Positions 1 to 64,000 of a stretch of DNA of 64,000 nt are shown piece after piece. The position numbers were made by a program, and so were the translations under genes. This DNA comes from a virus, in IMG/VR virus record IMGVR_UViG_3300024336_000005, positions 1-64,000 of that record; one strand, given 5' to 3'. Each line of letters begins with the position of its first letter. The first letter of the stretch is position 1. The notes below the pieces were generated by a model. That model searched no databases. It saw nothing but the letters and a program-made list of their open reading frames with translations, and was not told where the DNA came from.

Positions 1-895
1 TGAACTTCAACTTAATGACAACCTCAAGGCCAATCAAACGAGGAGCTCTTATCTGAATGTTCATGCCTACCGCAGACAGCCTAGAGATTTTGTCTTGCGC
101 TTGGATGAGTGTAGTGTTTGAGACCTCGCCGCTCACGGTGTCGATTATCATATCTGCTGTTCCTATCCCTCTGAAGAGGTCTAGTGTTACAACATCCGAA
201 ACGGAAGGGAGCTGAAGGATGCCCAATCTGATTGCGACAGCGTTTGCTGTCTCAGCTGAGAGAACTGCATTTTGGATTCTGAACCTATAGAAGTCATCCA
301 GCTCCTCTTCTGTGCCGCTATCAATTGCAGAAACATTCTCTACTACAAGCTCTAGCGATGGGTGGGCGGAGTATGCTGTGAAGTCTATCTCGGTAATGGT
401 GCCTGCTGAGACGTTGCCGTCGATGCCTGAGTCCAACGCCCTTGCGCCTACGAAGTCCTCTGTGTCCGTTGGGACCAGAGTCAGCGAGCCGCTTGTTGAG
501 TACTTGAACACGCCATCTGTGCTCTGTAGTATCGTTCCACTTGGAATTGTGATTGGGGTTCCATTGTTCAAGTCGCTGAATGAGGTGCCTGATGGGGATG
601 AGATCCTCATCGTTTGGCTGCCTGACGTGACCGCCGCTGAGGTGGATTGCTTTCTGGGAGCTCCTACAAGAGAGCCAAGAAAGTCTAGGTAGACTCCTTT
701 GGCTCCGCTCAACAGGCTTAGCACTACGTTAGCTGAGACTATGTCTTCTAGTCTCTCTGCTTCTGCGGCCATGACAGACAAGAGGGACCGGGTCTTTGAA
801 CCAGGGGAGAAGCGTGTTAGCTGCGAGCTGTTGTCCAGTTGGTCTAGCGCGCGCTCGAGAATGTCGGACGCTCGTTCTGTTGTTAGGTCTGCCAT
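1..895 (-). CDS. Baseplate J-like protein (partial, runs off left edge)
   Basis: The first 298 codons of a baseplate wedge protein of the phage Mu gpJ / P2 gpJ type; the C-terminus lies outside the window. Baseplate J proteins link the hub to the outer baseplate and the fibres. Visible features are an N-terminal helical part with the family-typical segment GAPRKQSTSA near residue 75, then beta-rich repeats, then a helix starting near residue 200 (EELDDFYRFRI) and an alternating beta C-terminal part. The ATG at 895 follows the TAA of the gp25-like gene (896-898) directly, with an AGGA ribosome site six bases upstream. Order gpV-like, small protein, gp25-like, gpJ-like is classical for myovirus baseplates, which supports the call. 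Confidence 0.85.
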   Translation of the reverse strand, partial: MADLTTERASDILERALDQLDNSSQLTRFSPGSKTRSLLSVMAAEAERLEDIVSANVVLSLLSGAKGVYLDFLGSLVGAPRKQSTSAAVTSGSQTMRISSPSGTSFSDLNNGTPITIPSGTILQSTDGVFKYSTSGSLTLVPTDTEDFVGARALDSGIDGNVSAGTITEIDFTAYSAHPSLELVVENVSAIDSGTEEELDDFYRFRIQNAVLSAETANAVAIRLGILQLPSVSDVVTLDLFRGIGTADMIIDTVSGEVSNTTLIQAQDKISRLSAVGMNIQIRAPRLIGLEVVIKLKF

Positions 896-1309
896 TTAGT
901 ATCCTATGAAGCGCTGGGTGTCAGAGTCATATCCAATCGTAACATCTAACTCACCTTCTGAAGTTGAAATGATTATTCTGAATAGGGCAATGCTCGTTCC
1001 TACTTGAATGGGAACGACTTCAAATTCGCCTGCCTGTAGCAGTCGGTCAAATGTTAGAGCGTCTTCTACTCGTCTTACGATCCTGTTTATGTGCTCTGCT
1101 GTTGCGGCGTCTCCTAAGAATGAAGCTAAGTTGGCTCCAATCGATGGAGCCAACTTCCAGTCACCTTGATCTGCCTTGAGCCTGTCTCTGATCTCTTGTA
1201 TCACAGCCCGCCCATAGGTGGGCTTGGTATCCCTCAGGTCCCCAGATGAATCTATATCAAGATCTCCGATGTCTGAGAACCATAGGTCTACTTCTGTGTA
1301 CTTGCTCAT
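896..1309 (-). CDS. gp25-like baseplate wedge protein
   Basis: A 137-residue protein matching the GPW/gp25 family in size, order and sequence style: an acidic N-terminus (LWFSDIGDLDIDSSGD), a helical core containing the IQEIRDRLKADQGDW segment, and a beta C-terminus ending in DVTIGYDS. In T4 gp25 helps trigger sheath contraction and joins the baseplate wedge. Its start overlaps the upstream gene by four bases (ATGA) and its stop abuts the gpJ-like start, so the three are translationally coupled. The family assignment is from pattern and gene order, without a database search. Confidence 0.8.
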   Translation of the reverse strand: MSKYTEVDLWFSDIGDLDIDSSGDLRDTKPTYGRAVIQEIRDRLKADQGDWKLAPSIGANLASFLGDAATAEHINRIVRRVEDALTFDRLLQAGEFEVVPIQVGTSIALFRIIISTSEGELDVTIGYDSDTQRFIGY

Positions 1310-1746
1310 AGTAGTCCAGCCATTGCAGCGACTACTGCTGTGGTCTTAACGTAGAGAGCGACAGCCTCAAGAGGGGGAGAGAATTGCATTACAGGGATGG
1401 GCGTCATGATTGTTGACGGTGCGGCCGAAAGTAGTAAATCATTGAGCACCCAGAGCCCTGCAATACGAATCGATGATGGTGAGTTTGTGAATCCTACTGG
1501 CCCTCTGAGTACGGTGCCAGTTCCTCCTACGACCGAGACGCCGAGTGGCTCTGCATCTTCAGCCTCTGGAGTTGAGATGTCCACGATGTTTGTGCCGATG
1601 GCAACGCATCCCGTTGCTCCACTCCCACCCTTTAGAAGTCTTGTCCTGCGCCCTCTGGGGCGATTGCGAATCTTCACAAGCACGGCTAGCTGGTCTTCTG
1701 TCTCAGCAGACCTGGCTCTTTCCTCAAGGTTTTCTAAGACTGCCAT
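1306..1746 (-). CDS. Small baseplate-region protein of unknown function
   Basis: I do not recognise this 146-residue protein. It has a charged helical N-terminus (about residues 1-35), a Gly/Val-rich beta region (residues 38-95) and a hydrophobic C-terminus (YVKTTAVVAAMAGLL). It lies between the gpV-like and gp25-like genes, overlapping the first by one base and the second by four, so it is probably a baseplate component made in step with them. Confidence 0.6.
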   Translation of the reverse strand: MAVLENLEERARSAETEDQLAVLVKIRNRPRGRRTRLLKGGSGATGCVAIGTNIVDISTPEAEDAEPLGVSVVGGTGTVLRGPVGFTNSPSSIRIAGLWVLNDLLLSAAPSTIMTPIPVMQFSPPLEAVALYVKTTAVVAAMAGLL

Positions 1747-2114
1747 TAGCTTACTGCCCAGGAGCCTCTAATGGGAACATAAGACATGGCCTCATCGCCA
1801 CCCTCTTCGTGTCCCATCATTACGAACCCCTTTTTGTACTGTGATCCAATGAAGAAGATCATACCAGACTCTCCAGGCTGAGGGGCAATATCTTCCGCGC
1901 CTCTTCCTGGAAGCAGTAGGGGAAACTTTGTGTCCCCTACCTTTCCTTTTATGACCTCTCCTCCGTCGCCTATCGTATCCCCAGAGATAATGACCGTAAC
2001 CATATTCTCCTTGGGGAACCATTCTTTTATTCTTATAGGCTTTGGTAGCTGCATGACCTGTTGCATAACAGAGCCGATAAGAGACTCGAGTCTTTTAATA
2101 TGTCCCGCTATCAT
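1746..2114 (-). CDS. Baseplate spike / gpV-like protein
   Basis: About 122 residues. It begins with a helix and then a beta barrel-like part with KEWFPKENMVTVIISGD and the phrase PQPGESGMIFFIGSQYKKGFVMMGHEE, which resembles the OB-fold domain of baseplate assembly protein V / gp45-like spikes. Such proteins sit at the tail tip below the hub and may pierce the outer membrane. The ATG at 2114 overlaps the hub gene stop (ATGA), which I prefer to an upstream TTG at 2135. Position directly after the hub gene fits the role. The protein is short compared with gpV proteins that carry a long beta-helical needle, so a separate tip protein may exist. Confidence 0.65.
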   Translation of the reverse strand: MIAGHIKRLESLIGSVMQQVMQLPKPIRIKEWFPKENMVTVIISGDTIGDGGEVIKGKVGDTKFPLLLPGRGAEDIAPQPGESGMIFFIGSQYKKGFVMMGHEEGGDEAMSYVPIRGSWAVS

Positions 2115-5100
2115 CTTGCCACCCAGTTGGCCCAACCCTGATCAGCGACCTTAACCGCTTCAGAAAGGCCATCCCCAAAGTACTTCCACTTTCTCGTTAT
2201 AATTGCTCCAAGCGCCCTATCAGATGTCTCTTCGTCGGCGCTGAAGATGTCCTTCACAACAAGCCCATCGGACTCCATTCCCTCTACTCCTGCGATGAAG
2301 GGCTTTCCCTGCTTAATCAAAGGAACGATGATTATGGGTTCTCTTGTGAGGTTGTACTTCAAGAACTTGTATAGAAGTGAGCCAGCGACAATCCCAGAGA
2401 CTGCAACTGTGATGGGAAGGCCGGCTGTAGCAACTACTCCTAACCCTCCTGCAATAACACCACCCACTCCAGATGTGAGACCAACTCCAGCTACAGCGCC
2501 AGATGCTGCGGCTGCAGCACCCGTAGCCGTAGCCGACACTGTGGCTCCCGCTAGCGCAGACGTTGCAAGAGCCCCTCCTCCAATAGCAGCTGTTCCTGCT
2601 CCAGATATGGCGGAGTTTGTGAAGTCCTTAATAGTCTCAGTAAAGAAAGCGCCCATGGCGTCTGCCATGGTAACTGTAAGCCCCTCCTTTACTTCTACAA
2701 TCATATTAGGCACAACCTCTGTAATGAAGCCTACGTCTGAGGACAAGGTATGCACAACCTCCTCAATCTCCACAGGTCCAGCCATGTCTGAATAGTTATC
2801 ATAGATCCATACATAATCATACGGCTTCAGCTTTGGCTTCCCTACGATAATGATATCTCCCTTATAGGTTCTCTTTAGTGAGTTGGCCATAAGCTGAGAA
2901 GCATACCTTCTTGCGAGGTTGCTTGTTGAGCAGTTTGGCCAACTCTCGATGACCCTTCTTATGTGATGCTCTTTGATATTGTCATCAGCATTTACGATAA
3001 GTGACTCGGCTGAGCCGCCGTCGTCAAAGTCGGCTAGATTGACATTATTGTCTGAGTATCTAAGCTCGACGCTGTTGAACGTGTCTCGATGGTCGCACCT
3101 TATGTTGTTGCTGATTATATCATGCATGCTCGTAACAAGCTCGTAGTTCCTGAAAGACCTCATCCTTCCCTCTTGATGATACATTGTCGACTTCCAGAAC
3201 TTAGCATCAGGGATAGATTTTATGTCTCCCTCCTCTGTAAGGGCTGCCATCTCCTGGATTCTTTTGTACTGCTCCTTTGCATGAGGTTGATAAACTGCTA
3301 GGTCATCAACACTTTCGCCGAATCTGTTCCCGCTCGCAAGGACCCTTGTACCCTGAGAGAAGAGCTCTTTTCTAGACTGCTGGAGGAGGACGTCCTGCCC
3401 CTGGTCCGCCAGCTCCTGGCTGAGCGGACTCGACTGAGAAGAGAGGGCATCCAGTTGCCGCTTCTGGGTGTCGTATCCAAGGCCAACGATGCTTTCCCTC
3501 TTGTCAAAATCCATCTTGTTTCCGAGCGCCTCGGCTTCTCGTTCTTGTGATGTTTTTGCGGGACGATATAGATATTCCATTGATGGATGGCCGAAGAACA
3601 TTGTCATACGGGCGTCGATGCCGTCCCCATAGGGGACTGGATAAGCTATATAACCGGGGTGGCGGAGCTCTGCTTCCTTAAAAACATCCCACACCGTGGT
3701 GTCGAAGAAGACATACTCTAGGTCTCCCCAGAATCTTTCCCATCCAGATGAATAGGTTTCGAAGTCAGGTATGAAGATGTTGTCATCTTGAGCGCCTGGC
3801 TTCCATGTCCAGACTCTTTTAGTCTGGCCATCTGGCCGAAGCTTCTCTGTCCCAAAGAGTGGACCGAGCAGGTCAATGTCCTTGAGGTGCCATCTTCCGA
3901 AGTGGCGAACTTCCTCTCTGTCCATGCAGTCATGCAATAGATCTGATGTCTCTACGTTCCATTGGTCAGCATTCGCTGAGGGGTCTGTCCCAAAGCGATG
4001 CGAGACGAGCTCTGAGCCATAGCTCTGAGCAATAATCTCTACCAAGTGAGAGCCGGACCATGAGGCAATCTGGCCGACGAACATTGTCTCTAGTTGAGCT
4101 GGGTCATTGCTGTATCCAAACTTGACTACGACCTTCATTCCCTCTTTGATTACGGTATCCAAGAAAGGGTTTCTCGCTCCCTGAGACTTGGTCAGTCGAT
4201 TACCGAATGCATCTCCTTCCTTTAGGTACTTCCTATTATAAAGAACTCCGTCGAGGTCCATGATCTGCATGACACAAACGTCCGCTGCCATAGTCTTGCT
4301 CTTAATGATGCGGACTTCCTTGACAGAGTTGACTCCGTAGAAATCATCAAGGGCGTAGGATGTGAAGAGCTTGGCCTCGAGCTTGGTGTCCGAGTTGCGC
4401 GACTCCTCTCCGTTCTCTTCGACGAAGAATACCTTGAATGTGGGGAAGCATCTTCTCGCTGTGTAATGGTCTGATTCGTATGAGGTGGCGAACTTCTGAA
4501 AGATCTTCTTATACTCACCCTCTTCAAATATGTGCATTGTCTTGTTCAAGTTGAAGGAGTCTTCTGTGAAGTCGGCCTTTGCAGGGGAGTTCTGCATATG
4601 CATGTTCAAGGACTTCTTTCTCTTGTAAGTCTTCTTTCCCTCTCTGTTCTTAAATCTTCTGTCGATGCCTTGGGTGGTTCTGCTTACTCCAGGTTGCCCC
4701 AGCTTTCCTCTGGCTCCAGAGATCATTGCTCCCTGAAGGTCAGGTCCTACTGGACCACCCCCTATTGCTGCTGTTACAAAGTCTTCACGGAATTGCTTCT
4801 GTCCGTTCACATACCCCTTGAACTCCCCTCCATTCTGCTTAAGGTATGAGCCGTCTTGGCCTTCGTGGACGGGGCGAATGCCACCGTCCACTGCGGGGTC
4901 GACCCCGTAAGCGTGCCTGTGCCCTTGTACGGAATCGTCCATAGCTTTGAATGATTCCCTTATGCCTAGCTTCTTTGGCATTCCATTGACTGCTGATCCG
5001 TGCACAATCTCCAATAGGTTCGAGTTGCATAGCTTAACGTCAGACTCGTTGTACAAAAAGAAGTCTGGAGTCATGTCTATAGCAAGGCCTGTTATGGGGT

Positions 5101-8100
5101 TGGGCGGGAGGAGGAGGTCTGGGTACGCCTCGTGCTGTGGCTGGTATGCCCGCGCCTTTGTGATCTTCTTCAGGATCTTAGGGAAGGCTAGATCCCCAAG
5201 GCCGTCCTCTGCTGTTCCTGCGATTGTGATGACTCTTCTTACAAGGGCCTTTAGTGTAGTGTGGTCCGGTCCTTCTGGCGAAGCCATTCCCAGATCTAAG
5301 CCAAAGTAATCCTTTAAAGATCTGCGCTTCTTGGATCCAAATAGAATGATCCATACAGCCTCTGGAAAATCTATGGCAACATACTGAGGTGGGATGTTTT
5401 TGCCATATGCCTTTGAATACTCTTCTCCGGAGATTATACGGCGCCCTTCAAACGATCCGCTTAAGGAGATCCTTCTACTGGTGGCCACACTAGAGGATAG
5501 ATCTGCTATGTCCTGCAGAGTTTTCCCAACCACAGGAATCGAAGGATTGGCATTAAAAACGACAGCCCCTGCGCTGGCGTTGTTGGATGTCAACTGCTCA
5601 AAGAATTCTACTTTGTTCTGGGCTTCGAAGCGCAAAAGGTCCCAGCTCTTTTGCCCAATCCTAACGCCATTGTAGATGGCGTTAGGGCCCTTGGCTTCAA
5701 TCTCTTGCAGCGCTGCCTTGGCTAGTTCTAGCTTAGGGTCTACTGACTTATTAGATACCGCCCCTTTCTTTGCGTGGGGTACTATCCAACCGTTCTGAAG
5801 GATCCTTATGAGGCCTTCATGGAAGATGGTGTCTAGATCTAGGCTATCCGTTCCGGTTAACAAGGGGCGTAGGGCTGGGTTAGTCGTGGCGTCGATTACC
5901 GATAGGTTGACGATCAGACCATTGGGGTTCCCAGGGACCGTGTCTACTGTGAGGTTCTCTATCATCACCTCTCTGAGGTTCATGGAGTTGAGGAGGGCGT
6001 TCTTTATGCGAATGCCCCTCTTGTCGGAGAACTCTCTGAAGTAGATGGCCGCCTCTTCTGAAGAGTTAACTAGAGACTTCAGCTGAGAAAGGAACTCTCT
6101 GCCTGCCTCACCTTCGCATCTTAGTGAGATGGTCGCAGCTGTGTGCTGCCCTCCAGTGTACTGCACTGTCGGGAACCTGTGCCCCTCTAGTGGGATCATA
6201 GCTAGGTTGGTGGCAAAGCCAACGCTGATTGCCAAGGGGATCACTCCAACTGATTCGTCAGGAACTGCCAGTGTGATGCCCTTAATCATAGCAGGCTTCC
6301 CTGTGATGACATTCTTTCTTAAAAGCCATCCTGTTGAAGCTAGCTCGACTATGGCGTCGTAGACCTTTCTGGTTCCCTGGTCAATCTGAGGAGACTTGTT
6401 TAGTTGACGGCGGACCTCGGCGTTAAGAGCTGGTCCCTGAATGCCCTCCACGCCAAGGCCTTCGGCAATGATAGTTACAGCATCGTTCGGATCAATGTCT
6501 ACAACCTCTTCCATCTTGGTCTTACTGGTGCTGACGTTCCCCTTTAGAAGCCTCTCTGCCTGCTGCTGCACACGCTCCTCTGTTGAACCTTTACCCTGAC
6601 GATAGAACCTAACGGCACTAACGGCTTGTGTGATCCCAAGGACCGTTAGCCTATTGGCCCCTCCCTTCTCCCACTTTGATCCGACCCTATCTGCTGAGGC
6701 GATCCTGTCATCTCTGGTCTTACCCTTCATGCTCAGGGGATGGATAAAGCTTGTAACTCCCTGCAGTGACTCTCCAGTTCTTCTTATGTCAAGTACTGCC
6801 TTGACCTGCTCTATCCTTGTGTCCAGCGTGGCCGCCTTGGGAACCCTAGCGCTGGAATACTTTCTTCTGCCACCCTGCTTTCCTGTTACGTTGCCAGGAC
6901 CCACGGCATACCACCATACACTTCTGCCTTTTCTTAGGGCATTGTTGAATAGCGAATGGATGATGGCCTGCCTCTCTTCTAGAGATCCTCTAGGCTGCTC
7001 TGAGTTGAGAACAATAGCAGCAACAAGGATGTCCTCATGGACATTCAACTTCCTTGCCCAGGTGACTATGTCACCTTCCCTTAGGGTTCCCGAAGTGGTG
7101 CTAACGTCAAGACCCCTTGATCTTCTTTCTTTTCTCTCTTTCTCAAGCTGGACGTCTGCCTCAGCATCAGTGATCTTAATGATAGAATCTAGAACCTCTT
7201 TGGGAGGTGACTTTATTATGTCGAACCCAAAGGAGATATCCTTGTCAAAGGAGTCAAGAACATAGGGAGGGAACTGAAGAAGAGATGCAGCAGCTGAGGA
7301 CTGGACGCCTCCCATCTTATCCCCAATATTTGTTGACTCGTATCTATACGGCCATAGGTACTCATGCAGGGGCCTGGCTTTATGGATGTCCTCTGAGTTA
7401 GTTCTTGCTGCAGCGGCATTGAAGGCCACTGAAGGGTGGCCATAGTTCTCAATGAACTTGGCCCTGCCTGGGTGCTCAGCTCTGTCCTTCTCTGTGCTGC
7501 CGTCCCAATATCTATCAGACATCCCTTTTACAACACCCTTAGTTCCATCAGCCCACTCTGTCCTGAACTTTATCTTAGGCATGAAGGGGCGGTGGTTAAA
7601 CCACACAAATTGAAACTCTGCTGTTATGGCATTTGGCATGCCAGGTACAGTGCTGATGTTCACCGACTGAATGAAGGCTCCTATGTTCTCGCCTGTTAGC
7701 ACCTCATAATCTGCATCGCCAAGCTTAACGACCTTCTTGTAGGAAGCAATGGGAAGGTTTCTGCGCAGCAACTCGTTGTCCAGGAAGCACATGGGCATCT
7801 TCTTTAGACTGTAGAGGATAGGCATCAAGGTCTCGTTTAATGTTCTTAGAGCGCTTGCGCCACTTGTTGGCACTCGCGCTTCGCGCCCTGTGATGCCAGT
7901 AAAGATGGCTCTAACCGAGATGTTGATTCTGCTGTGGCCACTTCGTACCTTTGACGACTCTCTAGTTCTGAGAGTCTGATACTTGTGGTTAAAGTTCTCT
8001 TCTGAGATAGATATCCCCTGAGGATCTACTGGAAAGCGGATCCCATTGATTTCGAACTGACCGTGAAGCAGAGGTCCAGGCACAAGGGCTGTGCCATTCT

Positions 8101-8188
8101 GGTCTGTATGGTACACGACCCTTTGACTCTTCGAGACGCGGTTGAATTCTTCTGGGAGATTCCCAGCTTTAATCTGAAATTCTTTCAT
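2111..8188 (-). CDS. Giant baseplate hub protein with fused domains
   Basis: A 2025-residue fusion. Residues 1-300 are beta-rich and look like a tail-hub/distal-tail type domain (HGQFEINGIRFPVDPQG). Residues 365-520 contain EDILVAAIVLNSEQ and a downstream SFIHPLSMKGK, which loosely resembles SleB-type cell-wall hydrolases; this is weak. In the last third, a segment with KVVVKFGYSND, MFVGQIASWSG and LVEIIAQSYGSELVS resembles gpD/gp27-type hubs. Near the C-terminus a run of about 100 Gly/Ala/Val residues could be membrane active. Hub proteins form the ring from which the tube polymerises. The start overlaps the preceding stop as ATGA. The fused size is far above the 350-400 residues usual for a lone hub. 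Confidence 0.7.
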   Translation of the reverse strand: MKEFQIKAGNLPEEFNRVSKSQRVVYHTDQNGTALVPGPLLHGQFEINGIRFPVDPQGISISEENFNHKYQTLRTRESSKVRSGHSRINISVRAIFTGITGREARVPTSGASALRTLNETLMPILYSLKKMPMCFLDNELLRRNLPIASYKKVVKLGDADYEVLTGENIGAFIQSVNISTVPGMPNAITAEFQFVWFNHRPFMPKIKFRTEWADGTKGVVKGMSDRYWDGSTEKDRAEHPGRAKFIENYGHPSVAFNAAAARTNSEDIHKARPLHEYLWPYRYESTNIGDKMGGVQSSAAASLLQFPPYVLDSFDKDISFGFDIIKSPPKEVLDSIIKITDAEADVQLEKERKERRSRGLDVSTTSGTLREGDIVTWARKLNVHEDILVAAIVLNSEQPRGSLEERQAIIHSLFNNALRKGRSVWWYAVGPGNVTGKQGGRRKYSSARVPKAATLDTRIEQVKAVLDIRRTGESLQGVTSFIHPLSMKGKTRDDRIASADRVGSKWEKGGANRLTVLGITQAVSAVRFYRQGKGSTEERVQQQAERLLKGNVSTSKTKMEEVVDIDPNDAVTIIAEGLGVEGIQGPALNAEVRRQLNKSPQIDQGTRKVYDAIVELASTGWLLRKNVITGKPAMIKGITLAVPDESVGVIPLAISVGFATNLAMIPLEGHRFPTVQYTGGQHTAATISLRCEGEAGREFLSQLKSLVNSSEEAAIYFREFSDKRGIRIKNALLNSMNLREVMIENLTVDTVPGNPNGLIVNLSVIDATTNPALRPLLTGTDSLDLDTIFHEGLIRILQNGWIVPHAKKGAVSNKSVDPKLELAKAALQEIEAKGPNAIYNGVRIGQKSWDLLRFEAQNKVEFFEQLTSNNASAGAVVFNANPSIPVVGKTLQDIADLSSSVATSRRISLSGSFEGRRIISGEEYSKAYGKNIPPQYVAIDFPEAVWIILFGSKKRRSLKDYFGLDLGMASPEGPDHTTLKALVRRVITIAGTAEDGLGDLAFPKILKKITKARAYQPQHEAYPDLLLPPNPITGLAIDMTPDFFLYNESDVKLCNSNLLEIVHGSAVNGMPKKLGIRESFKAMDDSVQGHRHAYGVDPAVDGGIRPVHEGQDGSYLKQNGGEFKGYVNGQKQFREDFVTAAIGGGPVGPDLQGAMISGARGKLGQPGVSRTTQGIDRRFKNREGKKTYKRKKSLNMHMQNSPAKADFTEDSFNLNKTMHIFEEGEYKKIFQKFATSYESDHYTARRCFPTFKVFFVEENGEESRNSDTKLEAKLFTSYALDDFYGVNSVKEVRIIKSKTMAADVCVMQIMDLDGVLYNRKYLKEGDAFGNRLTKSQGARNPFLDTVIKEGMKVVVKFGYSNDPAQLETMFVGQIASWSGSHLVEIIAQSYGSELVSHRFGTDPSANADQWNVETSDLLHDCMDREEVRHFGRWHLKDIDLLGPLFGTEKLRPDGQTKRVWTWKPGAQDDNIFIPDFETYSSGWERFWGDLEYVFFDTTVWDVFKEAELRHPGYIAYPVPYGDGIDARMTMFFGHPSMEYLYRPAKTSQEREAEALGNKMDFDKRESIVGLGYDTQKRQLDALSSQSSPLSQELADQGQDVLLQQSRKELFSQGTRVLASGNRFGESVDDLAVYQPHAKEQYKRIQEMAALTEEGDIKSIPDAKFWKSTMYHQEGRMRSFRNYELVTSMHDIISNNIRCDHRDTFNSVELRYSDNNVNLADFDDGGSAESLIVNADDNIKEHHIRRVIESWPNCSTSNLARRYASQLMANSLKRTYKGDIIIVGKPKLKPYDYVWIYDNYSDMAGPVEIEEVVHTLSSDVGFITEVVPNMIVEVKEGLTVTMADAMGAFFTETIKDFTNSAISGAGTAAIGGGALATSALAGATVSATATGAAAAASGAVAGVGLTSGVGGVIAGGLGVVATAGLPITVAVSGIVAGSLLYKFLKYNLTREPIIIVPLIKQGKPFIAGVEGMESDGLVVKDIFSADEETSDRALGAIITRKWKYFGDGLSEAVKVADQGWANWVAR

Positions 8189-11100
8189 CGATTAAGCCTC
8201 TTCCTTAGGTACTCTTCATTGATTCGCTCTCTGTAGTCGTTCATTGTATATGAAACATTTGCTCCAGGGAAGCGTTCCTGCATCATTCTTGTTGCAGCAC
8301 TTGTGTCAATGTCACCATTAGTTCTACCGCTTATTCTGATGGACCTTCCAGGTCCTGCAGAAACTGGTGCTGATTCCCCAAAGCCTGGGCCATCTTCTGT
8401 TGGACGACCAGCGGAGTGACGAGCTCCGGCTTCATTGGCCATTTCTGCTGTTACATTACCAGGGGAGCTGAGTAGTAACGATGTGGCGACTGCCGCTGCC
8501 GCGCCTATGAGCGCTGGCCGCTTGTGCCTCTTGACCGCCGAAAGAAGATCCTTAAAGGTTCCTGCAGCTGTCTTCAGGTGTGACTTAGTGGCACCTGGTC
8601 CCTGAATGCCTATCTCTTCCATAGCCTTTCTGCCGAATGCAGAATGAGGAGAGGGGGTTGTAGCATCAAGAACTCTATCTGTCAGCCTCATCATGTCGAC
8701 CCCTTCCCTTTTCTTCAGGGTCTTAGTGATGATGTTCTCGTCTTCGTTTCCTGGGTTTGCAATTACAGCATCTATAACCTGTGGGATATACTCTAGCAGC
8801 TTTGGCACTAGCTTTGACGCCCCTCTTGGGTCGTGGATGTTCTTGAAGGCGTTGGTCATTGTGTCAATCTGTTCTTGCCTTGACAGCTTCCCAACTCCCC
8901 TTCCTGTCAAGATGTCATGCATCTGATCAATGGATTCTCCGATGGACTCTTTGAACTTCTCTCTGTATTCCATAAGTCCGCCAGCACCAGCCTGCTTTGC
9001 CTTAAGTGCTGTCTCCGGCATGATTCCCAAAAGCATTTCCGTGAAGAGCCTTCCCTCTGCCTTCTGTCCTGTTGTTGTAGCTCTGAGGTGCTCACGAACA
9101 AAGTCCGTTGCATTGGTCATGGAGCCGATGTATCCCTTCTCCATCTCTGCCATCATTGCCATGCCTGCTTGCTGCTTTTTCCAGGCAGGGGACCCTCTTG
9201 TGACATCCGCTCTAGTTAGAGCGGGGATGTCTCTATCCTTTAGGCCCTTGTATAGCTCCCTCTGTCTGATCTTATAGACATAGTCTTCTGCTGCAAGCTT
9301 TTGCTCAGTTGTTGTGGCGCGGGCTATGGCTTCTTCTGCTGTGGCTCCTTCCGTGAGCATCTCTCCCATGAAGCCTGCGCGCTCCCTAAGTCGGGAGACG
9401 CCGCTTCTATCCTTGCCTAAGATTAGGTCAAGCTGGTCGTCGTCGAAGTCGGCGCCCAAGATTTGTTCCATCTGCTTAGGCAGCCATAGGGCATGCTTAT
9501 CATACTGGCTAAGGAGACCTTCTGTGTACTGCCCCTTCCAGTAGTCCGCTGACCCCTTTAGTGTCTCAGCTTGGATGTTCGCCTGCTTAGCGGCCCAGCT
9601 GCCGTCGTCGATTGCTTTAATCTGCTTATGTATTCTGTTCCTCTCTTTGGTGATACTCTTACTGCTTCTTTTCTTCCCCCCTTTCCTTTTCCTTCCAGAT
9701 TCCTTAAGCGTTTTAAGGTCCTCCTCGAATCCGATTCTTCTTCCTCTTGCCTCTCTGATGGCCTGCTGATGGAACTCATCCCAGAGGTCTCCCCCCTCCA
9801 GCAATGCCTTTCTTGCTGTGTCATGCCTAGACTTATCGAGAGAGAAGAACTCTCTTGAAATCTCACTAGCTGAAAGGCCGCTCATGCGCTGAGACGTATA
9901 GCGTCTCATTGCCTCATCGACTGAGAACATCTCTACAGAAGAGATACGGTGTAACTCTGTGCCTGGCTGCCTTGCCACCACGCCCGCAGCCTTGCCTTGG
10001 CGGAGAGCTGTCATACGCTCATCAAGCTGGCCGCCCCCTACTGCACCCATCTCTCCTAAGATTCGCTCGAACTGAGACTCTCTAATTCCAACCTTATGGG
10101 TGAACTCTTTCCCCATGAACTCTAAGACATCATCTGCGATCTGAGCCCTCGCCTGCTGGCGGAGGGACCCCTGTAGTTTTCCTGAGTACATGGCAGAAGG
10201 GGCTTGCTTCTTCCCAAGGATGATGTCTTGAACCCCTTCGTCGTATGCCGCTACCCCCTTAGCTACATCATCCACCTTGTCGTCCCAATGAGCTTTGGCA
10301 ATATTCTTTGTAGCCTTATCTATTGGACTTGTGGTGATGTCCCCACCAGCAGTTCTGAATCCTCCTGTGTGTGTGCTTATCCCTTCGGGGTGGAAGATTT
10401 GCCTCCCGTCCCCTAGATCAAACAGGAGGTGGCCTGATGTGTTGACTCCAAACTTTTTTCTTACTACTTCGAAGGCATTGCTACGCTCTTTTTGGTTCCT
10501 CCCGAATAGAGAAGACAGGACGGTATCACCGGGCCCTCCAAAGGCCTTCCCAAAGGCCTTCATGTCTATGGTGGATTTGGCAGCGGATTCTCCGACCCCC
10601 TTATAGAACGCACCCATCCTCTTGTAGACATCCTTTGCCTCAGCCGTCTTGTCTCCTGTCAGTCTCCCTGCGAACTCAATCCCAAGGTCTGCCATTACCC
10701 CGCCCTGGGCTTGCATGTGCTTCATCATGGGGAGGTTGAAGGAGCCGGCCTTGCCTGAGCCTACGGTCAGGGTTGGGCTTTGGTTTGCCGAGAAGGACAT
10801 GTTCATAACGCCATACTGCATCTGACCTTGAAGGGAGGCTAACATCTTGTTCCTCATCCCCTCTTCACCGCGCAGCATCTTAAGCGCTTCGGCTCTTCTT
10901 TCTCCTGCGCTTAGATTGGCCTTAGCCTTAAACATTGCCCTGGACGCTTCGTCAAACATCTCCTCGTTGACGCTCATATCTGTGAAGAGCTGCTTGGCCG
11001 ACCAACGTCGCACCTTGTGGTGAGTGCCCTCATGCATTGTCTCTTCGAGCAGTTGCTCGAAGCTCTCTACAATGTTGGTCTTAGTTTCATCAACAACGAA

Positions 11101-13656
11101 CCTTCCATCTTGGAAGGTTACGCCACTCCTCGAGAGGGCGTCCTCAATGGCGGCACGCTCTGCCTGCCTTTTTATGACCTTGGTCCTTACCTTGTCTCTT
11201 CCTGGATACTCTGTCGCGCCTGGTGCAAATTCTTCCTCTCCTATGCTGGCCAGCTCCCTGGTTAGATTTGTATGCTCTGTTGCCAGCTCGCTGGCAAGGA
11301 CCTCTGCTGTTTTTGCAAGAGACTTTGATCCAATCTTCTTTAGTCCCTGAGTCTCAAGAGTTTGGACACCTCGAGCCTGCCTCAATGCGCTTTCCCAAGC
11401 TCCTCTCTTCACTCCCTTTGGCTTGAACTTGTGAAGTAAAGGCGCCCTTCCATCAGGGTTCTTCATCCATTCTTCCGCATGACCTATCCTAAACTCTTCT
11501 AGTGCCGCCGTGTACTTCTGGTGGCCTTCAGCGGTATCTTCCCATGGAGCTGCAATAGAGAGAGCTGCCATGAAGCGACCTTCTGACCTTCCTAGCTGTG
11601 CACCCGCGACTCTCTTCTGGTCAAACATCTTAGATCCGACGGTCAGTTCTTCTTCTGTGTGGCCCCTAAGAACAAGCTCTCCAACCCTGTCTTCCCCTGG
11701 ACCCCCTCTTCTTTTTACGTAGTCCATACGGTCAAGGTTAAAGGTGCCCACCTTTGATGCGTGCTGCAGTCCGCCCTCGGCGAGCTCTCCTACGATAACA
11801 TCTGGACCTATCTGCCTCCCCTCTCTTAATGCCTTTAGCTGCTCTTGGAGCCGGGTTCTAAGTCCATCTGGGAGATCCTCCGCCAACCTTGCTTCATGTC
11901 TGGCAATAGTCCCAGAGATTCCATCGGTTCTTGATGCCGATCTCCTCGCAAGCTCGCTCTCATCTCCTGTCAGAAGCTCTGACAAGAATTCCGTTACGGG
12001 AGAATCCCCTTGGATCCTTACTGTCTTGTGGGCCTTGATCCTGATGTTATCATCTATGAGAATATTGACGTCTTCATGCAGCCCTATATCAGGCCTGCTG
12101 GAACCTCTAAGCATTGCTCTCATAATGCCTTCAGGTGCAGCAGCTGTTCTGTTGTAGTTCCTTACATCTCCCATCTGCTCCTGGAGCATTCCCTGGATTG
12201 CTGTCACTCCTCTATTCCTGCTTGATACTACGGTTCCTCTTGTGGCCTGCGAAACGGTCTTGTTGTCGCCGACAAGGCCTCCAAATGCTCCTGTTCCTAT
12301 CGTCCTATCTGATGGAAGTATGCCTACACCCGCAACCTCCTGCGAAGGAGAGATGCCAGTTGTGAAGCTGAGACCAAGCTCATGGGCGCGCTCGTTTATT
12401 GCTTTGATTCCGGTATCCGTCAGGCTTTCTCCAAGAGGGCTTCCCTTGAATCTGAATTGAGATGCATGCTTCTTGTTGAGCATAGGGTTGGCCGAATCAG
12501 AGATGATTAGGCCTCCCACCTCATCATGGTAGCTTGTCTGTATGCCTCTCATGAATTCTCTATGAGATTCAGATGTAAGCTTGCCAGCGGATAGCTTCTC
12601 TTTCACGCCTCGAAGAAGAGCCACATCTAGAGATTCAGTAAGCGACTCGATCGGGACCCGCTCTCCTGCTGCAAACCTCGAGGCATTCTCAGTAAGAACT
12701 CGGCGAGCATAACCTCGGTCTTGTCCGTAGTAACCAAGACGAACGCTGCCGTTCTCCTGGACAAGAGGGACGTCTATTGGGGAGCTGTATGGTACGTTTG
12801 ACTTAATGCGGACTCCAGAGATTATCTCCCTTCCTCCTTGCTGTAGATACTGAAGTCTCATGCTCATGTTCATCTTTGAAGCTTCTTCAAAGAGCTCATG
12901 TGTCATGCTGACCAGGTCGCCCCGGTCGGCTCTATTTAGTCCACCCATCAGTTCTTGAATTTGATCAATGCCGGAGATCCTTACAGATCTGGATCTATTT
13001 GAAGCGCTTAGTGCGTTGTTTAATGCCTCGTCCGCCTTCATGAGTTCGCCTACAGTTTGTGTTGTCTTGAATGCTTCATTGGACCTGATGATTGAGGCGG
13101 CCGATGACTCTGCTCTCTGAGAGAGAGCTCGACTTGTTAGTGGGTCGGTTGTGTCAATGTTTGTCAGACTGAGCATTCCAAAGCTTCTGGCCACCTTCTC
13201 AACATGGCGAACGTGCTTTGGGCTTATGTCTAGCAGCTTTCTAAAGGATCCATCAGGGCCACCGGTGATGGTCGAAGGGTCGCTGGTTATGCCGAGTCTT
13301 CGAGCTGCGTCGTGCAGTCCAAAGTTTTTAATCAAACTTCTGGTAGCCCTGTCTCTTCCTGCTCCAAAGGCTTCTTTTACATCTGGATTGCTAAAGAAGG
13401 AGCTGGCCTCGGGGCTTGAGTATCTTCTTCCGGTGTCTAACCACATTTCTCTAGTAAGGTCAGCTGCAGTCATTTCATATCTGCCTTCCCTTGCTTCCTT
13501 TACTGCGGCGAGAAAAGTCTCTGTGGACTTCTGTGCGTCCCATCTTCTTGTGACAGTACCAGCTGCATTGATGTCGCGCAGAGCCCTGACACCAGACATG
13601 CCTACGCCAGTTGCTAGCATACCGGGAGCTACGTACTCTCCAAAAAAATCAGACAT
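8185..13656 (-). CDS. Giant tail or internal virion protein (tape-measure candidate)
   Basis: An 1823-residue, mostly helical, charged protein without a recognised catalytic domain. Long Arg/Lys/Glu helices and basic stretches (ESGRKRKGGKKRSSKS) dominate, with a hydrophobic segment near the C-terminus (residues about 1705-1720, ALIGAAAAVATSLLLSS) followed by a short alpha/beta end. It lies between the tail chaperone genes and the hub gene, the place expected for the tape measure, but the preceding 1270-residue gene shares this slot. One is probably the tape measure and the other a co-packaged or ejected protein. It is coupled to the upstream gene by TAATG and to the hub by ATGA. Confidence 0.6.
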   Translation of the reverse strand: MSDFFGEYVAPGMLATGVGMSGVRALRDINAAGTVTRRWDAQKSTETFLAAVKEAREGRYEMTAADLTREMWLDTGRRYSSPEASSFFSNPDVKEAFGAGRDRATRSLIKNFGLHDAARRLGITSDPSTITGGPDGSFRKLLDISPKHVRHVEKVARSFGMLSLTNIDTTDPLTSRALSQRAESSAASIIRSNEAFKTTQTVGELMKADEALNNALSASNRSRSVRISGIDQIQELMGGLNRADRGDLVSMTHELFEEASKMNMSMRLQYLQQGGREIISGVRIKSNVPYSSPIDVPLVQENGSVRLGYYGQDRGYARRVLTENASRFAAGERVPIESLTESLDVALLRGVKEKLSAGKLTSESHREFMRGIQTSYHDEVGGLIISDSANPMLNKKHASQFRFKGSPLGESLTDTGIKAINERAHELGLSFTTGISPSQEVAGVGILPSDRTIGTGAFGGLVGDNKTVSQATRGTVVSSRNRGVTAIQGMLQEQMGDVRNYNRTAAAPEGIMRAMLRGSSRPDIGLHEDVNILIDDNIRIKAHKTVRIQGDSPVTEFLSELLTGDESELARRSASRTDGISGTIARHEARLAEDLPDGLRTRLQEQLKALREGRQIGPDVIVGELAEGGLQHASKVGTFNLDRMDYVKRRGGPGEDRVGELVLRGHTEEELTVGSKMFDQKRVAGAQLGRSEGRFMAALSIAAPWEDTAEGHQKYTAALEEFRIGHAEEWMKNPDGRAPLLHKFKPKGVKRGAWESALRQARGVQTLETQGLKKIGSKSLAKTAEVLASELATEHTNLTRELASIGEEEFAPGATEYPGRDKVRTKVIKRQAERAAIEDALSRSGVTFQDGRFVVDETKTNIVESFEQLLEETMHEGTHHKVRRWSAKQLFTDMSVNEEMFDEASRAMFKAKANLSAGERRAEALKMLRGEEGMRNKMLASLQGQMQYGVMNMSFSANQSPTLTVGSGKAGSFNLPMMKHMQAQGGVMADLGIEFAGRLTGDKTAEAKDVYKRMGAFYKGVGESAAKSTIDMKAFGKAFGGPGDTVLSSLFGRNQKERSNAFEVVRKKFGVNTSGHLLFDLGDGRQIFHPEGISTHTGGFRTAGGDITTSPIDKATKNIAKAHWDDKVDDVAKGVAAYDEGVQDIILGKKQAPSAMYSGKLQGSLRQQARAQIADDVLEFMGKEFTHKVGIRESQFERILGEMGAVGGGQLDERMTALRQGKAAGVVARQPGTELHRISSVEMFSVDEAMRRYTSQRMSGLSASEISREFFSLDKSRHDTARKALLEGGDLWDEFHQQAIREARGRRIGFEEDLKTLKESGRKRKGGKKRSSKSITKERNRIHKQIKAIDDGSWAAKQANIQAETLKGSADYWKGQYTEGLLSQYDKHALWLPKQMEQILGADFDDDQLDLILGKDRSGVSRLRERAGFMGEMLTEGATAEEAIARATTTEQKLAAEDYVYKIRQRELYKGLKDRDIPALTRADVTRGSPAWKKQQAGMAMMAEMEKGYIGSMTNATDFVREHLRATTTGQKAEGRLFTEMLLGIMPETALKAKQAGAGGLMEYREKFKESIGESIDQMHDILTGRGVGKLSRQEQIDTMTNAFKNIHDPRGASKLVPKLLEYIPQVIDAVIANPGNEDENIITKTLKKREGVDMMRLTDRVLDATTPSPHSAFGRKAMEEIGIQGPGATKSHLKTAAGTFKDLLSAVKRHKRPALIGAAAAVATSLLLSSPGNVTAEMANEAGARHSAGRPTEDGPGFGESAPVSAGPGRSIRISGRTNGDIDTSAATRMMQERFPGANVSYTMNDYRERINEEYLRKRLNR

Positions 13657-16600
13657 TATGTACCATACCTAACGCCGGCCCGTTCAAGGGCTGAGGCGAG
13701 TTGACCAGATCTATCTGCGTCAATGTCAAAAACAATTCTTGTTTCATTACCACCAGTTGCGACTATTTGAACATCTAAGTTATGCAATTCCATTTGTTGC
13801 AAGGACTTTGTAATATAGTCTCTTTCTTCTGCCTTGCCTTGGAGCAGCTCTTCAGCAGCTACATCCAAGTAGGGCTTTCTTCTCGCCATAGCTACATCAT
13901 CTTCCCAGATGTTGAAGTCATGATGGTCCAATCCTAGATTCTCTACGACTCTAAGCTTTACATCATCCATTGCAATGGCAGGGTCATATCCAAGCCAGTC
14001 AGTTGGAGGCGCATCCAGTGGAGACTCATCGTCAAAGTATCCCCCTAGTCTCTTGCCTCTTATGAAGTCTGGGAATGTATTCGCACGAACTGACCCACTT
14101 GCTACTTCAGATTGATACTCTCCCCAAGTTGATCTGGAAGAACTCTCTCCCTCTAGTGCTCGAGCTGCTTCAATCTGCTGAACCATTGAGACTTCATCAC
14201 TACTTAGGTCTCCCTTTGCAGCTAAGGATGCATGAATCTGCTTTTGCCACTGGCCAAGGTAGAACTTCTTTGTATACTCTGGAACAAGTTCTAGTATCCT
14301 ACCCTTCTCTTCAGATGTTTCTGCGGCTATGAAGTCCTTAAAGAAAGGCTTCTCCTCTCTGGGCAGGGACTTCATGATGGAGTCTACTGTCCCATAGGGG
14401 TCGGCTCCATACATTGTGTACTCAGCTTTTCTGGCATATGCGAAAGCAGCGGAGCCATCGTCCTGCGCCCTCGCAGCTCCCTCAAGCTTCTTATACTTCA
14501 TAAACTCGAGCTTATCGAAGTATCCAGTCAGCTCTCTCCGCTGAGACTCTGCCTGAGGAATGCCATCGTAGCCAAACATCCGGGCTGCATTCGTAACAGC
14601 CGGGGCGACGAAGTCGTCAAGTGGGTCTCCCCAGGAGGGGGATGCTACTGAATAGACGTTCTTCGACTCGTACTCAGAGATTGGATCCAGGGCTCCAGCA
14701 AACTTGTGTACTGGAGATAAGGGAATTAAATGCTCAACAGGATTGGCCCTACCAACCTTCTTAAGCATTTCCCAATAACCGCCAATGATCCCTTTGTGCT
14801 CTCCGAATGGAACCTTGCGGCTCTTCTCCTCTGTCTCGGCTCTTGTGGCACGGTACAGCATTTCATCTTGATCTGACAGCTGATTAGAATCAGCCATTGA
14901 ATCCATTCTTTGACTTACGTCTTTAAACTGCTTGGAGTATGGAGCGACATCAGCAAGAATCCTGTACTTGTGGATGTCAGGATAGTCTTCTAATGAAGTG
15001 CCCTCTAGTTCAGGGAACCTGCTTTCATACCCTGAGCCTGGGAGTCTATACTCACCTTCTTGGATTGATGCGTATGGGTCTCCATGCTGGAAGTCGTTGA
15101 AGTACTCAGCGCCCGGCATCCAGTCTGGCATTTCATTTGCAATTGGGTTGACCTTCTGTAGTTGGAATCTTTCATTTGGAAAGATTCTTCTGAAGGCCTC
15201 TGTCGTTCCAAATCCACCACCAATGTTGAGGTCCCAATAGTTGTCTCCGACTGACCCCATCTGTGAGAAGGATTCCAATACTGGGTCTTCAGTTCCGAAG
15301 TCCTGTTCACCTGTTATCGCCTTTTTGATAGCAGTGAACACGAAGCCCGGCAGACCTGCCGCTTCTGTGGCCTTGTAGGCCGCCTCACCGCCCAGGAAGG
15401 AGGCAGAGTAGGGTGATGCAGCGGGTGTGGGTCCAAGGCCGCCTAAGGTACCTTCAGGCGCATCTGAGACGGATGTCCCATATTGGATAACTTCGCCATC
15501 GTCAGCTCCTTCGGTCCCACCTGAGCCAAGCTCATCTGTGTGCATGTATGCGGGGTTCTTTAGAACCCTTCCTACAGTGGCCCCCCATAGTGTACCAAGG
15601 GGGCCGAAGCCTGATGTCTCTGGTCCTGTTACTGGATAGGGTCTCTCATAGTAGAACTTCTTTTCTCTCCAGTATGGATCGATGAGCCCCTTAATGAATC
15701 TAGAGAACGGCCTGTCGGCGTACTCGTCATGTTGCAGGTCACCGAAGGCGTCATCTTTGGCGCGGGCGAACCAGCCTGGACGATAGTAATCTATCCCCTC
15801 TCCCTCTATGTCTGTCCTGCCCATTTCCCAATAGGCACCCTTACGTACTGCTACCTCAGTTTCACCAGACTGTTCTGCAAGGGTTTCATCGTAGCTCTTA
15901 GAAGAACCAAGTGAGCCCAATGCGAATGGGGCGGCTAGTAGGCCGCCCACTACTGCACCTATTGCTCCAAACCTTCCTCCTCTAGTCTTTGCTCCCTTAA
16001 ACATATTGCCTATGAGAGGGGTATCCTCTAGGCGCTTAAGGGCTGAAGGTAGTTCATGGATCTCTTCTCTTGCGGCTCTCCAACCGAACTCCCCTGCTTC
16101 TTTTACTAGGGGCGCCGTAGCAGAAGCTACCATGTGGCCAGTCAGGAAGCCAGATAGGCCAAAGCCTATGTGAGCCATCATCCTGCTAGAGCCGGGAGCT
16201 TGCTCCTCTTGATACTGTCCGAGAGCGGTTAGACCTGTCAGGTCAGAGGTTGCGGCGTATGTTCTTTGTGCGGCGCCTACAACTTCTGCTCCTACTTGAG
16301 CAACATTCTTGTCAAGGAAGAGATTCGTTATAGCAGAGCCTGCCTCATAGCCTAAGGCCAGACCACCAGCCACTAGGCCTATCCTGCCAGCATGACGAGC
16401 CCAGAGGTCTATTACACTTCCAGAGTAGTCTCCTCCTGTCCCAAGGAGGTTCTTAAAGAAGCCATACGCAGAGGAGCTCTGAGCCTTCTTAAGCAACCCG
16501 CCTTCTGCTCCTGGCCCTCCATGAATTAACTCTTCATAGAACTCTAGAGGAGCGTCAAGGATGCGCATGTATCTTTCAGACATGCGCTTTGCAAATACAT

Positions 16601-17468
16601 GTGCATCCCTAATGCCCTTATGAGCACCTTCAGGCAGGTTGGCTGAGAGCCTCTCTTCCATCTTTGTGACATCGCCAAAGGGCTCTAAGAATTCTCTTGT
16701 GATGCCTGTTATCTTTAAGTCGCCGCTTGCCTTGGAAACCATGAACCTAGCGGGGTTAGACTCTCCTATCTCTGCCCCACGAATCTTCGTTCCGCCCATG
16801 AACTCAGTGACAATATCTGCATCTCTGATTCTATGGTTGAATCTATCTGGTGCGCCTTCTGGAGACCACCTTCTAACCTGGACATCCACATCACTTACTA
16901 ATGGAGACGCCTCCAGTTCGCCGCTTGCTGTCTTTCCGAATAGCCCGAGCTTGCCTTGGTGCGGAGCAACCTCTAGTCCCCTTAGCATATCAGACGGCTT
17001 TAGCTTTTCTCCTGCATTCTCCATTAGAGCACGATAGTGCGGCTCTGCCCCTAGAAGATCATCAGGGGAGATGGATAGGCGGGTCGCGGGGGAAGTAAAT
17101 ACATCTCGCGATGCATAGCCAAAGACCCCAAAGGTTCTGGGGATGCCGCCCAGAGTTTCCTCTGTTCGCTTAACCCCCTCGAGGAAGAAGTCCTTAAGGC
17201 GGACAGGGGCCTTGCCGTCTGAGTCTAGCTCAAGCCCGGCAACCTTCCACCACTCATTCCCTGGAGTTGATAGCCCCTCGTGAAGATAGCTAAGCTTGGA
17301 GGGATCGATCTTTATGTGTACGTTCTGCGCTGCGAACTGTACGCCCCTGAGTCCTAAAAAGCTAAGGGCCGCGTATGCTGCGGCCTTAGCAATCTTAGAT
17401 TCAGTCTCCTGGTAGTTCTCAACTTCTACATAGGGCCTTCTATCAATCCCTCTGATTAGACTACCCAT
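13656..17468 (-). CDS. Giant tail or internal virion protein with hydrophobic segments
   Basis: A 1270-residue protein without a recognised domain. It has several Gly/Ala-rich hydrophobic stretches: near residue 33 (AAYAALSFLGL), near 365 (IGLVAGGLALGYEAGSA), near 430 (GFGLSGFLTGHMVASATAPLV) and near 500 (GAIGAVVGGLLAAPFAL). The second half is Tyr/Pro/Asp-rich with many short blocks. Membrane-like segments are common in tape-measure proteins, which can form a channel in the host membrane during ejection. It follows the tail chaperones and precedes the 1823-residue gene, with an 8-base overlap upstream and TAATG downstream. Confidence 0.6.
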   Translation of the reverse strand: MGSLIRGIDRRPYVEVENYQETESKIAKAAAYAALSFLGLRGVQFAAQNVHIKIDPSKLSYLHEGLSTPGNEWWKVAGLELDSDGKAPVRLKDFFLEGVKRTEETLGGIPRTFGVFGYASRDVFTSPATRLSISPDDLLGAEPHYRALMENAGEKLKPSDMLRGLEVAPHQGKLGLFGKTASGELEASPLVSDVDVQVRRWSPEGAPDRFNHRIRDADIVTEFMGGTKIRGAEIGESNPARFMVSKASGDLKITGITREFLEPFGDVTKMEERLSANLPEGAHKGIRDAHVFAKRMSERYMRILDAPLEFYEELIHGGPGAEGGLLKKAQSSSAYGFFKNLLGTGGDYSGSVIDLWARHAGRIGLVAGGLALGYEAGSAITNLFLDKNVAQVGAEVVGAAQRTYAATSDLTGLTALGQYQEEQAPGSSRMMAHIGFGLSGFLTGHMVASATAPLVKEAGEFGWRAAREEIHELPSALKRLEDTPLIGNMFKGAKTRGGRFGAIGAVVGGLLAAPFALGSLGSSKSYDETLAEQSGETEVAVRKGAYWEMGRTDIEGEGIDYYRPGWFARAKDDAFGDLQHDEYADRPFSRFIKGLIDPYWREKKFYYERPYPVTGPETSGFGPLGTLWGATVGRVLKNPAYMHTDELGSGGTEGADDGEVIQYGTSVSDAPEGTLGGLGPTPAASPYSASFLGGEAAYKATEAAGLPGFVFTAIKKAITGEQDFGTEDPVLESFSQMGSVGDNYWDLNIGGGFGTTEAFRRIFPNERFQLQKVNPIANEMPDWMPGAEYFNDFQHGDPYASIQEGEYRLPGSGYESRFPELEGTSLEDYPDIHKYRILADVAPYSKQFKDVSQRMDSMADSNQLSDQDEMLYRATRAETEEKSRKVPFGEHKGIIGGYWEMLKKVGRANPVEHLIPLSPVHKFAGALDPISEYESKNVYSVASPSWGDPLDDFVAPAVTNAARMFGYDGIPQAESQRRELTGYFDKLEFMKYKKLEGAARAQDDGSAAFAYARKAEYTMYGADPYGTVDSIMKSLPREEKPFFKDFIAAETSEEKGRILELVPEYTKKFYLGQWQKQIHASLAAKGDLSSDEVSMVQQIEAARALEGESSSRSTWGEYQSEVASGSVRANTFPDFIRGKRLGGYFDDESPLDAPPTDWLGYDPAIAMDDVKLRVVENLGLDHHDFNIWEDDVAMARRKPYLDVAAEELLQGKAEERDYITKSLQQMELHNLDVQIVATGGNETRIVFDIDADRSGQLASALERAGVRYGT

Positions 17469-18171
17469 TGCCCCTGCTCCTAAGATACTCTTCCCTTAGC
17501 TTTCCCATCTCTGCTCTTCTCTCTGCTCCGGCTTCCGCCCTCTCCTGAGCCAATCTCTTTGTGCCTGTTATCTTCGTCTGCTCTCGGATCTCCTTCTCTA
17601 GGTTAAACTTCTGATCAGCTATTCGCTTCCTCTCTTCTGCCTCATGGTCGACAATCTCAAATCTGGTCCCCAAGATATTCTCAGCTTGTGCTGCCCTCTT
17701 CAGCAGCAGCTGCCAATCCATGGCCTCCACCTGTTCTGGAGTATATGCAGGGAAGGCCCTGCATATTGCAACGACAAGTTGGTCTTCAATGTTCTCTGCG
17801 TTGGGGCGGTGCTGGTCTAGTTGCTGTAATATGGTGGGGCCATTGGTGGCCCCACTCGCGTACATGATGAGCTTAACTACAGTCGATATAACACCGGCTG
17901 GTTGCTCTTCTCTAGACTTCTCTTGCCAGAACGGCGCGAGATCTTCTTCTAAATCAGGGGGTGGTGAGTCGTCGAATGAGGAGAAGATTACACAGCTGTT
18001 GAAAACTGACTCCTCTATCTCTAGGTCAACCTTAGAACCGAGGATGCCTCGGGCATCCCTGTACTTCCTATAGTCCCTCCACTGGAGGCACTTCCACACG
18101 ACATAGCCGTCATCAAAGTCGGTTCTAAAAAGAGCTGTCTTTGATTCCAGCTTGTGGTCTAGGTAGTTCAT
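17461..18171 (-). CDS. Probable tail assembly chaperone
   Basis: A 236-residue protein beginning with a compact alpha/beta part (YLDHKLESKTALFRTDFDDGYVVWK), a middle Pro/Glu region and a C-terminal charged coiled coil (residues about 180-236, rich in Glu, Arg and Lys). Proteins of this size that lie just before the tape measure usually are tail assembly chaperones that coat the tape measure before tube growth; the call rests mainly on that position. No slippery site typical of chaperone frameshifting was seen next to its neighbours. It overlaps the next gene by eight bases. Confidence 0.5.
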   Translation of the reverse strand: MNYLDHKLESKTALFRTDFDDGYVVWKCLQWRDYRKYRDARGILGSKVDLEIEESVFNSCVIFSSFDDSPPPDLEEDLAPFWQEKSREEQPAGVISTVVKLIMYASGATNGPTILQQLDQHRPNAENIEDQLVVAICRAFPAYTPEQVEAMDWQLLLKRAAQAENILGTRFEIVDHEAEERKRIADQKFNLEKEIREQTKITGTKRLAQERAEAGAERRAEMGKLREEYLRSRGNG

Positions 18172-18174
18172 TGA

Positions 18175-18252
18175 TTACTTCTTTGGTATGATTGGGGTCC
18201 CTCTGTCGGGCTTGGGGATGCTTCCGTTGACGGGGATGGTTGCCTTAGGCAT
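18175..18252 (-). CDS. Tiny Pro/Lys-rich ORF
   Basis: A 25-codon frame whose ATG overlaps the end of the 106-residue gene (shared bases 18245-18252) and whose TAA ends three bases before the ATG of the next gene. The peptide begins MPKATIPVNGSIPKPDRG and is proline- and lysine-rich. No ribosome site is visible, but termination-reinitiation is possible. It fills the only gap between two chaperone-region genes. It may be a real mini-protein, a coupling device, or chance. Confidence 0.3.
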   Translation of the reverse strand: MPKATIPVNGSIPKPDRGTPIIPKK

Positions 18253-18565
18253 CGTCGATTGGCAAGGCGCCGACAAGATGCAGCCTAAACTCCGGAACAA
18301 TGTCATCAGCTCTCAGACGGAGGTCAAACCCTGTGACGCTCTTTAGCGGCACCCATTCGTCTCCAGCCTTAACAAAGGCTCTGATGTCACCTGGGTTCTC
18401 GCCTTCGCCTACCAGCTTAAGGTCTGCGGTCTCCCAGTGAAACTTGAAGACAGGCCTATCCTCCATGGCCCTCTTCAGGCTGTCCAGGCCGCTCCCCTCC
18501 AGCCTTCCCGTTTCGGGATTGATGCTAATCGATCCCTTAGCTACTTCAACTGTGTCTCTTTTCAT
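18245..18565 (-). CDS. Small tail-region protein
   Basis: A 106-residue beta-rich protein starting MKRDTVEVAKGSISINPETG. I do not recognise the family. I chose the ATG at 18565 because AAGGA lies six bases upstream and it sits nine bases after the preceding stop; a longer frame that begins at 18721 would overlap the preceding gene by about 150 bases. It lies among the tail chaperones, so a chaperone or minor tail role is likely. Confidence 0.6.
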   Translation of the reverse strand: MKRDTVEVAKGSISINPETGRLEGSGLDSLKRAMEDRPVFKFHWETADLKLVGEGENPGDIRAFVKAGDEWVPLKSVTGFDLRLRADDIVPEFRLHLVGALPIDDA

Positions 18566-18573
18566 ATTGTTCC

Positions 18574-19056
18574 TTATAGTCGGATGCAAGAAGCGAGGGC
18601 GCGTTCTGGTGCAACGAAGTGTGAGTGCTCCATGATTAGGTTGAACAGAGTCCTGAACAGCCCGGCGGGTGCGTTGTTTAGCCTGTCGGCAGACATCAGA
18701 TCTGAAGGAAGCAGAATGCAAGCCTGAACGACTCTCTCGTGAAGCTGGTCTTCTACGATTGTAGGATCCTGCTCAGCTGATGCTGACTCCTGTAGCCTCT
18801 GCATGTCTCTGCTGATGTTTCGATGCTCCAGCCTCTTGAGCGAACGGAACATAAAGAACTCGTCTGCTGAGGGGATGTAGCAATTGACTCCACCGTACAT
18901 TGCCTTCCATCCTTCAATTATGGATCTCTCGGGAATCAAATCTCCGAAGTCAAGCCTTAGAAGGTCCAGAGCATCCTGCTCCTCCTCGGGGGTCTCTACT
19001 TCTTCTACTGCTTCTTCTAGGGAACCCTTTGCGTTGGGGTTTAACAAGTTGCTCAT
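18574..19056 (-). CDS. Probable tail assembly chaperone (first of the set)
   Basis: A 160-residue acidic, helical protein. The N-terminal 30 residues are very acidic (LEEAVEEVETPEEEQDALDLL), followed by a helical core with FFMFRSLKRLEHRNISRD and a C-terminal hydrophobic helix (LFRTLFNLIMEHSHFV). It follows the three tube-like genes and precedes the giant tail proteins, the usual place of gpG-type chaperones. An AGGAG ribosome site lies six bases before the ATG. The assignment is positional. Confidence 0.5.
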   Translation of the reverse strand: MSNLLNPNAKGSLEEAVEEVETPEEEQDALDLLRLDFGDLIPERSIIEGWKAMYGGVNCYIPSADEFFMFRSLKRLEHRNISRDMQRLQESASAEQDPTIVEDQLHERVVQACILLPSDLMSADRLNNAPAGLFRTLFNLIMEHSHFVAPERALASCIRL

Positions 19057-19074
19057 ATCTTACTCCTAATTTAT

Positions 19075-19824
19075 CTATTCTATGTCTCTAGCGATAAAGC
19101 TGAATTGCTCTTGTATCACTTCACCACTAGAGTTTACCACTTGTGCCTGTGCAGTTAAATAGACATCTATAATTTTTCTTAACGTATGGTTAGCGTTCGG
19201 GTCTGTTTCATCACCAAAGACAGCAAAGACATCGAATGGTGGGATGTCGTAGAACATATCATGTTCTACTTCTATCACATTTAGTTCTTGTATTGCTGAC
19301 TGTAGCTCTCTAAATTCTTTGTTGCCCAGCCCTCTTATCTGATTTAAAGCCTGAGTCAACTCGAAGGGGCTTAGGGCGCTGGGGTTGTTTGCTGCTTGGA
19401 CTAGTGTTTGATCGCCTGCTGGGCGGAGCCGGCCGGCCCTTGACCTTTCTAACTCTGCCTTGTTGCCTTGAAGGTACTTTGAAAGGATGCTCATGTAGTT
19501 CGCATTAACAAAGTTTACAGTAAAGGAGCCTGTCACTAGAAGGTTGCCGTCAGCAACCGTATCGAATCTCTTTGAAGAGTATCCGTAGATGGGGGTCTTG
19601 TTTGTTACCGTCGAGAACTGCAAGGCAAAGAGTTCATCTATGAAGATGTCCTCCATGTAGATCTGAGCCTGACCTCCAGAGTAGTAGTATGTCTTATACT
19701 GGGAGACTGTCGGAGAAGGGGCTGGCCGGAAGTTGGCTACTTCATTTACTGTTGTGGCATCAACCAGCCTTTGTACAGCCCTAGTCTCTTCTCTTGTGAA
19801 TCTAACTACGTCTTCGGTTGCCAT
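19075..19824 (-). CDS. Tail-tube-like protein 3
   Basis: A 249-residue protein whose central block (PIYGYSSKRFDTVADGNLLV followed by TGSFTVNF) aligns by eye with the same block of the two tube-like genes upstream (for example APIYTMGDPDPRAFARGKRG followed by IAGSMVFIQFD). This suggests the common tail-tube fold. It has an N-terminal extension and a Gln/Leu-rich helical insertion (residues about 130-190) that the others lack. It may cap or begin the tube, or be a tube-baseplate adaptor. AGGTAAG precedes the ATG. Confidence 0.6.
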   Translation of the reverse strand: MATEDVVRFTREETRAVQRLVDATTVNEVANFRPAPSPTVSQYKTYYYSGGQAQIYMEDIFIDELFALQFSTVTNKTPIYGYSSKRFDTVADGNLLVTGSFTVNFVNANYMSILSKYLQGNKAELERSRAGRLRPAGDQTLVQAANNPSALSPFELTQALNQIRGLGNKEFRELQSAIQELNVIEVEHDMFYDIPPFDVFAVFGDETDPNANHTLRKIIDVYLTAQAQVVNSSGEVIQEQFSFIARDIE

Positions 19825-19827
19825 GTC

Positions 19828-20514
19828 TTACCTAAATGGGTTATGAGACTTTTCTACAAGAGTCTGAAGGTCGCCACTGTGCTTGCTTCTCATGATGCTT
19901 TCAAATGTCTTCTTGGAAGATCTTCCTGCAGGGGTCTCCACATAGGCCTCTAGGAATCCACCTGGTCTCATGATAGCAACATGTCTTGCTGTGTACTGCA
20001 TGACATTCTCTGTGAGCATGTCCTGCACTGAGTGGACCTGGCCCTCTGAAGAGAACTCAACTCCAAAGAGCACGAGCTCTGAGAGACTTCCATACTCATT
20101 AGCAAAGTGGATGATGATATCAAAGGGAGGGAGCTGGTCGGGGTGGACGTAGGAAAGGTTGGCTAACCCGGTGGGGGTTACCGCATCTGCGGGAGCATCA
20201 TTTGGGTGCAGTCTCATAAGGTCAAACATTGGATGCCTGTCGAAGACTGTAAAGACAATAGAACCAGCAATGGTTCTAGTCCCTCTTGCTCTTCCCTTCT
20301 CTCCAACGAAGCCCAATGAGCGGGCGGCGGACTTCTCTCTGAACACTGAGTATGACAGCGTCTGCACGTTGGTCATCACTCTTGTAATCGGAGGGGGATT
20401 CTCATTTTGTGATGTAGGGGCGGAGGGCATTGCAAACAGGATATTAACATCAGCTCCCGAGAAGGAGTTGTACTGCTTCAACAACGCTGCGGCCGTCTGG
20501 GGTTGGGATGCCAT
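19828..20514 (-). CDS. Tail-tube-like protein 2
   Basis: A 228-residue paralogue of the next upstream gene: both begin with a YNSFSG motif, then share a beta-rich body with the QLPPFDI segment and FANEYGS / AANEYGA, and end with a related TARHVAIM / VCRTITPW stretch. I placed the start at ATG 20514 (AAGGA six bases upstream), because an apparent extension to 20577 would read through a transcription terminator. Two near neighbours of one fold suggest that one is the main tube subunit and the other a tube-end or baseplate-proximal protein. Confidence 0.7.
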   Translation of the reverse strand: MASQPQTAAALLKQYNSFSGADVNILFAMPSAPTSQNENPPPITRVMTNVQTLSYSVFREKSAARSLGFVGEKGRARGTRTIAGSIVFTVFDRHPMFDLMRLHPNDAPADAVTPTGLANLSYVHPDQLPPFDIIIHFANEYGSLSELVLFGVEFSSEGQVHSVQDMLTENVMQYTARHVAIMRPGGFLEAYVETPAGRSSKKTFESIMRSKHSGDLQTLVEKSHNPFR

Positions 20515-20530
20515 AATTTCCTTGGATAAA

Positions 20531-20574
20531 ATAAAAAAGGGAGGGCCCAGTCTACCATGACTGAGCTCTCCCTT
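20531..20574 (-). terminator. Rho-independent terminator after tube protein 1
   Basis: Read on the minus strand, a stem of about 16 pairs with one mismatch and one G-T pair (AAGGGAG...CTCCCTT outer part), a six-base loop ATGGTA, then six T. It lies after the tube 1 gene and before the ribosome site of tube 2, so it would raise tube 1 mRNA over the genes below. Confidence 0.85.
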
Positions 20575-20611
20575 CAATTACTCCAATTCAATTAGAACTG
20601 AAACCGTTGGA

Positions 20612-21238
20612 TCACGTGGCCTGTTCGAAGCCCTGTGAGTGCCAAGGTGTGATTGTTCGACAGACATAAGTCATCTGATGCTCGATTACGATGTCGTCAA
20701 TGCTTACGCCTGATCCCTCGTTCAAGATTTCAACACCATAGATTCTCATGATAGCCGCCGCTCCGTACTCATTTGCAGCATGGAGGGTGATATCGAAAGG
20801 AGGAAGCTGATCCACAAACCAAGCATCAGAGGAGATCTGATCGTCTCGAGGGTCTGTTACATTGCCAGAGAATGTCTCCTGTGTGAAGGCGGTGCTTGCT
20901 GTGGTCCGGTCGGATCTTCCGGCAGTGATAATATTGCCTGTTGAATCCTTGTCTGGACGAAGGGAATCCTTGTCTGACCAGAAGCGGGCATCGGCCATCT
21001 CTTGAGCGAGCGCGTGGCGGTCGAACTGGATGAAGACCATCGACCCTGCAATTCCTCTCTTTCCTCTTGCGAAGGCTCGAGGGTCGGGGTCGCCCATTGT
21101 ATAAATAGGTGCCTTCTCACGGGTAACGCTCCAGGAGATGCCCTGGAGCGTTCCAACAACGCGGTCACCGAAGACCGCTCTGATGTCACACCCTGAGAAG
21201 GAGTTGTACGACTGAATGAATTCACTACTTAGTGCCAT
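20612..21238 (-). CDS. Tail tube protein (probable main subunit)
   Basis: A 208-residue protein directly downstream of the sheath gene, where contractile phages keep the main tube gene. It has SYNSFSGCDI at residues 9-18, a beta body with IAGSMVFIQFDRHAL, the segment QLPPFDITLHAANEYGAAAI and a C-terminal IEHQMTYVCRTITPW. Tube subunits stack as hexamers inside the sheath. The strong terminator below it would give this gene the high expression expected of the main tube protein. An AAGGAG lies ten bases before the ATG. Confidence 0.75.
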   Translation of the reverse strand: MALSSEFIQSYNSFSGCDIRAVFGDRVVGTLQGISWSVTREKAPIYTMGDPDPRAFARGKRGIAGSMVFIQFDRHALAQEMADARFWSDKDSLRPDKDSTGNIITAGRSDRTTASTAFTQETFSGNVTDPRDDQISSDAWFVDQLPPFDITLHAANEYGAAAIMRIYGVEILNEGSGVSIDDIVIEHQMTYVCRTITPWHSQGFEQAT

Positions 21239-21252
21239 CTTTCAAATACTCC

Positions 21253-24216
21253 TTATAGTGTCAATGCAACATCAAAGGTTAGCTTGCGCAACTCGTTGAT
21301 GATTGACATGGAAACAGTCACCTTTGCGGTCCCTCTGACTCTGTCAAGAGGCGACTGTGTGACCCCAAGATTGAAGCTCTCAAGAGCCCCTCCCGAGGAT
21401 CGTTGTAGTTCGTTAAGCTCAAACTTAAGCTTTGTTTCAAGAGCCGACTTGCGGATGGCATCAAGCGGGTCACCCAAGAACGGTCGTCCAGCATCACGCA
21501 ATCTTGTGATTGCTTCTGCAACTAGACGCATGGTCATGTTGCGTGTGTAATCTGAGTCCGAGAGCGCTGCTGAAGGTCCATCTACAACTGTCACCTGACC
21601 TAGAGTCTCAGTGAAGAGTACGTAGTTGATGCCAGTCAGTGAGTTCAAGTGACGCTTGGCCAGTCTTGTGGGCAGACGAACATTCGATCCACCAATCGGC
21701 TTCGCTGTGGTGCCTCTCCAGGGCTCGAGTCCAGCTAGCAGACCAGAGTAAAGAGCAGCACCGGAAGCAATGTAACCAACACCAGATGAGTCACTTGCGT
21801 TTGTCATCGTCGGCCATGAGGCTACGAGGCTCAAGTACTTACCAAGATCCTTCTGGAATCCGTTGGTATCAAGCTCAGCGTCTACGTCATCAAGCTCTCC
21901 GCTTACAGTCGCCAGGAAGCCCGGGTCAAACTGGTTTGCAGCAAGGTAGATGTTGTTGAGGCCGCGTCCTGCAAGGAACTTGTTTCCAAGTAGTCCTGAA
22001 CCGTTTAGGGTAACATCGCCATCTTCATCGTATGAAGGGCTCTTGCCAATCCAAGTGGCAACTGCCGCTGGGTTGAAGTGGTTCGACGGAGGTCTCACCC
22101 CAATGCTACCAATAACAGTAGTTTCATTTTCTGTAAGATCGTGGCAGAGCTGACCAAGCTTGTAAGCAAAGTTTACTTCGCTGAAGGCATTCCCTTCCGG
22201 GTCGCTCTTAGCCGAGTACCAGAAGTGAGTAAGCTCTCCCTCGATCTCTTTCTCCCTGTGGAAGAAGAGAAGGTCGCTTGTGAAGACCTGGAATGCAGGC
22301 GCCTGAGCGACAACAATGGCACCGCCAACACCGTCCAGTGAGAAGCCGATGTCACGGTCGAAGTAAAGTGTCTGAGTAGTGCCGGCAGAACCTTCGGGGT
22401 TAACAACCACACCCCAGCCAGCTGGGATGGTTCCTATAAGTGGATTTGTTACATCCCCTCCGTCTCTCATTGTTAGAGTCGTGCTAGTCGCCTGAGCGGT
22501 CGCAATGACCCTTGCTGGGCTGGCATTAATGGCCGAAGTTGTGAGGATTGCAATGTCGGCAAGAATGTCTCCTGTATCGTAATCCACTTGAATTTCTGAG
22601 AATCCAGCTGGGGCAGGATCTACTCCTGTGCCAAGAGTTACATCATTGTGCCAAACATACCAATCTGTGGTTCCATCGCTGAATGTCCAATATTTGTTAA
22701 GAAGATCGTTTGGACCGGCCGCGTCTGGCATGAGTGTAACTACAGCTACCTCTGGCGCAGTGTTTTCCCAGTTGAGGACTCTCGCCATGCGGACGATCTC
22801 ATCCTTCTCTCTGTTGTTGCCAAAGGCTGCTGCCTGTGGAGTGCTGAAGCGAATCCATGAGGAGCCTCTTCCCGCTGCTGAGAGTAGTGATGTCGCTAGA
22901 GTCCTGTGCGCCGCGTCTGCATACGTCAAGTCCAGGCGGTTGCCAACACTTGCGATTGTAGCAGGCGCAATGACCTTTGCTCCGTCTCCGGCAAGTGCGT
23001 TAGAAGCTGAGTCCAACATAAGACCCTGAGCGGCAGTTGTCGGAAGAAGAGTCTCTCCAGAGGTCTGACCGTCTAGGGCAGGGTCATCCATGTAGGCGTC
23101 CATCATGACTAGAACGTCAATGTCCGAAGCCTCTAGAATCAGAGCTGCATCCGATAGCCCCTCGAAGAGGTTCATCTTGTGAGGCTCTACCTCTTCTAGG
23201 GCTGCGTCAGCGACGTTGCCTGCCTCGGCCAAGACCAAAGGAAGACCGTTGAAGCTTGATCCAGGAGTCGCAAGGATCTCCGGCTGCAAACGAGGATGCG
23301 CTGCTGCAGCCAATCTGTTCAGGTTGATCTCATCCATTCTCGCCCCTGCTGAGAGAGATACGAAGCGGATACGGTGGTGCGCGGGAGTGGCAACATTAAT
23401 CGCTACTGAATACTTTATGGCCGCCCCAGCGGAGTTCGCGGTAAAGTAACCAGCGGCAACTGCTGCCGATAGAGTAACAGTCCCAGCCCCTACGTCGACA
23501 GATGCAACAGTCTCCTCAAACAATGTGGTTCCATCGTTTGCACGAATCTGGCACATGATCGGAGTGCTGGTTGCATCAACAAATCCAAGCTTCCCAAGGT
23601 TAAGGCCAGTGCCTGCAACCATTGTGAAGACTGCAGTCTCTGCGCTTGTGCAGAGCTGTAGTGACTCGTCGTCCTGAACGGGAAGTGCCTTTCCAACTGA
23701 ACCAAAGATCTGGTCAGTTACGGACTCATCATTGACAGCCGAGCCAGTTACAGTAACGAGGCCGAGGTCTGTTGCTACGGTCGCACCAGTTGCGTCGTAG
23801 ACAACTACGCCGCTGGCTACGTCATATACCTTTAGCTGATCTGTCTGCTGGTTGTAGAGTACGCTGTAAAGCTCCAGTGCATCCTCGCCTTCAACTACAG
23901 TCTCGATTGTGTACCCTGCTGCGCCTGTGGCGTCAGCAATGTGCTCGACCTTTCCTGTAGTTGTGAATAGACGAAGGCCCACTGCCTGTCGCGCTCCACC
24001 CTGGAATGCCTCTGCTAGGCCACGGCCTAGCGATCCATCCGCTCCATACTTTGTAATAGCTGACGCGCCACTGAGGACGGCCGACTCATTTGTCGGACCC
24101 TTTTTAGCACTACCAAGTACTGCTACGATGTTTCCCGCCGGAGCAGCTTCTCTTAGCAATCTGCTCTCGTTGATAACAGCGGGCTGGCTTGGTAGATTGG
24201 AGAACTTATCTGCCAT
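21253..24216 (-). CDS. Contractile tail sheath protein
   Basis: A 987-residue sheath protein. The start (GNIVAVLGSAKKGPTNESAV) and especially the C-terminal domain (residues about 840-987: NYVLFTETLGQVTVVDG, NMTMRLVAEAITRLRDAGRPF, ALETKLKFELNELQRSGG-like, then a beta C-terminus) are typical of myovirus sheaths, whose N- and C-terminal arms knit subunits together. It is longer than T4 gp18 (about 660 residues), with extra beta domains in the middle that probably decorate the outside. It precedes the tube gene and has AGGAG before the ATG. This gene identifies the virus as contractile tailed. Confidence 0.9.
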   Translation of the reverse strand: MADKFSNLPSQPAVINESRLLREAAPAGNIVAVLGSAKKGPTNESAVLSGASAITKYGADGSLGRGLAEAFQGGARQAVGLRLFTTTGKVEHIADATGAAGYTIETVVEGEDALELYSVLYNQQTDQLKVYDVASGVVVYDATGATVATDLGLVTVTGSAVNDESVTDQIFGSVGKALPVQDDESLQLCTSAETAVFTMVAGTGLNLGKLGFVDATSTPIMCQIRANDGTTLFEETVASVDVGAGTVTLSAAVAAGYFTANSAGAAIKYSVAINVATPAHHRIRFVSLSAGARMDEINLNRLAAAAHPRLQPEILATPGSSFNGLPLVLAEAGNVADAALEEVEPHKMNLFEGLSDAALILEASDIDVLVMMDAYMDDPALDGQTSGETLLPTTAAQGLMLDSASNALAGDGAKVIAPATIASVGNRLDLTYADAAHRTLATSLLSAAGRGSSWIRFSTPQAAAFGNNREKDEIVRMARVLNWENTAPEVAVVTLMPDAAGPNDLLNKYWTFSDGTTDWYVWHNDVTLGTGVDPAPAGFSEIQVDYDTGDILADIAILTTSAINASPARVIATAQATSTTLTMRDGGDVTNPLIGTIPAGWGVVVNPEGSAGTTQTLYFDRDIGFSLDGVGGAIVVAQAPAFQVFTSDLLFFHREKEIEGELTHFWYSAKSDPEGNAFSEVNFAYKLGQLCHDLTENETTVIGSIGVRPPSNHFNPAAVATWIGKSPSYDEDGDVTLNGSGLLGNKFLAGRGLNNIYLAANQFDPGFLATVSGELDDVDAELDTNGFQKDLGKYLSLVASWPTMTNASDSSGVGYIASGAALYSGLLAGLEPWRGTTAKPIGGSNVRLPTRLAKRHLNSLTGINYVLFTETLGQVTVVDGPSAALSDSDYTRNMTMRLVAEAITRLRDAGRPFLGDPLDAIRKSALETKLKFELNELQRSSGGALESFNLGVTQSPLDRVRGTAKVTVSMSIINELRKLTFDVALTL

Positions 24217-24229
24217 TTTGTGACTCCTA

Positions 24230-24928
24230 TTAAGTCGACGAATCGACCACTAGACTTCGTAGAGAATACTCTCTAACTGTTGATACTTTTTCGGTCCTCA
24301 CGTAGAAAGAAAGCGGTCGACAGACAAGCTTTCTATTTTCTGGGGAGAGGTGCATGTCTTCACCTCGTTCCTCAAAGTACACGTGCTTTACGCCACTTGC
24401 TTGAAAGAACCATCTCCATTCTTCAATGAGGCTCTCGAACCAAATGGCCCGCCTGTTGGCGGTCTTGTTTGTTTTAGCCCAGATCTTGAATAGGACAATA
24501 TTGTCGTACTCTTGACCGTAGGTATAAATCTTCATCCCCGCGTTGTCTGGATCATCAAGAGCCTCTCGGAACATCTTGACTCTAGCTCTTGAACGACGCG
24601 GACTCATTGCCTGGGAGACAGGAACTTGTTCAAATACCCCTGGCTTCCTTTGCTTTACACAGTATGTAATTACTTCCCCTTCGATGTTATCATCCTTTTC
24701 GGGGAAGTCTTCTGAGTAAGTTAAAGGTTTTGTCACTCCTTCTACTTCTTGCTGCTTCTGAATGACCTGTCCAACTAGTCGGAAGAAGCCATCTATATCT
24801 GTTGCTGGCCTCGGCGATCGAAGCCTTGGACTTGTCTCAGCTTCCGTGGCATTAATAGCTAGCTCTTCTAGGTACTTACCAATGGCTGCCGTTATGAGTT
24901 CTTTGTCCATCTTTTCTACCAATAACAT
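24230..24928 (-). CDS. Neck / tail-terminator-region protein
   Basis: A 232-residue alpha/beta protein with no family I can name. It contains a Lys/Arg-rich patch (SPRRSRARVKMFREALDDPD) and a Trp/Phe-rich region (RAIWFESLIEEWRWFFQ). It lies immediately upstream of the sheath gene, the usual place of tail terminator or tail completion proteins. Either ATG at 24928 or an in-frame ATG at 24910 could be the start; neither has a strong ribosome site. Confidence 0.5.
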   Translation of the reverse strand: MLLVEKMDKELITAAIGKYLEELAINATEAETSPRLRSPRPATDIDGFFRLVGQVIQKQQEVEGVTKPLTYSEDFPEKDDNIEGEVITYCVKQRKPGVFEQVPVSQAMSPRRSRARVKMFREALDDPDNAGMKIYTYGQEYDNIVLFKIWAKTNKTANRRAIWFESLIEEWRWFFQASGVKHVYFEERGEDMHLSPENRKLVCRPLSFYVRTEKVSTVREYSLRSLVVDSST

Positions 24929-24962
24929 TTGAAGTGGGAGTGGTCAGGGTATTGAATTCTGA

Positions 24963-25511
24963 TTAGTCGGTCCAGCAACTGAGGCGCCAATACTCGACTC
25001 TTGAGTTGTCTGCCCTGAAGGCTTCGGCCATATGAATGTTGTGCCTATGGAGGAGCTTAACAGGGGTGGTGATGTGGCCGTCGAGGTCGATTACAGGTTC
25101 AAGAATCTTGTCGAACCTAGAGATGGACTCATGGTACTCCACATAGAAGAAGGACATTGCAACAGTGTTCTTCCCCCATGCGTGGTACTTCTCTACATCT
25201 TGGTACTCATATCTGTTTGTCTTGTATGCTGCTACTATCTCGTCATCGAAGAGATAGCCCTCTCCTTCACATATGTCACAGGGGTAGTCTTTGTCGGGTT
25301 CGTTCTCGAACCCGTTTGTTCTACACTCGCATTCCTGTAGGTCCTCAGACCTTACAGGATAGATGATGCCATCTTGTAATCTCATGCGGCGAAGGATGTT
25401 GAACGCACCCTTTGGAATCTCATCTGCAGCCCCAAAGAATGTTCTGTTCAACTCCTTTCTTAGGTCCAACTCTTTAAGGCCAGACACTGGATAGGGCTTG
25501 AATGATTTCAT
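24963..25511 (-). CDS. Neck-region protein with Cys-rich zinc-binding-like motif
   Basis: About 182 residues. The middle has two Cys groups, ECECRTNG and CDICEGEGY, about 14 residues apart, giving a C-x-C ... C-x2-C pattern with a DnaJ-like CxxCxGxG feel; it probably binds zinc. I put the start at ATG 25511, which overlaps the upstream stop as TAATG; a GTG at 25538 would add nine residues. Between head and sheath genes, it is likely a neck or head-completion protein. Confidence 0.55.
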   Translation of the reverse strand: MKSFKPYPVSGLKELDLRKELNRTFFGAADEIPKGAFNILRRMRLQDGIIYPVRSEDLQECECRTNGFENEPDKDYPCDICEGEGYLFDDEIVAAYKTNRYEYQDVEKYHAWGKNTVAMSFFYVEYHESISRFDKILEPVIDLDGHITTPVKLLHRHNIHMAEAFRADNSRVEYWRLSCWTD

Positions 25512-26206
25512 TAGGATCTGCCCCAGGTCTTCTTCCACCTCTTCTGAGATCTGCCGTCAGAGGTTCGGTAGAATGGAGATCTGATGTTTGCTCCAGGGAT
25601 GTTCCTGCTTGCGTGGGTGTCAGCTCTTGCAAAGAGCCGTCCGATGATAGGTGCATCGGGATGTCCTGAGCCCTTCGAAGTGGTCAGAGGAGAGCGTCCA
25701 TAGTAGCCGCCATCCTCGAGCACTCCACAGAGCCATCCTAATTCGTCTCTCATGCTGTCTAGAAGGTCCCGTGCGGCTCCGTTACGCTTAACAGATAGGT
25801 CACCTAGCCTTTTGGACATGTCGGAGTTTATGGACGTGCCAGAGAGCAGCGTTACTATAGCAGCTGCTGTCACATATCGAGCCTTATAGTTGGTGTATGT
25901 GGTGGGGTTGACTGCCGAAGCATCGGGCACATAGTTCTTGAGGTCGGCTTCTTTTGAATAATACCAGACCAGTTGATTTATTGTATCGTCTGGAACCTCT
26001 GTAAGGAACTCTCCCGCTATCAATCTCACTCTCATTGCGCTGGAATAGAATGGATTGAAGGAGGTTGTGTAGAAGGAAGTGATTGGGCCAGCCATAGTAG
26101 AGCCATCGACTGCGACGATGCCCTCTACGGTAATATGAATGATCCTGTTCTCCACCGGACGGGCGGGAAGCATGATTGCATTTAGTCCGTGCTCATTAGT
26201 CGGCAT
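25511..26206 (-). CDS. Unknown protein of the head-tail joining region
   Basis: A 231-residue protein with a beta N-terminal half (ENRIIHITVEGIVAVDGSTM) and a helical middle (residues about 95-160), ending in a basic C-terminus. It is not recognised. It overlaps the upstream gene by 11 bases and the downstream gene by one, so it belongs to the tightly coupled neck cluster between surface proteins and the sheath. Confidence 0.5.
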   Translation of the reverse strand: MPTNEHGLNAIMLPARPVENRIIHITVEGIVAVDGSTMAGPITSFYTTSFNPFYSSAMRVRLIAGEFLTEVPDDTINQLVWYYSKEADLKNYVPDASAVNPTTYTNYKARYVTAAAIVTLLSGTSINSDMSKRLGDLSVKRNGAARDLLDSMRDELGWLCGVLEDGGYYGRSPLTTSKGSGHPDAPIIGRLFARADTHASRNIPGANIRSPFYRTSDGRSQKRWKKTWGRS

Positions 26207-26594
26207 CTGGCCACTCCTCTCTGTGGTACTTTAGGTCTTCTGTGATTATGTATTCATCATGGAAAGCAAAGAGATACTTTGTCTGGCCATCAATCAGAAA
26301 TTCTAAAGCAGGGACAACCCTTGTGTTCCCTCTCAATAACTCTTGCTCTGTTCTCCTGAACTGCCTAACCAATCTTGGCCTCTTTGAGAACTGAACGAAG
26401 TGAACTATTGATTCCATCTGCTGAGACTCTGTGTCCATCAAGCTGAACTTCTGTCGATCTATTAGAGTCACAGACTCTACTACTATTCCCTCAATGTCTC
26501 TTATCTCTTTGAACTCAGGATGGGTTTCATTTAGCGTGAGGGACTCATCTCCCAATGAGAACGTTACATGCCACTCATAGAGGAGTTGGTGCAT
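26196..26594 (-). CDS. Unknown small protein of the neck cluster
   Basis: A 132-residue alpha/beta protein, acidic in its first half (DESLTLNETHPEFKEIRD). I do not recognise it. Its start overlaps the stop of the 179-residue gene as TAATG, showing coupling. A head-tail connector or tail completion role fits the position but is not shown by the sequence. Confidence 0.5.
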   Translation of the reverse strand: MHQLLYEWHVTFSLGDESLTLNETHPEFKEIRDIEGIVVESVTLIDRQKFSLMDTESQQMESIVHFVQFSKRPRLVRQFRRTEQELLRGNTRVVPALEFLIDGQTKYLFAFHDEYIITEDLKYHREEWPDAD

Positions 26595-27133
26595 TAGGTT
26601 GTCTCGTCGTAACGGAGAACCATATTGAAGCTTGAGGAGGCCCCGGTACTAGCGGTGGGATACACTTCCATCTGTAAGACCAGGTGGTCGCCAACGTCGC
26701 CTGCGATAACGTAAGGCGTTGCACCATCGTCTAGAGATAGAGGTGCAGCCGAAGTATAGGTAAAGAGGTCTACCTTTGGCCCAACCATTGCACCGCCAGC
26801 ATCATACCCTCCTGCTAGTGGAGGGGTATAAGCTGCCTCCTTCTTGGCATAGATGGCCGTTCCATCATCTGGAGCAGATCCGCTAATGAAGACCTCAATG
26901 TTTCGGATGTCGACAGAGGGAAGGGCAATGGCGTTGAGTCGCGTCTTAAGGTACTTCTCGTATGATCTAAAGACTCCAGCGTTAGGCTTTGTTAGGCCTT
27001 CTGTAACTACCGGCCAAACCTCAACTGCAGGATTGTCTGCGCTCTTGAATTGGATAGTCTGCCCACCATTCTTTGCGGTGGGCGCACCCGCTCCCGGCCC
27101 ATTCCATTCTTGTAAATAAACTGTAACTGCCAT
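26594..27133 (-). CDS. Beta-rich virion protein of unknown function
   Basis: A 179-residue protein, rich in Gly, Ala, Thr and Val with alternating beta strands, starting VTVYLQEWNGPGAGAPTAKN and ending SSFNMVLRYDETT. The look is of a surface beta-sandwich. It sits two bases downstream of the Ig-like gene. I see no catalytic motif. Confidence 0.5.
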   Translation of the reverse strand: MAVTVYLQEWNGPGAGAPTAKNGGQTIQFKSADNPAVEVWPVVTEGLTKPNAGVFRSYEKYLKTRLNAIALPSVDIRNIEVFISGSAPDDGTAIYAKKEAAYTPPLAGGYDAGGAMVGPKVDLFTYTSAAPLSLDDGATPYVIAGDVGDHLVLQMEVYPTASTGASSSFNMVLRYDETT

Positions 27134-27135
27134 GA

Positions 27136-28143
27136 TTATCCAGTAAAGGTTAAGGTTAGGGTTGACCCACTTACTGTGGGTGTGACCCTAAGAGCTGTTG
27201 AGGTTCTCTGACTCTCGTCCAGAGGAAGGCTTTCCATTAGGACTTCAATTGTTGCTGTCGTTAGACTTGCTGCATCAATAGGCTTATTGAAGGTCAGTAT
27301 GATTGTGCGCCTGGAGGTAGGAACATTTGAATCCTGTACGTCAGGTTCAATTGATACCAATGCCAATGTGCTGCTATCTACTGCCGGGACTTGATCGATC
27401 CTAAGGATCCCTTCTACTTCCCTCTCTTGTATTCTTAGAGATGGAGTGTCCTCTGAGACTTCAACATGGGAGGATGATCCTGTGGCGAAAGAGAACTCGG
27501 TTATCGCGGCGAGGGCGGTCCCCGGCTGTGATACAAACACCCACTGATCTGCAACTACGAAGGTTCCAGCAGTGAAGTTAAGGAATACGCCATCCTCTAG
27601 TTCTACTGATCTATCTGTGGGGATAGCTTCTGAAGTAAGGCCTGTCGACGTTCTCGTATATGTGAACGTCGCTGTACCAAGTAGGCCGCCAGAGGCAATG
27701 TCTATTGTCCAGGTGTCTGGGTCAGCTGCTCCCGTGTAGGGGCCGACTGTAGTAAAGCTTCCCGTAGAGGTGTTACCACCATCAGGTGCGATTGCATTAA
27801 TCGTCCTGCTGGTTAGCTTCGTTCCGAGGATTACTCTATATGTCTTGTTTGGTTCTAGGTCTACGGTCGGAGTGAAGACAAATGTTAGCGAGTCACTTGT
27901 TGTGATCTCGCCTTCTATGAATCCAGTAAAGACTTGAGAGTCTAGTAGGTCGTCGTCTGTTGGAGACCAGTCTTCAAATCCTGGGCCGCGAGAGGTGAGC
28001 TTATCGGCAGAAGAGACAACGACAAAGTTGCCGGCAGTAAGGATTGTATCTAAGTCAACCTCTTCATCGAAGACCACCGAAATGGTCTGCTCAAGAGGAA
28101 TCCCCACATCGCCGTTGTCTGGAGTGGTATCGTTTATAACCAT
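27136..28143 (-). CDS. Virion surface protein with two SbsA-like Ig domains
   Basis: A 335-residue protein with two copies of the bacterial Ig-like pattern known from S-layer SbsA (Big_5): residues about 5-130 (TPDNGDVGIPLEQTISVVFD) and about 260-335 (VQDSNVPTSRRTIILTFNKP). A beta-rich linker with DPDTWTIDIASGG lies between. Such domains decorate capsids and tails and bind weakly to sugars or cell surfaces. It lies in the surface-protein block between capsid and neck genes. Confidence 0.65.
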   Translation of the reverse strand: MVINDTTPDNGDVGIPLEQTISVVFDEEVDLDTILTAGNFVVVSSADKLTSRGPGFEDWSPTDDDLLDSQVFTGFIEGEITTSDSLTFVFTPTVDLEPNKTYRVILGTKLTSRTINAIAPDGGNTSTGSFTTVGPYTGAADPDTWTIDIASGGLLGTATFTYTRTSTGLTSEAIPTDRSVELEDGVFLNFTAGTFVVADQWVFVSQPGTALAAITEFSFATGSSSHVEVSEDTPSLRIQEREVEGILRIDQVPAVDSSTLALVSIEPDVQDSNVPTSRRTIILTFNKPIDAASLTTATIEVLMESLPLDESQRTSTALRVTPTVSGSTLTLTFTG

Positions 28144-28149
28144 GTGTTA

Positions 28150-28470
28150 TCACTGATGCTTTTTGCGGATCTCCTCTACAACTTCATCTGGAGACTTCTC
28201 TTCTTCCCCCTCTCCTTTGACTCGAATGAATGCCCAATCTTCTTGGCTTAGTCGCCAGTTTTCTGGATCTTCAATTCCAAGTCGTGCAGCGAGGCCCTTA
28301 AAGAGGTTCTCCAATTCCGAGTTGAGGGATTCCATTTTGTTAAGAATTGCACCCTCAGCATGCAAATACTGCAGGCGCACCCTCGAGTGTGCCTGCACAT
28401 ATTGATCGCGCTGTAAGAGTACTGCTTGGACCAATTTACGGTCCGCTTCTGTTAATTGCTTCTCAGCCAT
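28150..28470 (-). CDS. Small charged helical protein
   Basis: About 106 residues, helical with heptad-like repeats: EADRKLVQAVLLQRDQYVQ, then LESLNSELENLFKGL-type segments, ending in a Glu/Lys-rich tail (EGEEEKSPDEVVEEIRKK). I use ATG 28470 because GGAGGA lies five bases upstream; a TTG twelve bases earlier is less likely. It is the first gene after a terminator, so it probably has its own promoter; a TAGAAT -10-like box lies in the 100-base leader but without a good -35. Function unknown. Confidence 0.6.
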   Translation of the reverse strand: MAEKQLTEADRKLVQAVLLQRDQYVQAHSRVRLQYLHAEGAILNKMESLNSELENLFKGLAARLGIEDPENWRLSQEDWAFIRVKGEGEEEKSPDEVVEEIRKKHQ

Positions 28471-28518
28471 CTGTTCCTCCAATTACATAGAAAAGTAAAT
28501 GTGTAGGTAGATTCTACA

Positions 28519-28552
28519 ATAAGAAAAGCCCAGGCACAAGGCCTGGGCTTCT
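28519..28552 (-). terminator. Rho-independent terminator
   Basis: On the minus strand a perfect ten-pair stem (AAGCCCAGGC with GCCTGGGCTT), five-base loop, followed by TTTTCTTATT. It lies 20 bases after the stop of the 205-residue gene and ends the transcript that starts at the promoter near 29763 or farther upstream. Confidence 0.9.
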
Positions 28553-28571
28553 TAAATGAATAGATTGACTG

Positions 28572-29189
28572 TTAGATCTCTACAGTAAGTCCTGTGAATC
28601 TTTCACTCACTAACATCCGCTTGGTGTTGTGGACTGAAATCTCTACCGCTCCGACGGCTGCATTCTTTGCCCCCCACTTTCTGGGCATGACTATCGTTGC
28701 TGTGATGGAAGCATTTCCAGGAGGTGCCGCATCATCCAGGTTTGCAGATGCAGTGATGACCGTCGCAACTGGCATTCTGTTGTCGGCGATTCGCTTTCGG
28801 TTGTATGGAGCCGGACCATTAGCTGTGTCAGCTGGAAGGACGTGAGCAATAACCTGAATGTCACCTACGGCTGCACCGAAGGTGTTTCCAAGGATTGTTA
28901 GCGTAGTAGTTCCTGTAAGTCTGATCTCAGTATTTGTTGGCTGGTCTGTGGTGATGGCAGTAATGGTGGGATCGTTTGTCAACTCCCAGGCATCCACTCT
29001 CACTAATTCCCCAGCTGCATCGAATCCTCGCCCACCGGTAAAGATTACGTCTGTGTCAGCGTCCGTTGGATCTCGAAGGAAAGTCTTAGTATCTACTACT
29101 GCAACCGCCTCCACTCCAAAGCCTGTTACGGCTAGAGCTGGCTCCTTAAGAAGAGATCCCATTTGTATGGTTTCATTAATTAGTGGCAT
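28572..29189 (-). CDS. Beta-rich virion protein (possible IPT/TIG-like domain)
   Basis: A 205-residue protein with beta strands throughout and the stretch TTLTILGNTFGAAVGDIQV, which resembles an IPT/TIG Ig-like strand pattern. It is probably a capsid or tail surface protein. AAGGA precedes the ATG, and a strong terminator follows 20 bases after the stop, so it is the last gene of a two-gene unit with the 177-residue gene. Confidence 0.5.
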   Translation of the reverse strand: MPLINETIQMGSLLKEPALAVTGFGVEAVAVVDTKTFLRDPTDADTDVIFTGGRGFDAAGELVRVDAWELTNDPTITAITTDQPTNTEIRLTGTTTLTILGNTFGAAVGDIQVIAHVLPADTANGPAPYNRKRIADNRMPVATVITASANLDDAAPPGNASITATIVMPRKWGAKNAAVGAVEISVHNTKRMLVSERFTGLTVEI

Positions 29190-29198
29190 TTGCTTTCC

Positions 29199-29732
29199 TT
29201 AGTTTAATCTAGAGACTCTAGTCCTAGCGTTTCCGGCAGGTCGAGTTGTTGGCTCAACCTCTACCTCCAGTTCCAACTCTAGCTTCCCGCCATCATCATC
29301 TTCGATCTCTTGAATCGCATTATAGAATCTCTCTTCATCTGAAGATGAGATCTGGCGCAAGGCATATTCAATCATTTGAATAACAGAAGCTCGAGGGCGA
29401 TCCTTCGCACCCTCTGCATCTCTTAGTGACTTAAGTCCCTTTCCGTCCTTAGCCATGATCATCTTTGAAACATAGCGCTTCTGAATTTCTGAAGCCGGGC
29501 GGGTTACGATGTAATCAACGCCGGCCTTTCCAAAGTTCTTCGGCACAAAGCCTGAGCTCACCTCGGTGATAACACCAGATTCCTTTCCAGCATTAAAGAT
29601 CGCCATCTGCTCTGGTGAGAGATCCTTTAGCTCCTCTTCTTCCAATTCATAGAATGGGTGCGATCGAGTCAGAAGGATATCTGTGTCGGGAATAGCCCAA
29701 AATGGGCGAGGCGGATTTAGAAAAATGAACAT
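29199..29732 (-). CDS. Acidic helical protein of unknown function
   Basis: A 177-residue protein that begins with a short hydrophobic, Pro-rich end (FIFLNPPRPFWAIPD), continues with a charged helical body, and has a very acidic region near residues 140-160 (EIEDDDGGKLELELEVEVEP). AGGAG lies eight bases before the ATG and a sigma70-like promoter is 30-60 bases upstream, so it starts its own transcript. I do not recognise it. Confidence 0.55.
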   Translation of the reverse strand: MFIFLNPPRPFWAIPDTDILLTRSHPFYELEEEELKDLSPEQMAIFNAGKESGVITEVSSGFVPKNFGKAGVDYIVTRPASEIQKRYVSKMIMAKDGKGLKSLRDAEGAKDRPRASVIQMIEYALRQISSSDEERFYNAIQEIEDDDGGKLELELEVEVEPTTRPAGNARTRVSRLN

Positions 29733-29762
29733 AACCTATACTCCTAGTCAATTGACAATGTA

Positions 29763-29791
29763 AGTATAGGTAGAAATAACCGAAATGTCTA
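29763..29791 (-). promoter_or_regulatory. Sigma70-like promoter
   Basis: Minus-strand boxes TAGACA (29786-29791) and TATACT (29763-29768) with a 17-base spacer, five of six matches to each consensus box. It lies in one of the few gaps of the late region, directly before an AGGAG ribosome site and the 177-residue gene. Confidence 0.65.
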
Positions 29792-29846
29792 GACTATTTA
29801 ACTTCTGCTATGCACTCGCTCGATAAAAGTCACACGAATTCCAAAC

Positions 29847-30557
29847 TTAGGCTACGCCGTATAACGTCTTGAGTCCAGCTTCTACCAGAGCGCGGTTGAA
29901 GTCTGATAGAGCCTCGCCGAAAACAACACAGTGGCCAATCTTGCCGTCAAACTGCTTGACGCTCACATTACCAGAGAGTCCAATGGCGAAGTTCTGCGAG
30001 CTTGGGGTGGCGTTGCCCGTGTTGGCAGTAGGGTTCGTAGTGGCTTGCACTACCCCATCGATCCAAATGTCAACGTCGGTGTCACCAGAAGTGTGCCTTA
30101 CAGTGATGATGTACCACTGCCCTGCCACGGGTGCCCACGCGCTTGTCTGTGTGACGCTCCAGACCGCCGAATTGCCAAACTGAACCTCAAGGTAATCAGC
30201 CGCGCCCCCGTTAACCTCGATTTTGCACACCAGTAGGCTGTTGGCCGACCCGGAGACGTAGCTCCCCACGAAGAACTGGTCGTTAGCTGCGGAGAAGGCG
30301 TCGAACTTCACAGCAATCATCATCGTGTGACTGTCTGTGATGGCGACCTGGGCAGGGAGGTTGTGATACTCACCAACCGCGTAGTTGTAGACCCACTGCC
30401 CGCCAGCGTCTAGCTCGGCGTCAGGCGTGCCAACCGCAGTAGCCAGAGTCTCAAACGGTACAACCTGTCGCTGGTTGTAGAGCCTGCCGATGGGCGGCTC
30501 CCAGAACAGAAGTGGCACCTTGGGAAGTAGGGGTAGAGGTAGGGGTGTATAGCTCAT
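29847..30557 (-). CDS. LamG / concanavalin-like adhesin 1
   Basis: A 236-residue protein. After a Pro-rich start (MSYTPLPLPLLPKVP), residues about 70-230 have the laminin-G/concanavalin-like sandwich pattern: HTMMIAVKFDAFSAAND, WYIITVRHTSGDTDVDIWID, GVVQATTNPTAN, and a final GKIGHCVVFGEALSDFNRAL. Such domains in phages bind sugars on the host surface. It is a paralogue of the next upstream gene and visibly more GC-rich than its neighbours, which suggests a recently exchanged receptor-binding cassette. Confidence 0.7.
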   Translation of the reverse strand: MSYTPLPLPLLPKVPLLFWEPPIGRLYNQRQVVPFETLATAVGTPDAELDAGGQWVYNYAVGEYHNLPAQVAITDSHTMMIAVKFDAFSAANDQFFVGSYVSGSANSLLVCKIEVNGGAADYLEVQFGNSAVWSVTQTSAWAPVAGQWYIITVRHTSGDTDVDIWIDGVVQATTNPTANTGNATPSSQNFAIGLSGNVSVKQFDGKIGHCVVFGEALSDFNRALVEAGLKTLYGVA

Positions 30558-30559
30558 GG

Positions 30560-31264
30560 TTAACTCACAGGGTAGAAGCGTGCGCAGGCGGTTTCAAAGG
30601 CGAGGCGCTCTGCATCGGACAGCGGGCGATCCCACACTGCCAAACGGTACACGTCTCCGATCCAACGAAGACTGTTGTAAGCCCCGTCAGCACCAACAGA
30701 CCAAGTGCCACCTGCGGGCGTGGACACGACCGGCTTGGTGCCGGTAGGACTTGGCGTGTTCGTTGTGACCTTCTTCGCGCCGTTCACCCACATATCACAG
30801 AAGTTGTCGCCTGTGGTGTACCGCGTTGTCAGGCAGTAGACGTTGTTCAGCGTGAAGTTGAAAGTCCCGGTGGTGATACATAGCACGCCATTCGTTCCGT
30901 CACCTACCTGCGACCCGTAGTTTGGCGGCGAGTTGTTGGTGGTTCGGATTGTCGCCCACTGATCCCGGTTGTTGGCACCAGAGTTGCAGTTACCACACAA
31001 GTAACGATTTTGTGTCGTCGCCTCGGCCACGGCGATGACCGTCCATTCGGCCGGAACGCCCAGCCCGGTCCCGTATCTCAAAGCAGCCCCGCCACCGAAG
31101 GTGACGTAGGGGATACCCCCACCGTTGCGAACGAAGGTAGGGGTGCTGATGACCTCCGGAACCAGTGACACGCTCCCACTGTTGAACAGCGTGTTGACCA
31201 TCGGGTTGAGGTCAAAGATCGGAGTCGCAGGTGCTATCGGCCATGGATCTGGTGTATAGCCCAT
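30560..31264 (-). CDS. LamG / concanavalin-like adhesin 2
   Basis: A 234-residue paralogue of the downstream gene with a similar start (MGYTPDPWPIAPATP) and the sandwich signature WTVIAVAEATTQNRYLCGN, VYCLTTRYTTGDNFCDMWVN, GAKKVTTNTPSP and IGDVYRLAVWDRPLSDAERL. Four Cys residues (CGNCNSG, CIT, CLT, CDM) are in the domain. It probably binds surface sugars. It overlaps the stop of the preceding gene by one base. Confidence 0.7.
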   Translation of the reverse strand: MGYTPDPWPIAPATPIFDLNPMVNTLFNSGSVSLVPEVISTPTFVRNGGGIPYVTFGGGAALRYGTGLGVPAEWTVIAVAEATTQNRYLCGNCNSGANNRDQWATIRTTNNSPPNYGSQVGDGTNGVLCITTGTFNFTLNNVYCLTTRYTTGDNFCDMWVNGAKKVTTNTPSPTGTKPVVSTPAGGTWSVGADGAYNSLRWIGDVYRLAVWDRPLSDAERLAFETACARFYPVS

Positions 31265-32538
31265 TACACCAGCCCCCAGTTCCCGTCCGCCTTCTTCCGC
31301 AGGGTAATCGACTGCCAGTTCTCGGTGAGCGTGTAACTCGCCGCCCCGTTGATCGTCTCCGCAGCGACTTGCTGTACGGTGATGTTCGCTGTGGTGGCAG
31401 ATCCAGTCGAGTCCGCAACCTTGACCTCGTAGCCCGTGGGGGCAGCGGCATCGAGGGTGATGGTGATCACCCCGAGCAGGGCGTCACACCAGAACATTCC
31501 GTCCGTGGTCGAGTCGATTGTGTCGGTGGTCGGCCCGGTCAGGATCGTGTCGCCGTTTGGGGCTCCTCCGCCTGCGGCTGCAACATTTTCCCAGCGACTG
31601 TTAGCTGTGACATACGTTAAGACCTCTCCATCAAGAGGGGTGTCGATGTTGGCGTCATGAAGATCTTGGAGATGCCCTTGGTCATTGATATTGACCAATA
31701 GAATTCCCTGGGTAGCGTGGGCGTTTAGGACCCACCCTACAGCTGTGCCATGCGTGGGAGCGACTGGCAGAACGTTTGTTAAGACTCCCGGAGTAGACGA
31801 AAGGTAAAGCCTTTCTCCAGCAGCCCAGACTTCCCCTCCTCCTGTTGTATCCAGGCCCCTAACAAGGCCAATGTGAGTGATGAACCCCTCTTGGTTGTTC
31901 GCAATATCGGCCGTTGCTATGCCAATTGTTCCCTCGGAGGTTGATTCTAAGTCGGCGTCGGCGAGTTCAACTGTTGGTCTATTTCCTTGCGCGCCACTAG
32001 TATAAACTACCTGTCCGTCATTAATTTGAACACCAGTCTTATTTAGGACTCTGATCACCACCTCTTGTCCGACTGAAATTGTTGACCCATCTGAAACGTC
32101 TACAGACAGCGCCTTCTCGGTGCTATCGTAGTAGACCTGACCCTCTGTGTGACCAGGGGCCGCTCCGGGTGTGAAGGTGGCGAGTGTCTGAGCGTTGCTT
32201 CCGTCTACGCGGACAATGTCCGTTTCGTCCAGTAGGGTTGCGTCACTTACCTTAGCATTAAGGTTGGCTAGCGTATCAGCTGTGTGAGTTGCACTGCCTA
32301 GAAGGTGTGCACCACCTCCACCTTGAGCTACTCCTCCGAGTGTTACTCCATCTCCGATCCAGAATGAATCTAGATCGGTATCGTAATACTGAGCTCCCTG
32401 AGCAGGAGTGAGTGTGAGGCGGACTGCTGTGGTGACATTAGTTGAGCCTCCTCCAGCTCCCTCTACGACAGTAACCCTGGCTTCTGTTGAGTCAAGAAGA
32501 TCTCTGATCCCCTTGCTGCTTAGGTCTAGCTGTGCCAT
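31264..32538 (-). CDS. Fibre-like virion protein with capsid/tail anchor tag
   Basis: A 424-residue protein. It begins MAQLDLSSKGIRDLLDS, a tag shared with the 150-residue protein upstream. The middle resembles phage fibre/appendage repeats (EGQVYYDSTEKALSVDVSDG) and the C-terminus (ETINGAASYTLTENWQSITL, then RKKADGNWGLV) is typical of tail-fibre ends that build a trimer. From about base 31590 downward the gene turns GC-rich like the two LamG genes after it, so its C-terminal quarter may have been swapped in together with them. AAGGAG precedes the ATG and a terminator lies upstream. Confidence 0.6.
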   Translation of the reverse strand: MAQLDLSSKGIRDLLDSTEARVTVVEGAGGGSTNVTTAVRLTLTPAQGAQYYDTDLDSFWIGDGVTLGGVAQGGGGAHLLGSATHTADTLANLNAKVSDATLLDETDIVRVDGSNAQTLATFTPGAAPGHTEGQVYYDSTEKALSVDVSDGSTISVGQEVVIRVLNKTGVQINDGQVVYTSGAQGNRPTVELADADLESTSEGTIGIATADIANNQEGFITHIGLVRGLDTTGGGEVWAAGERLYLSSTPGVLTNVLPVAPTHGTAVGWVLNAHATQGILLVNINDQGHLQDLHDANIDTPLDGEVLTYVTANSRWENVAAAGGGAPNGDTILTGPTTDTIDSTTDGMFWCDALLGVITITLDAAAPTGYEVKVADSTGSATTANITVQQVAAETINGAASYTLTENWQSITLRKKADGNWGLV

Positions 32539-32550
32539 TTGTTTTACTCC

Positions 32551-32581
32551 TTAAAATAGAAAAGGGGACTAAAAAGCCCCC
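32551..32581 (-). terminator. Rho-independent terminator
   Basis: Minus strand: seven-pair stem GGGGGCT / AGTCCCC (one G-T pair), loop TTTT, then TTTTCTATTTT. It lies after the 150-residue decoration-like gene and before the fibre gene, separating highly expressed head genes from appendage genes. Confidence 0.8.
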
Positions 32582-32610
32582 TCCTCCACTTGATCAAAAT
32601 ACAGCGTGGC

Positions 32611-33063
32611 TTATACCACTATGCTAAAGTCAAGTACTGCTACTGCAGGTAGAGCCCCATTTGTGAGAAGCTCAAGTGTATAGACGTCGTCTTGGACTGG
32701 GCCCTGTTCGGTGAACGTTAGGACTAGTGCTCCGTTGACATCAGAGGTCGCGATACCCTCGTTGCTGATTATGCCAGCAACAATAGTGCCAGTTGTGGCA
32801 GCGGCTACAACTTCAGTCGAAGTGCTCAGCCCGCCCGCATCTGTGAATAGTCGCCAAGTGAAATTTGCTGTTCCAGCTACTGGAGCCGCAAGATAATCGC
32901 TTACCTGACAGGTCACAATAATCTCTTCAGCAAGACCTGCTCCTTCGATGCCAACCGCAACAGCAATGCTGTTGGGCATCGAGGCTGCAAGGTTTGTTGA
33001 GGCGGTCGACGCTGCGTCCGCAACGTCAGCAATACCTGTCTTACTTAGGTCTCTTTGTGCCAT
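32611..33063 (-). CDS. Probable capsid decoration protein
   Basis: A 150-residue beta-rich, Ala/Thr/Val-rich protein downstream of the major capsid gene. It starts with the tag MAQRDLSKTGIADVADAA and continues with an Ig-like sandwich (EEIIVTCQVSDYLAAPVAG, ANFTWRLFTDAGG, GALVLTFTEQGPVQDDVYTL). Placement right after the capsid gene and before a terminator fits a decoration (soc/hoc-like) protein. The shared N-terminal tag with the fibre protein suggests a common attachment mode. Confidence 0.55.
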   Translation of the reverse strand: MAQRDLSKTGIADVADAASTASTNLAASMPNSIAVAVGIEGAGLAEEIIVTCQVSDYLAAPVAGTANFTWRLFTDAGGLSTSTEVVAAATTGTIVAGIISNEGIATSDVNGALVLTFTEQGPVQDDVYTLELLTNGALPAVAVLDFSIVV

Positions 33064-33087
33064 TATATTCTCCTATTGGAAGATGGC

Positions 33088-33111
33088 GGGGAGGGGGTTT
33101 AGCCCCTCCCC
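33088..33111 (-). other. Perfect GC hairpin after the capsid gene
   Basis: Nine G-C-rich pairs (GGGGAGGGG / CCCCTCCCC on the minus strand) with a six-base loop, nine bases after the capsid stop. No T-run follows, so it is more likely an mRNA-protecting or partial terminator hairpin than a full terminator. It overlaps the leader of the decoration gene. Confidence 0.7.
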
Positions 33112-33119
33112 TTACCTAA

Positions 33120-34484
33120 TTAAGGTGTAGGTACGACCTGGTTACGGTCTAGGGCGCCAATGCTACCACCAACATCAATTGTGCTCTGAGCAGGCAGGAT
33201 GATCTGGTTTGCACCAACTACGACGTTCTTCGCTACTGCAATTCCCATTCCTCTGTTCTTCTCACGAAGGGTGAACCTCTCCTTCAACTTAATCTTGAGG
33301 ATATCAGTCTCGGGGTCCGTCCACTCAGAAGTCATGATCGGGTGATCCTCTACGTAGAAGCCAAGCTCGTTGGAGTCTGCCATGAGGATTGTAGTAGTGT
33401 TGTTCAGCGCATCATAAGGCACGAAGGGGCTTACGATTACGCGGAACGGAATTCCCAGATAGTTAGGCAACACAGGCGCAGAATTTAGGTTCTGGCTGAA
33501 GTCCAACGGGTTCTGGGTGATGACGTTACCATGTCCATCCTGAGGCTCTTGGGCACCAGGAGCAGCCGGAACTGCCGGAACAGGCTGATGAGCAGGGTGC
33601 GAGCGATGGATACCACCGGCAACACCTTCACCACCAAACGATGAAGCAAAGTCATTCTTCGCAGGCGATCCAGTCCACTGACTTCCGAAGAAGGCTCCCT
33701 GGTTCATCTGGGCGAAAGCGCGGAGCTGAGCGTCCTGAACGAACATTAGCCAGGTCAACGGGTGGAGCAGGAGCATGTCGGGAATGAATCCGTTGTGCAT
33801 GATCGAGGCAAACATCTCGAAGATGTCGTCCATTGTCAGGGTACCGTTCTGGGCACCTAGAAGATCACGTCCTGTAGTCGTACCGAAGTTCGAGGCAAGC
33901 GGGGTCTGGTTGTCGTGTGTGGTGTTCGCTACGCTATACCACATGTTGAAGATCTTCTCTTCCTTGTTACGAGCCATTGCTCGGCCGGCCTGACGGACTG
34001 CCATTGTAACAACATCGAAAGTGGAGTAACGAAGTACTTCCTCGGTGAACTTTACAGCCACACCCTGCTTTCCGATCTTGCCAATCTCAGAACCCGGTCC
34101 GTACGCAACACGTAGCTCAGGAAGGGACTCTTCCTCGCCGACGTCGAAGTCGCCGTCAACGGCACCCATTACTGGGAGGTCAACCATTGTTCCAGGCTGA
34201 TACGGGATTTTTTGTAGAAGAGAGGTCGCAATCAACAGAGGCTCAACTGCTTCCTGTACGGCGTTGTTTACGACCTTGGGGATGAATAGCGGGGATTCCC
34301 ACATTGCGAGCGCATCGCTAATTCTTCCTTCTTTGCCGAGCAACCTGCCGTCGGGGCGGACACCGCTGTTCTTCCAGGCGTACTCAAAGTCTCTAAACTT
34401 CTCTCCTGGCGCAGCAGAGGCATCAACCTCGCGGAAATCAGCGAACTTGAGCTGGCGTCTATTCTTTGAACGAATATCACTCAT
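33120..34484 (-). CDS. Major capsid protein, HK97 fold
   Basis: A 454-residue protein with the features of HK97-type capsid proteins: an N-arm, then LFIPKVVNNAVQEAVEPLLI, an E-loop/P-domain region (DLPVMGAVDGDFDVGEEESL followed by KQGVAVKFTEEVLRYSTFDV), a spine helix (VVTMAVRQAGRAMARNKEEK), and a C-terminal A-domain with the FRVIVSPFVPYDALNNTTTI stretch. A Pro/His-rich insert (residues about 290-335) may be a surface loop. It follows the protease-scaffold gene and a 391-residue gene, as expected of a head operon. It forms the capsid shell. Confidence 0.85.
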   Translation of the reverse strand: MSDIRSKNRRQLKFADFREVDASAAPGEKFRDFEYAWKNSGVRPDGRLLGKEGRISDALAMWESPLFIPKVVNNAVQEAVEPLLIATSLLQKIPYQPGTMVDLPVMGAVDGDFDVGEEESLPELRVAYGPGSEIGKIGKQGVAVKFTEEVLRYSTFDVVTMAVRQAGRAMARNKEEKIFNMWYSVANTTHDNQTPLASNFGTTTGRDLLGAQNGTLTMDDIFEMFASIMHNGFIPDMLLLHPLTWLMFVQDAQLRAFAQMNQGAFFGSQWTGSPAKNDFASSFGGEGVAGGIHRSHPAHQPVPAVPAAPGAQEPQDGHGNVITQNPLDFSQNLNSAPVLPNYLGIPFRVIVSPFVPYDALNNTTTILMADSNELGFYVEDHPIMTSEWTDPETDILKIKLKERFTLREKNRGMGIAVAKNVVVGANQIILPAQSTIDVGGSIGALDRNQVVPTP

Positions 34485-34496
34485 TACTATAGCTCC

Positions 34497-35672
34497 TTAT
34501 CGCATTAGTGGGGAGATCTGGACAGTACCCAGAGTCGATCCCGCTGTGTGCATGTGCCAAGGGTATCCTGAGGTAGCTGTACCAGGCATACGATCTAGGC
34601 CATCAAATCCTTGAATTGAGGTCTCCCAACGAGTTCTTACCTTATCAAGGTATGAGCTTGGGTAGCGAGTACTCTTGCGAACAACCTGACCGACGATTCG
34701 GTTCATTAGGTCTAGCATTGCAATGCTTGCAAGGGCATCAGCGGCAGCGCCAACGGCTGACCAGTCAGGAGTTCCCTGCGATACAGCAAGGCAAGTGTTC
34801 GTAACCGGTACGATGTCTGACTCATGGTCAAAGGTAACATAGCCACCGTTTACAAAGTCTGCCATTGCACCAATCGCAATTACCTGACCTTCTAGTAGAA
34901 CGCCTGTTCTGTCAGCTGCTACAGGGTATTCCATGCACTCATTTGCAACGAGGACGGTGACCTTGTTCTGTAGCTCCCATGCGAGGTTACGCAACTGTGT
35001 GGGGCTGTAAGGCTTAAGGGCCTCAGGGCCACTTGCTGCGGCTGGGTGAAGCTCGTTCTCATTTAGAGCACGCTCCATAACATCCGAAGCTGCACGAAGC
35101 ATGCTGTAGGGGGCGAAGCCAATGTGACGACCAATGTCGAAGGTGCGAACTGGTGTTGGCGGGTTGTCGAGAGGAATCGCTGTTGAGGCTGCGCCAAGGG
35201 CGACAGACTCATCGTACTGGACTCTCTGCTGGACCGCACCTGATAGCCATGTTATGAATGACAGGACTACTGGCTCATTTAGGGTGGCCACTTCACCGCG
35301 AGCATTTACCACACCATTGGCAACGTCTGTTGCATCATAGCGCCAAAGAAGATCAAGCTCCGGTGTGCGAGCTGTAGAAAGATCCATGGTAGCGCCAAGG
35401 CCTGCTTGGACCGCCATGTCATCTTCTAGGATCTGCAGCTGATAAGCAAGTCCAGCGGGGACAATAAAGCCACGGTCGTCAAGGGCGACTACCTTACCTG
35501 TTAGGATAACGTAGAACTCATCATGCCGATCGTTCTCAAACTGGAGAGGCAAGTAAGGAGCCGGTCCAGTGTCGAGGCGCGGGCGCTCTGAGGGGCAAAT
35601 TCGTACGTTAGGAATGACTCTTCCGAGATCTCTATCGTACTTCTTTACTGGGATATTTGCATCGTAGGACAT
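34497..35672 (-). CDS. Head-region structural protein of unknown function
   Basis: A 391-residue beta/alpha protein lying between the scaffold gene and the capsid gene. It starts SYDANIPVKKYDRDLGRVIP and has segments such as FYVILTGKVVALDDRGFIVP and a C-terminal half with MDLMNRIVG-like helices. No family is recognised. Its place in the head block, 12 bases before the capsid gene, suggests a capsid-associated protein such as a decoration or vertex protein. Confidence 0.55.
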   Translation of the reverse strand: MSYDANIPVKKYDRDLGRVIPNVRICPSERPRLDTGPAPYLPLQFENDRHDEFYVILTGKVVALDDRGFIVPAGLAYQLQILEDDMAVQAGLGATMDLSTARTPELDLLWRYDATDVANGVVNARGEVATLNEPVVLSFITWLSGAVQQRVQYDESVALGAASTAIPLDNPPTPVRTFDIGRHIGFAPYSMLRAASDVMERALNENELHPAAASGPEALKPYSPTQLRNLAWELQNKVTVLVANECMEYPVAADRTGVLLEGQVIAIGAMADFVNGGYVTFDHESDIVPVTNTCLAVSQGTPDWSAVGAAADALASIAMLDLMNRIVGQVVRKSTRYPSSYLDKVRTRWETSIQGFDGLDRMPGTATSGYPWHMHTAGSTLGTVQISPLMR

Positions 35673-35690
35673 TTCCTAAAATTCCTCCAA

Positions 35691-36563
35691 TTATGGGTTG
35701 ATGTGGGCCGGCAGATAACCTCTGCGCTTCTGCTCTACCAAGAACATGTCTGCCGCACGCTGGCCACCAGGGCCAATGGATTTTTCGTAGTAACGGTCAA
35801 GGATAGCAGCATACGCTGAGGTATCCACTTCTTCTCTTTCAGGTGCTGCGCTATCTTGCTCGGCCCCTAGACCATCAAGCTTCTCGCCATCAGGCTTTCT
35901 AGCCATCCCATTCTCAGGCTCACTTTCAAGATCTGAAAGTGAATCTCTTAGAGACTGGATGCTTCTTGTTGAGAGCTCGGTTAGCTTCTCTGTTCTATCA
36001 GTAACTCTAAGCCCCTTCTTGATCTGCGCATCTACAAGAGTTTCTGCCAACATCTGCTTCTGATCTTTCATCAGCTCGATGTTTGCTGCTTCTAGCTGTG
36101 AGATCTCATCCTTTAGGGATGTGACTCTTAGCTTAAGCATGTCTCTTGTTGCTGTCAGGTCATCAGTCTTAGCAGCCTTTTCTTTGAGGGCAGTTAGCTC
36201 CTCTTCTGAAATTTCTACCTTGTCTGAGACCTTCTCTTCCTCCGCAGCCGCTTCGGGCTCGGGAACTGCAGCGCTATCCGCTTCGGGCTCTTCTGGAGTA
36301 GGAGCTAGCTTGACTAGCTTCTCATCAAGGATCTCAAGTAGAGTGGCCTTGGCGTCAGAATCTTCAACTGTCTCAAGCAGTCCCTTAATGGCTTCGCAGT
36401 GAGCGATGTCCTTAGCAGGGAAAGTCTTGTTAGGACCGATGAAAACACTATCTTCCAAACCAGTCAGCAAGTCACCTGTAAGGCGCGCTGCGTCTGACGG
36501 GAGGAACTTGAGAATCTCCTGGTAGTTGGACTCTGTGTCCTTAGTTAGATCGGCGAAATTCAT
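35691..36563 (-). CDS. Internal-start scaffold protein (in frame within the protease gene)
   Basis: An in-frame ATG at residue 360 of the protease-scaffold (base 36563) is preceded by AAGGAAATACC, a good ribosome site with correct spacing. It would yield a 290-residue scaffold (start MNFADLTKDTESNYQEIL) independent of the protease, as in lambda, where Nu3 is made from inside gene C. The start lies exactly at the end of the Pro/Glu/Ser linker. The sequence shows the site; use in vivo is inferred. Confidence 0.65.
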   Translation of the reverse strand: MNFADLTKDTESNYQEILKFLPSDAARLTGDLLTGLEDSVFIGPNKTFPAKDIAHCEAIKGLLETVEDSDAKATLLEILDEKLVKLAPTPEEPEADSAAVPEPEAAAEEEKVSDKVEISEEELTALKEKAAKTDDLTATRDMLKLRVTSLKDEISQLEAANIELMKDQKQMLAETLVDAQIKKGLRVTDRTEKLTELSTRSIQSLRDSLSDLESEPENGMARKPDGEKLDGLGAEQDSAAPEREEVDTSAYAAILDRYYEKSIGPGGQRAADMFLVEQKRRGYLPAHINP

Positions 36564-37640
36564 GGTATTTCCTTGCGAGGAGACTTCCTCACGTTGTTCA
36601 TTTCTTCCAATTACTGCATCGGCCTTTTCCTCTGCGGGATTTTCGGGCGGTACAGAGGGGCTAGACTGTTGATTTTTTGAATCTTCTTGAAGAGCGTCTT
36701 GCTCTTTGCCTTCGCCCTTAGCATTAAGTGAAGTAGGAATCTCTACTTCTGTGGCATCGCTGATTCTATAACCCTTACTTGTTCCATCTTCAGACTTCTT
36801 TACCAGCACATGGCCTGAGAAGATTTGATGTGTCATAAGAGTCTGCAGACCTGAGGATGCATCTGCGAATGATAGGTTCTCTCCGAACTCTAAAATCTGT
36901 GCATGTGGGGCTGCGGGGTTGTTTACTGGAGATACTTCTTCATAGTCGAATCCGAAAGGAACTGCAACGCATTCCTTTCCGTCATAGAAGCGACCTCTAT
37001 CGTGACCGCAGTCCTCGTTACGCCAGTCTACTAGCTCTCCATCTAAAGCGCAAGTGGAACAGTGTGCACCCTTTGGCATAAATGAAGTTGATACTGTTAG
37101 GTATCTTCCATCTAGTACCTTCTGAATTGCATCAGGGTCTGTGATGTTCCACAGTCCCTGGATGTGTCCTACTCCTCTGTAGCCATCTGTGCTGGATAGC
37201 TCCTGAAACAGGGGGACTGATTTGAGGCGGTTTTTCTTTGTGGTCTTTGCGTCCCTGAAGGGCGACATGGCGCTTTGCACTCGAGAGTCAACAAGGATCG
37301 CTTGGTTGGTTGTATCGATATAGCGAACGTCGATTACTCTTCCTATTGGATCCTTGCCCTCATCGTGGTGCTTGAGGACGGGCTTGTTGAATGGGCTGAC
37401 GAAGGATCGCGCCCCTCTAAACATCTCATCTGGCAGATAGATTGCCTTGTTCTTTGTGGTTAGCCCTGAGAAGGTCATTCGGACCTTCGCTCGGAGAGAG
37501 TGTCCTGTCAGTGATACTGAGTCTTTCGTCTCGAGCATCAGTCTCTTTCCGGGCTCTACAGCAATTGGTTCCGCGACCATGTGTGCATAGTCGCTTCTTG
37601 CAATTGGCTTTACCCAGTCTGCAAAACTATTATCGGCCAT
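35691..37640 (-). CDS. Prohead protease fused to scaffold
   Basis: A 649-residue fusion. Residues 1-240 are a prohead protease: KPVLKHHDEGKDPIGRVIDV (likely catalytic His 91 or 92) and YLTVSTSF (likely Ser 184 or 186) match the His...Ser pattern of the family. A Cys cluster (C194, C197, C211, C224, with H213) may bind zinc. After a Pro/Glu/Ser linker (residues 300-358), residues 360-649 are acidic and coiled-coil rich, as in scaffolds. The protease frees the head of scaffold during maturation. The gene overlaps the portal gene by 11 bases. See the internal start below. Confidence 0.8.
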   Translation of the reverse strand: MADNSFADWVKPIARSDYAHMVAEPIAVEPGKRLMLETKDSVSLTGHSLRAKVRMTFSGLTTKNKAIYLPDEMFRGARSFVSPFNKPVLKHHDEGKDPIGRVIDVRYIDTTNQAILVDSRVQSAMSPFRDAKTTKKNRLKSVPLFQELSSTDGYRGVGHIQGLWNITDPDAIQKVLDGRYLTVSTSFMPKGAHCSTCALDGELVDWRNEDCGHDRGRFYDGKECVAVPFGFDYEEVSPVNNPAAPHAQILEFGENLSFADASSGLQTLMTHQIFSGHVLVKKSEDGTSKGYRISDATEVEIPTSLNAKGEGKEQDALQEDSKNQQSSPSVPPENPAEEKADAVIGRNEQREEVSSQGNTMNFADLTKDTESNYQEILKFLPSDAARLTGDLLTGLEDSVFIGPNKTFPAKDIAHCEAIKGLLETVEDSDAKATLLEILDEKLVKLAPTPEEPEADSAAVPEPEAAAEEEKVSDKVEISEEELTALKEKAAKTDDLTATRDMLKLRVTSLKDEISQLEAANIELMKDQKQMLAETLVDAQIKKGLRVTDRTEKLTELSTRSIQSLRDSLSDLESEPENGMARKPDGEKLDGLGAEQDSAAPEREEVDTSAYAAILDRYYEKSIGPGGQRAADMFLVEQKRRGYLPAHINP

Positions 37641-39702
37641 TCTGAATTTCTCCTATGGGCTCTAGCTCACATCTGCAATTTGGATGGAACGGAGGAAGGT
37701 CTTCTTGTGTAACACTGTCTAATTCAATAACAATGTTGTTCCATACGTCGAAGTCTTCTCCACCTGGAGTAGCCTTAATTACAGCTGTATCGAACCCACT
37801 GGCCTTCATTGCAGCAACCTTTGATAAGATTCTTGCTCTGTGTGTTAGAGTTCTCTCTATAAAGCGGATCCTATACTCTAGTCTGTCGATAGTCAAGTTA
37901 TCTCTTCTGCCAACTGCCAGCTCTGCTGCAGTTCTTCCCGCAGTAGCTCTGAAGAGTCTTGTGACGTCTGTCTCAAACTGTCCATGAATTCTATCTGAAA
38001 TATTACGGACTCTCTGCAACAGGGCACTGCTTGCGGAAAACCCTTGCAGGCCTGAGATGGATGCTCTGTCAATCGTTGTCTTGAAGCGCCTCTTTATCTG
38101 TCCTTCTGCAGCCATGAAGATTTGGCGGATGAAACCTAGGTTTATCTCCCCGCTTCTAACCTCCTTGAGGTCTCTCGCAAGAGAGCCATATATCTCTGCG
38201 GCCACACCGTCCTGAACTGAGCTCCTGGCCTTTGTAGGGCCGGTAGATGTGCCGTGCTGGTTAGAGGGTTGCTGCTTAGCTGTAGCGGCCCTGTTGGCCG
38301 CCTGAGCCCTACTGGTGGCCTCTGTCTTCTCCACCTCCAGTTCCCCTTGCTTCTCCATCTTAGGAATCTCAACTACACACAAGGCACAGTCCTCTGATTC
38401 CTCTTCAGTCATAGCTTCCCAGCCGGATAGACTTCTAGCTTCTGTCCTTGAGATTAGGTTGGATGTGAAGAGCAGCATGTAGTGGTTCTGCAGTTTGATC
38501 TGTGCTTCGTGATCAATCTCTGTAAAGCGGAGTTCTACATTGTTCTCTTCTGACAATGGGTCAAAGCCGAAGGTGCTCTCAAGTAAGAGCTCCCTTAGGA
38601 TTTCAAAGTTGAATGAGTCTGCAAGACACTGCTGGTAGAACTTAACGTTACCGTGAGCCAGCTTAGACATTGAGTCTGCTGTTGCTCGGTTGGCCGTGTC
38701 TCCGTCGCCGAAGTCGAGCTGAGACATTCCTGAACCTGTGATGACCCTCTTCTTGAAGTGCTCAATGAAAGGCTCTGGTCTGATAGAACGACTCTCCGCG
38801 CCAAGTCCAGAAATCTCATGTCTCTCTGGGGTTACAAGCATTCCATCGGAAGGCATGTCTCTTACCATTGCCCTGACGATATCTACCTCTGTTACGCCGT
38901 CCTCATACCTTTGCATCGGTGCGCTTTCTGTTCCAACCTTATATTGAAACAGGGGGTATATGTGCTGGTAGACAAGGTTCTCTACATGCTCCTCTATCCT
39001 TCGTAGAGCTGTAACATCTTCTATAACTGGGTGCCACGGTGGGGTTGCAGTTAGGAAGTGAGGCTTCTTGTTCACAGAGATGAAGATTACATCTTCAGGT
39101 CTATAAATCTTAAACCTTCCATCTGGCATGATGTGCTTGTAGGAAATGATTCTGTTGTTTGTGCCGGGCTTAACTCTCATAGTGTCTGGTGACACTACAA
39201 AGTATCCGGCGACGGGCTTCAACTTCCTCGTCCCAGCAGTCCTAACCTTACCCCCTGATTTATCCACACTCCTTGCTTTGATTATATAGCAGTTGTGGTA
39301 TCTAAGTAGAGTTCCCATGATCTCGATTAAGAAGGACCTTAGTGTCTGGTCCTGTGCAACTTCAATCTGGCGGAAGCGTTCCTTGATGTACTTAATTGTT
39401 TCCTTGTTCTTTCCGACGAGGGTATGCCCTTCCTTCATGGCAAGAGCAAGCTTCTTTAGGTTCGCTTGGAAAATGTATGAGTCAGTATCCTCTGCCGCCC
39501 CGATGTCAATCAAAGGGTACTCAGACTCATGGTATCCATGGTCGTCTGCCCTAGCATTTGGAACGGGAGCGATGTATGTCATCGACTCCCTCTTAATTGT
39601 TCCAGGGATTCTCTTAATCAATCCTATTGAAGGAGGATTGGCGTCCTGCTCAGACTCCGGCATCTCTTCCGCAGAAAAGATTTTAATGTTTGTCTCTGTC
39701 AT
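37630..39702 (-). CDS. Portal protein with MuF-like C-terminal domain
   Basis: A 690-residue protein. Residues about 60-430 fit a portal: IRYKHIMPDGRF-like RFKIYRPEDVIFISVNKKPH, PWHPVIEDVTALRRIEEHVE, and VITGSGMSQLDFGDGDTANR followed by ADSMSKLAHGNVKFYQQCLADSF in the stem-crown order. A Gln/Ala/Thr linker (about 455-490) leads to a helical domain ending in LPPFHPNCRCELEPIGE, the signature of MuF/minor head proteins. The portal is the DNA entry ring; MuF proteins are packaged in small copy number. Usually these are separate genes, so this is a fusion. Confidence 0.8.
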   Translation of the reverse strand: MTETNIKIFSAEEMPESEQDANPPSIGLIKRIPGTIKRESMTYIAPVPNARADDHGYHESEYPLIDIGAAEDTDSYIFQANLKKLALAMKEGHTLVGKNKETIKYIKERFRQIEVAQDQTLRSFLIEIMGTLLRYHNCYIIKARSVDKSGGKVRTAGTRKLKPVAGYFVVSPDTMRVKPGTNNRIISYKHIMPDGRFKIYRPEDVIFISVNKKPHFLTATPPWHPVIEDVTALRRIEEHVENLVYQHIYPLFQYKVGTESAPMQRYEDGVTEVDIVRAMVRDMPSDGMLVTPERHEISGLGAESRSIRPEPFIEHFKKRVITGSGMSQLDFGDGDTANRATADSMSKLAHGNVKFYQQCLADSFNFEILRELLLESTFGFDPLSEENNVELRFTEIDHEAQIKLQNHYMLLFTSNLISRTEARSLSGWEAMTEEESEDCALCVVEIPKMEKQGELEVEKTEATSRAQAANRAATAKQQPSNQHGTSTGPTKARSSVQDGVAAEIYGSLARDLKEVRSGEINLGFIRQIFMAAEGQIKRRFKTTIDRASISGLQGFSASSALLQRVRNISDRIHGQFETDVTRLFRATAGRTAAELAVGRRDNLTIDRLEYRIRFIERTLTHRARILSKVAAMKASGFDTAVIKATPGGEDFDVWNNIVIELDSVTQEDLPPFHPNCRCELEPIGEIQNGR

Positions 39703-41141
39703 TAACTTAGCTCACTCATCCATTGGCGAAGCTGATCTTCGCTCACACCGCTGGAGCGCTGGAGACACTGCGATAGAGAAATAGGAATCCTAACTCTAGC
39801 ATTGCTTGCAGTGCGGTCCGCTGCTGTGCCACCGGGGGTGGGTTGTTGGTTAGCTACCGGAGCCAACGGTCTATCATTGGCGTTCGGTGGAAGAGGGTCG
39901 GGGTCACCGTCTCCGCCTCCTGTATCAGAATCCTCTTCAATTACAATATCATCTGGGAATCTATCATTGGCCTCATCGACTACTCTTCTGACATTGTCTT
40001 CACTACAGAGTTCATCGATGTCACCTAGTGACACTATGATCTTCAAGATCTGAATTATTGTTAAAACGCTTCTCATCTGCTGAATGAAGGATATGTTCTT
40101 ACTTGTAAGAAGCCACTCTCCTCCTAATAGATCCATAACAGCATCTTGTGTTTTAATTACCTGAAGCTCAATCCAGTCTGTGACCTCTCTGATAATGCTA
40201 ACCAAGTAGGCGGGGATATCATTGGCAATGAAGCTGGTCGCTTTCCTTGGTTCCTCTCTGATGGTCTTTCTTACCTTCTTGGTTAGGCCGGCGGTCTTAT
40301 CAAGGAATTTATCTCCCCTGCCTGTGATTACATCAGCTTCGAAGTGAAGGATGTCCGGACCTAATGTATTTGATACCTTCATGTCCCTCAGCCCCTCGGC
40401 GGAAACAATGATTGCATTCATTATACACTCTATCTGATCTACATAGAACTGTATGTACATATTAAGGAAGTCTTCAAGCCCTGCGATGTAGGGCTTGAGT
40501 ATCATACCTAGGATATCCTTTAGGATGCCTGATGCATTAAACTTTATGCTCTCTATGGTCTTAACTAGCCAAGCAGTAAGTGCTGCTATTAGCACCAACA
40601 GGTCCTGTGGACATAGGTTTCTAAACATGTGGAGGAAGGCACAGAGTTGTTCTATTACTTCGTTTCCTATCAACATGTCTTCAATCTTTGTGAGCCATCC
40701 AAAGCGAGCCATTAGGTCTGCATTAAGAATATCTTTTAGTCTGTCCCAATCAAAGTCCTTCCACTCCCAACTCTTATTGCAGGGGATACAATCTTCCAGG
40801 TTCTTAAAGAGGGAGTCACTATCTCCCCCTGTTCTTTCTGACGGCTGGAGGGCTGACCCTATGCGGCCGCCCTCTGCGAATAGAGGAGCTGTTGTAGATG
40901 AGACGACTGCATCCTGGGCGGGGTCGTGTGCATCCTTCTGGGGGTCCTTTGTGACTCTGTCTGCTCGAGTTCTTCCTACTTCACTCATCCCTATTGTGCG
41001 GACAACATCTCTTGCGACAAACCCTTCTATTGCAAGGATTGAGTTATCTCCATTGAGCATCTGCCCCTGAAGATAATCCTCGTACCCCTTAATGATGGAG
41101 CCGAGGTTCTGCCTCATCTCTAATGCTAGGTCTCTATTCAT
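39702..41141 (-). CDS. Large head-region protein of unknown function
   Basis: A 479-residue protein. After an N-terminal helical part comes CIPCNKSWEWKDFDWDRLKD with a C-x2-C, then a long hydrophobic/helical centre (residues about 160-260: LCPQDLLVLIAALTAWLVKT) and an acidic, Pro-rich C-terminus (GGGDGDPDPLPPNANDRP). It overlaps the portal gene by one base and the upstream gene by four. It may be a portal-associated or internal head protein; there is no family match by eye. Confidence 0.5.
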   Translation of the reverse strand: MNRDLALEMRQNLGSIIKGYEDYLQGQMLNGDNSILAIEGFVARDVVRTIGMSEVGRTRADRVTKDPQKDAHDPAQDAVVSSTTAPLFAEGGRIGSALQPSERTGGDSDSLFKNLEDCIPCNKSWEWKDFDWDRLKDILNADLMARFGWLTKIEDMLIGNEVIEQLCAFLHMFRNLCPQDLLVLIAALTAWLVKTIESIKFNASGILKDILGMILKPYIAGLEDFLNMYIQFYVDQIECIMNAIIVSAEGLRDMKVSNTLGPDILHFEADVITGRGDKFLDKTAGLTKKVRKTIREEPRKATSFIANDIPAYLVSIIREVTDWIELQVIKTQDAVMDLLGGEWLLTSKNISFIQQMRSVLTIIQILKIIVSLGDIDELCSEDNVRRVVDEANDRFPDDIVIEEDSDTGGGDGDPDPLPPNANDRPLAPVANQQPTPGGTAADRTASNARVRIPISLSQCLQRSSGVSEDQLRQWMSELS

Positions 41142-41548
41142 ACTGAGGGATCCAAAGGATTGATGGGAGGAATAGCAAGAGGGTTAGGGTCTATGCGACT
41201 CTCCTGGAAAGAGATACCGGCGCCAGTCGGTTGAGGTACACCTCCTCGTACAATAAGACTTTCTCCTATTGTCGGAGTTGGCTTAACTGTGGGAGATACC
41301 GGGAAGACGGGGAATGCAGAGGGTCCGGTAGATACACCTGTAACCGGGTGGATGTGAAGCTGTAGGATTGCCTTAGTTTCTTGGAGCTCCGCAAGGACGG
41401 TGGCCATTGCTGCGTCCATGTCGCCCTTATGATAGAAGTCTCCCACTATGTAGGGGTATAGCCTTAGGTACAACTTTTTAAATTGTTCCTTAGCTACATC
41501 CCCTGGAGATCTCGTTAGAGACGAGATCAGACTATCTAATAATGCCAT
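41138..41548 (-). CDS. Small head-region protein
   Basis: A 136-residue protein with a helical first half (EQFKKLYLRLYPYIVGDFYH, a segment with MDAAMATVLAELQETKAILQ) and a Pro/Val-rich second half that looks disordered. It is coupled by overlaps on both sides (17 and 4 bases). It is unrecognised; it probably belongs to the packaging/portal block. Confidence 0.45.
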   Translation of the reverse strand: MALLDSLISSLTRSPGDVAKEQFKKLYLRLYPYIVGDFYHKGDMDAAMATVLAELQETKAILQLHIHPVTGVSTGPSAFPVFPVSPTVKPTPTIGESLIVRGGVPQPTGAGISFQESRIDPNPLAIPPINPLDPSV

Positions 41549-41978
41549 TCTCTGCCTCTCCTATTTGGACTGCAATATCCTTGTCTAACTTTAGGGCGGC
41601 GACATACATCTTATAGTCGATGCGGTCGTTAACGCCCTGGAAGATGGCAGCAACAGATTCAGAGAGTGCTGGGAATTCATTTGGGTCAAACTCAAACACA
41701 AGCTTATCATTTCTTTCAACGAGCTTATCTAGAATGCTATCGGCTCTGTCTATTAGTTCTGTATATCCCTCTGAGAGTTCGACTAAGGATAGGCTAACAT
41801 CCTCTTCTTCTGCCACTGCGCTCTGTGCTGTCCCAACTGCTCCGGCTTCCTTAGACTTAGACTTGTCTACCTTAGGCTTGCGAAAGAGCGCTCCTCTATT
41901 GTCCTCGGATAGGCCCTTGGCTACTGCAGGAGAAGATACTGTTACCGCAATGTCAAACCTGGTAGTAATGATAGCCAT
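41532..41978 (-). CDS. Small head-region protein
   Basis: A 148-residue protein with a short beta N-terminus, a charged Lys/Ser-rich linker (RKPKVDKSKSKEAG) and a helical C-terminal half. It is unrecognised. It overlaps the start of the 136-residue gene by 17 bases and touches the stop of the upstream gene by one. Confidence 0.45.
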   Translation of the reverse strand: MAIITTRFDIAVTVSSPAVAKGLSEDNRGALFRKPKVDKSKSKEAGAVGTAQSAVAEEEDVSLSLVELSEGYTELIDRADSILDKLVERNDKLVFEFDPNEFPALSESVAAIFQGVNDRIDYKMYVAALKLDKDIAVQIGEAENGIIR

Positions 41979-42448
41979 TAGACATTGCTCTCAGTGTGCG
42001 TCACCTGCAAGGAGAACTGCGACGTACCTATTGGGGCGGCCTTAGACATTGATACATAGATCCAGAAGGGGTAGTAAATCCTATCAGGGGATCCTACTGC
42101 TCCTAGCTCTGGTACGGTTGAGGTGTCCCCGTTGATCAGGGGAGATGCGAGCGTGGCTAGGGCGTTGCTTGGTGCGGCAGCCCACTCTGCATCGGTCGGC
42201 TTATTGTCTCCAGACAGGAGCTTGATGGAGACTGTCCCATCGACAATGTCCGCGCCAGCGGTAGAGGTTGGCTTAATCTCAATGGCATCATACCACTTTG
42301 CCGCATCGTCATTCCTGAGGAATAGCTTCTTTACGAAGCCCGTTCCTCCTGGACGAATCCCAACTGCTATCGGATCTCCAAAGGTTGTAGCCGTAACCTC
42401 TGTAAATAGGAGAGTAGACTCATCAAGCCTATAGATCTTTACTGCCAT
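41978..42448 (-). CDS. Beta-sandwich-like protein next to terminase
   Basis: A 156-residue beta-rich protein (VKKLFLRNDDAAKWYDAIEI, VSIKLLSGDNKPTDAEW, IYYPFWIYVSMSKAAPIGTS) resembling a jelly-roll or Ig-like fold. It overlaps the terminase stop by one base. It could be a connector or a surface protein; the sequence shows no active site. Confidence 0.5.
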   Translation of the reverse strand: MAVKIYRLDESTLLFTEVTATTFGDPIAVGIRPGGTGFVKKLFLRNDDAAKWYDAIEIKPTSTAGADIVDGTVSIKLLSGDNKPTDAEWAAAPSNALATLASPLINGDTSTVPELGAVGSPDRIYYPFWIYVSMSKAAPIGTSQFSLQVTHTESNV

Positions 42449-44412
42449 TATCTTCTGCCTCTAAGTAAGTTTGATCTTCTAATCGGACCACGGCCTCCGG
42501 GCTTTGATCCATTTCTTCTCGCTATCTGTCCTCTTACGTGATCCACTGCTTCCTTTGTTGGCATGGCTCCACCGGAGGTTCGAATGTGAGAAGGAGGTAT
42601 GTAACCCTTATCTGCTTCGGCCATCTCTTCTTTCTTATTGCTCATCGCTAGCTTATGGATAGCTCTAGATCTAGGCCTACTTGATTCAGGTACAGAGCTG
42701 ATTGTATCGCTTCCTGGGTGTCCTGTAAATCTAACAATAGGAATAATCTCAGGATTCCCCATCTTTGTGAACTTCATAGCAAATGCAAAGAGGGCAAGAA
42801 TGAACGCATCAAGGGCGTGGTCCGGCAAATCGTCTGAGACCATCTTGTAGGATGGTCTTCCGTTCATTCCAATCTTGTCGATTACATAACCTCTAAGCTG
42901 CCTCTCCAGGTCTGCGTCATACTTACTTAGCTGTATGTTCATCTCTTCGAAGGCTCTGATTGCATTCTCTACAATGGCAGGCTTTGCATAGACCTTATGC
43001 GTCTGCCCTGTGGTTGGGTGGCGGATTTCAATCTTGCTGCCAAAGTCAATTGCCTCGACAATTGACTCTAGTCTCTTGTCTGCTGTATTGGGAGCTGCTG
43101 CTCTGCCGAACTCATTTAGATATTCGATCTGCATTGAGCCTGCGCCGCGATCAACATAAATTGCGACAGGGTTCCACTTCCTGTTTAGCCTTATGAGCTC
43201 TTGGATAGCCTGATACTGCGTGTTGCCTTCTCTGAAGACCTGCCCCTTATCGACAACCTTCCACTGCTTAAAGTCTGCAGAGGGGTCTACTCCTATCACA
43301 TAGCACTCTGTACCGTTGACTGGGTTCCAGTCAACTCCCATTGCATAGATCCACCCTGGAGTGAATACCTGATCACTGTAGAAGTAGTCTCCGTCATCAA
43401 TGGCCACATCAATATGGCCATGCTGGAATACGCCCTCATTAAGCTCGCCGTACTCAGCAAGAATCTCATGAATGTACTTAACGCCTAAGTTCTCTCTCTT
43501 CTGTTCTATCTCCATGTCCTCATCCCAATTGGGACGACACATAGAAGGATAGTGGAAGGATCTAAACTTGGGGTTTAGGTCCCACTTCCAGAACTGCTCT
43601 CTCGCTCCTGAGGGAGTAGAGGACACGCACATTACTGTGTCCTTGTGCTCTGAGAGGATTGCTACGATAGCAGAGAGGTCGCTTGTGGTTAGGTAGTCGC
43701 CCTCGTCGATAACAATCATATCTGCCGACTGGCCACGAATTGTTTCATTTCCCGATACGAAGCCTCTCATGAAGGATCCGTTGGCTAGCTTAAGAAACCT
43801 TTGGGGTGTCTTAACAAAGCGGTTACCAGGGGAGTCTAATGTGGAGGAGGTCTTGATGAACTCCATAGCGATGCTAAAGATGATGTCCAGCTGTGCGATG
43901 TTAGGAGTGATGACAAGGATTCTATATCCTTCCTCTGTGAACATCCGGTGGAGCATCTTCATTACAAGAGTCCAGGTCTTTCCACTTCGCCGGCCAATCC
44001 TATAGATCTGTCTACGGGCAGTGCATTTAACCATCATCTCCTGATAGTAGATAGACGACGGATCTAGGTCATACCTTTCAACATTCTCACCCGAGGCTCC
44101 CTGAGGGAGCCAAGGGCCTCTTATCTTTGTCTCCATATCAGGGACAGTAATATTGTCCTCAGCCCAGAGCACTGGATCCTTAGTCCTGGCGTAGGTCTCC
44201 ATTCCCCGCTGGCCAAGGGCCTGCTGAATAATAGGGTCTGTAATCTGAACGACATGAGTCATAGGATCTGCTGGGATGCCGTCGCACTTAATCGCGAACT
44301 CACCCTTAGCAACTATGGTCTTGCCGCTCTCCTCATCAATTATATCAGAGGTAGCCTTATTTCTTTGGATGCACATTACACATCCGGGATGGAGATCTTT
44401 AGCTTCTATCAT
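42448..44412 (-). CDS. Terminase large subunit
   Basis: A 654-residue DNA-packaging motor. It has Walker A GRRSGKT at residues 140-146, Walker B MIVIDEGD at 232-239, and the coupling motif SSTPSG at about 264-269. The nuclease domain shows GVDWNP (Asp 361), a second Asp in YVDRG (about 421) and DHALDAF (about 531-537), the RNase H-like acidic triad. The first 100 residues are an extra domain containing C11-x2-C14. It translocates DNA into the prohead and cuts concatemers. A small subunit was not recognised upstream. The start lies nine bases from the next gene. Confidence 0.93.
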   Translation of the reverse strand: MIEAKDLHPGCVMCIQRNKATSDIIDEESGKTIVAKGEFAIKCDGIPADPMTHVVQITDPIIQQALGQRGMETYARTKDPVLWAEDNITVPDMETKIRGPWLPQGASGENVERYDLDPSSIYYQEMMVKCTARRQIYRIGRRSGKTWTLVMKMLHRMFTEEGYRILVITPNIAQLDIIFSIAMEFIKTSSTLDSPGNRFVKTPQRFLKLANGSFMRGFVSGNETIRGQSADMIVIDEGDYLTTSDLSAIVAILSEHKDTVMCVSSTPSGAREQFWKWDLNPKFRSFHYPSMCRPNWDEDMEIEQKRENLGVKYIHEILAEYGELNEGVFQHGHIDVAIDDGDYFYSDQVFTPGWIYAMGVDWNPVNGTECYVIGVDPSADFKQWKVVDKGQVFREGNTQYQAIQELIRLNRKWNPVAIYVDRGAGSMQIEYLNEFGRAAAPNTADKRLESIVEAIDFGSKIEIRHPTTGQTHKVYAKPAIVENAIRAFEEMNIQLSKYDADLERQLRGYVIDKIGMNGRPSYKMVSDDLPDHALDAFILALFAFAMKFTKMGNPEIIPIVRFTGHPGSDTISSVPESSRPRSRAIHKLAMSNKKEEMAEADKGYIPPSHIRTSGGAMPTKEAVDHVRGQIARRNGSKPGGRGPIRRSNLLRGRR

Positions 44413-44420
44413 TTAATTCC

Positions 44421-45089
44421 TTAGATCAAGCCAGTCGGGATAGTTCCAAATGGACTGCGTCTTGCGCCGGCCTGATAGGACAACGTCCCCGGATCAGCTC
44501 GCACTGGCTTCCGCCTGTTTACAAAGCTTGATGTGCCAGTTGACATGTCCGCTCTCGTTGGGAGTCGACTCCGCACATGACTTGGAGGTATATTCGCAGC
44601 CGACTGAAAGGGGTCTGCTGCTCTTATCATGCCATCTCCTGCATGTCTCTTGGCTGGTGGCGATCCGATGTTTCTTGATCTCTGAAAGGGATCTAAGGCT
44701 TGAAGGTCCGCCATTGGCCTGGGGGGAGCGCCTACGGCGCGAGCTGTCCGCCTGGAGTGATCCCTATACTTTGAGGTCTTGAATTTATTGCGTTGCACAG
44801 GTCCAATAAATGGCTGAGGTCCCATTGGCCCCTGGCCTCTGGCCCCTGCCATAAACTCGTCTCGAGCTGACCTAATTCCTGCGCCAGCACGGTGAGCCCT
44901 ACGACGCGCAGCTGCGCCCTGTGCTCTTACTGCAGTCTTGCCTCTTGCGGCAGCCTTTGAAAAGCCTCTCATCCCCATTCTCATCATGCCAACGGCCATG
45001 ACTGAGCCTGCACCATATGCTGCAATCTTTCCCCAGTTGACCCCAGGCTGCTCGTTGTACGAGCCGTTCATTTGATTATAGCCGCCCAT
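44421..45089 (-). CDS. Basic protein with N-terminal hydrophobic segment
   Basis: A 222-residue protein, rich in Arg, Gly, Ala and Pro. Residues about 20-45 are hydrophobic (IAAYGAGSVMAVGMMRMGMR), the rest is strongly basic and seems disordered (RAQGAAARRRAHRAGAGIRS). It resembles the 200- and 293-residue proteins a few genes upstream in style. Such proteins could bind DNA in the capsid or be ejected ahead of it. It is unrecognised. Confidence 0.5.
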   Translation of the reverse strand: MGGYNQMNGSYNEQPGVNWGKIAAYGAGSVMAVGMMRMGMRGFSKAAARGKTAVRAQGAAARRRAHRAGAGIRSARDEFMAGARGQGPMGPQPFIGPVQRNKFKTSKYRDHSRRTARAVGAPPRPMADLQALDPFQRSRNIGSPPAKRHAGDGMIRAADPFQSAANIPPSHVRSRLPTRADMSTGTSSFVNRRKPVRADPGTLSYQAGARRSPFGTIPTGLI

Positions 45090-45091
45090 CG

Positions 45092-45556
45092 CTAGCTCCT
45101 TGAGTTCAATGCAACCATACGATCGAATATAAAGTAGAACTTAGATTCATGTCGTGTGACCCTATCTTGATGACAGGACTTGCATAATGTTATACCATTT
45201 TTTACATCCAAAGTCTTCTCTGGAAATAAATACTTCGGCCTAATGTGATGCACCTCTAGTTTCCCACCAAGGCGTCCACACATTTGACACTGGAAGCAAT
45301 CTCTTTTCAGAATATACTCCCTCCAATCTGCATACCAAGGTGTACCATACAAGGCTTTCGCCTCATCATAGTTTCTTGGAATCTTTCGTAGAGTCGCTGA
45401 AGCTGTCGAAGTCCTTGAGGTCCTTCTCTTCCTGCGAGGCTTCCTTGGAGAAGATTTAACAATCTTCGTACTCCTAGCCTTTCTTTTCTCTCGCTCTCTC
45501 TTCTTCCTCTCGAGCTCCTTTAGCTTCTTCTCTACTGCGTTACTCATACTTAACAT
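45092..45556 (-). CDS. HNH endonuclease
   Basis: A 154-residue protein with a very basic N-terminus (Lys/Arg-rich, residues 10-50) and an HNH nuclease domain: C90-x2-C93, VHHIRPKYLF with H103-H104, and C125-x2-C128-H129 with an Asn at 120. HNH enzymes next to large terminase are known to help cutting at packaging ends in some phages; the location just upstream of terminase suggests this rather than a homing enzyme. Starts at ATG 45556 or ATG 45547 are both possible; both overlap the upstream gene. Confidence 0.8.
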   Translation of the reverse strand: MLSMSNAVEKKLKELERKKREREKRKARSTKIVKSSPRKPRRKRRTSRTSTASATLRKIPRNYDEAKALYGTPWYADWREYILKRDCFQCQMCGRLGGKLEVHHIRPKYLFPEKTLDVKNGITLCKSCHQDRVTRHESKFYFIFDRMVALNSRS

Positions 45557-46127
45557 GAGACAAAAACTTCAAATCCTCTGTGGCGGTCGCGTAAGCGATC
45601 ATAGTTCCCTTACTTGCCTTAACAAAAAAGAGTGCGGCCTCCTCCATTGAGGAGTAGTCCTTCTTAAGGCCCCAATTACAGAGCGTCCCGTACCTCTTCT
45701 CCTGATCTTCATTCATGTAGGAAAAGACACAGGTGTTGTGGCCTGACAAATCGCCAAAGGCGTCAACCCACCTAAGGGTCAAAACCTTAACGTCAAAGAC
45801 GCCAGGAACGAACTGAAGCATCTTGGCCGCATAGATGGCAAACTCATCGCAATCAGTCTGAAATTTCAATCCTGTCCTAATCTTTCTTTCTACCCATTCT
45901 GCTGATCTCATCCAGCCGTGCTTAATCTTTAGGCCAAAGGCCTCCACGACGTCCGCAGACCAAACCAGGAGGTTGAGGCGCTGGACTGCCTGGATGACAG
46001 TGCCGTAGCGAGGGACCGGCAGGCCTGGCCAGAGCGTATCGTGGACCTTATTCGCGACCCTGCTAACAAAATAAGTCAACCAAAAGCTAAGCTTGGTCGC
46101 CGACCACCATATGATAATCTTCTTCAT
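45540..46127 (-). CDS. Transglutaminase-like cysteine peptidase fold protein
   Basis: A 195-residue protein with an N-terminal hydrophobic helix (IIIWWSATKLSFWLTYFV) and a transglutaminase-like catalytic pattern: TDCDEFAIYAAKM (Cys 93), SGHNTCVFSY (His 130) and LCNWG (Asn 151 in place of the usual Asp). Families with this Cys-His-Asp/Asn order are proteases, amidases or crosslinkers. It could cut host cell-wall peptides or process virion proteins. GGGAGGG lies nine bases before the ATG, so the 41-base overlap with the upstream gene seems real. Confidence 0.55.
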   Translation of the reverse strand: MKKIIIWWSATKLSFWLTYFVSRVANKVHDTLWPGLPVPRYGTVIQAVQRLNLLVWSADVVEAFGLKIKHGWMRSAEWVERKIRTGLKFQTDCDEFAIYAAKMLQFVPGVFDVKVLTLRWVDAFGDLSGHNTCVFSYMNEDQEKRYGTLCNWGLKKDYSSMEEAALFFVKASKGTMIAYATATEDLKFLSHVKYE

Positions 46128-46551
46128 TGCAAACGTCCCTCCCTTTGCAGAACCTCACGACCTTTCTCATAACACCTGGCAGTTGTGTAATGGTATAGCT
46201 GCTGTAGTTCTCCATAAAGCTGTTACGTATCTCATTAATCCCGATAACATATGCACCAGAATTCTTTAAATCTAAAATTAGACAGTGTGTCTCACTGTAC
46301 TCTTCTTCAAATCCTACGGCGATGACAAGATCTGTCTGATCTATTAGCAGTTCCCTCTCTTTCTTGGAGAGTGAGGCTATGTCTGCGCTACTTATTGACC
46401 TAATCTTTGAAGAATATGACAATCCTTTAGCCAATCCCAACGCTCTTGCGTGGTCATATGCCTCAGAGTTGGAAATTATTACAATACTTACTGCATGTTT
46501 GATACGACTATAGATTATCTTGGAGATCTGTTCGTCGTTTATTGATTTCAT
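46087..46551 (-). CDS. SIS- or Rossmann-like small protein
   Basis: A 154-residue alpha/beta protein. The alternation VSIVIISNSEAYDHARALG, then DQTDLVIAVGFEEEYSETH, then LILDLKNSGAYVIGIN looks like a SIS-type or Rossmann sheet in which SNSE could play the role of the sugar-phosphate-binding Ser-rich loop. SIS proteins bind phosphosugars. The call is by eye and weak. Two Cys residues are near the C-terminus (CKGRDVC). Codon use is more AT-rich than its neighbours. Confidence 0.35.
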   Translation of the reverse strand: MKSINDEQISKIIYSRIKHAVSIVIISNSEAYDHARALGLAKGLSYSSKIRSISSADIASLSKKERELLIDQTDLVIAVGFEEEYSETHCLILDLKNSGAYVIGINEIRNSFMENYSSYTITQLPGVMRKVVRFCKGRDVCNEEDYHMVVGDQA

Positions 46552-47429
46552 GCGTGGTAAGCCAATGCCTCCTGGCCAAAGGCAGATCTTGCATTCATTT
46601 GGCTCCTTCTAATGGACTGCATCGCCCTCTGCCTCATTGTGGCAGCATAATCAGAGTCAATGAACTGACTCTTTCTGTTTACGGACCTGCGTCCATGTCT
46701 ATTCCCGAACTCTGAGATCTTCCATACCCCTTCAGCGGCCATCATGCCAACTTCAGCTCCTATAAGGCCACCAGCCACAAGGCCGATGCCTCCTACAAGC
46801 ATCCCACCCTTAGGAACCATCTTAATGGCGGCTGCGGCTCCAAGCCCAGCGCCAGTAATCGCTCCAGCCTCGGCACCAAGGTTGCTTGCAAGCTGCCTGG
46901 GCATCCCGTTTATGGGATCAAAGATATTATCATCAGTCATCATGGCCGACAGACCTGCCGTGGCGCCAAGGCTGACCATGCTTTTCATCTGCCAAAGGTT
47001 ATGTCCGACTCTGCCTAGGTGCTCTCCTGCTGATCTGGCTCCGAATCGCCTAACAGCTTGACCTGTCTTGGGGTTAATCTGCTTCCCGTACTGCTTAACA
47101 AACTCTTCTGGCTCGTAGCCCATTGCTCTTGCATAGTTTTGAGCTCCCATCCTATTGGGACCCATCTCTGCCATGGTGTCAGCAGTAGCCCTGAAGGCAT
47201 TCATTTGGGACTGCTCGAACCTTCTGTGAGCTCGATAGCCCCCCACTCCGCTCCGTAGCCCTCCGCTTATTCCTGCAACGCCATGATAGCCAGCCTTGGC
47301 AATCGTGCTGGCACCAAGGAAGGCAGCAGTCCCTCCGAAGGCGGCACCGCGATAAACCGCATTCCCCATCTTCCCAACAATATTTCTTTGGGCCTCACTA
47401 TGTGCTTTAAGCTTATCCCACCAATTCAT
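46548..47429 (-). CDS. Gly/Ala-rich hydrophobic virion protein (ejection candidate)
   Basis: A 293-residue protein with several hydrophobic Gly/Ala segments: residues about 27-60 (GAAFGGTAAFLGASTIAKAG), about 150-165 and about 185-235 (GAITGAGLGAAAAIKMVPKG and GMLVGGIGLVAGGLIGAEVG). Basic and Gln/Asn-rich stretches lie between. This resembles phage internal proteins that insert into the membrane during DNA ejection. No catalytic motif is seen. It is coupled to its neighbours by a 1-base and a 4-base overlap. Confidence 0.5.
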   Translation of the reverse strand: MNWWDKLKAHSEAQRNIVGKMGNAVYRGAAFGGTAAFLGASTIAKAGYHGVAGISGGLRSGVGGYRAHRRFEQSQMNAFRATADTMAEMGPNRMGAQNYARAMGYEPEEFVKQYGKQINPKTGQAVRRFGARSAGEHLGRVGHNLWQMKSMVSLGATAGLSAMMTDDNIFDPINGMPRQLASNLGAEAGAITGAGLGAAAAIKMVPKGGMLVGGIGLVAGGLIGAEVGMMAAEGVWKISEFGNRHGRRSVNRKSQFIDSDYAATMRQRAMQSIRRSQMNARSAFGQEALAYHA

Positions 47430-48031
47430 TAGTCATTCCAACCAAAGCCAAATGGGTTTACAAAGTCAGCTGCGGCCATGCCTCCATAGACCATGGCGCC
47501 TCTAGCGCCTACGGCTCCAGCACGAGCCCAACCTCCTGGGCCGTTTGCCTTAGCTCCTAGCTCCGCTGCTGAGCCCCAATTCCAGGCACTTCTTGCCATC
47601 ATCTTAGCCTCACCCCAGGCTTGTCCAGCCGCTCGACCTCCAGGACCGACTTCTTTCTGTCCGGATATCGCGAGGAGTGAGCTGGAGGGACCATGGGCAG
47701 ACATAATATTCTCACGTGCCTTCCCGAACCTTCCTGGAGCAGCCTTAACCTGCCCAAGCCCAAACAAACTGCTCATGCCACCCTCGCCTTGAAATGGCTC
47801 TTTCATGGCCGTGAATCTGGTTGAGGCGGCGGTCCTTGTGGCGCCGGCTGCCCTTCTGGCGCGATCCCTTGCTTCTGCCGCCTTCCTCTTAACGGTTGGC
47901 CCGTGCGCCGCGCGTGCTTTCCTGGCCCTATTAAGCCCAGATCTACCACCTCTTCTGAGGCGCCGACCCTCGCGTACGGTCACCTCAGCGACATTGCCTA
48001 CTAGATTCCCTGCCTTATTTGCTAGTCCCAT
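47429..48031 (-). CDS. Arg/Ala-rich basic protein
   Basis: A 200-residue protein. The first 80 residues are extremely basic (REGRRLRRGGRSGLNRARKA); the second half is Gly/Ala/Trp-rich and hydrophobic (ARAGAVGARGAMVYGGMAAAD). Possibly DNA-binding and packaged with the genome. It is coupled to the next gene by one base and starts two bases after the 1278-residue gene, hence is probably co-packaged with it. Unrecognised. Confidence 0.5.
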   Translation of the reverse strand: MGLANKAGNLVGNVAEVTVREGRRLRRGGRSGLNRARKARAAHGPTVKRKAAEARDRARRAAGATRTAASTRFTAMKEPFQGEGGMSSLFGLGQVKAAPGRFGKARENIMSAHGPSSSLLAISGQKEVGPGGRAAGQAWGEAKMMARSAWNWGSAAELGAKANGPGGWARAGAVGARGAMVYGGMAAADFVNPFGFGWND

Positions 48032-48032
48032 G

Positions 48033-51000
48033 TTAATTCCCTATATGGTGTTGAGTCCAATTTTCTGAATTCATCATCCTCTTACTCCAGCCGCGTGCAA
48101 TCCTATTGCCTTCCATAAGGCCTCGCCTTGTGCGCGTGCTGCGCTTCACTGTATTAATAACCCCGTCTATTCGGTATCCAGACCCAAAGTCTCCAATGTT
48201 TGCTTGCCTGTTGGCTTGGGCCCATCCGTGTCTGAGTCCCTCCTGAATTGTGGAATCATCACGTCCTCCCGCAGCCTGCATTGCAGAAAGCTCAGTATCT
48301 GGATTCCGAATTCTGTGGACAATGCTCGAGGCCCTAAAATTTCCAAATAGTCTTTCCAGATCTGTAAACGCATTGTGCGTAATCTTTCTTTTCGCTCCCT
48401 TCTGGATATTGTGAGCCGCGCGCCAACCAGCATCTGACCACATTCCAGTCTCAGATTCGACTGCTTCCTCCTGAGCTCTGTTAAAAGCACGCGCATCGAA
48501 TATTCTGTCTGAAGCCTTTCCAAAAGGTAGACTCGCCGCTGCCCCTTGGCGGACGAGCTGCAAGTTGAGGTTAACATTGTCATCGCCAAACAAAAGAGCG
48601 GGAGTACGACCATATGTAGATCCTGCGTTGGGATCGAAGACGGCAGTCATCGAGCTCTGTGAGGCCATTAGCTCTTCGAGCATCTCCGTTGCTCTCTCAC
48701 CATATGGCTGATCTTGGAATACTTTATTAGATGCATACGCATCACCATGGGAGACCTCGGGAGCATCAATGCCGGCTAGACGTAAGGACATAGTATTCCC
48801 ACCGCTAAGCATAAGCTTTACGGTGTCTGCATCTTCTATCTCATAGTCTGTGACCTTCTGCTGCCCTATCTGACCTTCATACCTCCTGTTCAAAGCATGG
48901 TCTAGCCCCTGCCAAGGGGAACCGAAGTCGGTCTTTTTGCTTCTGGTGGCGTCGGCAACACCCCCTCCGTGAGCCATGCCCTCCTCTGGATTTAGAGCGC
49001 GGTTGGAGCGGACCTGTCTCTCATAGAGAGTGCTAACAACCTGCTTGTCGCGCTTCAGTGCAGCCTCTTCTGATATCGCTCTGATCTGACGGCCGCCGCC
49101 CTCCTTCCTTACGATCTCACCATGACGCTTTCCTTTGCCTGTCCATTGTCCCAATGGACTCCCGTAGTCAATAATGCCAATGCGCTTGGCGCCTCTCTGG
49201 TCCGCAGTTAAGACAATGTTGCCAAAGTTGAGATCTCCATGACGCATCTGCTCGTGTAGTGTTGATACAGCTTCGTTTATGCGACCCAAGCCAACCTCTC
49301 TTAGCTCAGAAGGGGACAGGTCCTTCAAGGGAGACCCTTCAAAGTATTCCATGTCCATCTGTCCCTGGCGACCAGGACGGGCGGCATAAACATCTGGCCC
49401 AACTGAGGAGCTAGCCTTGCTTGTCAAGGCAACCTCTGATTTAGGAATTCTCCCGGCCTTACGAACAAAATTGAATGACTGGCCTCTGAAATAGCCCTCC
49501 ATGAGGTGAGCTTCGCCACTTGCTCCGGCACCAAGCCTCTTTACGCGAGTAGCAAGGGCGATGGCATCTTGGAAGCCAGGAGATCCTGTCATCTCAGCAA
49601 AGGTCTCTGCAGCTCTAGTCAATCCCCTGAGGGCATTCCAGCCAGAACCAAAGTCAGCAGTCTTCTTTCTTGCTGGCCCCTTAAAGCCTTCGTGCCTAAG
49701 TCCTTCGATGACGTTATAGGCATCATCCTTCCCAGAAATCTTTCCTGGCTCTATCTGCATCCCGGGATAATAGCCCTGAAACTTAGACATGCGCTGGTGA
49801 GCACGACCGGCGTCGGACATGTCAAGATATCTAACTTTTCCTGCAACAATATCATCTGCAGCAGCCTGTGTGTGCAATAGCCTCCCAGAGGATGCTTCTA
49901 TGACCGCTTGGTTGGCAGTCATGTCTGTCCCCTTGAAGAATGAGGGAAGGTCCTTTTGTATTTGCACATCAAAGAAGCTTTGATGCTTGGCCATTGCCCC
50001 ATATACCTTATCTAAGCCGATGTCTCCTGTAACAAGAAGGTCAATGTCCTTAGACTGTCTTGTCCATTCGGGACGAAGACTTGACACCAGATGCTCTCTG
50101 GCCACCCCTCCCTTAACATATAGATTGCCCCCCATTCCTGCAATCTCATCTGCCAATGCACCAACGCCAGCAATAGCAGCAGGGTTGTTCGGGTCTGATA
50201 GGCCCGCAGCCTCTGCGTTTGAGAATGCTGCAGATATGCCACCTTCTTCCTTTACAATCTTTGTTGGTCGTCCAATGTGCGACGGGTTATAATCCTCCGT
50301 CGAAACTCCTTTCAGAACTCTTACTTCAACTTCTCCCCTTAACCGGCGCGTTCCGCGCCGCAAGCCCTCAACCTTCTTTTGATGGAAAAAGTCTCTTAGA
50401 ACTCCGGTCGCGGAAAAGCCCTCCAACTCTCTCCTTTCTATGAAATCAGTTCGACTCAGGGTCACGGCGTCAGTCTTTGGATCGTAACTTCTGACAGCGT
50501 GCGGCTTGTCTGCGTGTCCGATTCTCGGCATCCGAAAATCTCTCGGCTTCATATCAGTCCGCAGAATCTTTTTTTCTGTGCTTTCGAATCGGATGCTTTG
50601 GTTACGAGTGTAGAGGTGTGCGCCCTCAGACATATCTAATTTAGAGAGCTCTTTTTCAGGTATAAAGAAGAAGGTGCTATCAGATACAGAGCTGTTTCCA
50701 GTAGCGGAACTTTTCGCGTACGCAGACAGAAGCTCCTCACGGCTCCCCTTTTGCATTCGGCTTCCGTAAACGCCAACACTCCCTGCTTCATTCAAAGCAT
50801 TGGAGCCTCCTGGAAGGAGTCGCTGCGTCTCGAGAATTGAATCGTGGGCGTAATTTGGAGCACCATGAGAGAACCCCGCTCCTAAATCTAAAGTGCTTTT
50901 TGGCGTCCATGTTTTTTCAGGCCCTGCGGCTCGTATATTAATCTTTTCTGCGGCTGCTTCGTATCGTTCAATTTCCGGTCTTGACTTCTTAAAGGCCGCC

Positions 51001-51869
51001 AGATTCTTTCTATAATTCCGCCCCCCTTTGCCCAAGAGCCCCTTTGCCGCCTTTAGCCCAAGACCTATCCCGGCTCCGCCGAGTGCAGCTGTAAGGGACG
51101 GGGTTATACTGCTATAGGCCGCCATTCCGCCGACCGCCGCGCCCCATCCAGCTCCTCCGCTGCCAATATATGAGAAAGCCCTGTCAAGATCTAGGAGGGG
51201 GATCTCTCTCCTTAGTTCTCCATATCCATATTTTTTGGTTCTTGACCAAAGGTCCTTAGCCTTGGTTAAGGCCCCCCTCCAACCAGAACCAAAGTCAGTA
51301 TTGTGCTTACGGGTTTGCCCAGCAAAACCCGCATGCTTCATTCCCTCTATATAGTTATATTCATCATCAGAACCAGAAAAGAGTAGCCCAACGCCAGCAA
51401 TAGCAGCTGCTCCTCCAGCTAGAAGTCTCCAGTTGCTTTTGATCCCACGCATGGCACGTGCGCTAGTGCCCTCTGGAGCCTCCTTAGCGGCTGTTGCAAC
51501 CGAGGCGGTAGGGTTGGATGGATTAGGGGCAGAAGCCCCCACAGAGGGGGCTGTAGGGGCAGCAAGGGCCATATCATCGGGGTGCCATGGCAGACTTGTC
51601 TCAGCGGTTGGAACATGAGGAACATGAGCCCATCCTCCTGGAGCTCTAGGGGCGTATACCTTGTGCTCTGGGGTGCCCCAAGCAGGAGCAGTTCCAGTGG
51701 TCTTATATATACTGTCTAGAACATCCCAAGCGGCCTGACCTCTTGCACCCTTTAGCTCGTCTGCAGAGAGTCCCCCCATGAGCTTAGAGACTCGCTTCGC
51801 ATGAGCGCCCAGATCATTAGAGGCATCCCAATTGGTTTTACCTGCTGCGAAGTCGTCTATGGCTGACAA
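48033..51869 (-). CDS. Multi-enzyme modular protein: NTase-like, kinase-like, thermonuclease
   Basis: A 1278-residue protein built of modules separated by a recurring motif, DDxYNxIEG[LM]xHxG...DFGSGW, at residues 168-197, 715-744, 961-986 (shorter) and 1204-1232. Between copies 1 and 2 lie a Gly/Ala hydrophobic region (235-280), an unknown part, and a nucleotidyltransferase-like domain (GG 587-588, AR 590-591, DID 608-610, as in CCA-adding enzymes). Between 2 and 3 is a protein/aminoglycoside-kinase-like domain: Gly loop G780-x-G782-x2-G785, K804, HGDLNFGN 877-884, DYG 901-903. Between 3 and 4 is a staphylococcal-nuclease domain: D1014, R1030, D1035, E1058, R1088. Among other probable virion genes it may be packaged and released into the host. 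Role inferred; domains well supported by catalytic residues. Confidence 0.75.
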   Translation of the reverse strand: MSAIDDFAAGKTNWDASNDLGAHAKRVSKLMGGLSADELKGARGQAAWDVLDSIYKTTGTAPAWGTPEHKVYAPRAPGGWAHVPHVPTAETSLPWHPDDMALAAPTAPSVGASAPNPSNPTASVATAAKEAPEGTSARAMRGIKSNWRLLAGGAAAIAGVGLLFSGSDDEYNYIEGMKHAGFAGQTRKHNTDFGSGWRGALTKAKDLWSRTKKYGYGELRREIPLLDLDRAFSYIGSGGAGWGAAVGGMAAYSSITPSLTAALGGAGIGLGLKAAKGLLGKGGRNYRKNLAAFKKSRPEIERYEAAAEKINIRAAGPEKTWTPKSTLDLGAGFSHGAPNYAHDSILETQRLLPGGSNALNEAGSVGVYGSRMQKGSREELLSAYAKSSATGNSSVSDSTFFFIPEKELSKLDMSEGAHLYTRNQSIRFESTEKKILRTDMKPRDFRMPRIGHADKPHAVRSYDPKTDAVTLSRTDFIERRELEGFSATGVLRDFFHQKKVEGLRRGTRRLRGEVEVRVLKGVSTEDYNPSHIGRPTKIVKEEGGISAAFSNAEAAGLSDPNNPAAIAGVGALADEIAGMGGNLYVKGGVAREHLVSSLRPEWTRQSKDIDLLVTGDIGLDKVYGAMAKHQSFFDVQIQKDLPSFFKGTDMTANQAVIEASSGRLLHTQAAADDIVAGKVRYLDMSDAGRAHQRMSKFQGYYPGMQIEPGKISGKDDAYNVIEGLRHEGFKGPARKKTADFGSGWNALRGLTRAAETFAEMTGSPGFQDAIALATRVKRLGAGASGEAHLMEGYFRGQSFNFVRKAGRIPKSEVALTSKASSSVGPDVYAARPGRQGQMDMEYFEGSPLKDLSPSELREVGLGRINEAVSTLHEQMRHGDLNFGNIVLTADQRGAKRIGIIDYGSPLGQWTGKGKRHGEIVRKEGGGRQIRAISEEAALKRDKQVVSTLYERQVRSNRALNPEEGMAHGGGVADATRSKKTDFGSPWQGLDHALNRRYEGQIGQQKVTDYEIEDADTVKLMLSGGNTMSLRLAGIDAPEVSHGDAYASNKVFQDQPYGERATEMLEELMASQSSMTAVFDPNAGSTYGRTPALLFGDDNVNLNLQLVRQGAAASLPFGKASDRIFDARAFNRAQEEAVESETGMWSDAGWRAAHNIQKGAKRKITHNAFTDLERLFGNFRASSIVHRIRNPDTELSAMQAAGGRDDSTIQEGLRHGWAQANRQANIGDFGSGYRIDGVINTVKRSTRTRRGLMEGNRIARGWSKRMMNSENWTQHHIGN

Positions 51870-51872
51870 GTG

Positions 51873-52733
51873 CTACTCCTTTTCCTCAGTAATCTGTGCC
51901 TGTAGTTGCTTAACTCTCTTCATTAGTTCAGACATGTGCACAGAAGCGTCCTTAACATTCTCACCCTCTCGAGCGGTCATGACTCTTTGTTCTCTTCTGG
52001 TCCCTACTAGTTCCTTACGAAGACGATCCTTCCGCGCCCACAACTTCTCCTTAATCTTCATAAGGTCAGCTACATCCTTTACATAGTTGTCTACAATGTC
52101 TCCCGCCTTAGTAGTTGTAGTACTAACAAGCTTCTCTTCTGTAAGTCCTTGCAGTTCAGGCTCCGACGCAAGCTTTGCGTTGACCCTGCTCTCTAATAGT
52201 TCTATCTCTGCAAGTTCTAGTATGAACCTTTGGTCTGTATACTCTTCCTCTCTTCCGGTCACATCAAACTCTATGGAAAGCTTTTGTACTGCATCATGTA
52301 GGATGTCTGTCTCTATTGGGCATGCCCTTCCTATTGGAACAACCCGACGACTCTCCCCTGATCTATCTATCTCCTCTTGGAGGCTTACATAAGGACAGGT
52401 GCGGGCACGGGGACAAACCTCTGGGCCCCAGCAGGTCATGATCTGCTGTATAGAAGCACCAGTCTTCATACGCTGGTGAGCGGTCCTTAGGCCGCGAGCT
52501 TCTTCAGCTGTGAGTTGAATATCAGTATAGGCGCCAGAGGCAAGCTTCATCCCGTCGAACCAGTTGTGCCTTACAACATCCCCGCCTTCAGTTATCGCTG
52601 TCCCATTAAATGAGACAAGTGCCATCTTATCTCCTTTGGGAACCTTCTCTAGTATAGGGAGCTTCTTAGGAGAAGGCTTCTCTTGGTCTACTATAGGAAG
52701 ACCATCTTCGTATTCTGGGATCCATTCATCCAT
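51873..52733 (-). CDS. Cys-cluster protein of unknown function
   Basis: A 286-residue protein. The first 75 residues are beta/Pro-rich, the middle has a Cys group MTCWGPEVCPRARTCPYVSL with a fourth Cys in GRACPIETD (spacing C-x5-C-x5-C-x21-C by eye), which may bind zinc or an iron-sulphur cluster, and the C-terminal 120 residues are a charged coiled coil. It lies early in the late unit, near the usual place of a small terminase, but it does not look like a known one. It starts at a one-base overlap with the 88-residue gene. Confidence 0.5.
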   Translation of the reverse strand: MDEWIPEYEDGLPIVDQEKPSPKKLPILEKVPKGDKMALVSFNGTAITEGGDVVRHNWFDGMKLASGAYTDIQLTAEEARGLRTAHQRMKTGASIQQIMTCWGPEVCPRARTCPYVSLQEEIDRSGESRRVVPIGRACPIETDILHDAVQKLSIEFDVTGREEEYTDQRFILELAEIELLESRVNAKLASEPELQGLTEEKLVSTTTTKAGDIVDNYVKDVADLMKIKEKLWARKDRLRKELVGTRREQRVMTAREGENVKDASVHMSELMKRVKQLQAQITEEKE

Positions 52734-52999
52734 TACAACTTCTCCGCTAGCATCTTAACTAGTTCCTTAAACCTTTGATATTCTTCAGGTTGCTTCAACC
52801 AATCAATTACACACCTTCTTACGTAGGTGCAATCCATGGGGTCCTCTTTGGTCGTAGCTCGGAGCATGCCAGCGAACCTCTCTGCATAGAGAGGGCCTTC
52901 CATGAGTTTCTGTAGCTCGTGAATCAGGAGGATGTTGTTTAGTATGTCTTGGAGGGAGGAGCCGAGTTCGGCTCTGCATCTGGCATCTAGTGCGCTCAT
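52733..52999 (-). CDS. Small helical protein, first gene after a promoter
   Basis: An 88-residue helical protein with the segments QDILNNILLIHELQKLMEGP and CTYVRRCVIDWLKQPEEYQR. I do not recognise it. A sigma70-like promoter ends about 33 bases upstream, so this is probably the first gene of a long late transcript. Small late proteins at such a position may be small terminase subunits or regulators; sequence alone does not tell. Confidence 0.5.
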   Translation of the reverse strand: MSALDARCRAELGSSLQDILNNILLIHELQKLMEGPLYAERFAGMLRATTKEDPMDCTYVRRCVIDWLKQPEEYQRFKELVKMLAEKL

Positions 53000-53031
53000 A
53001 AGTGCCTCATAGGTTTTGTAAGGGATTACAA

Positions 53032-53061
53032 ATTATACCTTATTGCGGCGTTAGGAGGCAA
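53032..53061 (-). promoter_or_regulatory. Sigma70-like promoter for the main late unit
   Basis: Minus strand: perfect -10 box TATAAT (53032-53037), 18-base spacer, -35 box TTGCCT (53056-53061, four of six). The -35 box lies inside the end of the membrane-protein gene. It points at the 88-residue gene and the structural genes below. Confidence 0.65.
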
Positions 53062-53482
53062 CTGTGCGGAGGGATCCTTGCTTTAATTCTTCTAGTTGCG
53101 CGGGTGAGAGATTCATCTCAATGATAGAAGAAGTCTTCTTGTCACCAGACTCTGGCGGGTCTGGTGCTATCCACTTAAAGGCCATGGAGACAAGTGCGGC
53201 GGCGATGAGAGAAGCGACAATAGATATGACCGCCCACTTCCCACTAAAGGTCGCGCCGGTGGTCTCTAGCTCCCTCAACCTCTTCTCTTGATCTACGTCC
53301 TTCGATTCCAATACGTTGACCTTTACTTTTAGTTTGGTCAACTCCTCGGGATGATAGCCTATCATCCTGCCCTTAAGTTCTTGTACGTCCCCGCTTATCT
53401 TTTCATAGTTATCATTTAATCTTTCTAGTTCTTTTAGCACATGGCGGGACCACTCATTCCACCCATTTTGATCATTGCTCAT
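53051..53482 (-). CDS. Coiled-coil membrane protein
   Basis: A 143-residue protein with a predicted coiled coil (residues 12-75: LKELERLNDNYEKISGDVQE and a Lys/Glu-rich run), one membrane helix (about 82-106: WAVISIVASLIAAALVSMAF) and a 36-residue C-terminal tail. The coil-plus-one-helix plan resembles XhlA-type membrane proteins of lysis regions, but the extra tail is not usual. It overlaps the PAS gene by four bases (ATGA), so the two are made together. A membrane sensor partner or lysis factor is possible. Confidence 0.55.
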   Translation of the reverse strand: MSNDQNGWNEWSRHVLKELERLNDNYEKISGDVQELKGRMIGYHPEELTKLKVKVNVLESKDVDQEKRLRELETTGATFSGKWAVISIVASLIAAALVSMAFKWIAPDPPESGDKKTSSIIEMNLSPAQLEELKQGSLRTVAS

Positions 53483-53934
53483 TGTAGATCTCCCCGCTGT
53501 TTTTTGCTATTAGGGCAAATTTGACAAGGAGAGGGCCAGAGGCGACCAAAGGTATAGGTCTCACTCTCGTCATGCCTGGACCAGCTAGTCCAAAGAACTG
53601 TAACGTACTCCCCTTCTTTAGTCCTCAGCCGATTAGAAGTCACAAAGTACCCCAACTCTTGTGGACTTCTTGCATGCATAACCCTTTCGATTTTTTCCCT
53701 ATCCTCAGGATGAATGATATCGGAGATAGACCTCCCTTTAATTTCACTCTTTGAATACCCCAGTTCACGCAAGGCCCTGGGGTTGCAGTCTTCTATGATC
53801 AAATCGTTGAAGATAAAGATCATGTCAGGACAAGAGTTGTAGAAGTCCTCGAGCTGAGAATTCCTCTTTGCCAACTCATCGTCCCTTCTGTTCAAAGCTA
53901 TCGTTAGCTTCTTCAGTTCGGTCAGTGTTTTCAT
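53479..53934 (-). CDS. PAS-domain protein
   Basis: About 151 residues. After a short coiled coil (residues 1-25) comes a PAS domain: LEDFYNSCPDMIFIFNDLII, ALRELGYSKSEIKGRSISDI, IHPEDREKIERVMHAR, then the PAC-like end RTKEGEYVTVLWTSWSRHDE. PAS domains bind small ligands or mediate signalling; here no kinase or DNA-binding output domain is attached. The C-terminus has C-x2-C (PCQICPN). I take ATG 53934 over an upstream TTG at 53946. As the first gene of the leftward side, next to a membrane protein, it may sense host state. Phages rarely carry free PAS proteins. Confidence 0.75.
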   Translation of the reverse strand: MKTLTELKKLTIALNRRDDELAKRNSQLEDFYNSCPDMIFIFNDLIIEDCNPRALRELGYSKSEIKGRSISDIIHPEDREKIERVMHARSPQELGYFVTSNRLRTKEGEYVTVLWTSWSRHDESETYTFGRLWPSPCQICPNSKKQRGDLQ

Positions 53935-54041
53935 GATTACATCCAATAGGCGGGAGTACGGTTCAATAACAATAGAAAGCCCTTCCGGTGCGGGACGAGA
54001 ATGGGTTCTAAAAAAATATGGGAAAGGGAGGGAAATATAGG

Positions 54042-54055
54042 GGAAAAATAAGGGA
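54042..54055 (+). repeat. 14-base direct repeat, copy 1
   Basis: GGAAAAATAAGGGA, identical to copy 2 at 54097, in the purine-rich tract of the divergent junction. Confidence 0.8.
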
Positions 54056-54096
54056 AGGCTGAAGGATTGAATATAGAGGAAAATAGGGAAAACATA

Positions 54097-54110
54097 GGAA
54101 AAATAAGGGA
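54097..54110 (+). repeat. 14-base direct repeat, copy 2
   Basis: Second identical copy of GGAAAAATAAGGGA, 55 bases after the first; possible protein-binding sites or an origin repeat. Confidence 0.8.
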
Positions 54111-54274
54111 GGACCTAGTGTAAGTGTTGGGAGTAGTAGGGTACCTATCGGTGCGAGCCCCTACCCCGACGACTTGGATAGCATGTTGCTATCACACTGG
54201 GCATAACGTCCAACAACCAGAGAAGTAGCAGGCATATCGTCTGTCTTCTCTATGCATGACTTAGGAGTTATATC

Positions 54275-55081
54275 ATGCAGTCCATCATCACCTCCATCAT
54301 CGCCCTGTCCGATCACCTGTACCACGCCCTCATCAACGCGATCGACACGCAGGATGCTGTGGCGCGCTGCTACGATGCGATCTGGTACTACCACGCACAG
54401 GTCCGCATCGACAACGGGCACAAGACCGAGACCTTCACCCGTGAGGGTGACAGCGTCATGCGTGAGGTGGTGTACAACGCCTCCATCATGGGCAAGGCCA
54501 GTCGCAAGCTGGCTGTCACCGGTCACGCGCAGGTGCTCATGGATGTGAGCAAGCTGTCCTTCACCCACACCTATGCTCGTGAGCCCCAGGCACACACGAG
54601 TCAGGTGAAGGTCACCATCGTGTACCCTGCGGCCAAGGCTGAGCCCACTGACCTCGAGGTGCGCCTCGCCTACGAGGAGTGGATGAACATCCAGGGCCAC
54701 CTGGAGCCCAAGGAGGAGGCCAAGGCTGAGGCTGATGCTGAGGTGGTGGAGGATGAGCACGTGGTGGAGGACTACTGGTACCTCATGGAGGACTACACCA
54801 AGGAGGATGCCCTCCACCTGGAGCGCAGCACGATGGGCAAGGACCGTAAGGCGTGGGATAGGCCCAACCGGGTGCTGGAGGTGGCCATGGAGGCACAGGC
54901 CAAGGCCCGTGAGGAGGAGGCAGAGGCCCTGTACCAGAGGGAGATGGCTGAGGCCAAGGCCCTCTGGGAGGCCAAGGTTGAGCTCTTCAAGAAGGTGAAG
55001 GGTGGCATGCCCAAGTACCCCCGAACCCACTATGGTAAGCCCATGCCTCGGGCCTACTGGAAGGAGGTGTTCGGGGGCTAG
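54275..55081 (+). CDS. Glu/Ala/Lys-rich protein of unknown function (rightward block, first gene)
   Basis: A 268-residue protein. The first 120 residues are a mixed alpha/beta domain (DHLYHALINAIDTQDAVARC, then YDAIWYYHAQVRID); the rest is acidic and helical (EPKEEAKAEADAEVVEDEH) with a basic C-terminus (GGMPKYPRTHYGKPMPRAYW). No family is recognised. AGGAG lies eight bases before the ATG. Codon use is dominated by GCC, AAG and GAG, unlike the leftward genes. It may be an early or host-takeover protein. Confidence 0.75.
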   Translation: MQSIITSIIALSDHLYHALINAIDTQDAVARCYDAIWYYHAQVRIDNGHKTETFTREGDSVMREVVYNASIMGKASRKLAVTGHAQVLMDVSKLSFTHTYAREPQAHTSQVKVTIVYPAAKAEPTDLEVRLAYEEWMNIQGHLEPKEEAKAEADAEVVEDEHVVEDYWYLMEDYTKEDALHLERSTMGKDRKAWDRPNRVLEVAMEAQAKAREEEAEALYQREMAEAKALWEAKVELFKKVKGGMPKYPRTHYGKPMPRAYWKEVFGG

Positions 55082-55099
55082 GTAGCATAGGTATGGTGA

Positions 55100-55115
55100 C
55101 CCCTCTTCGGAGGGG
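55100..55115 (+). promoter_or_regulatory. UUCG-tetraloop hairpin after the first rightward gene
   Basis: CCCCTC-TTCG-GAGGGG: six perfect pairs closed by the very stable C(UUCG)G loop, 18 bases after the stop. No T-run follows. Likely an mRNA 3'-end or protection element. Confidence 0.75.
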
Positions 55116-55118
55116 GCT

Positions 55119-55298
55119 CCATATGGGTACATGTGGGGTGTATGGTGTATGCCATATGCTACTACGTGTACCCATATGGGGTACTGTATAGGTAGTAGGG
55201 TATAGCCCTGCTACTGGTACCACTGGGCATACCACATGGGGTGGTGTGCTATAGCAGGGGGGTGTATAGCCCGAGCCCCCCTCTGTGTATAGTAGGGC
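55119..55298 (+). ncRNA. Highly structured intergenic RNA
   Basis: A chain of stems in 180 bases: a perfect 13-pair long-range stem (55119-55131 with 55167-55179); a two-tier hairpin GGTAC/GTACC (55180-55184, 55217-55221) enclosing a nine-pair stem (55192-55200, 55206-55214) with loop TATAG; an eight-pair stem 55228-55235/55241-55248; and a seven-pair stem AGGGGGG/CCCCCCT (55256-55262, 55276-55282) whose loop GCCC can pair with GGGC at 55295-55298. No ORF is seen here. Confidence 0.6.
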
Positions 55299-55311
55299 AT
55301 AGGGGTACTAT

Positions 55312-55515
55312 ATGTACGTCATCAAGACCGAGTGGGCCCGCTACGTGCGAGGGACGTTGAGGGACGTTGAGGTGCGCCTCAGCGTCGTGACCCACGAGGA
55401 GGCCAAGCGGCTTCTCCGCACTGAGGTCCCCCTCGTGGGGAGGTCCCTCCAGGGGATCTCCTCCCATGTGGGGGACCGACTGAGCGTCCCCACCTGGACG
55501 CTGGTCAGCGAGTAA
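55312..55515 (+). CDS. Small basic protein of the rightward block
   Basis: A 67-residue beta-leaning protein (MYVIKTEWARYVRGTLRDVE), net basic in the middle. GGGG lies eight bases before the ATG. High third-position GC agrees with the neighbouring genes. I do not recognise a family. Confidence 0.65.
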   Translation: MYVIKTEWARYVRGTLRDVEVRLSVVTHEEAKRLLRTEVPLVGRSLQGISSHVGDRLSVPTWTLVSE

Positions 55516-55521
55516 GGTGAT

Positions 55522-55603
55522 GGGGCACACGACTGTCGTGAGACAGCCGTGTGTTTAAACCACAGGACCGGTCCAAAGTCCGGTCCAAGCAGCCCCAAGG
55601 GGC
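55522..55603 (+). promoter_or_regulatory. Leader hairpin string with GNRA loop and possible switch
   Basis: Stem CACACG/CGTGTG (55526-55531, 55548-55553) encloses CTGTC-GTGA-GACAG, a GNRA tetraloop hairpin. A GGACCGG/CCGGTCC hairpin follows (55565-55571, 55580-55586). GCCCC (55592-55596) can pair either with GGGGC at 55522-55526 or with GGGGC at 55599-55603 next to the AGGAG ribosome site, so two alternative folds are possible. Confidence 0.6.
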
Positions 55604-55615
55604 ATAGGAGTAGTC

Positions 55616-55801
55616 ATGATTGATTCCACCAAGCGGGTCACCCTCGATGAGGTGTTGGAGTTGTCGGGTGTGGAGGACCAGAGGGTCTTCGCCTGGGAGC
55701 AGTGGGTCGTCAAGGGCAAGGGGGTCCAGGTGACCCTGGACGTCGACTTCGACGAGAAGACCCACAAGTACAAGGAGATCCACATCTTCATCGGGCGTTA
55801 G
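55616..55801 (+). CDS. Small acidic protein of the rightward block
   Basis: A 61-residue protein (MIDSTKRVTLDEVLELSGVE...) with a helix then a beta hairpin. AGGAG lies six bases before the ATG. The last codons and the TAG stop form one arm and the loop of a perfect nine-pair hairpin (55789-55810), so its 3' end is under structural constraint. Unrecognised. Confidence 0.65.
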   Translation: MIDSTKRVTLDEVLELSGVEDQRVFAWEQWVVKGKGVQVTLDVDFDEKTHKYKEIHIFIGR

Positions 55802-55810
55802 CGCCCGATG
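55789..55810 (+). promoter_or_regulatory. Perfect hairpin with the stop codon in its loop
   Basis: CATCGGGCG pairs with CGCCCGATG (nine pairs), and the loop TTAG contains the TAG stop of the 61-residue gene. It could slow termination or protect the 3' end. No T-run follows. Confidence 0.75.
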
Positions 55811-55838
55811 AGCCCTTCCCCACCGGGCTAAAGGTGGG
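55811..55838 (+). ncRNA. H-type pseudoknot A
   Basis: Stem 1 AGCCC (55811-55815) with GGGCT (55825-55829); stem 2 CCCACC (55819-55824) with GGTGGG (55833-55838); loop 1 TTC, loop 3 AAA. All pairs are Watson-Crick. It lies ten bases after the stop of the 61-residue gene. Confidence 0.75.
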
Positions 55839-55853
55839 TGTTCCACATAGGCG

Positions 55854-55873
55854 CATCAGGGGTAACACCTTGG
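55854..55873 (+). repeat. 20-base repeat, copy 1
   Basis: CATCAGGGGTAACACCTTGG, 19 of 20 bases identical to copy 2 at 56317. Copy 1 is framed by a stem AGGCGCATC/GATGCGTCT. Confidence 0.8.
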
Positions 55874-55938
55874 ATGCGTCTTATATGGGGCATAGGCACA
55901 TGTTGTGCCACCCCTTGGTGCAGGTACGCACCATACAC

Positions 55939-55950
55939 GCCCTATTGGGC
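55939..55950 (+). promoter_or_regulatory. Leader hairpin GCCC-TATT-GGGC, copy 1
   Basis: Four-pair hairpin, with the flanking CAC and CA bases repeated at 56394-56405. Each copy lies just before a ribosome-binding site. Confidence 0.65.
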
Positions 55951-55971
55951 ACATTAGATAGGAGCTCACCC

Positions 55972-56247
55972 ATGAGCAAGTCCAACGTCGGCAACGAGAG
56001 CCAGTTCATCAACTTCGTTAATGGTTTGTGCGCGGGAAGCCTGTTGCAGTTCGCCATCATCGGCCTCCACACGGCCGCCTGGAAGAAGGACCAGCTGGGG
56101 ACTGCCAGGCTCCGGCAGTTGGGCCAGTACCACGATGACACCACCAGCCGGTTGATCCTCTCCAACGGCGTCGTCGTGGACGTGGATTGGGGCTTCCAAA
56201 AGGGGCAGTCCGCCCATCGCCTCTGGTGGCGCGTGCGCTCTAACTAG
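55972..56247 (+). CDS. Small protein of the rightward block
   Basis: A 91-residue protein starting MSKSNVGNESQFINFVNG with a helical first half and a beta second half (DDTTSRLILSNGVVVDVDWG). GGAG lies seven bases before the ATG at 55972. A longer frame from 55702 is only an extension through a structured, non-coding leader. Unrecognised. Confidence 0.65.
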   Translation: MSKSNVGNESQFINFVNGLCAGSLLQFAIIGLHTAAWKKDQLGTARLRQLGQYHDDTTSRLILSNGVVVDVDWGFQKGQSAHRLWWRVRSN

Positions 56248-56269
56248 AGCAGCGCAGGCCGCCTGAATA

Positions 56270-56304
56270 AGCCCTCTCCCCCGTCGGGCTACAATAGACG
56301 GGGG
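56270..56304 (+). ncRNA. H-type pseudoknot B
   Basis: Stem 1 AGCCC (56270-56274) with GGGCT (56286-56290); stem 2 CCCCCGTC (56278-56285) with GACGGGGG (56297-56304), eight perfect pairs; loop 1 TCT, loop 3 ACAATA. Stem 1 and loop 1 pattern match pseudoknot A while stem 2 differs but still pairs. Confidence 0.8.
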
Positions 56305-56316
56305 ATCACATGAGGA

Positions 56317-56336
56317 CATCAGGGGTAGCACCTTGG
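56317..56336 (+). repeat. 20-base repeat, copy 2
   Basis: CATCAGGGGTAGCACCTTGG; differs from copy 1 at one base. It lies in the leader of the lipoprotein-like gene. Confidence 0.8.
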
Positions 56337-56355
56337 CGTTCTGATGTGGTTTCTA

Positions 56356-56405
56356 GGGACATGCCGTCCCCATTGGGCAGTTTCGCCCATCACGCCCTAT
56401 TGGGC
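56356..56405 (+). promoter_or_regulatory. Three leader hairpins before the lipoprotein-like gene
   Basis: GGGAC/GTCCC (56356-56370), TGGGC/GCCCA (56374-56389) and GCCC-TATT-GGGC (56394-56405) follow each other directly and end 20 bases before the ATG. Confidence 0.6.
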
Positions 56406-56424
56406 ATACATGAAAGGCCATACC

Positions 56425-57012
56425 ATGGCTACCTTCATTCGTTCCTCCCTCCTCCTCGCCCTCCTGTTCATCTGTGCCGGTTGCGGCACCAACCCGATGG
56501 CCTTCGGGCCGTTGGGGTGTTTCGTTTTCTCGTTCATCTTCCTCTTGGCGGGGCTGATGCCCACTAAGGCGGTGATCAAGGACGACGACGAGGAGACCGA
56601 GACGATGTCCTCCCCTGAGTGGGAGGTCCAGGAGTTCCCCGCTCTGGAGATCAAGGGGGAGGTGTGCTGGCCCGAGTGGCTGGAGATCTGCGAGGAGGCC
56701 TGGACCGAGCAGGCCAAGGCTGATGAGAACGCCCGTTTGGCGGCGTGGATCGAGCAGAGCAAGGCCACCATCAGGACCCGACAGGCCGAGTCCAAGCGGA
56801 TCGGCAACTGGATTGAGCAGCAGCGCATCAAGCGGTGGGTCGCGGCCCAGGAGGAGAAGGCCGCCAAGAAGGCGTGGAAGGACGCTGAGTACGCCCGCCG
56901 CTGCAAGGCGGCGCGTCAGGCCTGCGTGCTCGCCGAGCAGGAGGCGCAGGATGAACCCCTCCTGGAAGAGAGGATCGAGGAGTTCCGAAAGGAGATCCTC
57001 TCCTCCCTCTAG
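56425..57012 (+). CDS. Lipoprotein-like membrane protein with charged coiled coil
   Basis: About 195 residues from ATG 56425 (AAAGG seven bases upstream). The N-terminus is a signal peptide with a lipobox-like CAGC (LLLALLFICAGCGTN, Cys 22), followed by a second hydrophobic stretch (CFVFSFIFLLAGLMP, about residues 34-48), then an acidic segment and a long Glu/Lys/Ala/Arg helix. If the lipobox is used it would be anchored in a membrane; otherwise it is a two-helix membrane protein with a cytoplasmic coil. Earlier in-frame ATG codons lie within the leader hairpins. Unrecognised. Confidence 0.65.
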   Translation: MATFIRSSLLLALLFICAGCGTNPMAFGPLGCFVFSFIFLLAGLMPTKAVIKDDDEETETMSSPEWEVQEFPALEIKGEVCWPEWLEICEEAWTEQAKADENARLAAWIEQSKATIRTRQAESKRIGNWIEQQRIKRWVAAQEEKAAKKAWKDAEYARRCKAARQACVLAEQEAQDEPLLEERIEEFRKEILSSL

Positions 57013-57058
57013 TTTAGAATCACGATTCGATAGTCGTCCTGAGAGCTGGGACGTTAAA

Positions 57059-57133
57059 CTGCTCACATTAGCAGCAACCCATGGTGGGAAGCTGCTTAAC
57101 TGGGGTAGCCAATCCCCAAGCCCCGTGATGGGG
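57059..57133 (+). promoter_or_regulatory. Leader with mutually exclusive stems
   Basis: AGCAG at 57070 can pair with CTGCT at 57059-57063 or, extended, with GCTGCT at 57091-57096 enclosing a CCCA-TGG-TGGG hairpin. GGGG (57102-57105) pairs with CCCC (57114-57117), and CCCC (57121-57124) with GGGG (57130-57133); the partners can also cross over. The ribosome site AAAGGAG (57135-57141) follows directly. Confidence 0.5.
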
Positions 57134-57147
57134 TAAAGGAGTATACC

Positions 57148-58197
57148 GTGAAGAACATTGCCAAGAAGATTGGTTTCGTCTTGGGTGCCGCGATCGGCAT
57201 CATCATGTTGGCCGTGATCGCGAAGTTCGTGCTGGGCATCGTCCAGCACCTGGTCACCATGGCCCTCCTGGCCGGACCCCTCCTGTTCGCCTTCCCCGCC
57301 GCTCGGCGGCGGGTGTTGGTGCTGCTGAACAAGAAGGGCCAGAAGCTCAAGGAGGCCATCGAGGGGACGCCCGCCTGGAAGGGGCGGCAGGGCGTCAAGG
57401 ACGCCATCCAGGCGGGGCTTGAGAAGCAGTGGGAGTCGTTCAAGTCGGCCGCCAAGGCCGACGTGGAGGGGGAGGAGACCCAGGAGTTGTGCGACGGGTG
57501 CGGGAACATCCCGTTCTCCTGCTCCTGCGCGACGATGTCGCCGGAAGATGTGGCTGAGGCCGTCTGGCAGATGGAGGGGGAGCCTGCGCCCTGGCAGCCC
57601 ACCCTAATCGAGGGTGGGCTGGGGGAGGCCGTGGAGCTGTGCCCGGTCTTCGGGGTGGCCAAGCACTCGTGCGCCGGTTGTGACAACGGGCAGCACGAGG
57701 ACCCCAACTTCGTGGACGAGATGGTGGATGATGACGGCATCCCCGCACCGAAGGACGGTCAAGTGGCGTGCTCCACCTGTGGGTGGCCCCATGGGCCGAA
57801 TGGGTGTCGCAACTGTGACGACCCCATCTGCCTTGGCCGGGACGATGATATGTACGAGTACTGCGGCGGGTGTGGCGAGACTTTCGAGAGCTGCCACTGT
57901 TGTGGCGAGCATGAGGCGGTGAAGGTGGAGGTCAAGGTGGAGGAGAGGCAGTGCTCCTGTTGTGCCATCGAGGGCAACGCGAGGACGGAGGCGTACTGTT
58001 GGTTCCACTCCGAGCAGGAGCGGGAGGGGGCGCTCCTGTCGGTGGCGGAGGCCGAGGAGTTGGCCATCTGCGTGAAGGCCGCGCAGGACGCCGTGCGACT
58101 CCTGGACGACCGCTTGGAGTGGGCCGCCAAGGCCCACGCAGGGACCGACTTCGACGCCTGGTGGGCCTGCCGTCAGGGTTGGAAGGGGGAGAAGTGA
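57148..58197 (+). CDS. Membrane-anchored Cys-rich protein
   Basis: A 349-residue protein starting at GTG 57148 behind AAAGGAG. Residues 8-50 form two hydrophobic helices (IGFVLGAAIGIIMLAVIAKF; VTMALLAGPLLFAF). The rest has many Cys pairs: C115-x2-C118, C125-x-C127, C175-x2-C178, C208-x2-C211, C220-x2-C223, C239-x2-C242, C249-x-C251, C269-x-C271. Two 14-residue internal copies (CDGCGNIPFSCSC; CGGCGETFESCHC) indicate repeated small zinc-binding knuckles. Very acidic between them. Function unknown; a membrane-bound metal-binding protein is the safe reading. Confidence 0.75.
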   Translation: MKNIAKKIGFVLGAAIGIIMLAVIAKFVLGIVQHLVTMALLAGPLLFAFPAARRRVLVLLNKKGQKLKEAIEGTPAWKGRQGVKDAIQAGLEKQWESFKSAAKADVEGEETQELCDGCGNIPFSCSCATMSPEDVAEAVWQMEGEPAPWQPTLIEGGLGEAVELCPVFGVAKHSCAGCDNGQHEDPNFVDEMVDDDGIPAPKDGQVACSTCGWPHGPNGCRNCDDPICLGRDDDMYEYCGGCGETFESCHCCGEHEAVKVEVKVEERQCSCCAIEGNARTEAYCWFHSEQEREGALLSVAEAEELAICVKAAQDAVRLLDDRLEWAAKAHAGTDFDAWWACRQGWKGEK

Positions 58198-58385
58198 GGA
58201 AGCTGAGCTGCGAGAAGGCGGTCAGGCTTTTGGCCTGTGCCTCCACGGTGGCTGGCTACTACGGGCCTATCCCGCCGGTCAAGCGGGATGAACTGGTTCA
58301 GGCCCTCGGGGTGACGCCCGAGGAGATCGATGCCTGGTGGAACAACCAGATGAGCATCGAGTGGGACGGCGCCTCCAAGCACTAG
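58194..58385 (+). CDS. Small protein overlapping the Cys-rich gene
   Basis: A 63-residue helical protein starting at GTG 58194, overlapping the previous stop as GTGA, with an AGGGGGAGAA ribosome site upstream. Sequence begins MRKLSCEKAVRLLACASTVA and has DELVQALGVTPEEIDAWWNN, which looks like a small helix-turn-helix-style fold. It is coupled to the membrane protein. Function unknown. Confidence 0.6.
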   Translation: MRKLSCEKAVRLLACASTVAGYYGPIPPVKRDELVQALGVTPEEIDAWWNNQMSIEWDGASKH

Positions 58386-58392
58386 TCCCACA

Positions 58393-58425
58393 GCCGTACC
58401 TAGTCCGGCATTATAATAGACTAGG
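58393..58425 (+). ncRNA. H-type pseudoknot (after the 63-residue gene)
   Basis: Stem 1 GCCG (58393-58396) with CGGC (58406-58409); stem 2 CCTAGTC (58399-58405) with GACTAGG (58419-58425); loop 1 TA, loop 3 ATTATAATA. Loop 3 ends in AATA as in pseudoknot B, and both second strands begin with GAC. It starts eight bases after the stop. Confidence 0.7.
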
Positions 58426-58437
58426 ACTCCCTCCTGT

Positions 58438-58487
58438 TATCACGATCTCCTATCGTGGTATGAGAAGGGTGCTGAACAAGTGCCCTT
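58438..58487 (+). ncRNA. Two hairpins, one of the TGAAYAA-loop class
   Basis: Nine-pair stem TATCACGAT/ATCGTGGTA (58438-58460 region, loop CTCCT) followed by an eight-pair stem AAGGGTGC/GTGCCCTT (58465-58472, 58480-58487) with the seven-base loop TGAACAA that recurs at 59774 and, with small changes, in other copies. Confidence 0.65.
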
Positions 58488-58497
58488 ACAATCTGTT

Positions 58498-58538
58498 CTC
58501 CATGGGTCATGGAGGGTCTAGTGTGTACCCAACACACT
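58498..58538 (+). ncRNA. CATGGGTCATG hairpin and pseudoknot C
   Basis: Hairpin CTCCATG-GGT-CATGGAG (58498-58514), then GGGT (58514-58517) with ACCC (58527-58530) crossing AGTGTGT (58520-58526) with ACACACT (58532-58538). The same order, hairpin with GGT loop then pseudoknot, is found at 60968-61039. Confidence 0.6.
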
Positions 58539-58624
58539 CCCTGGCTCTAGGGTTACCAAGAGCTAGTATGCACAACCCCGGCCAAAAACAGGGGGAGGAT
58601 AATGGCGTGTAACCGACGCTGCAA

Positions 58625-58655
58625 GTCCCGTATGGGACTGTTGCCCGAAAGGGCA
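58625..58655 (+). promoter_or_regulatory. Leader hairpins before the coiled-coil gene
   Basis: GTCCC-GTAT-GGGAC (58625-58638) and TGCCC-GAAA-GGGCA (58642-58655, a GNRA tetraloop), the latter directly before the AAAGG ribosome site. Confidence 0.7.
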
Positions 58656-58668
58656 GAAAGGCTCCAAC

Positions 58669-59649
58669 ATGAGCACCAAGAACTTCGACCTCGCTCAGAT
58701 CCTCGCCGATGTCACCAGCATCAACTTGGAGGCGCTGGTCGCCTCCAAGAAGGCCAAGGAGGAGGCCGAGAAGGTCGCCTCGAAGGAGGCCAAGAAGGCC
58801 AGGGAGGAGGCCGCCGCTTGGGCGGCGGCCAAGGCCGAGGAGAAGGCCAAGGAGGAGGCCGAGAAGCGGGCCGACCTGGCCCGCCTCAACCGGGAGGAGG
58901 CGGCCAGGAAGGAGGCCGCCAAGAAGGAGGCCATGAAGGCCCGCGCGCGGCTGGAGCACAGCTCCTACAGGCTCGGGCTGCTGGAGGGCCGGGTGGCCCT
59001 CCTGAGTCAGATCCAGGAGAACCTGGGGCGCAAGCTCCAGGGTATGCTGGAGGGGACGGCGGCCCAGCTGGCCGCCAAGGCCGAGGAGTTCCAGGCGGCG
59101 CGGGAGGACCTGATGGAGGCGACCAAGCGCCTCCAGGAGGAGAAGGACCTGGTGGAGGATCAGCGGATCTCCTTCGGGGAGGTGCTCCCCTTGCCCCGCC
59201 ACCAGGAGGCCGGCCGTCGGGCCGCGCGGGTCGAAGGGGGCGGGGCCCTGAAGGAGATCCAGGAGGAGGCCTTCTTCGCGGCCATCGAGGCCAAGAAGGA
59301 GGCCAAGGTGGCGCAGGCCATCGAGGCCTCCGAGGAGCTGGAGGGGCTGCTGGCTCAGCTGTCCAGCCGGCCCCGGCGCTCCATCACCCGCGCCCTGAGC
59401 CGGGGGGACATCTCCCCCGCCAAGGCCGTGGAGGAGGCGAAGGCCGCCATCGAGGCGGCCAAGCGGGTCCACCAGTTCGAAAAGGTGGAGGTGGTGACGA
59501 CCAAGGTCGGCAGGGCCTCCACCTTGAGGGACCAGGACGCGGCCATCCGGATGGCCGCAAAGGGTAAGAAGCTCTCCAAGGAGGAGGGCAAGAGCTCCAA
59601 CCCGAAGAAGATTGCGAAGCTGCGCCGTAAGGCCGCGCAGAAGAAGTAA
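58669..59649 (+). CDS. Ala/Glu/Lys-rich coiled-coil protein
   Basis: A 326-residue protein. It begins MSTKNFDLAQILADVTSINL; the MSxKNFD start recurs in the large gene at 61158. Residues 27-95 are a nearly pure Ala/Lys/Glu helix (ASKKAKEEAEKVASKEAKKA), with more coiled coil to about 165, then a mixed part and a basic C-terminus (IAKLRRKAAQKK). The basic end suggests nucleic acid binding. AAAGG lies seven bases before the ATG. Unrecognised; may form filaments or scaffolds. Confidence 0.75.
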   Translation: MSTKNFDLAQILADVTSINLEALVASKKAKEEAEKVASKEAKKAREEAAAWAAAKAEEKAKEEAEKRADLARLNREEAARKEAAKKEAMKARARLEHSSYRLGLLEGRVALLSQIQENLGRKLQGMLEGTAAQLAAKAEEFQAAREDLMEATKRLQEEKDLVEDQRISFGEVLPLPRHQEAGRRAARVEGGGALKEIQEEAFFAAIEAKKEAKVAQAIEASEELEGLLAQLSSRPRRSITRALSRGDISPAKAVEEAKAAIEAAKRVHQFEKVEVVTTKVGRASTLRDQDAAIRMAAKGKKLSKEEGKSSNPKKIAKLRRKAAQKK

Positions 59650-59660
59650 TCTTCTCTCTT

Positions 59661-59819
59661 GCCCCGCTGAATAAGCGGGGCGGTCCCCCTCGTGGGATCT
59701 AGGCTCATCACATAGGTGGTGGTCCTAGACGTCACGAGGGTAGCCGAATAGGTTGCCTCATGACAGGTGGCGCTGAACAAGCGCCGCCGCTTAGCTTTGT
59801 GCTGAATAAGCGCAGAGCT
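59661..59819 (+). ncRNA. Four-part RNA cassette, copy I
   Basis: Part 1: GCCCCGC/GCGGGGC around loop TGAATAA (59661-59681). Part 2: three nested stems, CCCTCGTG/CACGAGGG (59687-59694, 59733-59740), CTAGG/CCTAG (59699-59703, 59724-59728), CATCAC/GTGGTG (59706-59711, 59716-59721). Part 3: eight pairs around TGAACAA (59766-59788). Part 4: AGCTTTGTGC/GCGCAGAGCT around TGAATAA (59793-59819), then TTTACATTT. The same order occurs at 60793-60956. Confidence 0.8.
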
Positions 59820-59831
59820 TTACATTTGGAA

Positions 59832-59890
59832 GCGCCCACCACCGGGGCGCATTAGTAAAATACCGGGGTTAGCGTTGCTAGAGCGCTAAT
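59832..59890 (+). promoter_or_regulatory. Two hairpins between cassette I and pseudoknot E
   Basis: GCGCCC/GGGCGC (59832-59837, 59845-59850) and TTAGCG/CGCTAA (59869-59874, 59884-59889, extended by one G-T pair). Confidence 0.6.
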
Positions 59891-59895
59891 TAAAT

Positions 59896-59939
59896 GGCTT
59901 GCGTTGTGAGCCGCTGGCAAGGGGATACTCCCCACAACG
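59896..59939 (+). ncRNA. H-type pseudoknot E with long third loop
   Basis: Stem 1 GGCT (59896-59899) with AGCC (59909-59912); stem 2 CGTTGTG (59902-59908) with CACAACG (59933-59939); loop 1 TG; the 20-base loop 3 can hold a small GGGG/CCCC hairpin that competes for one base. Confidence 0.6.
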
Positions 59940-59971
59940 GAGCAATCATGCTCCACTTTGGTCGCAAGACC
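59939..59971 (+). promoter_or_regulatory. Leader hairpins, second with GCAA tetraloop
   Basis: GGAGC/GCTCC (59939-59943, 59950-59954) and GGTC-GCAA-GACC (59960-59971), a GNRA hairpin ending two bases before the GAAAGG ribosome site. Confidence 0.7.
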
Positions 59972-59985
59972 TGAAAGGCCACATC

Positions 59986-60783
59986 ATGGCCATCTTCAAC
60001 ACCATCAAGTCCTCCGCCTCCGCCACCGCCGAGAAGGGCTTGCTCGCCCTCGGGCGGGCCAGCTGCAGCCTCAACCTCCGGAGCCCCATGCTCCGGAAGT
60101 TGAACGCAGCGCCCTTGATGGCGGTGGCGCCCTCGCACATGCGGGGGGCGTGTGAGGAGCACATGGAGCGCATGAACAAGCGCTCCATGGAGGCCTGGGA
60201 GCAGGACTCCCTCGTGGGTATGGCGACTTACATCGCCGAGAACCCGGAGCCCCGGAAGGAGCTGGAGGACTGGATGGCCTTCGCCTGCCGGGTGGCCGCC
60301 TACCGGGCGGCCCAGGTGGGCGACGTCACCCAGGCGCTCGCCGGGATGGCTTCCCGTGCAGGGCTGAGCCGCACGACGGCCAACCTCTGGGGCAAGACGC
60401 GGGGTCTTGATGACTTCGCCGATGCCCTGGAGGCCCACGCAACCGTGGGCGACTGCAAGTGGTGCCAGCCGCACCCCTGTGGTTGCCACGCCAAGGCGGG
60501 CACGTGCCGCACTTGCGACATCACCATCTTCAGCGACAACCGGGGGTACGACCGGTCCATCTGCGTGCACTGCGATGAGGACCGCGTCCGCATCGAGGCC
60601 GACGTCGAGGCGTGGCTGGAGATGGCCCAGGAGAGGTTCAGCTCCTCCTCGGCCCTGAGCGTGGGGGAGCAGCGGGAGTGGATGGAGATGATGGTGAACA
60701 CCTTCATCCCCGGCCAGGTGGTGTTCACCTGGAGCGAGACGGTGGAGACGGGGGACGTCTACGAGGGTCCCATCCCCTTCTGA
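59986..60783 (+). CDS. Cys/His zinc-ribbon-like protein
   Basis: A 265-residue protein from ATG 59986 (GAAAGG upstream). Residues 1-150 are helical; residues 157-196 have a dense Cys pattern C157-x2-C160, C165-x-C167, C174-x2-C177, C193-x2-C196 with His at 150, 163 and 168, typical of one or two zinc ribbons; the C-terminus is a mixed acidic segment. It may bind nucleic acid or protein through zinc. An in-frame extension from 59899 would run through leader hairpins. Cys pairs link it in style to the 349-residue membrane protein. Confidence 0.7.
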   Translation: MAIFNTIKSSASATAEKGLLALGRASCSLNLRSPMLRKLNAAPLMAVAPSHMRGACEEHMERMNKRSMEAWEQDSLVGMATYIAENPEPRKELEDWMAFACRVAAYRAAQVGDVTQALAGMASRAGLSRTTANLWGKTRGLDDFADALEAHATVGDCKWCQPHPCGCHAKAGTCRTCDITIFSDNRGYDRSICVHCDEDRVRIEADVEAWLEMAQERFSSSSALSVGEQREWMEMMVNTFIPGQVVFTWSETVETGDVYEGPIPF

Positions 60784-60792
60784 TAGTATTTT

Positions 60793-60956
60793 GCCCCGCT
60801 GAATAAGCGGGGCGGGCTTAGCTCTTGCTGAGCTCTAGACTCATCCCTACGGGGGTGGCTCTAGACATTAGCAAGAGCCGCTGTGTAAGCGGTAGTAGCT
60901 GATGGTTGTGGCGCTGAGCAAGCGCCACTTTGGAGCCTTGCTGAATAAGCAGGGCT
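60793..60956 (+). ncRNA. Four-part RNA cassette, copy II
   Basis: Part 1: GCCCCGC/GCGGGGC with loop TGAATAA (60793-60813). Part 2: CTCTTGCT/AGCAAGAG (60822-60829, 60870-60877), TCTAGA/TCTAGA (60834-60839, 60860-60865), CATCCC/GGGGTG (60842-60847, 60852-60857). An extra CCGCT/AGCGG hairpin at 60878-60892. Part 3: GTGGCGC/GCGCCAC with loop TGAGCAA (60908-60928). Part 4: AGCCTTGC/GCAGGGCT with loop TGAATAA (60934-60956), then TTTACATTT. Stems differ from copy I by paired changes. Confidence 0.8.
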
Positions 60957-60967
60957 TTACATTTTGT

Positions 60968-61006
60968 GCCATGGGTCATGGCCGGCTTGGACTACCGTTT
61001 AGTCCA
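60968..61006 (+). promoter_or_regulatory. CATGGGTCATG hairpin and following stem
   Basis: GCCATG-GGT-CATGGC (60968-60982) and TGGACTA/TAGTCCA (60988-60994, 61000-61006). The first is shared in form with 58498-58514. Confidence 0.6.
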
Positions 61007-61039
61007 GGGCTTTGGTGGAGTAGCCCTAAACACTCCACC
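61006..61039 (+). ncRNA. H-type pseudoknot D
   Basis: Stem 1 AGGGCT (61006-61011) with AGCCCT (61022-61027); stem 2 GGTGGAGT (61014-61021) with ACTCCACC (61032-61039); loop 1 TT, loop 3 AAAC. Fourteen Watson-Crick pairs in 34 bases, the clearest of the set. Confidence 0.85.
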
Positions 61040-61044
61040 CTCAT

Positions 61045-61068
61045 GATACTGAGGTAGTATCAAACCTC
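61045..61068 (+). ncRNA. H-type pseudoknot G
   Basis: Stem 1 GATAC (61045-61049) with GTATC (61057-61061); stem 2 GAGGT (61051-61055) with ACCTC (61064-61068); loop 1 T, loop 3 AA. It follows pseudoknot D by five bases. Confidence 0.6.
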
Positions 61069-61070
61069 TA

Positions 61071-61135
61071 ACCGTAGGTAACGGTAAGTTGGTATTTATT
61101 ATGTCCCCCGCTTGGTAAGCGGGTGCCAACGGACA
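61071..61135 (+). promoter_or_regulatory. Leader stems before the large rightward gene
   Basis: ACCGT/ACGGT (61071-61075, 61081-61085) and a two-tier stem TGTCC/GGACA (61102-61106, 61131-61135) enclosing CCCGCTT-GGT-AAGCGGG (61107-61123). The GAAAGGG ribosome site follows. Confidence 0.6.
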
Positions 61136-61157
61136 CAATCCTCGAAAGGGATTTACC

Positions 61158-64000
61158 ATGAGCAACAAGAACTTCGACTTCAACGCCAGCATCGTCAACC
61201 TCGCCAACCAGGAGGGTCTCCAGCCGGAGGCGTTGCTGGCCTTCGCCAACGGGGAGGGTCGCGACCTCTCCCGGATCAACGGGGGCAACTTCGCTCCCTA
61301 CAGCCGGGCGCTGTTGGTGCGCTTCCAGAAGGCCCAGGAGGAGGCCAAGGTGAACCAGGAGAAGGAGGACGGGGCGCTCAGCGTCATCCTGGCCAGCTGC
61401 CTGGAGCTCCCGGTGGGCGAGACCGTCGGTGAGAAGGCCTTGGCCTACGTCCGCAAGGAGGTGGGTGAGACCTGGACCAAGGCGTCCGTGATGGAGGCCT
61501 TGAAGAAGAAGGAGGCGGAACTCCACGCGGCCCAGAAGGAGCAGGAGGAGCTGTTGTGGGACCTCCACCGCAAGGCCCTGAAGGCGCACGTCGCCGAGAT
61601 CAAGGTCGATGCGAAGGATGGCCTGATCGATTGGCGCCACCTGTCGAAGGCCCTCGGTCGGATGATCGGCGACCGCGTGGTGAGCGAAGACTACGCCGCT
61701 GAGCTGGACCTCGCGGCCAACGTAGACATCGATGCCTTCAACAACTTGATCGATGCCATGAATGTCCTGCTGAAGGGACAGAAGATCTCCGAGGGGGAAG
61801 GGAAGGAGATCATCATGGCCGTCCGAAAGGGCACCGATCTGGCCGTCGCGGTGGGTCGGGTGTTGGAGAAGTGCAAGAACAAGGAGGAGGTCACTGAGGA
61901 GGAGGCCGTCATCGTGGAGGGGCTGGGTGCCAAGATCGACGCCCAGCGGGAGCAGGAGAAGAACCTGCAGCTCGACAAGGAGCTGGCGCCCAAGTGGTTC
62001 GACGCCTTGACCGACGAGGAGTGGAAGGCGATGAAGCACGCCCGCTTCGCGGCCATCCAGGAGACGGAGGAAGAGCTGGTCACCCGGATGCGGGCGCAGG
62101 AGTACGCCTTCGGGACGAGCGTGAAGATGGCCAAGATCATCTTCAACCTGGAGGTGACCGGGGTGGAGAGCTGGAAGCAGCTGATGCCCTACTACACCGA
62201 CGAGAACTTCGATGCTCAAATGGTGAGCATCGACGAGGGGCTGACCAAGTGGGACGCCCTGGAGACCACGAAGAAGGCCGCCAAGAAGGCCCAGAAGGAG
62301 CAGGACGTGAAGACCGACATCGAGACCCAGGTGGAGACGGCGATCAACGAGGGAAGCACCCTCACGGCGGAGGAGAAGGCGGAGGTCATGGAGAGCGAGC
62401 ACGACGAGAACAATCGGCTCCAGGTGGAGCTGTTCGAGAAGGAGCAGGCCGCCGAGAAGGCGGAGGCGCGGGAGAAGCTCGCCCGCATGCTGCGGGCGGC
62501 GTTGGGCCAGGGGTACATCACGAAGGAGGAGATGGCCGGGACGCTGAAGATGGCGGATGAGAAGGCGGTCGCCGAAGAGGTGGTCGAAGTCATGAAGAAG
62601 GCGGTCGACCGCCTCAACGAGTTGGCCAACGAGCGCAAGGCGCTCAAGGCCACCAAGACCGACGAGGAGACCTCCATGGAGGAGCAGATGCGCTGCATCC
62701 CCCGAGACCAGAAGAAGAACTTCTGGCACGCCGTGTGGACGGCGCTGCCGGAGGGCAGCGCGAAGGAGCAGGCCAAGAGGGTCCGCTCCGGGGTGAAGCG
62801 GAACGGCAGCCTGGGCGTCAAGCCCACCGCTGCCACCATGGTGGAGATCCAGAAGCTGGGGGCCGATTGGGTCACCAGCACCATCAAGAACCTGGGCGTC
62901 AAGACGACGCCCGTGAAGAAGGAGGCCCCCGTGGCCAAGCCCATCGAGACCGAGACCGTGACCACCCCCGTGATGGAGGAGAAGAAGATGAAGACGGCGA
63001 TCGAAAAGGCGATGGAGAAGACGGAGATGAAGGAAGAGGCCCCCACCGTGGAGGTGGCGATCAAGGAGGAGGCGGGCAGCACCGCCCGGCTGAACCAGAT
63101 GCTGGCCGAAAAGGTGGAGACGCTGGAGGAGCTCAGGGAGCTGGCCAAGGAGGCCGGACACGGCCGCATCGAGGCCAAGGCCTCGGCGGCGCTGCTGGCG
63201 GCGGAGCTCAAGATCGCCAAGGAGGCGCTCAACGAGGAGGGCACCGTGGGTGAGCCCACGGTCGAGTGCAAGGCGGGTCCCACCGTCGAGGCGGGTGAGC
63301 CCTGCCCGGTGGAGCCCAAGACCGATGAGCCCGAGATGGGCCGCATCGAGAAGGTCAGGCTGTGGTGGAAGGAGGCCGACTTCCTCGCCATGGCCAAGGA
63401 CTACAAGGAGCGGGCCATGAAGAAGGCCATGTGCCACCGGGAGCGGGTGGCGACGACCATGAAGCAGGACCGCAAGACCTACGAGGTCGCGGTGATGGGC
63501 TTCGAGCAGGCGCGCATCGCGGTTCACGCGGACAAGCACGTCCTGCTGCTGGGCCTGCTGGTCCGCAAGGGGAAGGCCGGCAAGCTGGCCCTCAAGTACA
63601 ACGAGGGCGACCTCGCCCTCAACATCACCGATGAGGAGAAGGCCGCACTGGCCAAGACCCTCTTGGGGATGACGAAGGACGACGCCAACGGCGCCTCCCA
63701 CGCCCTGCCGGGCATCAGCCTCTCCAAGGTGAACCGCGAGGAGATCGCGGCCAAGTGGGTGGAGAAGGCCATCGCGGGCTGGGAGAAGCTCGACATCGGC
63801 AAGAAGGCGTACATCCTCTGCCAGATGGAGGGGCGCACCAGCGTCTCCGTGGGGATGTTCAAGCCCGTGCGGACCGTGTACAACGCCCTGCGTGGTGGAG
63901 CGGTGTGGACCTGGGACCACTCGGGTGGTTGGGTGCTCTCCAAGGTGGACACGATCCGCCTGAAGCGGATCGTCAAGGGGCAGACCAGCCTGGCCAAGAA
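61158..64000 (+). CDS. Large Lys/Glu/Ala-rich protein (partial, runs off right edge)
   Basis: At least 947 residues; no stop before the edge. Starts MSNKNFDFNASIVNLANQEG behind GAAAGGG; the first residues match the start of the 326-residue coiled-coil protein (MSTKNFDLAQ). The body is helical and charged with many Lys/Glu repeats, a Pro/Thr/Val/Glu-rich hinge (about residues 585-630) and a C-terminal part that becomes more globular (AYILCQMEGRTSVSVGMFKP). I see no catalytic motif. It may be a packaged internal protein or an early filament-like host-interaction protein. Confidence 0.7.
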   Translation, partial: MSNKNFDFNASIVNLANQEGLQPEALLAFANGEGRDLSRINGGNFAPYSRALLVRFQKAQEEAKVNQEKEDGALSVILASCLELPVGETVGEKALAYVRKEVGETWTKASVMEALKKKEAELHAAQKEQEELLWDLHRKALKAHVAEIKVDAKDGLIDWRHLSKALGRMIGDRVVSEDYAAELDLAANVDIDAFNNLIDAMNVLLKGQKISEGEGKEIIMAVRKGTDLAVAVGRVLEKCKNKEEVTEEEAVIVEGLGAKIDAQREQEKNLQLDKELAPKWFDALTDEEWKAMKHARFAAIQETEEELVTRMRAQEYAFGTSVKMAKIIFNLEVTGVESWKQLMPYYTDENFDAQMVSIDEGLTKWDALETTKKAAKKAQKEQDVKTDIETQVETAINEGSTLTAEEKAEVMESEHDENNRLQVELFEKEQAAEKAEAREKLARMLRAALGQGYITKEEMAGTLKMADEKAVAEEVVEVMKKAVDRLNELANERKALKATKTDEETSMEEQMRCIPRDQKKNFWHAVWTALPEGSAKEQAKRVRSGVKRNGSLGVKPTAATMVEIQKLGADWVTSTIKNLGVKTTPVKKEAPVAKPIETETVTTPVMEEKKMKTAIEKAMEKTEMKEEAPTVEVAIKEEAGSTARLNQMLAEKVETLEELRELAKEAGHGRIEAKASAALLAAELKIAKEALNEEGTVGEPTVECKAGPTVEAGEPCPVEPKTDEPEMGRIEKVRLWWKEADFLAMAKDYKERAMKKAMCHRERVATTMKQDRKTYEVAVMGFEQARIAVHADKHVLLLGLLVRKGKAGKLALKYNEGDLALNITDEEKAALAKTLLGMTKDDANGASHALPGISLSKVNREEIAAKWVEKAIAGWEKLDIGKKAYILCQMEGRTSVSVGMFKPVRTVYNALRGGAVWTWDHSGGWVLSKVDTIRLKRIVKGQTSLAK

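Follow-up and report, generated by a model that had tools for sequence, protein, structure and literature searches.

A phage protein of 1278 residues combining enzyme-like modules with a repeated border motif

The gene and its neighborhood

The window analyzed in this study, the first 64 kb of a virus record of 204,008 bp, contains an ORF that starts with TTG, 3 bp after the upstream gene, and encodes a protein of 1278 aa. The order of the modules in the protein was as follows: a hydrophobic segment, motif copy 1 (M1), a region of 346 aa, a nucleotidyltransferase (NTase), M2, a kinase, M3, a thermonuclease (SNase), M4, and a basic tail. The N-terminus before the hydrophobic segment is probably unstructured. 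A profile search with the 346-aa region (residues 204-549) gave no relative. The features are summarized in Table 1.

Table 1 Features of the multi-enzyme gene and the surrounding genes in the window.
Feature	Positions	Strand	Residues or size	Evidence or remark
Tape-measure-position protein	13656..17468	-		motif in homologues of other phages, not here
Tail sheath	21253..24216
Major head protein	33120..34484
Probable prohead protease/scaffold	35691..37640	-		between portal and major head protein; position and homologues in MTATph1 and ME3
Portal protein	37630..39702	-
Terminase large subunit (TerL)	42448..44412	-		anchor of the conserved slot
HYD	46548..47429	-	293 aa	Gly-rich, hydrophobic; downstream neighbor of the motif gene in most relatives
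SM	47429..48031	-	200 aa	basic, Ala/Gly-rich; among the loci compared, only in this phage and a sister contig
Multi-enzyme gene with four motif copies	48033..51869	-	1278 aa
Motif copy 4	48153..48293	-	1193-1239	DFGSGY; 28.9 bits, independent HMM
SNase module	48333..48842	-	1010-1179	D1015, R1030, D1035, E1038, R1088
Motif copy 3	48891..49028	-	948-993	DFGSPW; 37.3 bits, independent HMM
Minimal protein kinase (model)	49161..49607	-	755-903	K804, E812, D879, N884, D901
Motif copy 2	49617..49754	-	706-751	DFGSGW; 56.5 bits, independent HMM
CCA-adding-enzyme-type NTase head	49752..50222	-	550-706	GG 587-588, R591, D608, D610, TDMTANQAV
346-aa region	50223..51260	-	204-549	second Gly/Ala-rich hydrophobic stretch
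Motif copy 1	51261..51386	-	162-203	...DDEYNYIEGMKHAGFAGQTRKHNTDFGSGW, DFGSGW; 63.5 bits, independent HMM
Hydrophobic Gly/Ala segment	51366..51425	-	about 149-168	directly before motif 1; hydropathy scan
UP	51873..52733	-	286 aa	Cys cluster; immediate upstream neighbor of the motif gene in most relatives; homologues ME3_9 (ME3) and CDS0247 (MTATph1)

The genes for the major head protein, portal, tail sheath, and terminase identify the phage as a myophage. Its terminase was approximately 30% identical to those of Moorella MTATph1, Acinetobacter ME3, and Bacillus KLEB27-3, which is a remote relationship. The annotation of ME3 across this region refers throughout to homology with Bacillus phage 0305phi8-36, and the gene order of our phage agrees with the published 0305phi8-36 map (PMC2147016); hence, we placed the phage in the 0305phi8-36 lineage. 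The probable prohead protease/scaffold gene gave no Pfam match, and its position agrees with the same map (PMC2147016).

In nearly all loci reaching the terminase, the genes were arranged in the order UP, motif gene, HYD, (HNH), TerL, and portal. The original prediction had described the gene as lying beside virion-type genes. Indeed, this head and packaging slot was kept in most relatives. Two cultured relatives carried no motif protein; both have UP, MTATph1 also has HYD, and other genes fill the slot, so the motif protein is dispensable.

Enzyme modules

The SNase module was recognized by Pfam PF00565 (E=3e-14, 53.7 bits versus a cut-off of 21), and its catalytic-type residues D1015, R1030, D1035, E1038, and R1088 were invariant across 11 relatives. 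An SNase was also present in a hub/endolysin-type protein of one cultured relative.

The kinase module was weak by sequence, with an NCBIfam Bud32 match at 8e-6, and a profile search led to a family of 30 related stretches. Among 21 aligned modules, K804, E812, D879, and D901 were invariant and N884 was nearly so; the conserved positions are the Lys, Glu, HxD, Asn, and DxG. The kinase core was confident in the AF2 model, and when this model was compared with the PDB using Foldseek, the 50 best matches were all protein kinases (best E=7e-8). These matches span approximately 150 columns, so the module, as modeled, is a minimal kinase whose C-lobe is small or absent. In this it resembles the OspG-like minimal kinases, and a relative (locus L072) matched Pfam OspG_kinase at 7e-7. 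The kinase of the 1278-aa protein itself, however, did not match the OspG_kinase model and is found in a phage context.

The NTase module gave nothing in Pfam and PDB sequence searches. In a search of this record with Pfam PolyA_pol (PF01743), it was not matched at E<=10, and the controls were detected. The AF2 model of the module, built from an alignment of only two sequences, had a pTM of 0.72. When it was compared with the PDB using Foldseek, the top 28 matches were CCA-adding or tRNA-processing nucleotidyltransferases, with E values down to 4.8e-5 and TM scores of 0.46-0.58. One relative of the module was found (locus L085, 46% identical); further relatives were sought and none was found. 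The module shares with class II CCA-adding enzymes the NTase head fold, GG..R, and DxD, and has TDxTANQAV where those enzymes have RDxTINAL. In contrast to them, it is only about 180 aa long and ends at motif 2, so that the start of the neck is present and no room is left for the tRNA-binding body and tail; the Foldseek alignment covers about half of the CCA enzymes. The CCA-enzyme-type fold is what suggests the modification of host tRNA proposed originally for this module, which lacks the body and tail that bind tRNA. The phage itself has 32 tRNA genes, of which 12 seem to lack an encoded CCA; this might connect the NTase with tRNA, but the module is present in only 2 of the about 45 motif proteins.

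Thus, the three enzyme folds with catalytic residues described in the original prediction were recovered, by Pfam for the SNase and by AF2 and Foldseek for the kinase and NTase.

The border motif and its distribution

The motif comprises 38 residues, S-G-K-D-D-x-Y-N-T-I-E-G-L-x-H-x-G-x-A-x(3)-R-x(3)-T-D-F-G-S-G-W/Y/F. We built an independent HMM from the copies of other phages, leaving out the 1278-aa protein and its nearest relatives. The scores of the four copies (Table 1) were far above the best score of 1000 protein shuffles (4.0), and a chance origin of the repeats was rejected. Among 102 copies from non-redundant proteins, FGS was conserved in 99-100%, the first Gly in 95%, the Arg in 93%, and the Glu of IEG in 75%. 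Synonymous codons for the invariant residues varied freely, indicating selection on the peptide rather than on the DNA. Most of the motif was below pLDDT 50 in AF2, and it is predicted to be a mostly unstructured element. The possibility that the motif is a piece of the kinase fold was ruled out on the same ground.

The motif was found no more than 55 aa upstream of 19 of the 25 kinases, against an expectation of 3.9 and a maximum of 10 in 2000 random placements. For 9 of the 11 SNases it was no more than 55 aa downstream (1.3 expected, at most 6 in random placements). These comparisons bear out a position at module borders. Four copies, as predicted, were confirmed; they lie not only before or between the enzymes, as had been stated, but also after them.

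A TDFGSGW DNA pattern and a profile scan showed that the motif is not private to this phage. It was present, in 1-6 copies each, in about 45 distinct proteins of uncultivated myophages of the 0305phi8-36 lineage, with essentially one motif-bearing ORF per locus examined. The outcome that would have refuted the original prediction, folds without support and a motif confined to this protein, did not arise. Within our phage, the window together with stretches L003-L009, which cover all but the last 8 bases of the genome, gave no further copy above noise. A tblastn search of 50,697 cultured-phage records with the motif consensus found none at E<=10, plasmids gave two matches at chance level only, and a scan of genomes from 84,980 species, which relied on one peptide pattern, revealed no relative. 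When the whole protein was searched against cultured phages, genomes, and viral contigs, only the near-identical sister contig was found. In the literature searched, the motif string was absent, and no report of a staphylococcal nuclease and a kinase together in jumbo-phage virions was found.

In six loci, the motif-bearing ORF was a homologue of the tape-measure-position protein (Table 1) instead of the pre-terminase protein; wherever the tail sheath and tube genes are in view, these homologues lie downstream of them. One genome of 204.6 kb carries the motif in both proteins, and one motif-bearing homologue contains an intein. ME3_35, the ME3 counterpart, is annotated as homologous to YP_001429636, which corresponds to gp146 when counted from YP_001429602 (p112) in the same record. 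In 0305phi8-36, gp146 is the assigned tape measure (PMC2147016). From its position and its homology to ME3_35 and gp146, the protein in our phage is probably the tape measure.

The modules of the motif proteins include SNase, one or two kinases, a DEDD exonuclease, a weak GNAT-like module, a DnaJ-like stretch, the NTase, and others, in differing orders. The nearest relative is locus L060, with a TerL 50-58% identical, and the 1278-aa protein aligned with its counterpart there only in blocks. The NTase cassette of our protein takes the place of a kinase cassette in L060; one breakpoint lies where motif 1 ends, and the other about 10 aa ahead of motif 2. This directly records an exchange of cassettes. 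The exchangeability of the modules, which had been predicted, is thus borne out by this comparison and by the varied module sets. The slot between UP and HYD/TerL is best read as a locus of cassettes, in which related phages differ by the gain, loss, and reordering of modules.

Possible roles of the protein and the motif

Polyvalent proteins are multi-enzyme phage polypeptides of variable architecture in a late-gene context, and include minimal kinases without C-lobe, Pol-beta NTases, and GNATs (PMC5512222). Similarly, the 1278-aa protein joins at least two unrelated activities (NTase, kinase, and SNase) in one ORF, its gene lies near late and virion genes, with TerL and portal downstream of it in most relatives, and its domain architecture varies between relatives. 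The kinase, NTase, and GNAT-like types are common to both; none of the signature domains, such as ArdC-N, zincin MPTase, LPDs, and PBECR, was matched in Pfam scans. Their NTases are of an NTox45-like minimal type, while the one found here is of the CCA-enzyme type. The SNase, which the main text of PMC5512222 does not mention, and the repeated border motif that is also present in a tape-measure protein, which is not described there, are new with respect to that study. By architecture and context, the 1278-aa protein is best read as a new branch of the phage polyvalent proteins. The original prediction had likened the protein to polymorphic effectors; the likeness in exchangeable cassettes stands, and the polyvalent proteins (PMC5512222) are the closer class. 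Rhs and polymorphic toxins differ in carrying one variable C-terminal toxin instead of several internal enzymes per chain, the gene here lies in a phage packaging locus, and no Rhs Pfam match was found in the motif proteins scanned.

We consider it rather probable that the protein is a polyvalent-type effector that is packed into the virion and delivered together with the DNA, with its modules punctuated by a docking or ejection element; we infer the packaging, the injection, the targets, and the role of the motif. The presence of the protein in the virion is suggested by the gene position and the hydrophobic segments. One long polypeptide would travel in the particle and enter the host along with the DNA, and there the minimal kinase may act on host proteins, the CCA-type NTase head on RNA or tRNA ends or other acceptors, and the SNase on nucleic acid. 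The motif may bind a partner common to proteins that travel through the portal and tail, and the punctuation of the modules would be a consequence of this binding. Such binding is the most likely function of the motif, given its second occurrence in the tape-measure-position protein. Against the effector reading, an SNase packed beside the DNA of the phage itself would need control. T4 internal proteins, which have a capsid-targeting sequence, and the ejection proteins of phiKZ and SPN3US (PMC5694885) offer a parallel in the head-gene context and in the proposed use of a peptide element to carry enzymes into the particle. Their element is a single N-terminal propeptide removed by the prohead protease, whereas the motif described here is internal, occurs in 1-6 copies, and is also found in the tape-measure-position protein.

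A processing site was considered as another role of the motif, at which a phage or host protease would cut the polyprotein between modules and release the enzymes one by one, either in the particle or inside the cell. The motif lies exactly at module borders and is predicted to be unstructured, a probable prohead protease gene lies between the portal and major head protein genes, and in related giant phages many head proteins are cleaved behind motifs whose last residue is Glu (PMC5694885), to which IEG is a loose fit. However, conservation extends over approximately 35 residues in two blocks, which exceeds the usual need of a protease site, and the Glu is far less strictly kept than FGS. Moreover, the motif is part of the tape-measure-position protein, and a tape measure would not be expected in the prohead. 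This and the loose conservation of the Glu weaken the idea of a prohead-protease site suggested originally and make that form of processing less likely; a different protease may cleave the motif. Overall, we regard a processing site as unlikely, with roughly a one-in-five standing. The finding that cassette breakpoints lie at motifs and that module orders differ could also be explained by a structural linker or a recombination handle for cassette swaps, with no binding partner. This is less probable still, because the free variation of codons argues for selection on the peptide, and because single-copy proteins and the tape-measure homologues keep the motif without a need of cassette exchange.

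The protein might instead remain outside the virion, either as a late enzyme staying in the producing cell or as a head-assembly factor using enzyme-like domains. The motif gene is directly upstream of HYD/TerL in nearly all relatives, and packaging is deduced from position and hydrophobic segments. Nevertheless, the hypervariable content is more in keeping with an arms race than with a conserved role in assembly, the hydrophobic glycine-rich segments and the motif common to the tape-measure-position protein point to the virion, and the cultured relatives live without the motif protein. Hence, this explanation appears very improbable.

Returning to the effector reading, a more specific and only tentative proposal is that DDxYNTIEGL...TDFGSGW is a phage delivery signal, that is, a repeated docking peptide joining exchangeable cassettes and the tape measure to a common portal, tail, or membrane partner. 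If this is true, the phage lineage would possess a plug-in system of effector injection with a logic like that of secretion-system signals. If the motif proteins are injected, they would represent a catalogue of effectors delivered at the first moment of infection and sorted into cassettes by a recognizable tag. With the tag, the sequence alone suffices to locate the module borders, so that one could mine uncultivated phages for effectors and assay these singly. Furthermore, should the tag govern loading or ejection, it would act as a peptide signal by which selected proteins could be sent through the tail of a phage.

A recurring module in the motif proteins

The motif proteins of five loci from related phages (L021, L028, L043, L048 and L052) shared a module of approximately 130 aa, in which GTGHKRI.IPK, AIPE.GQ and H.H...W..H.D.H were conserved. 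When these proteins were scanned against Pfam, no match was obtained. The module looks like an undescribed domain, either metal-binding or enzymatic.

SNase and intein-like sequences in relatives

In the cultured Moorella phage MTATph1, CDS0032 (37880-40000 of L087), which is annotated as an endolysin, contained an SNase domain (PF00565, E=1.6e-7); accordingly, SNase is found in a tail/hub-type protein of a relative. The tape-measure homologue of the motif-bearing locus L081 (7706-14938, 2411 aa) carried two strong motif copies and an intein-like insert with a LAGLIDADG domain.

Surroundings of the motif gene

The PAS-domain protein, unusual for a phage late region, was separated from the motif gene by a few genes and lay on its upstream side. 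The position of the HNH endonuclease was retained in several relatives. Between 54161 and 64000, both strands of the same DNA held long open ORFs, and coding seems to move to the + strand, where none of six ORFs scanned had a Pfam match.

Features in the window
Feature	Position	Strand	Remark
HNH endonuclease	45092-45556	-	close to terminase, on its upstream side
Stand-alone PAS-domain protein	53479-53946	-	PAS_3, E=3.5e-11
Example overlapping ORF pair	54161-55132	-	
Example overlapping ORF pair	54275-55081	+	

tRNA genes and the NTase module

In L004-L006 (84001-144000 of the record), 32 tRNA genes were predicted, one of them with a four-base anticodon call. The encoded 3' CCA was seemingly absent from about 12 of the 32, and the phage's own tRNAs could offer the NTase module a pool of substrates.
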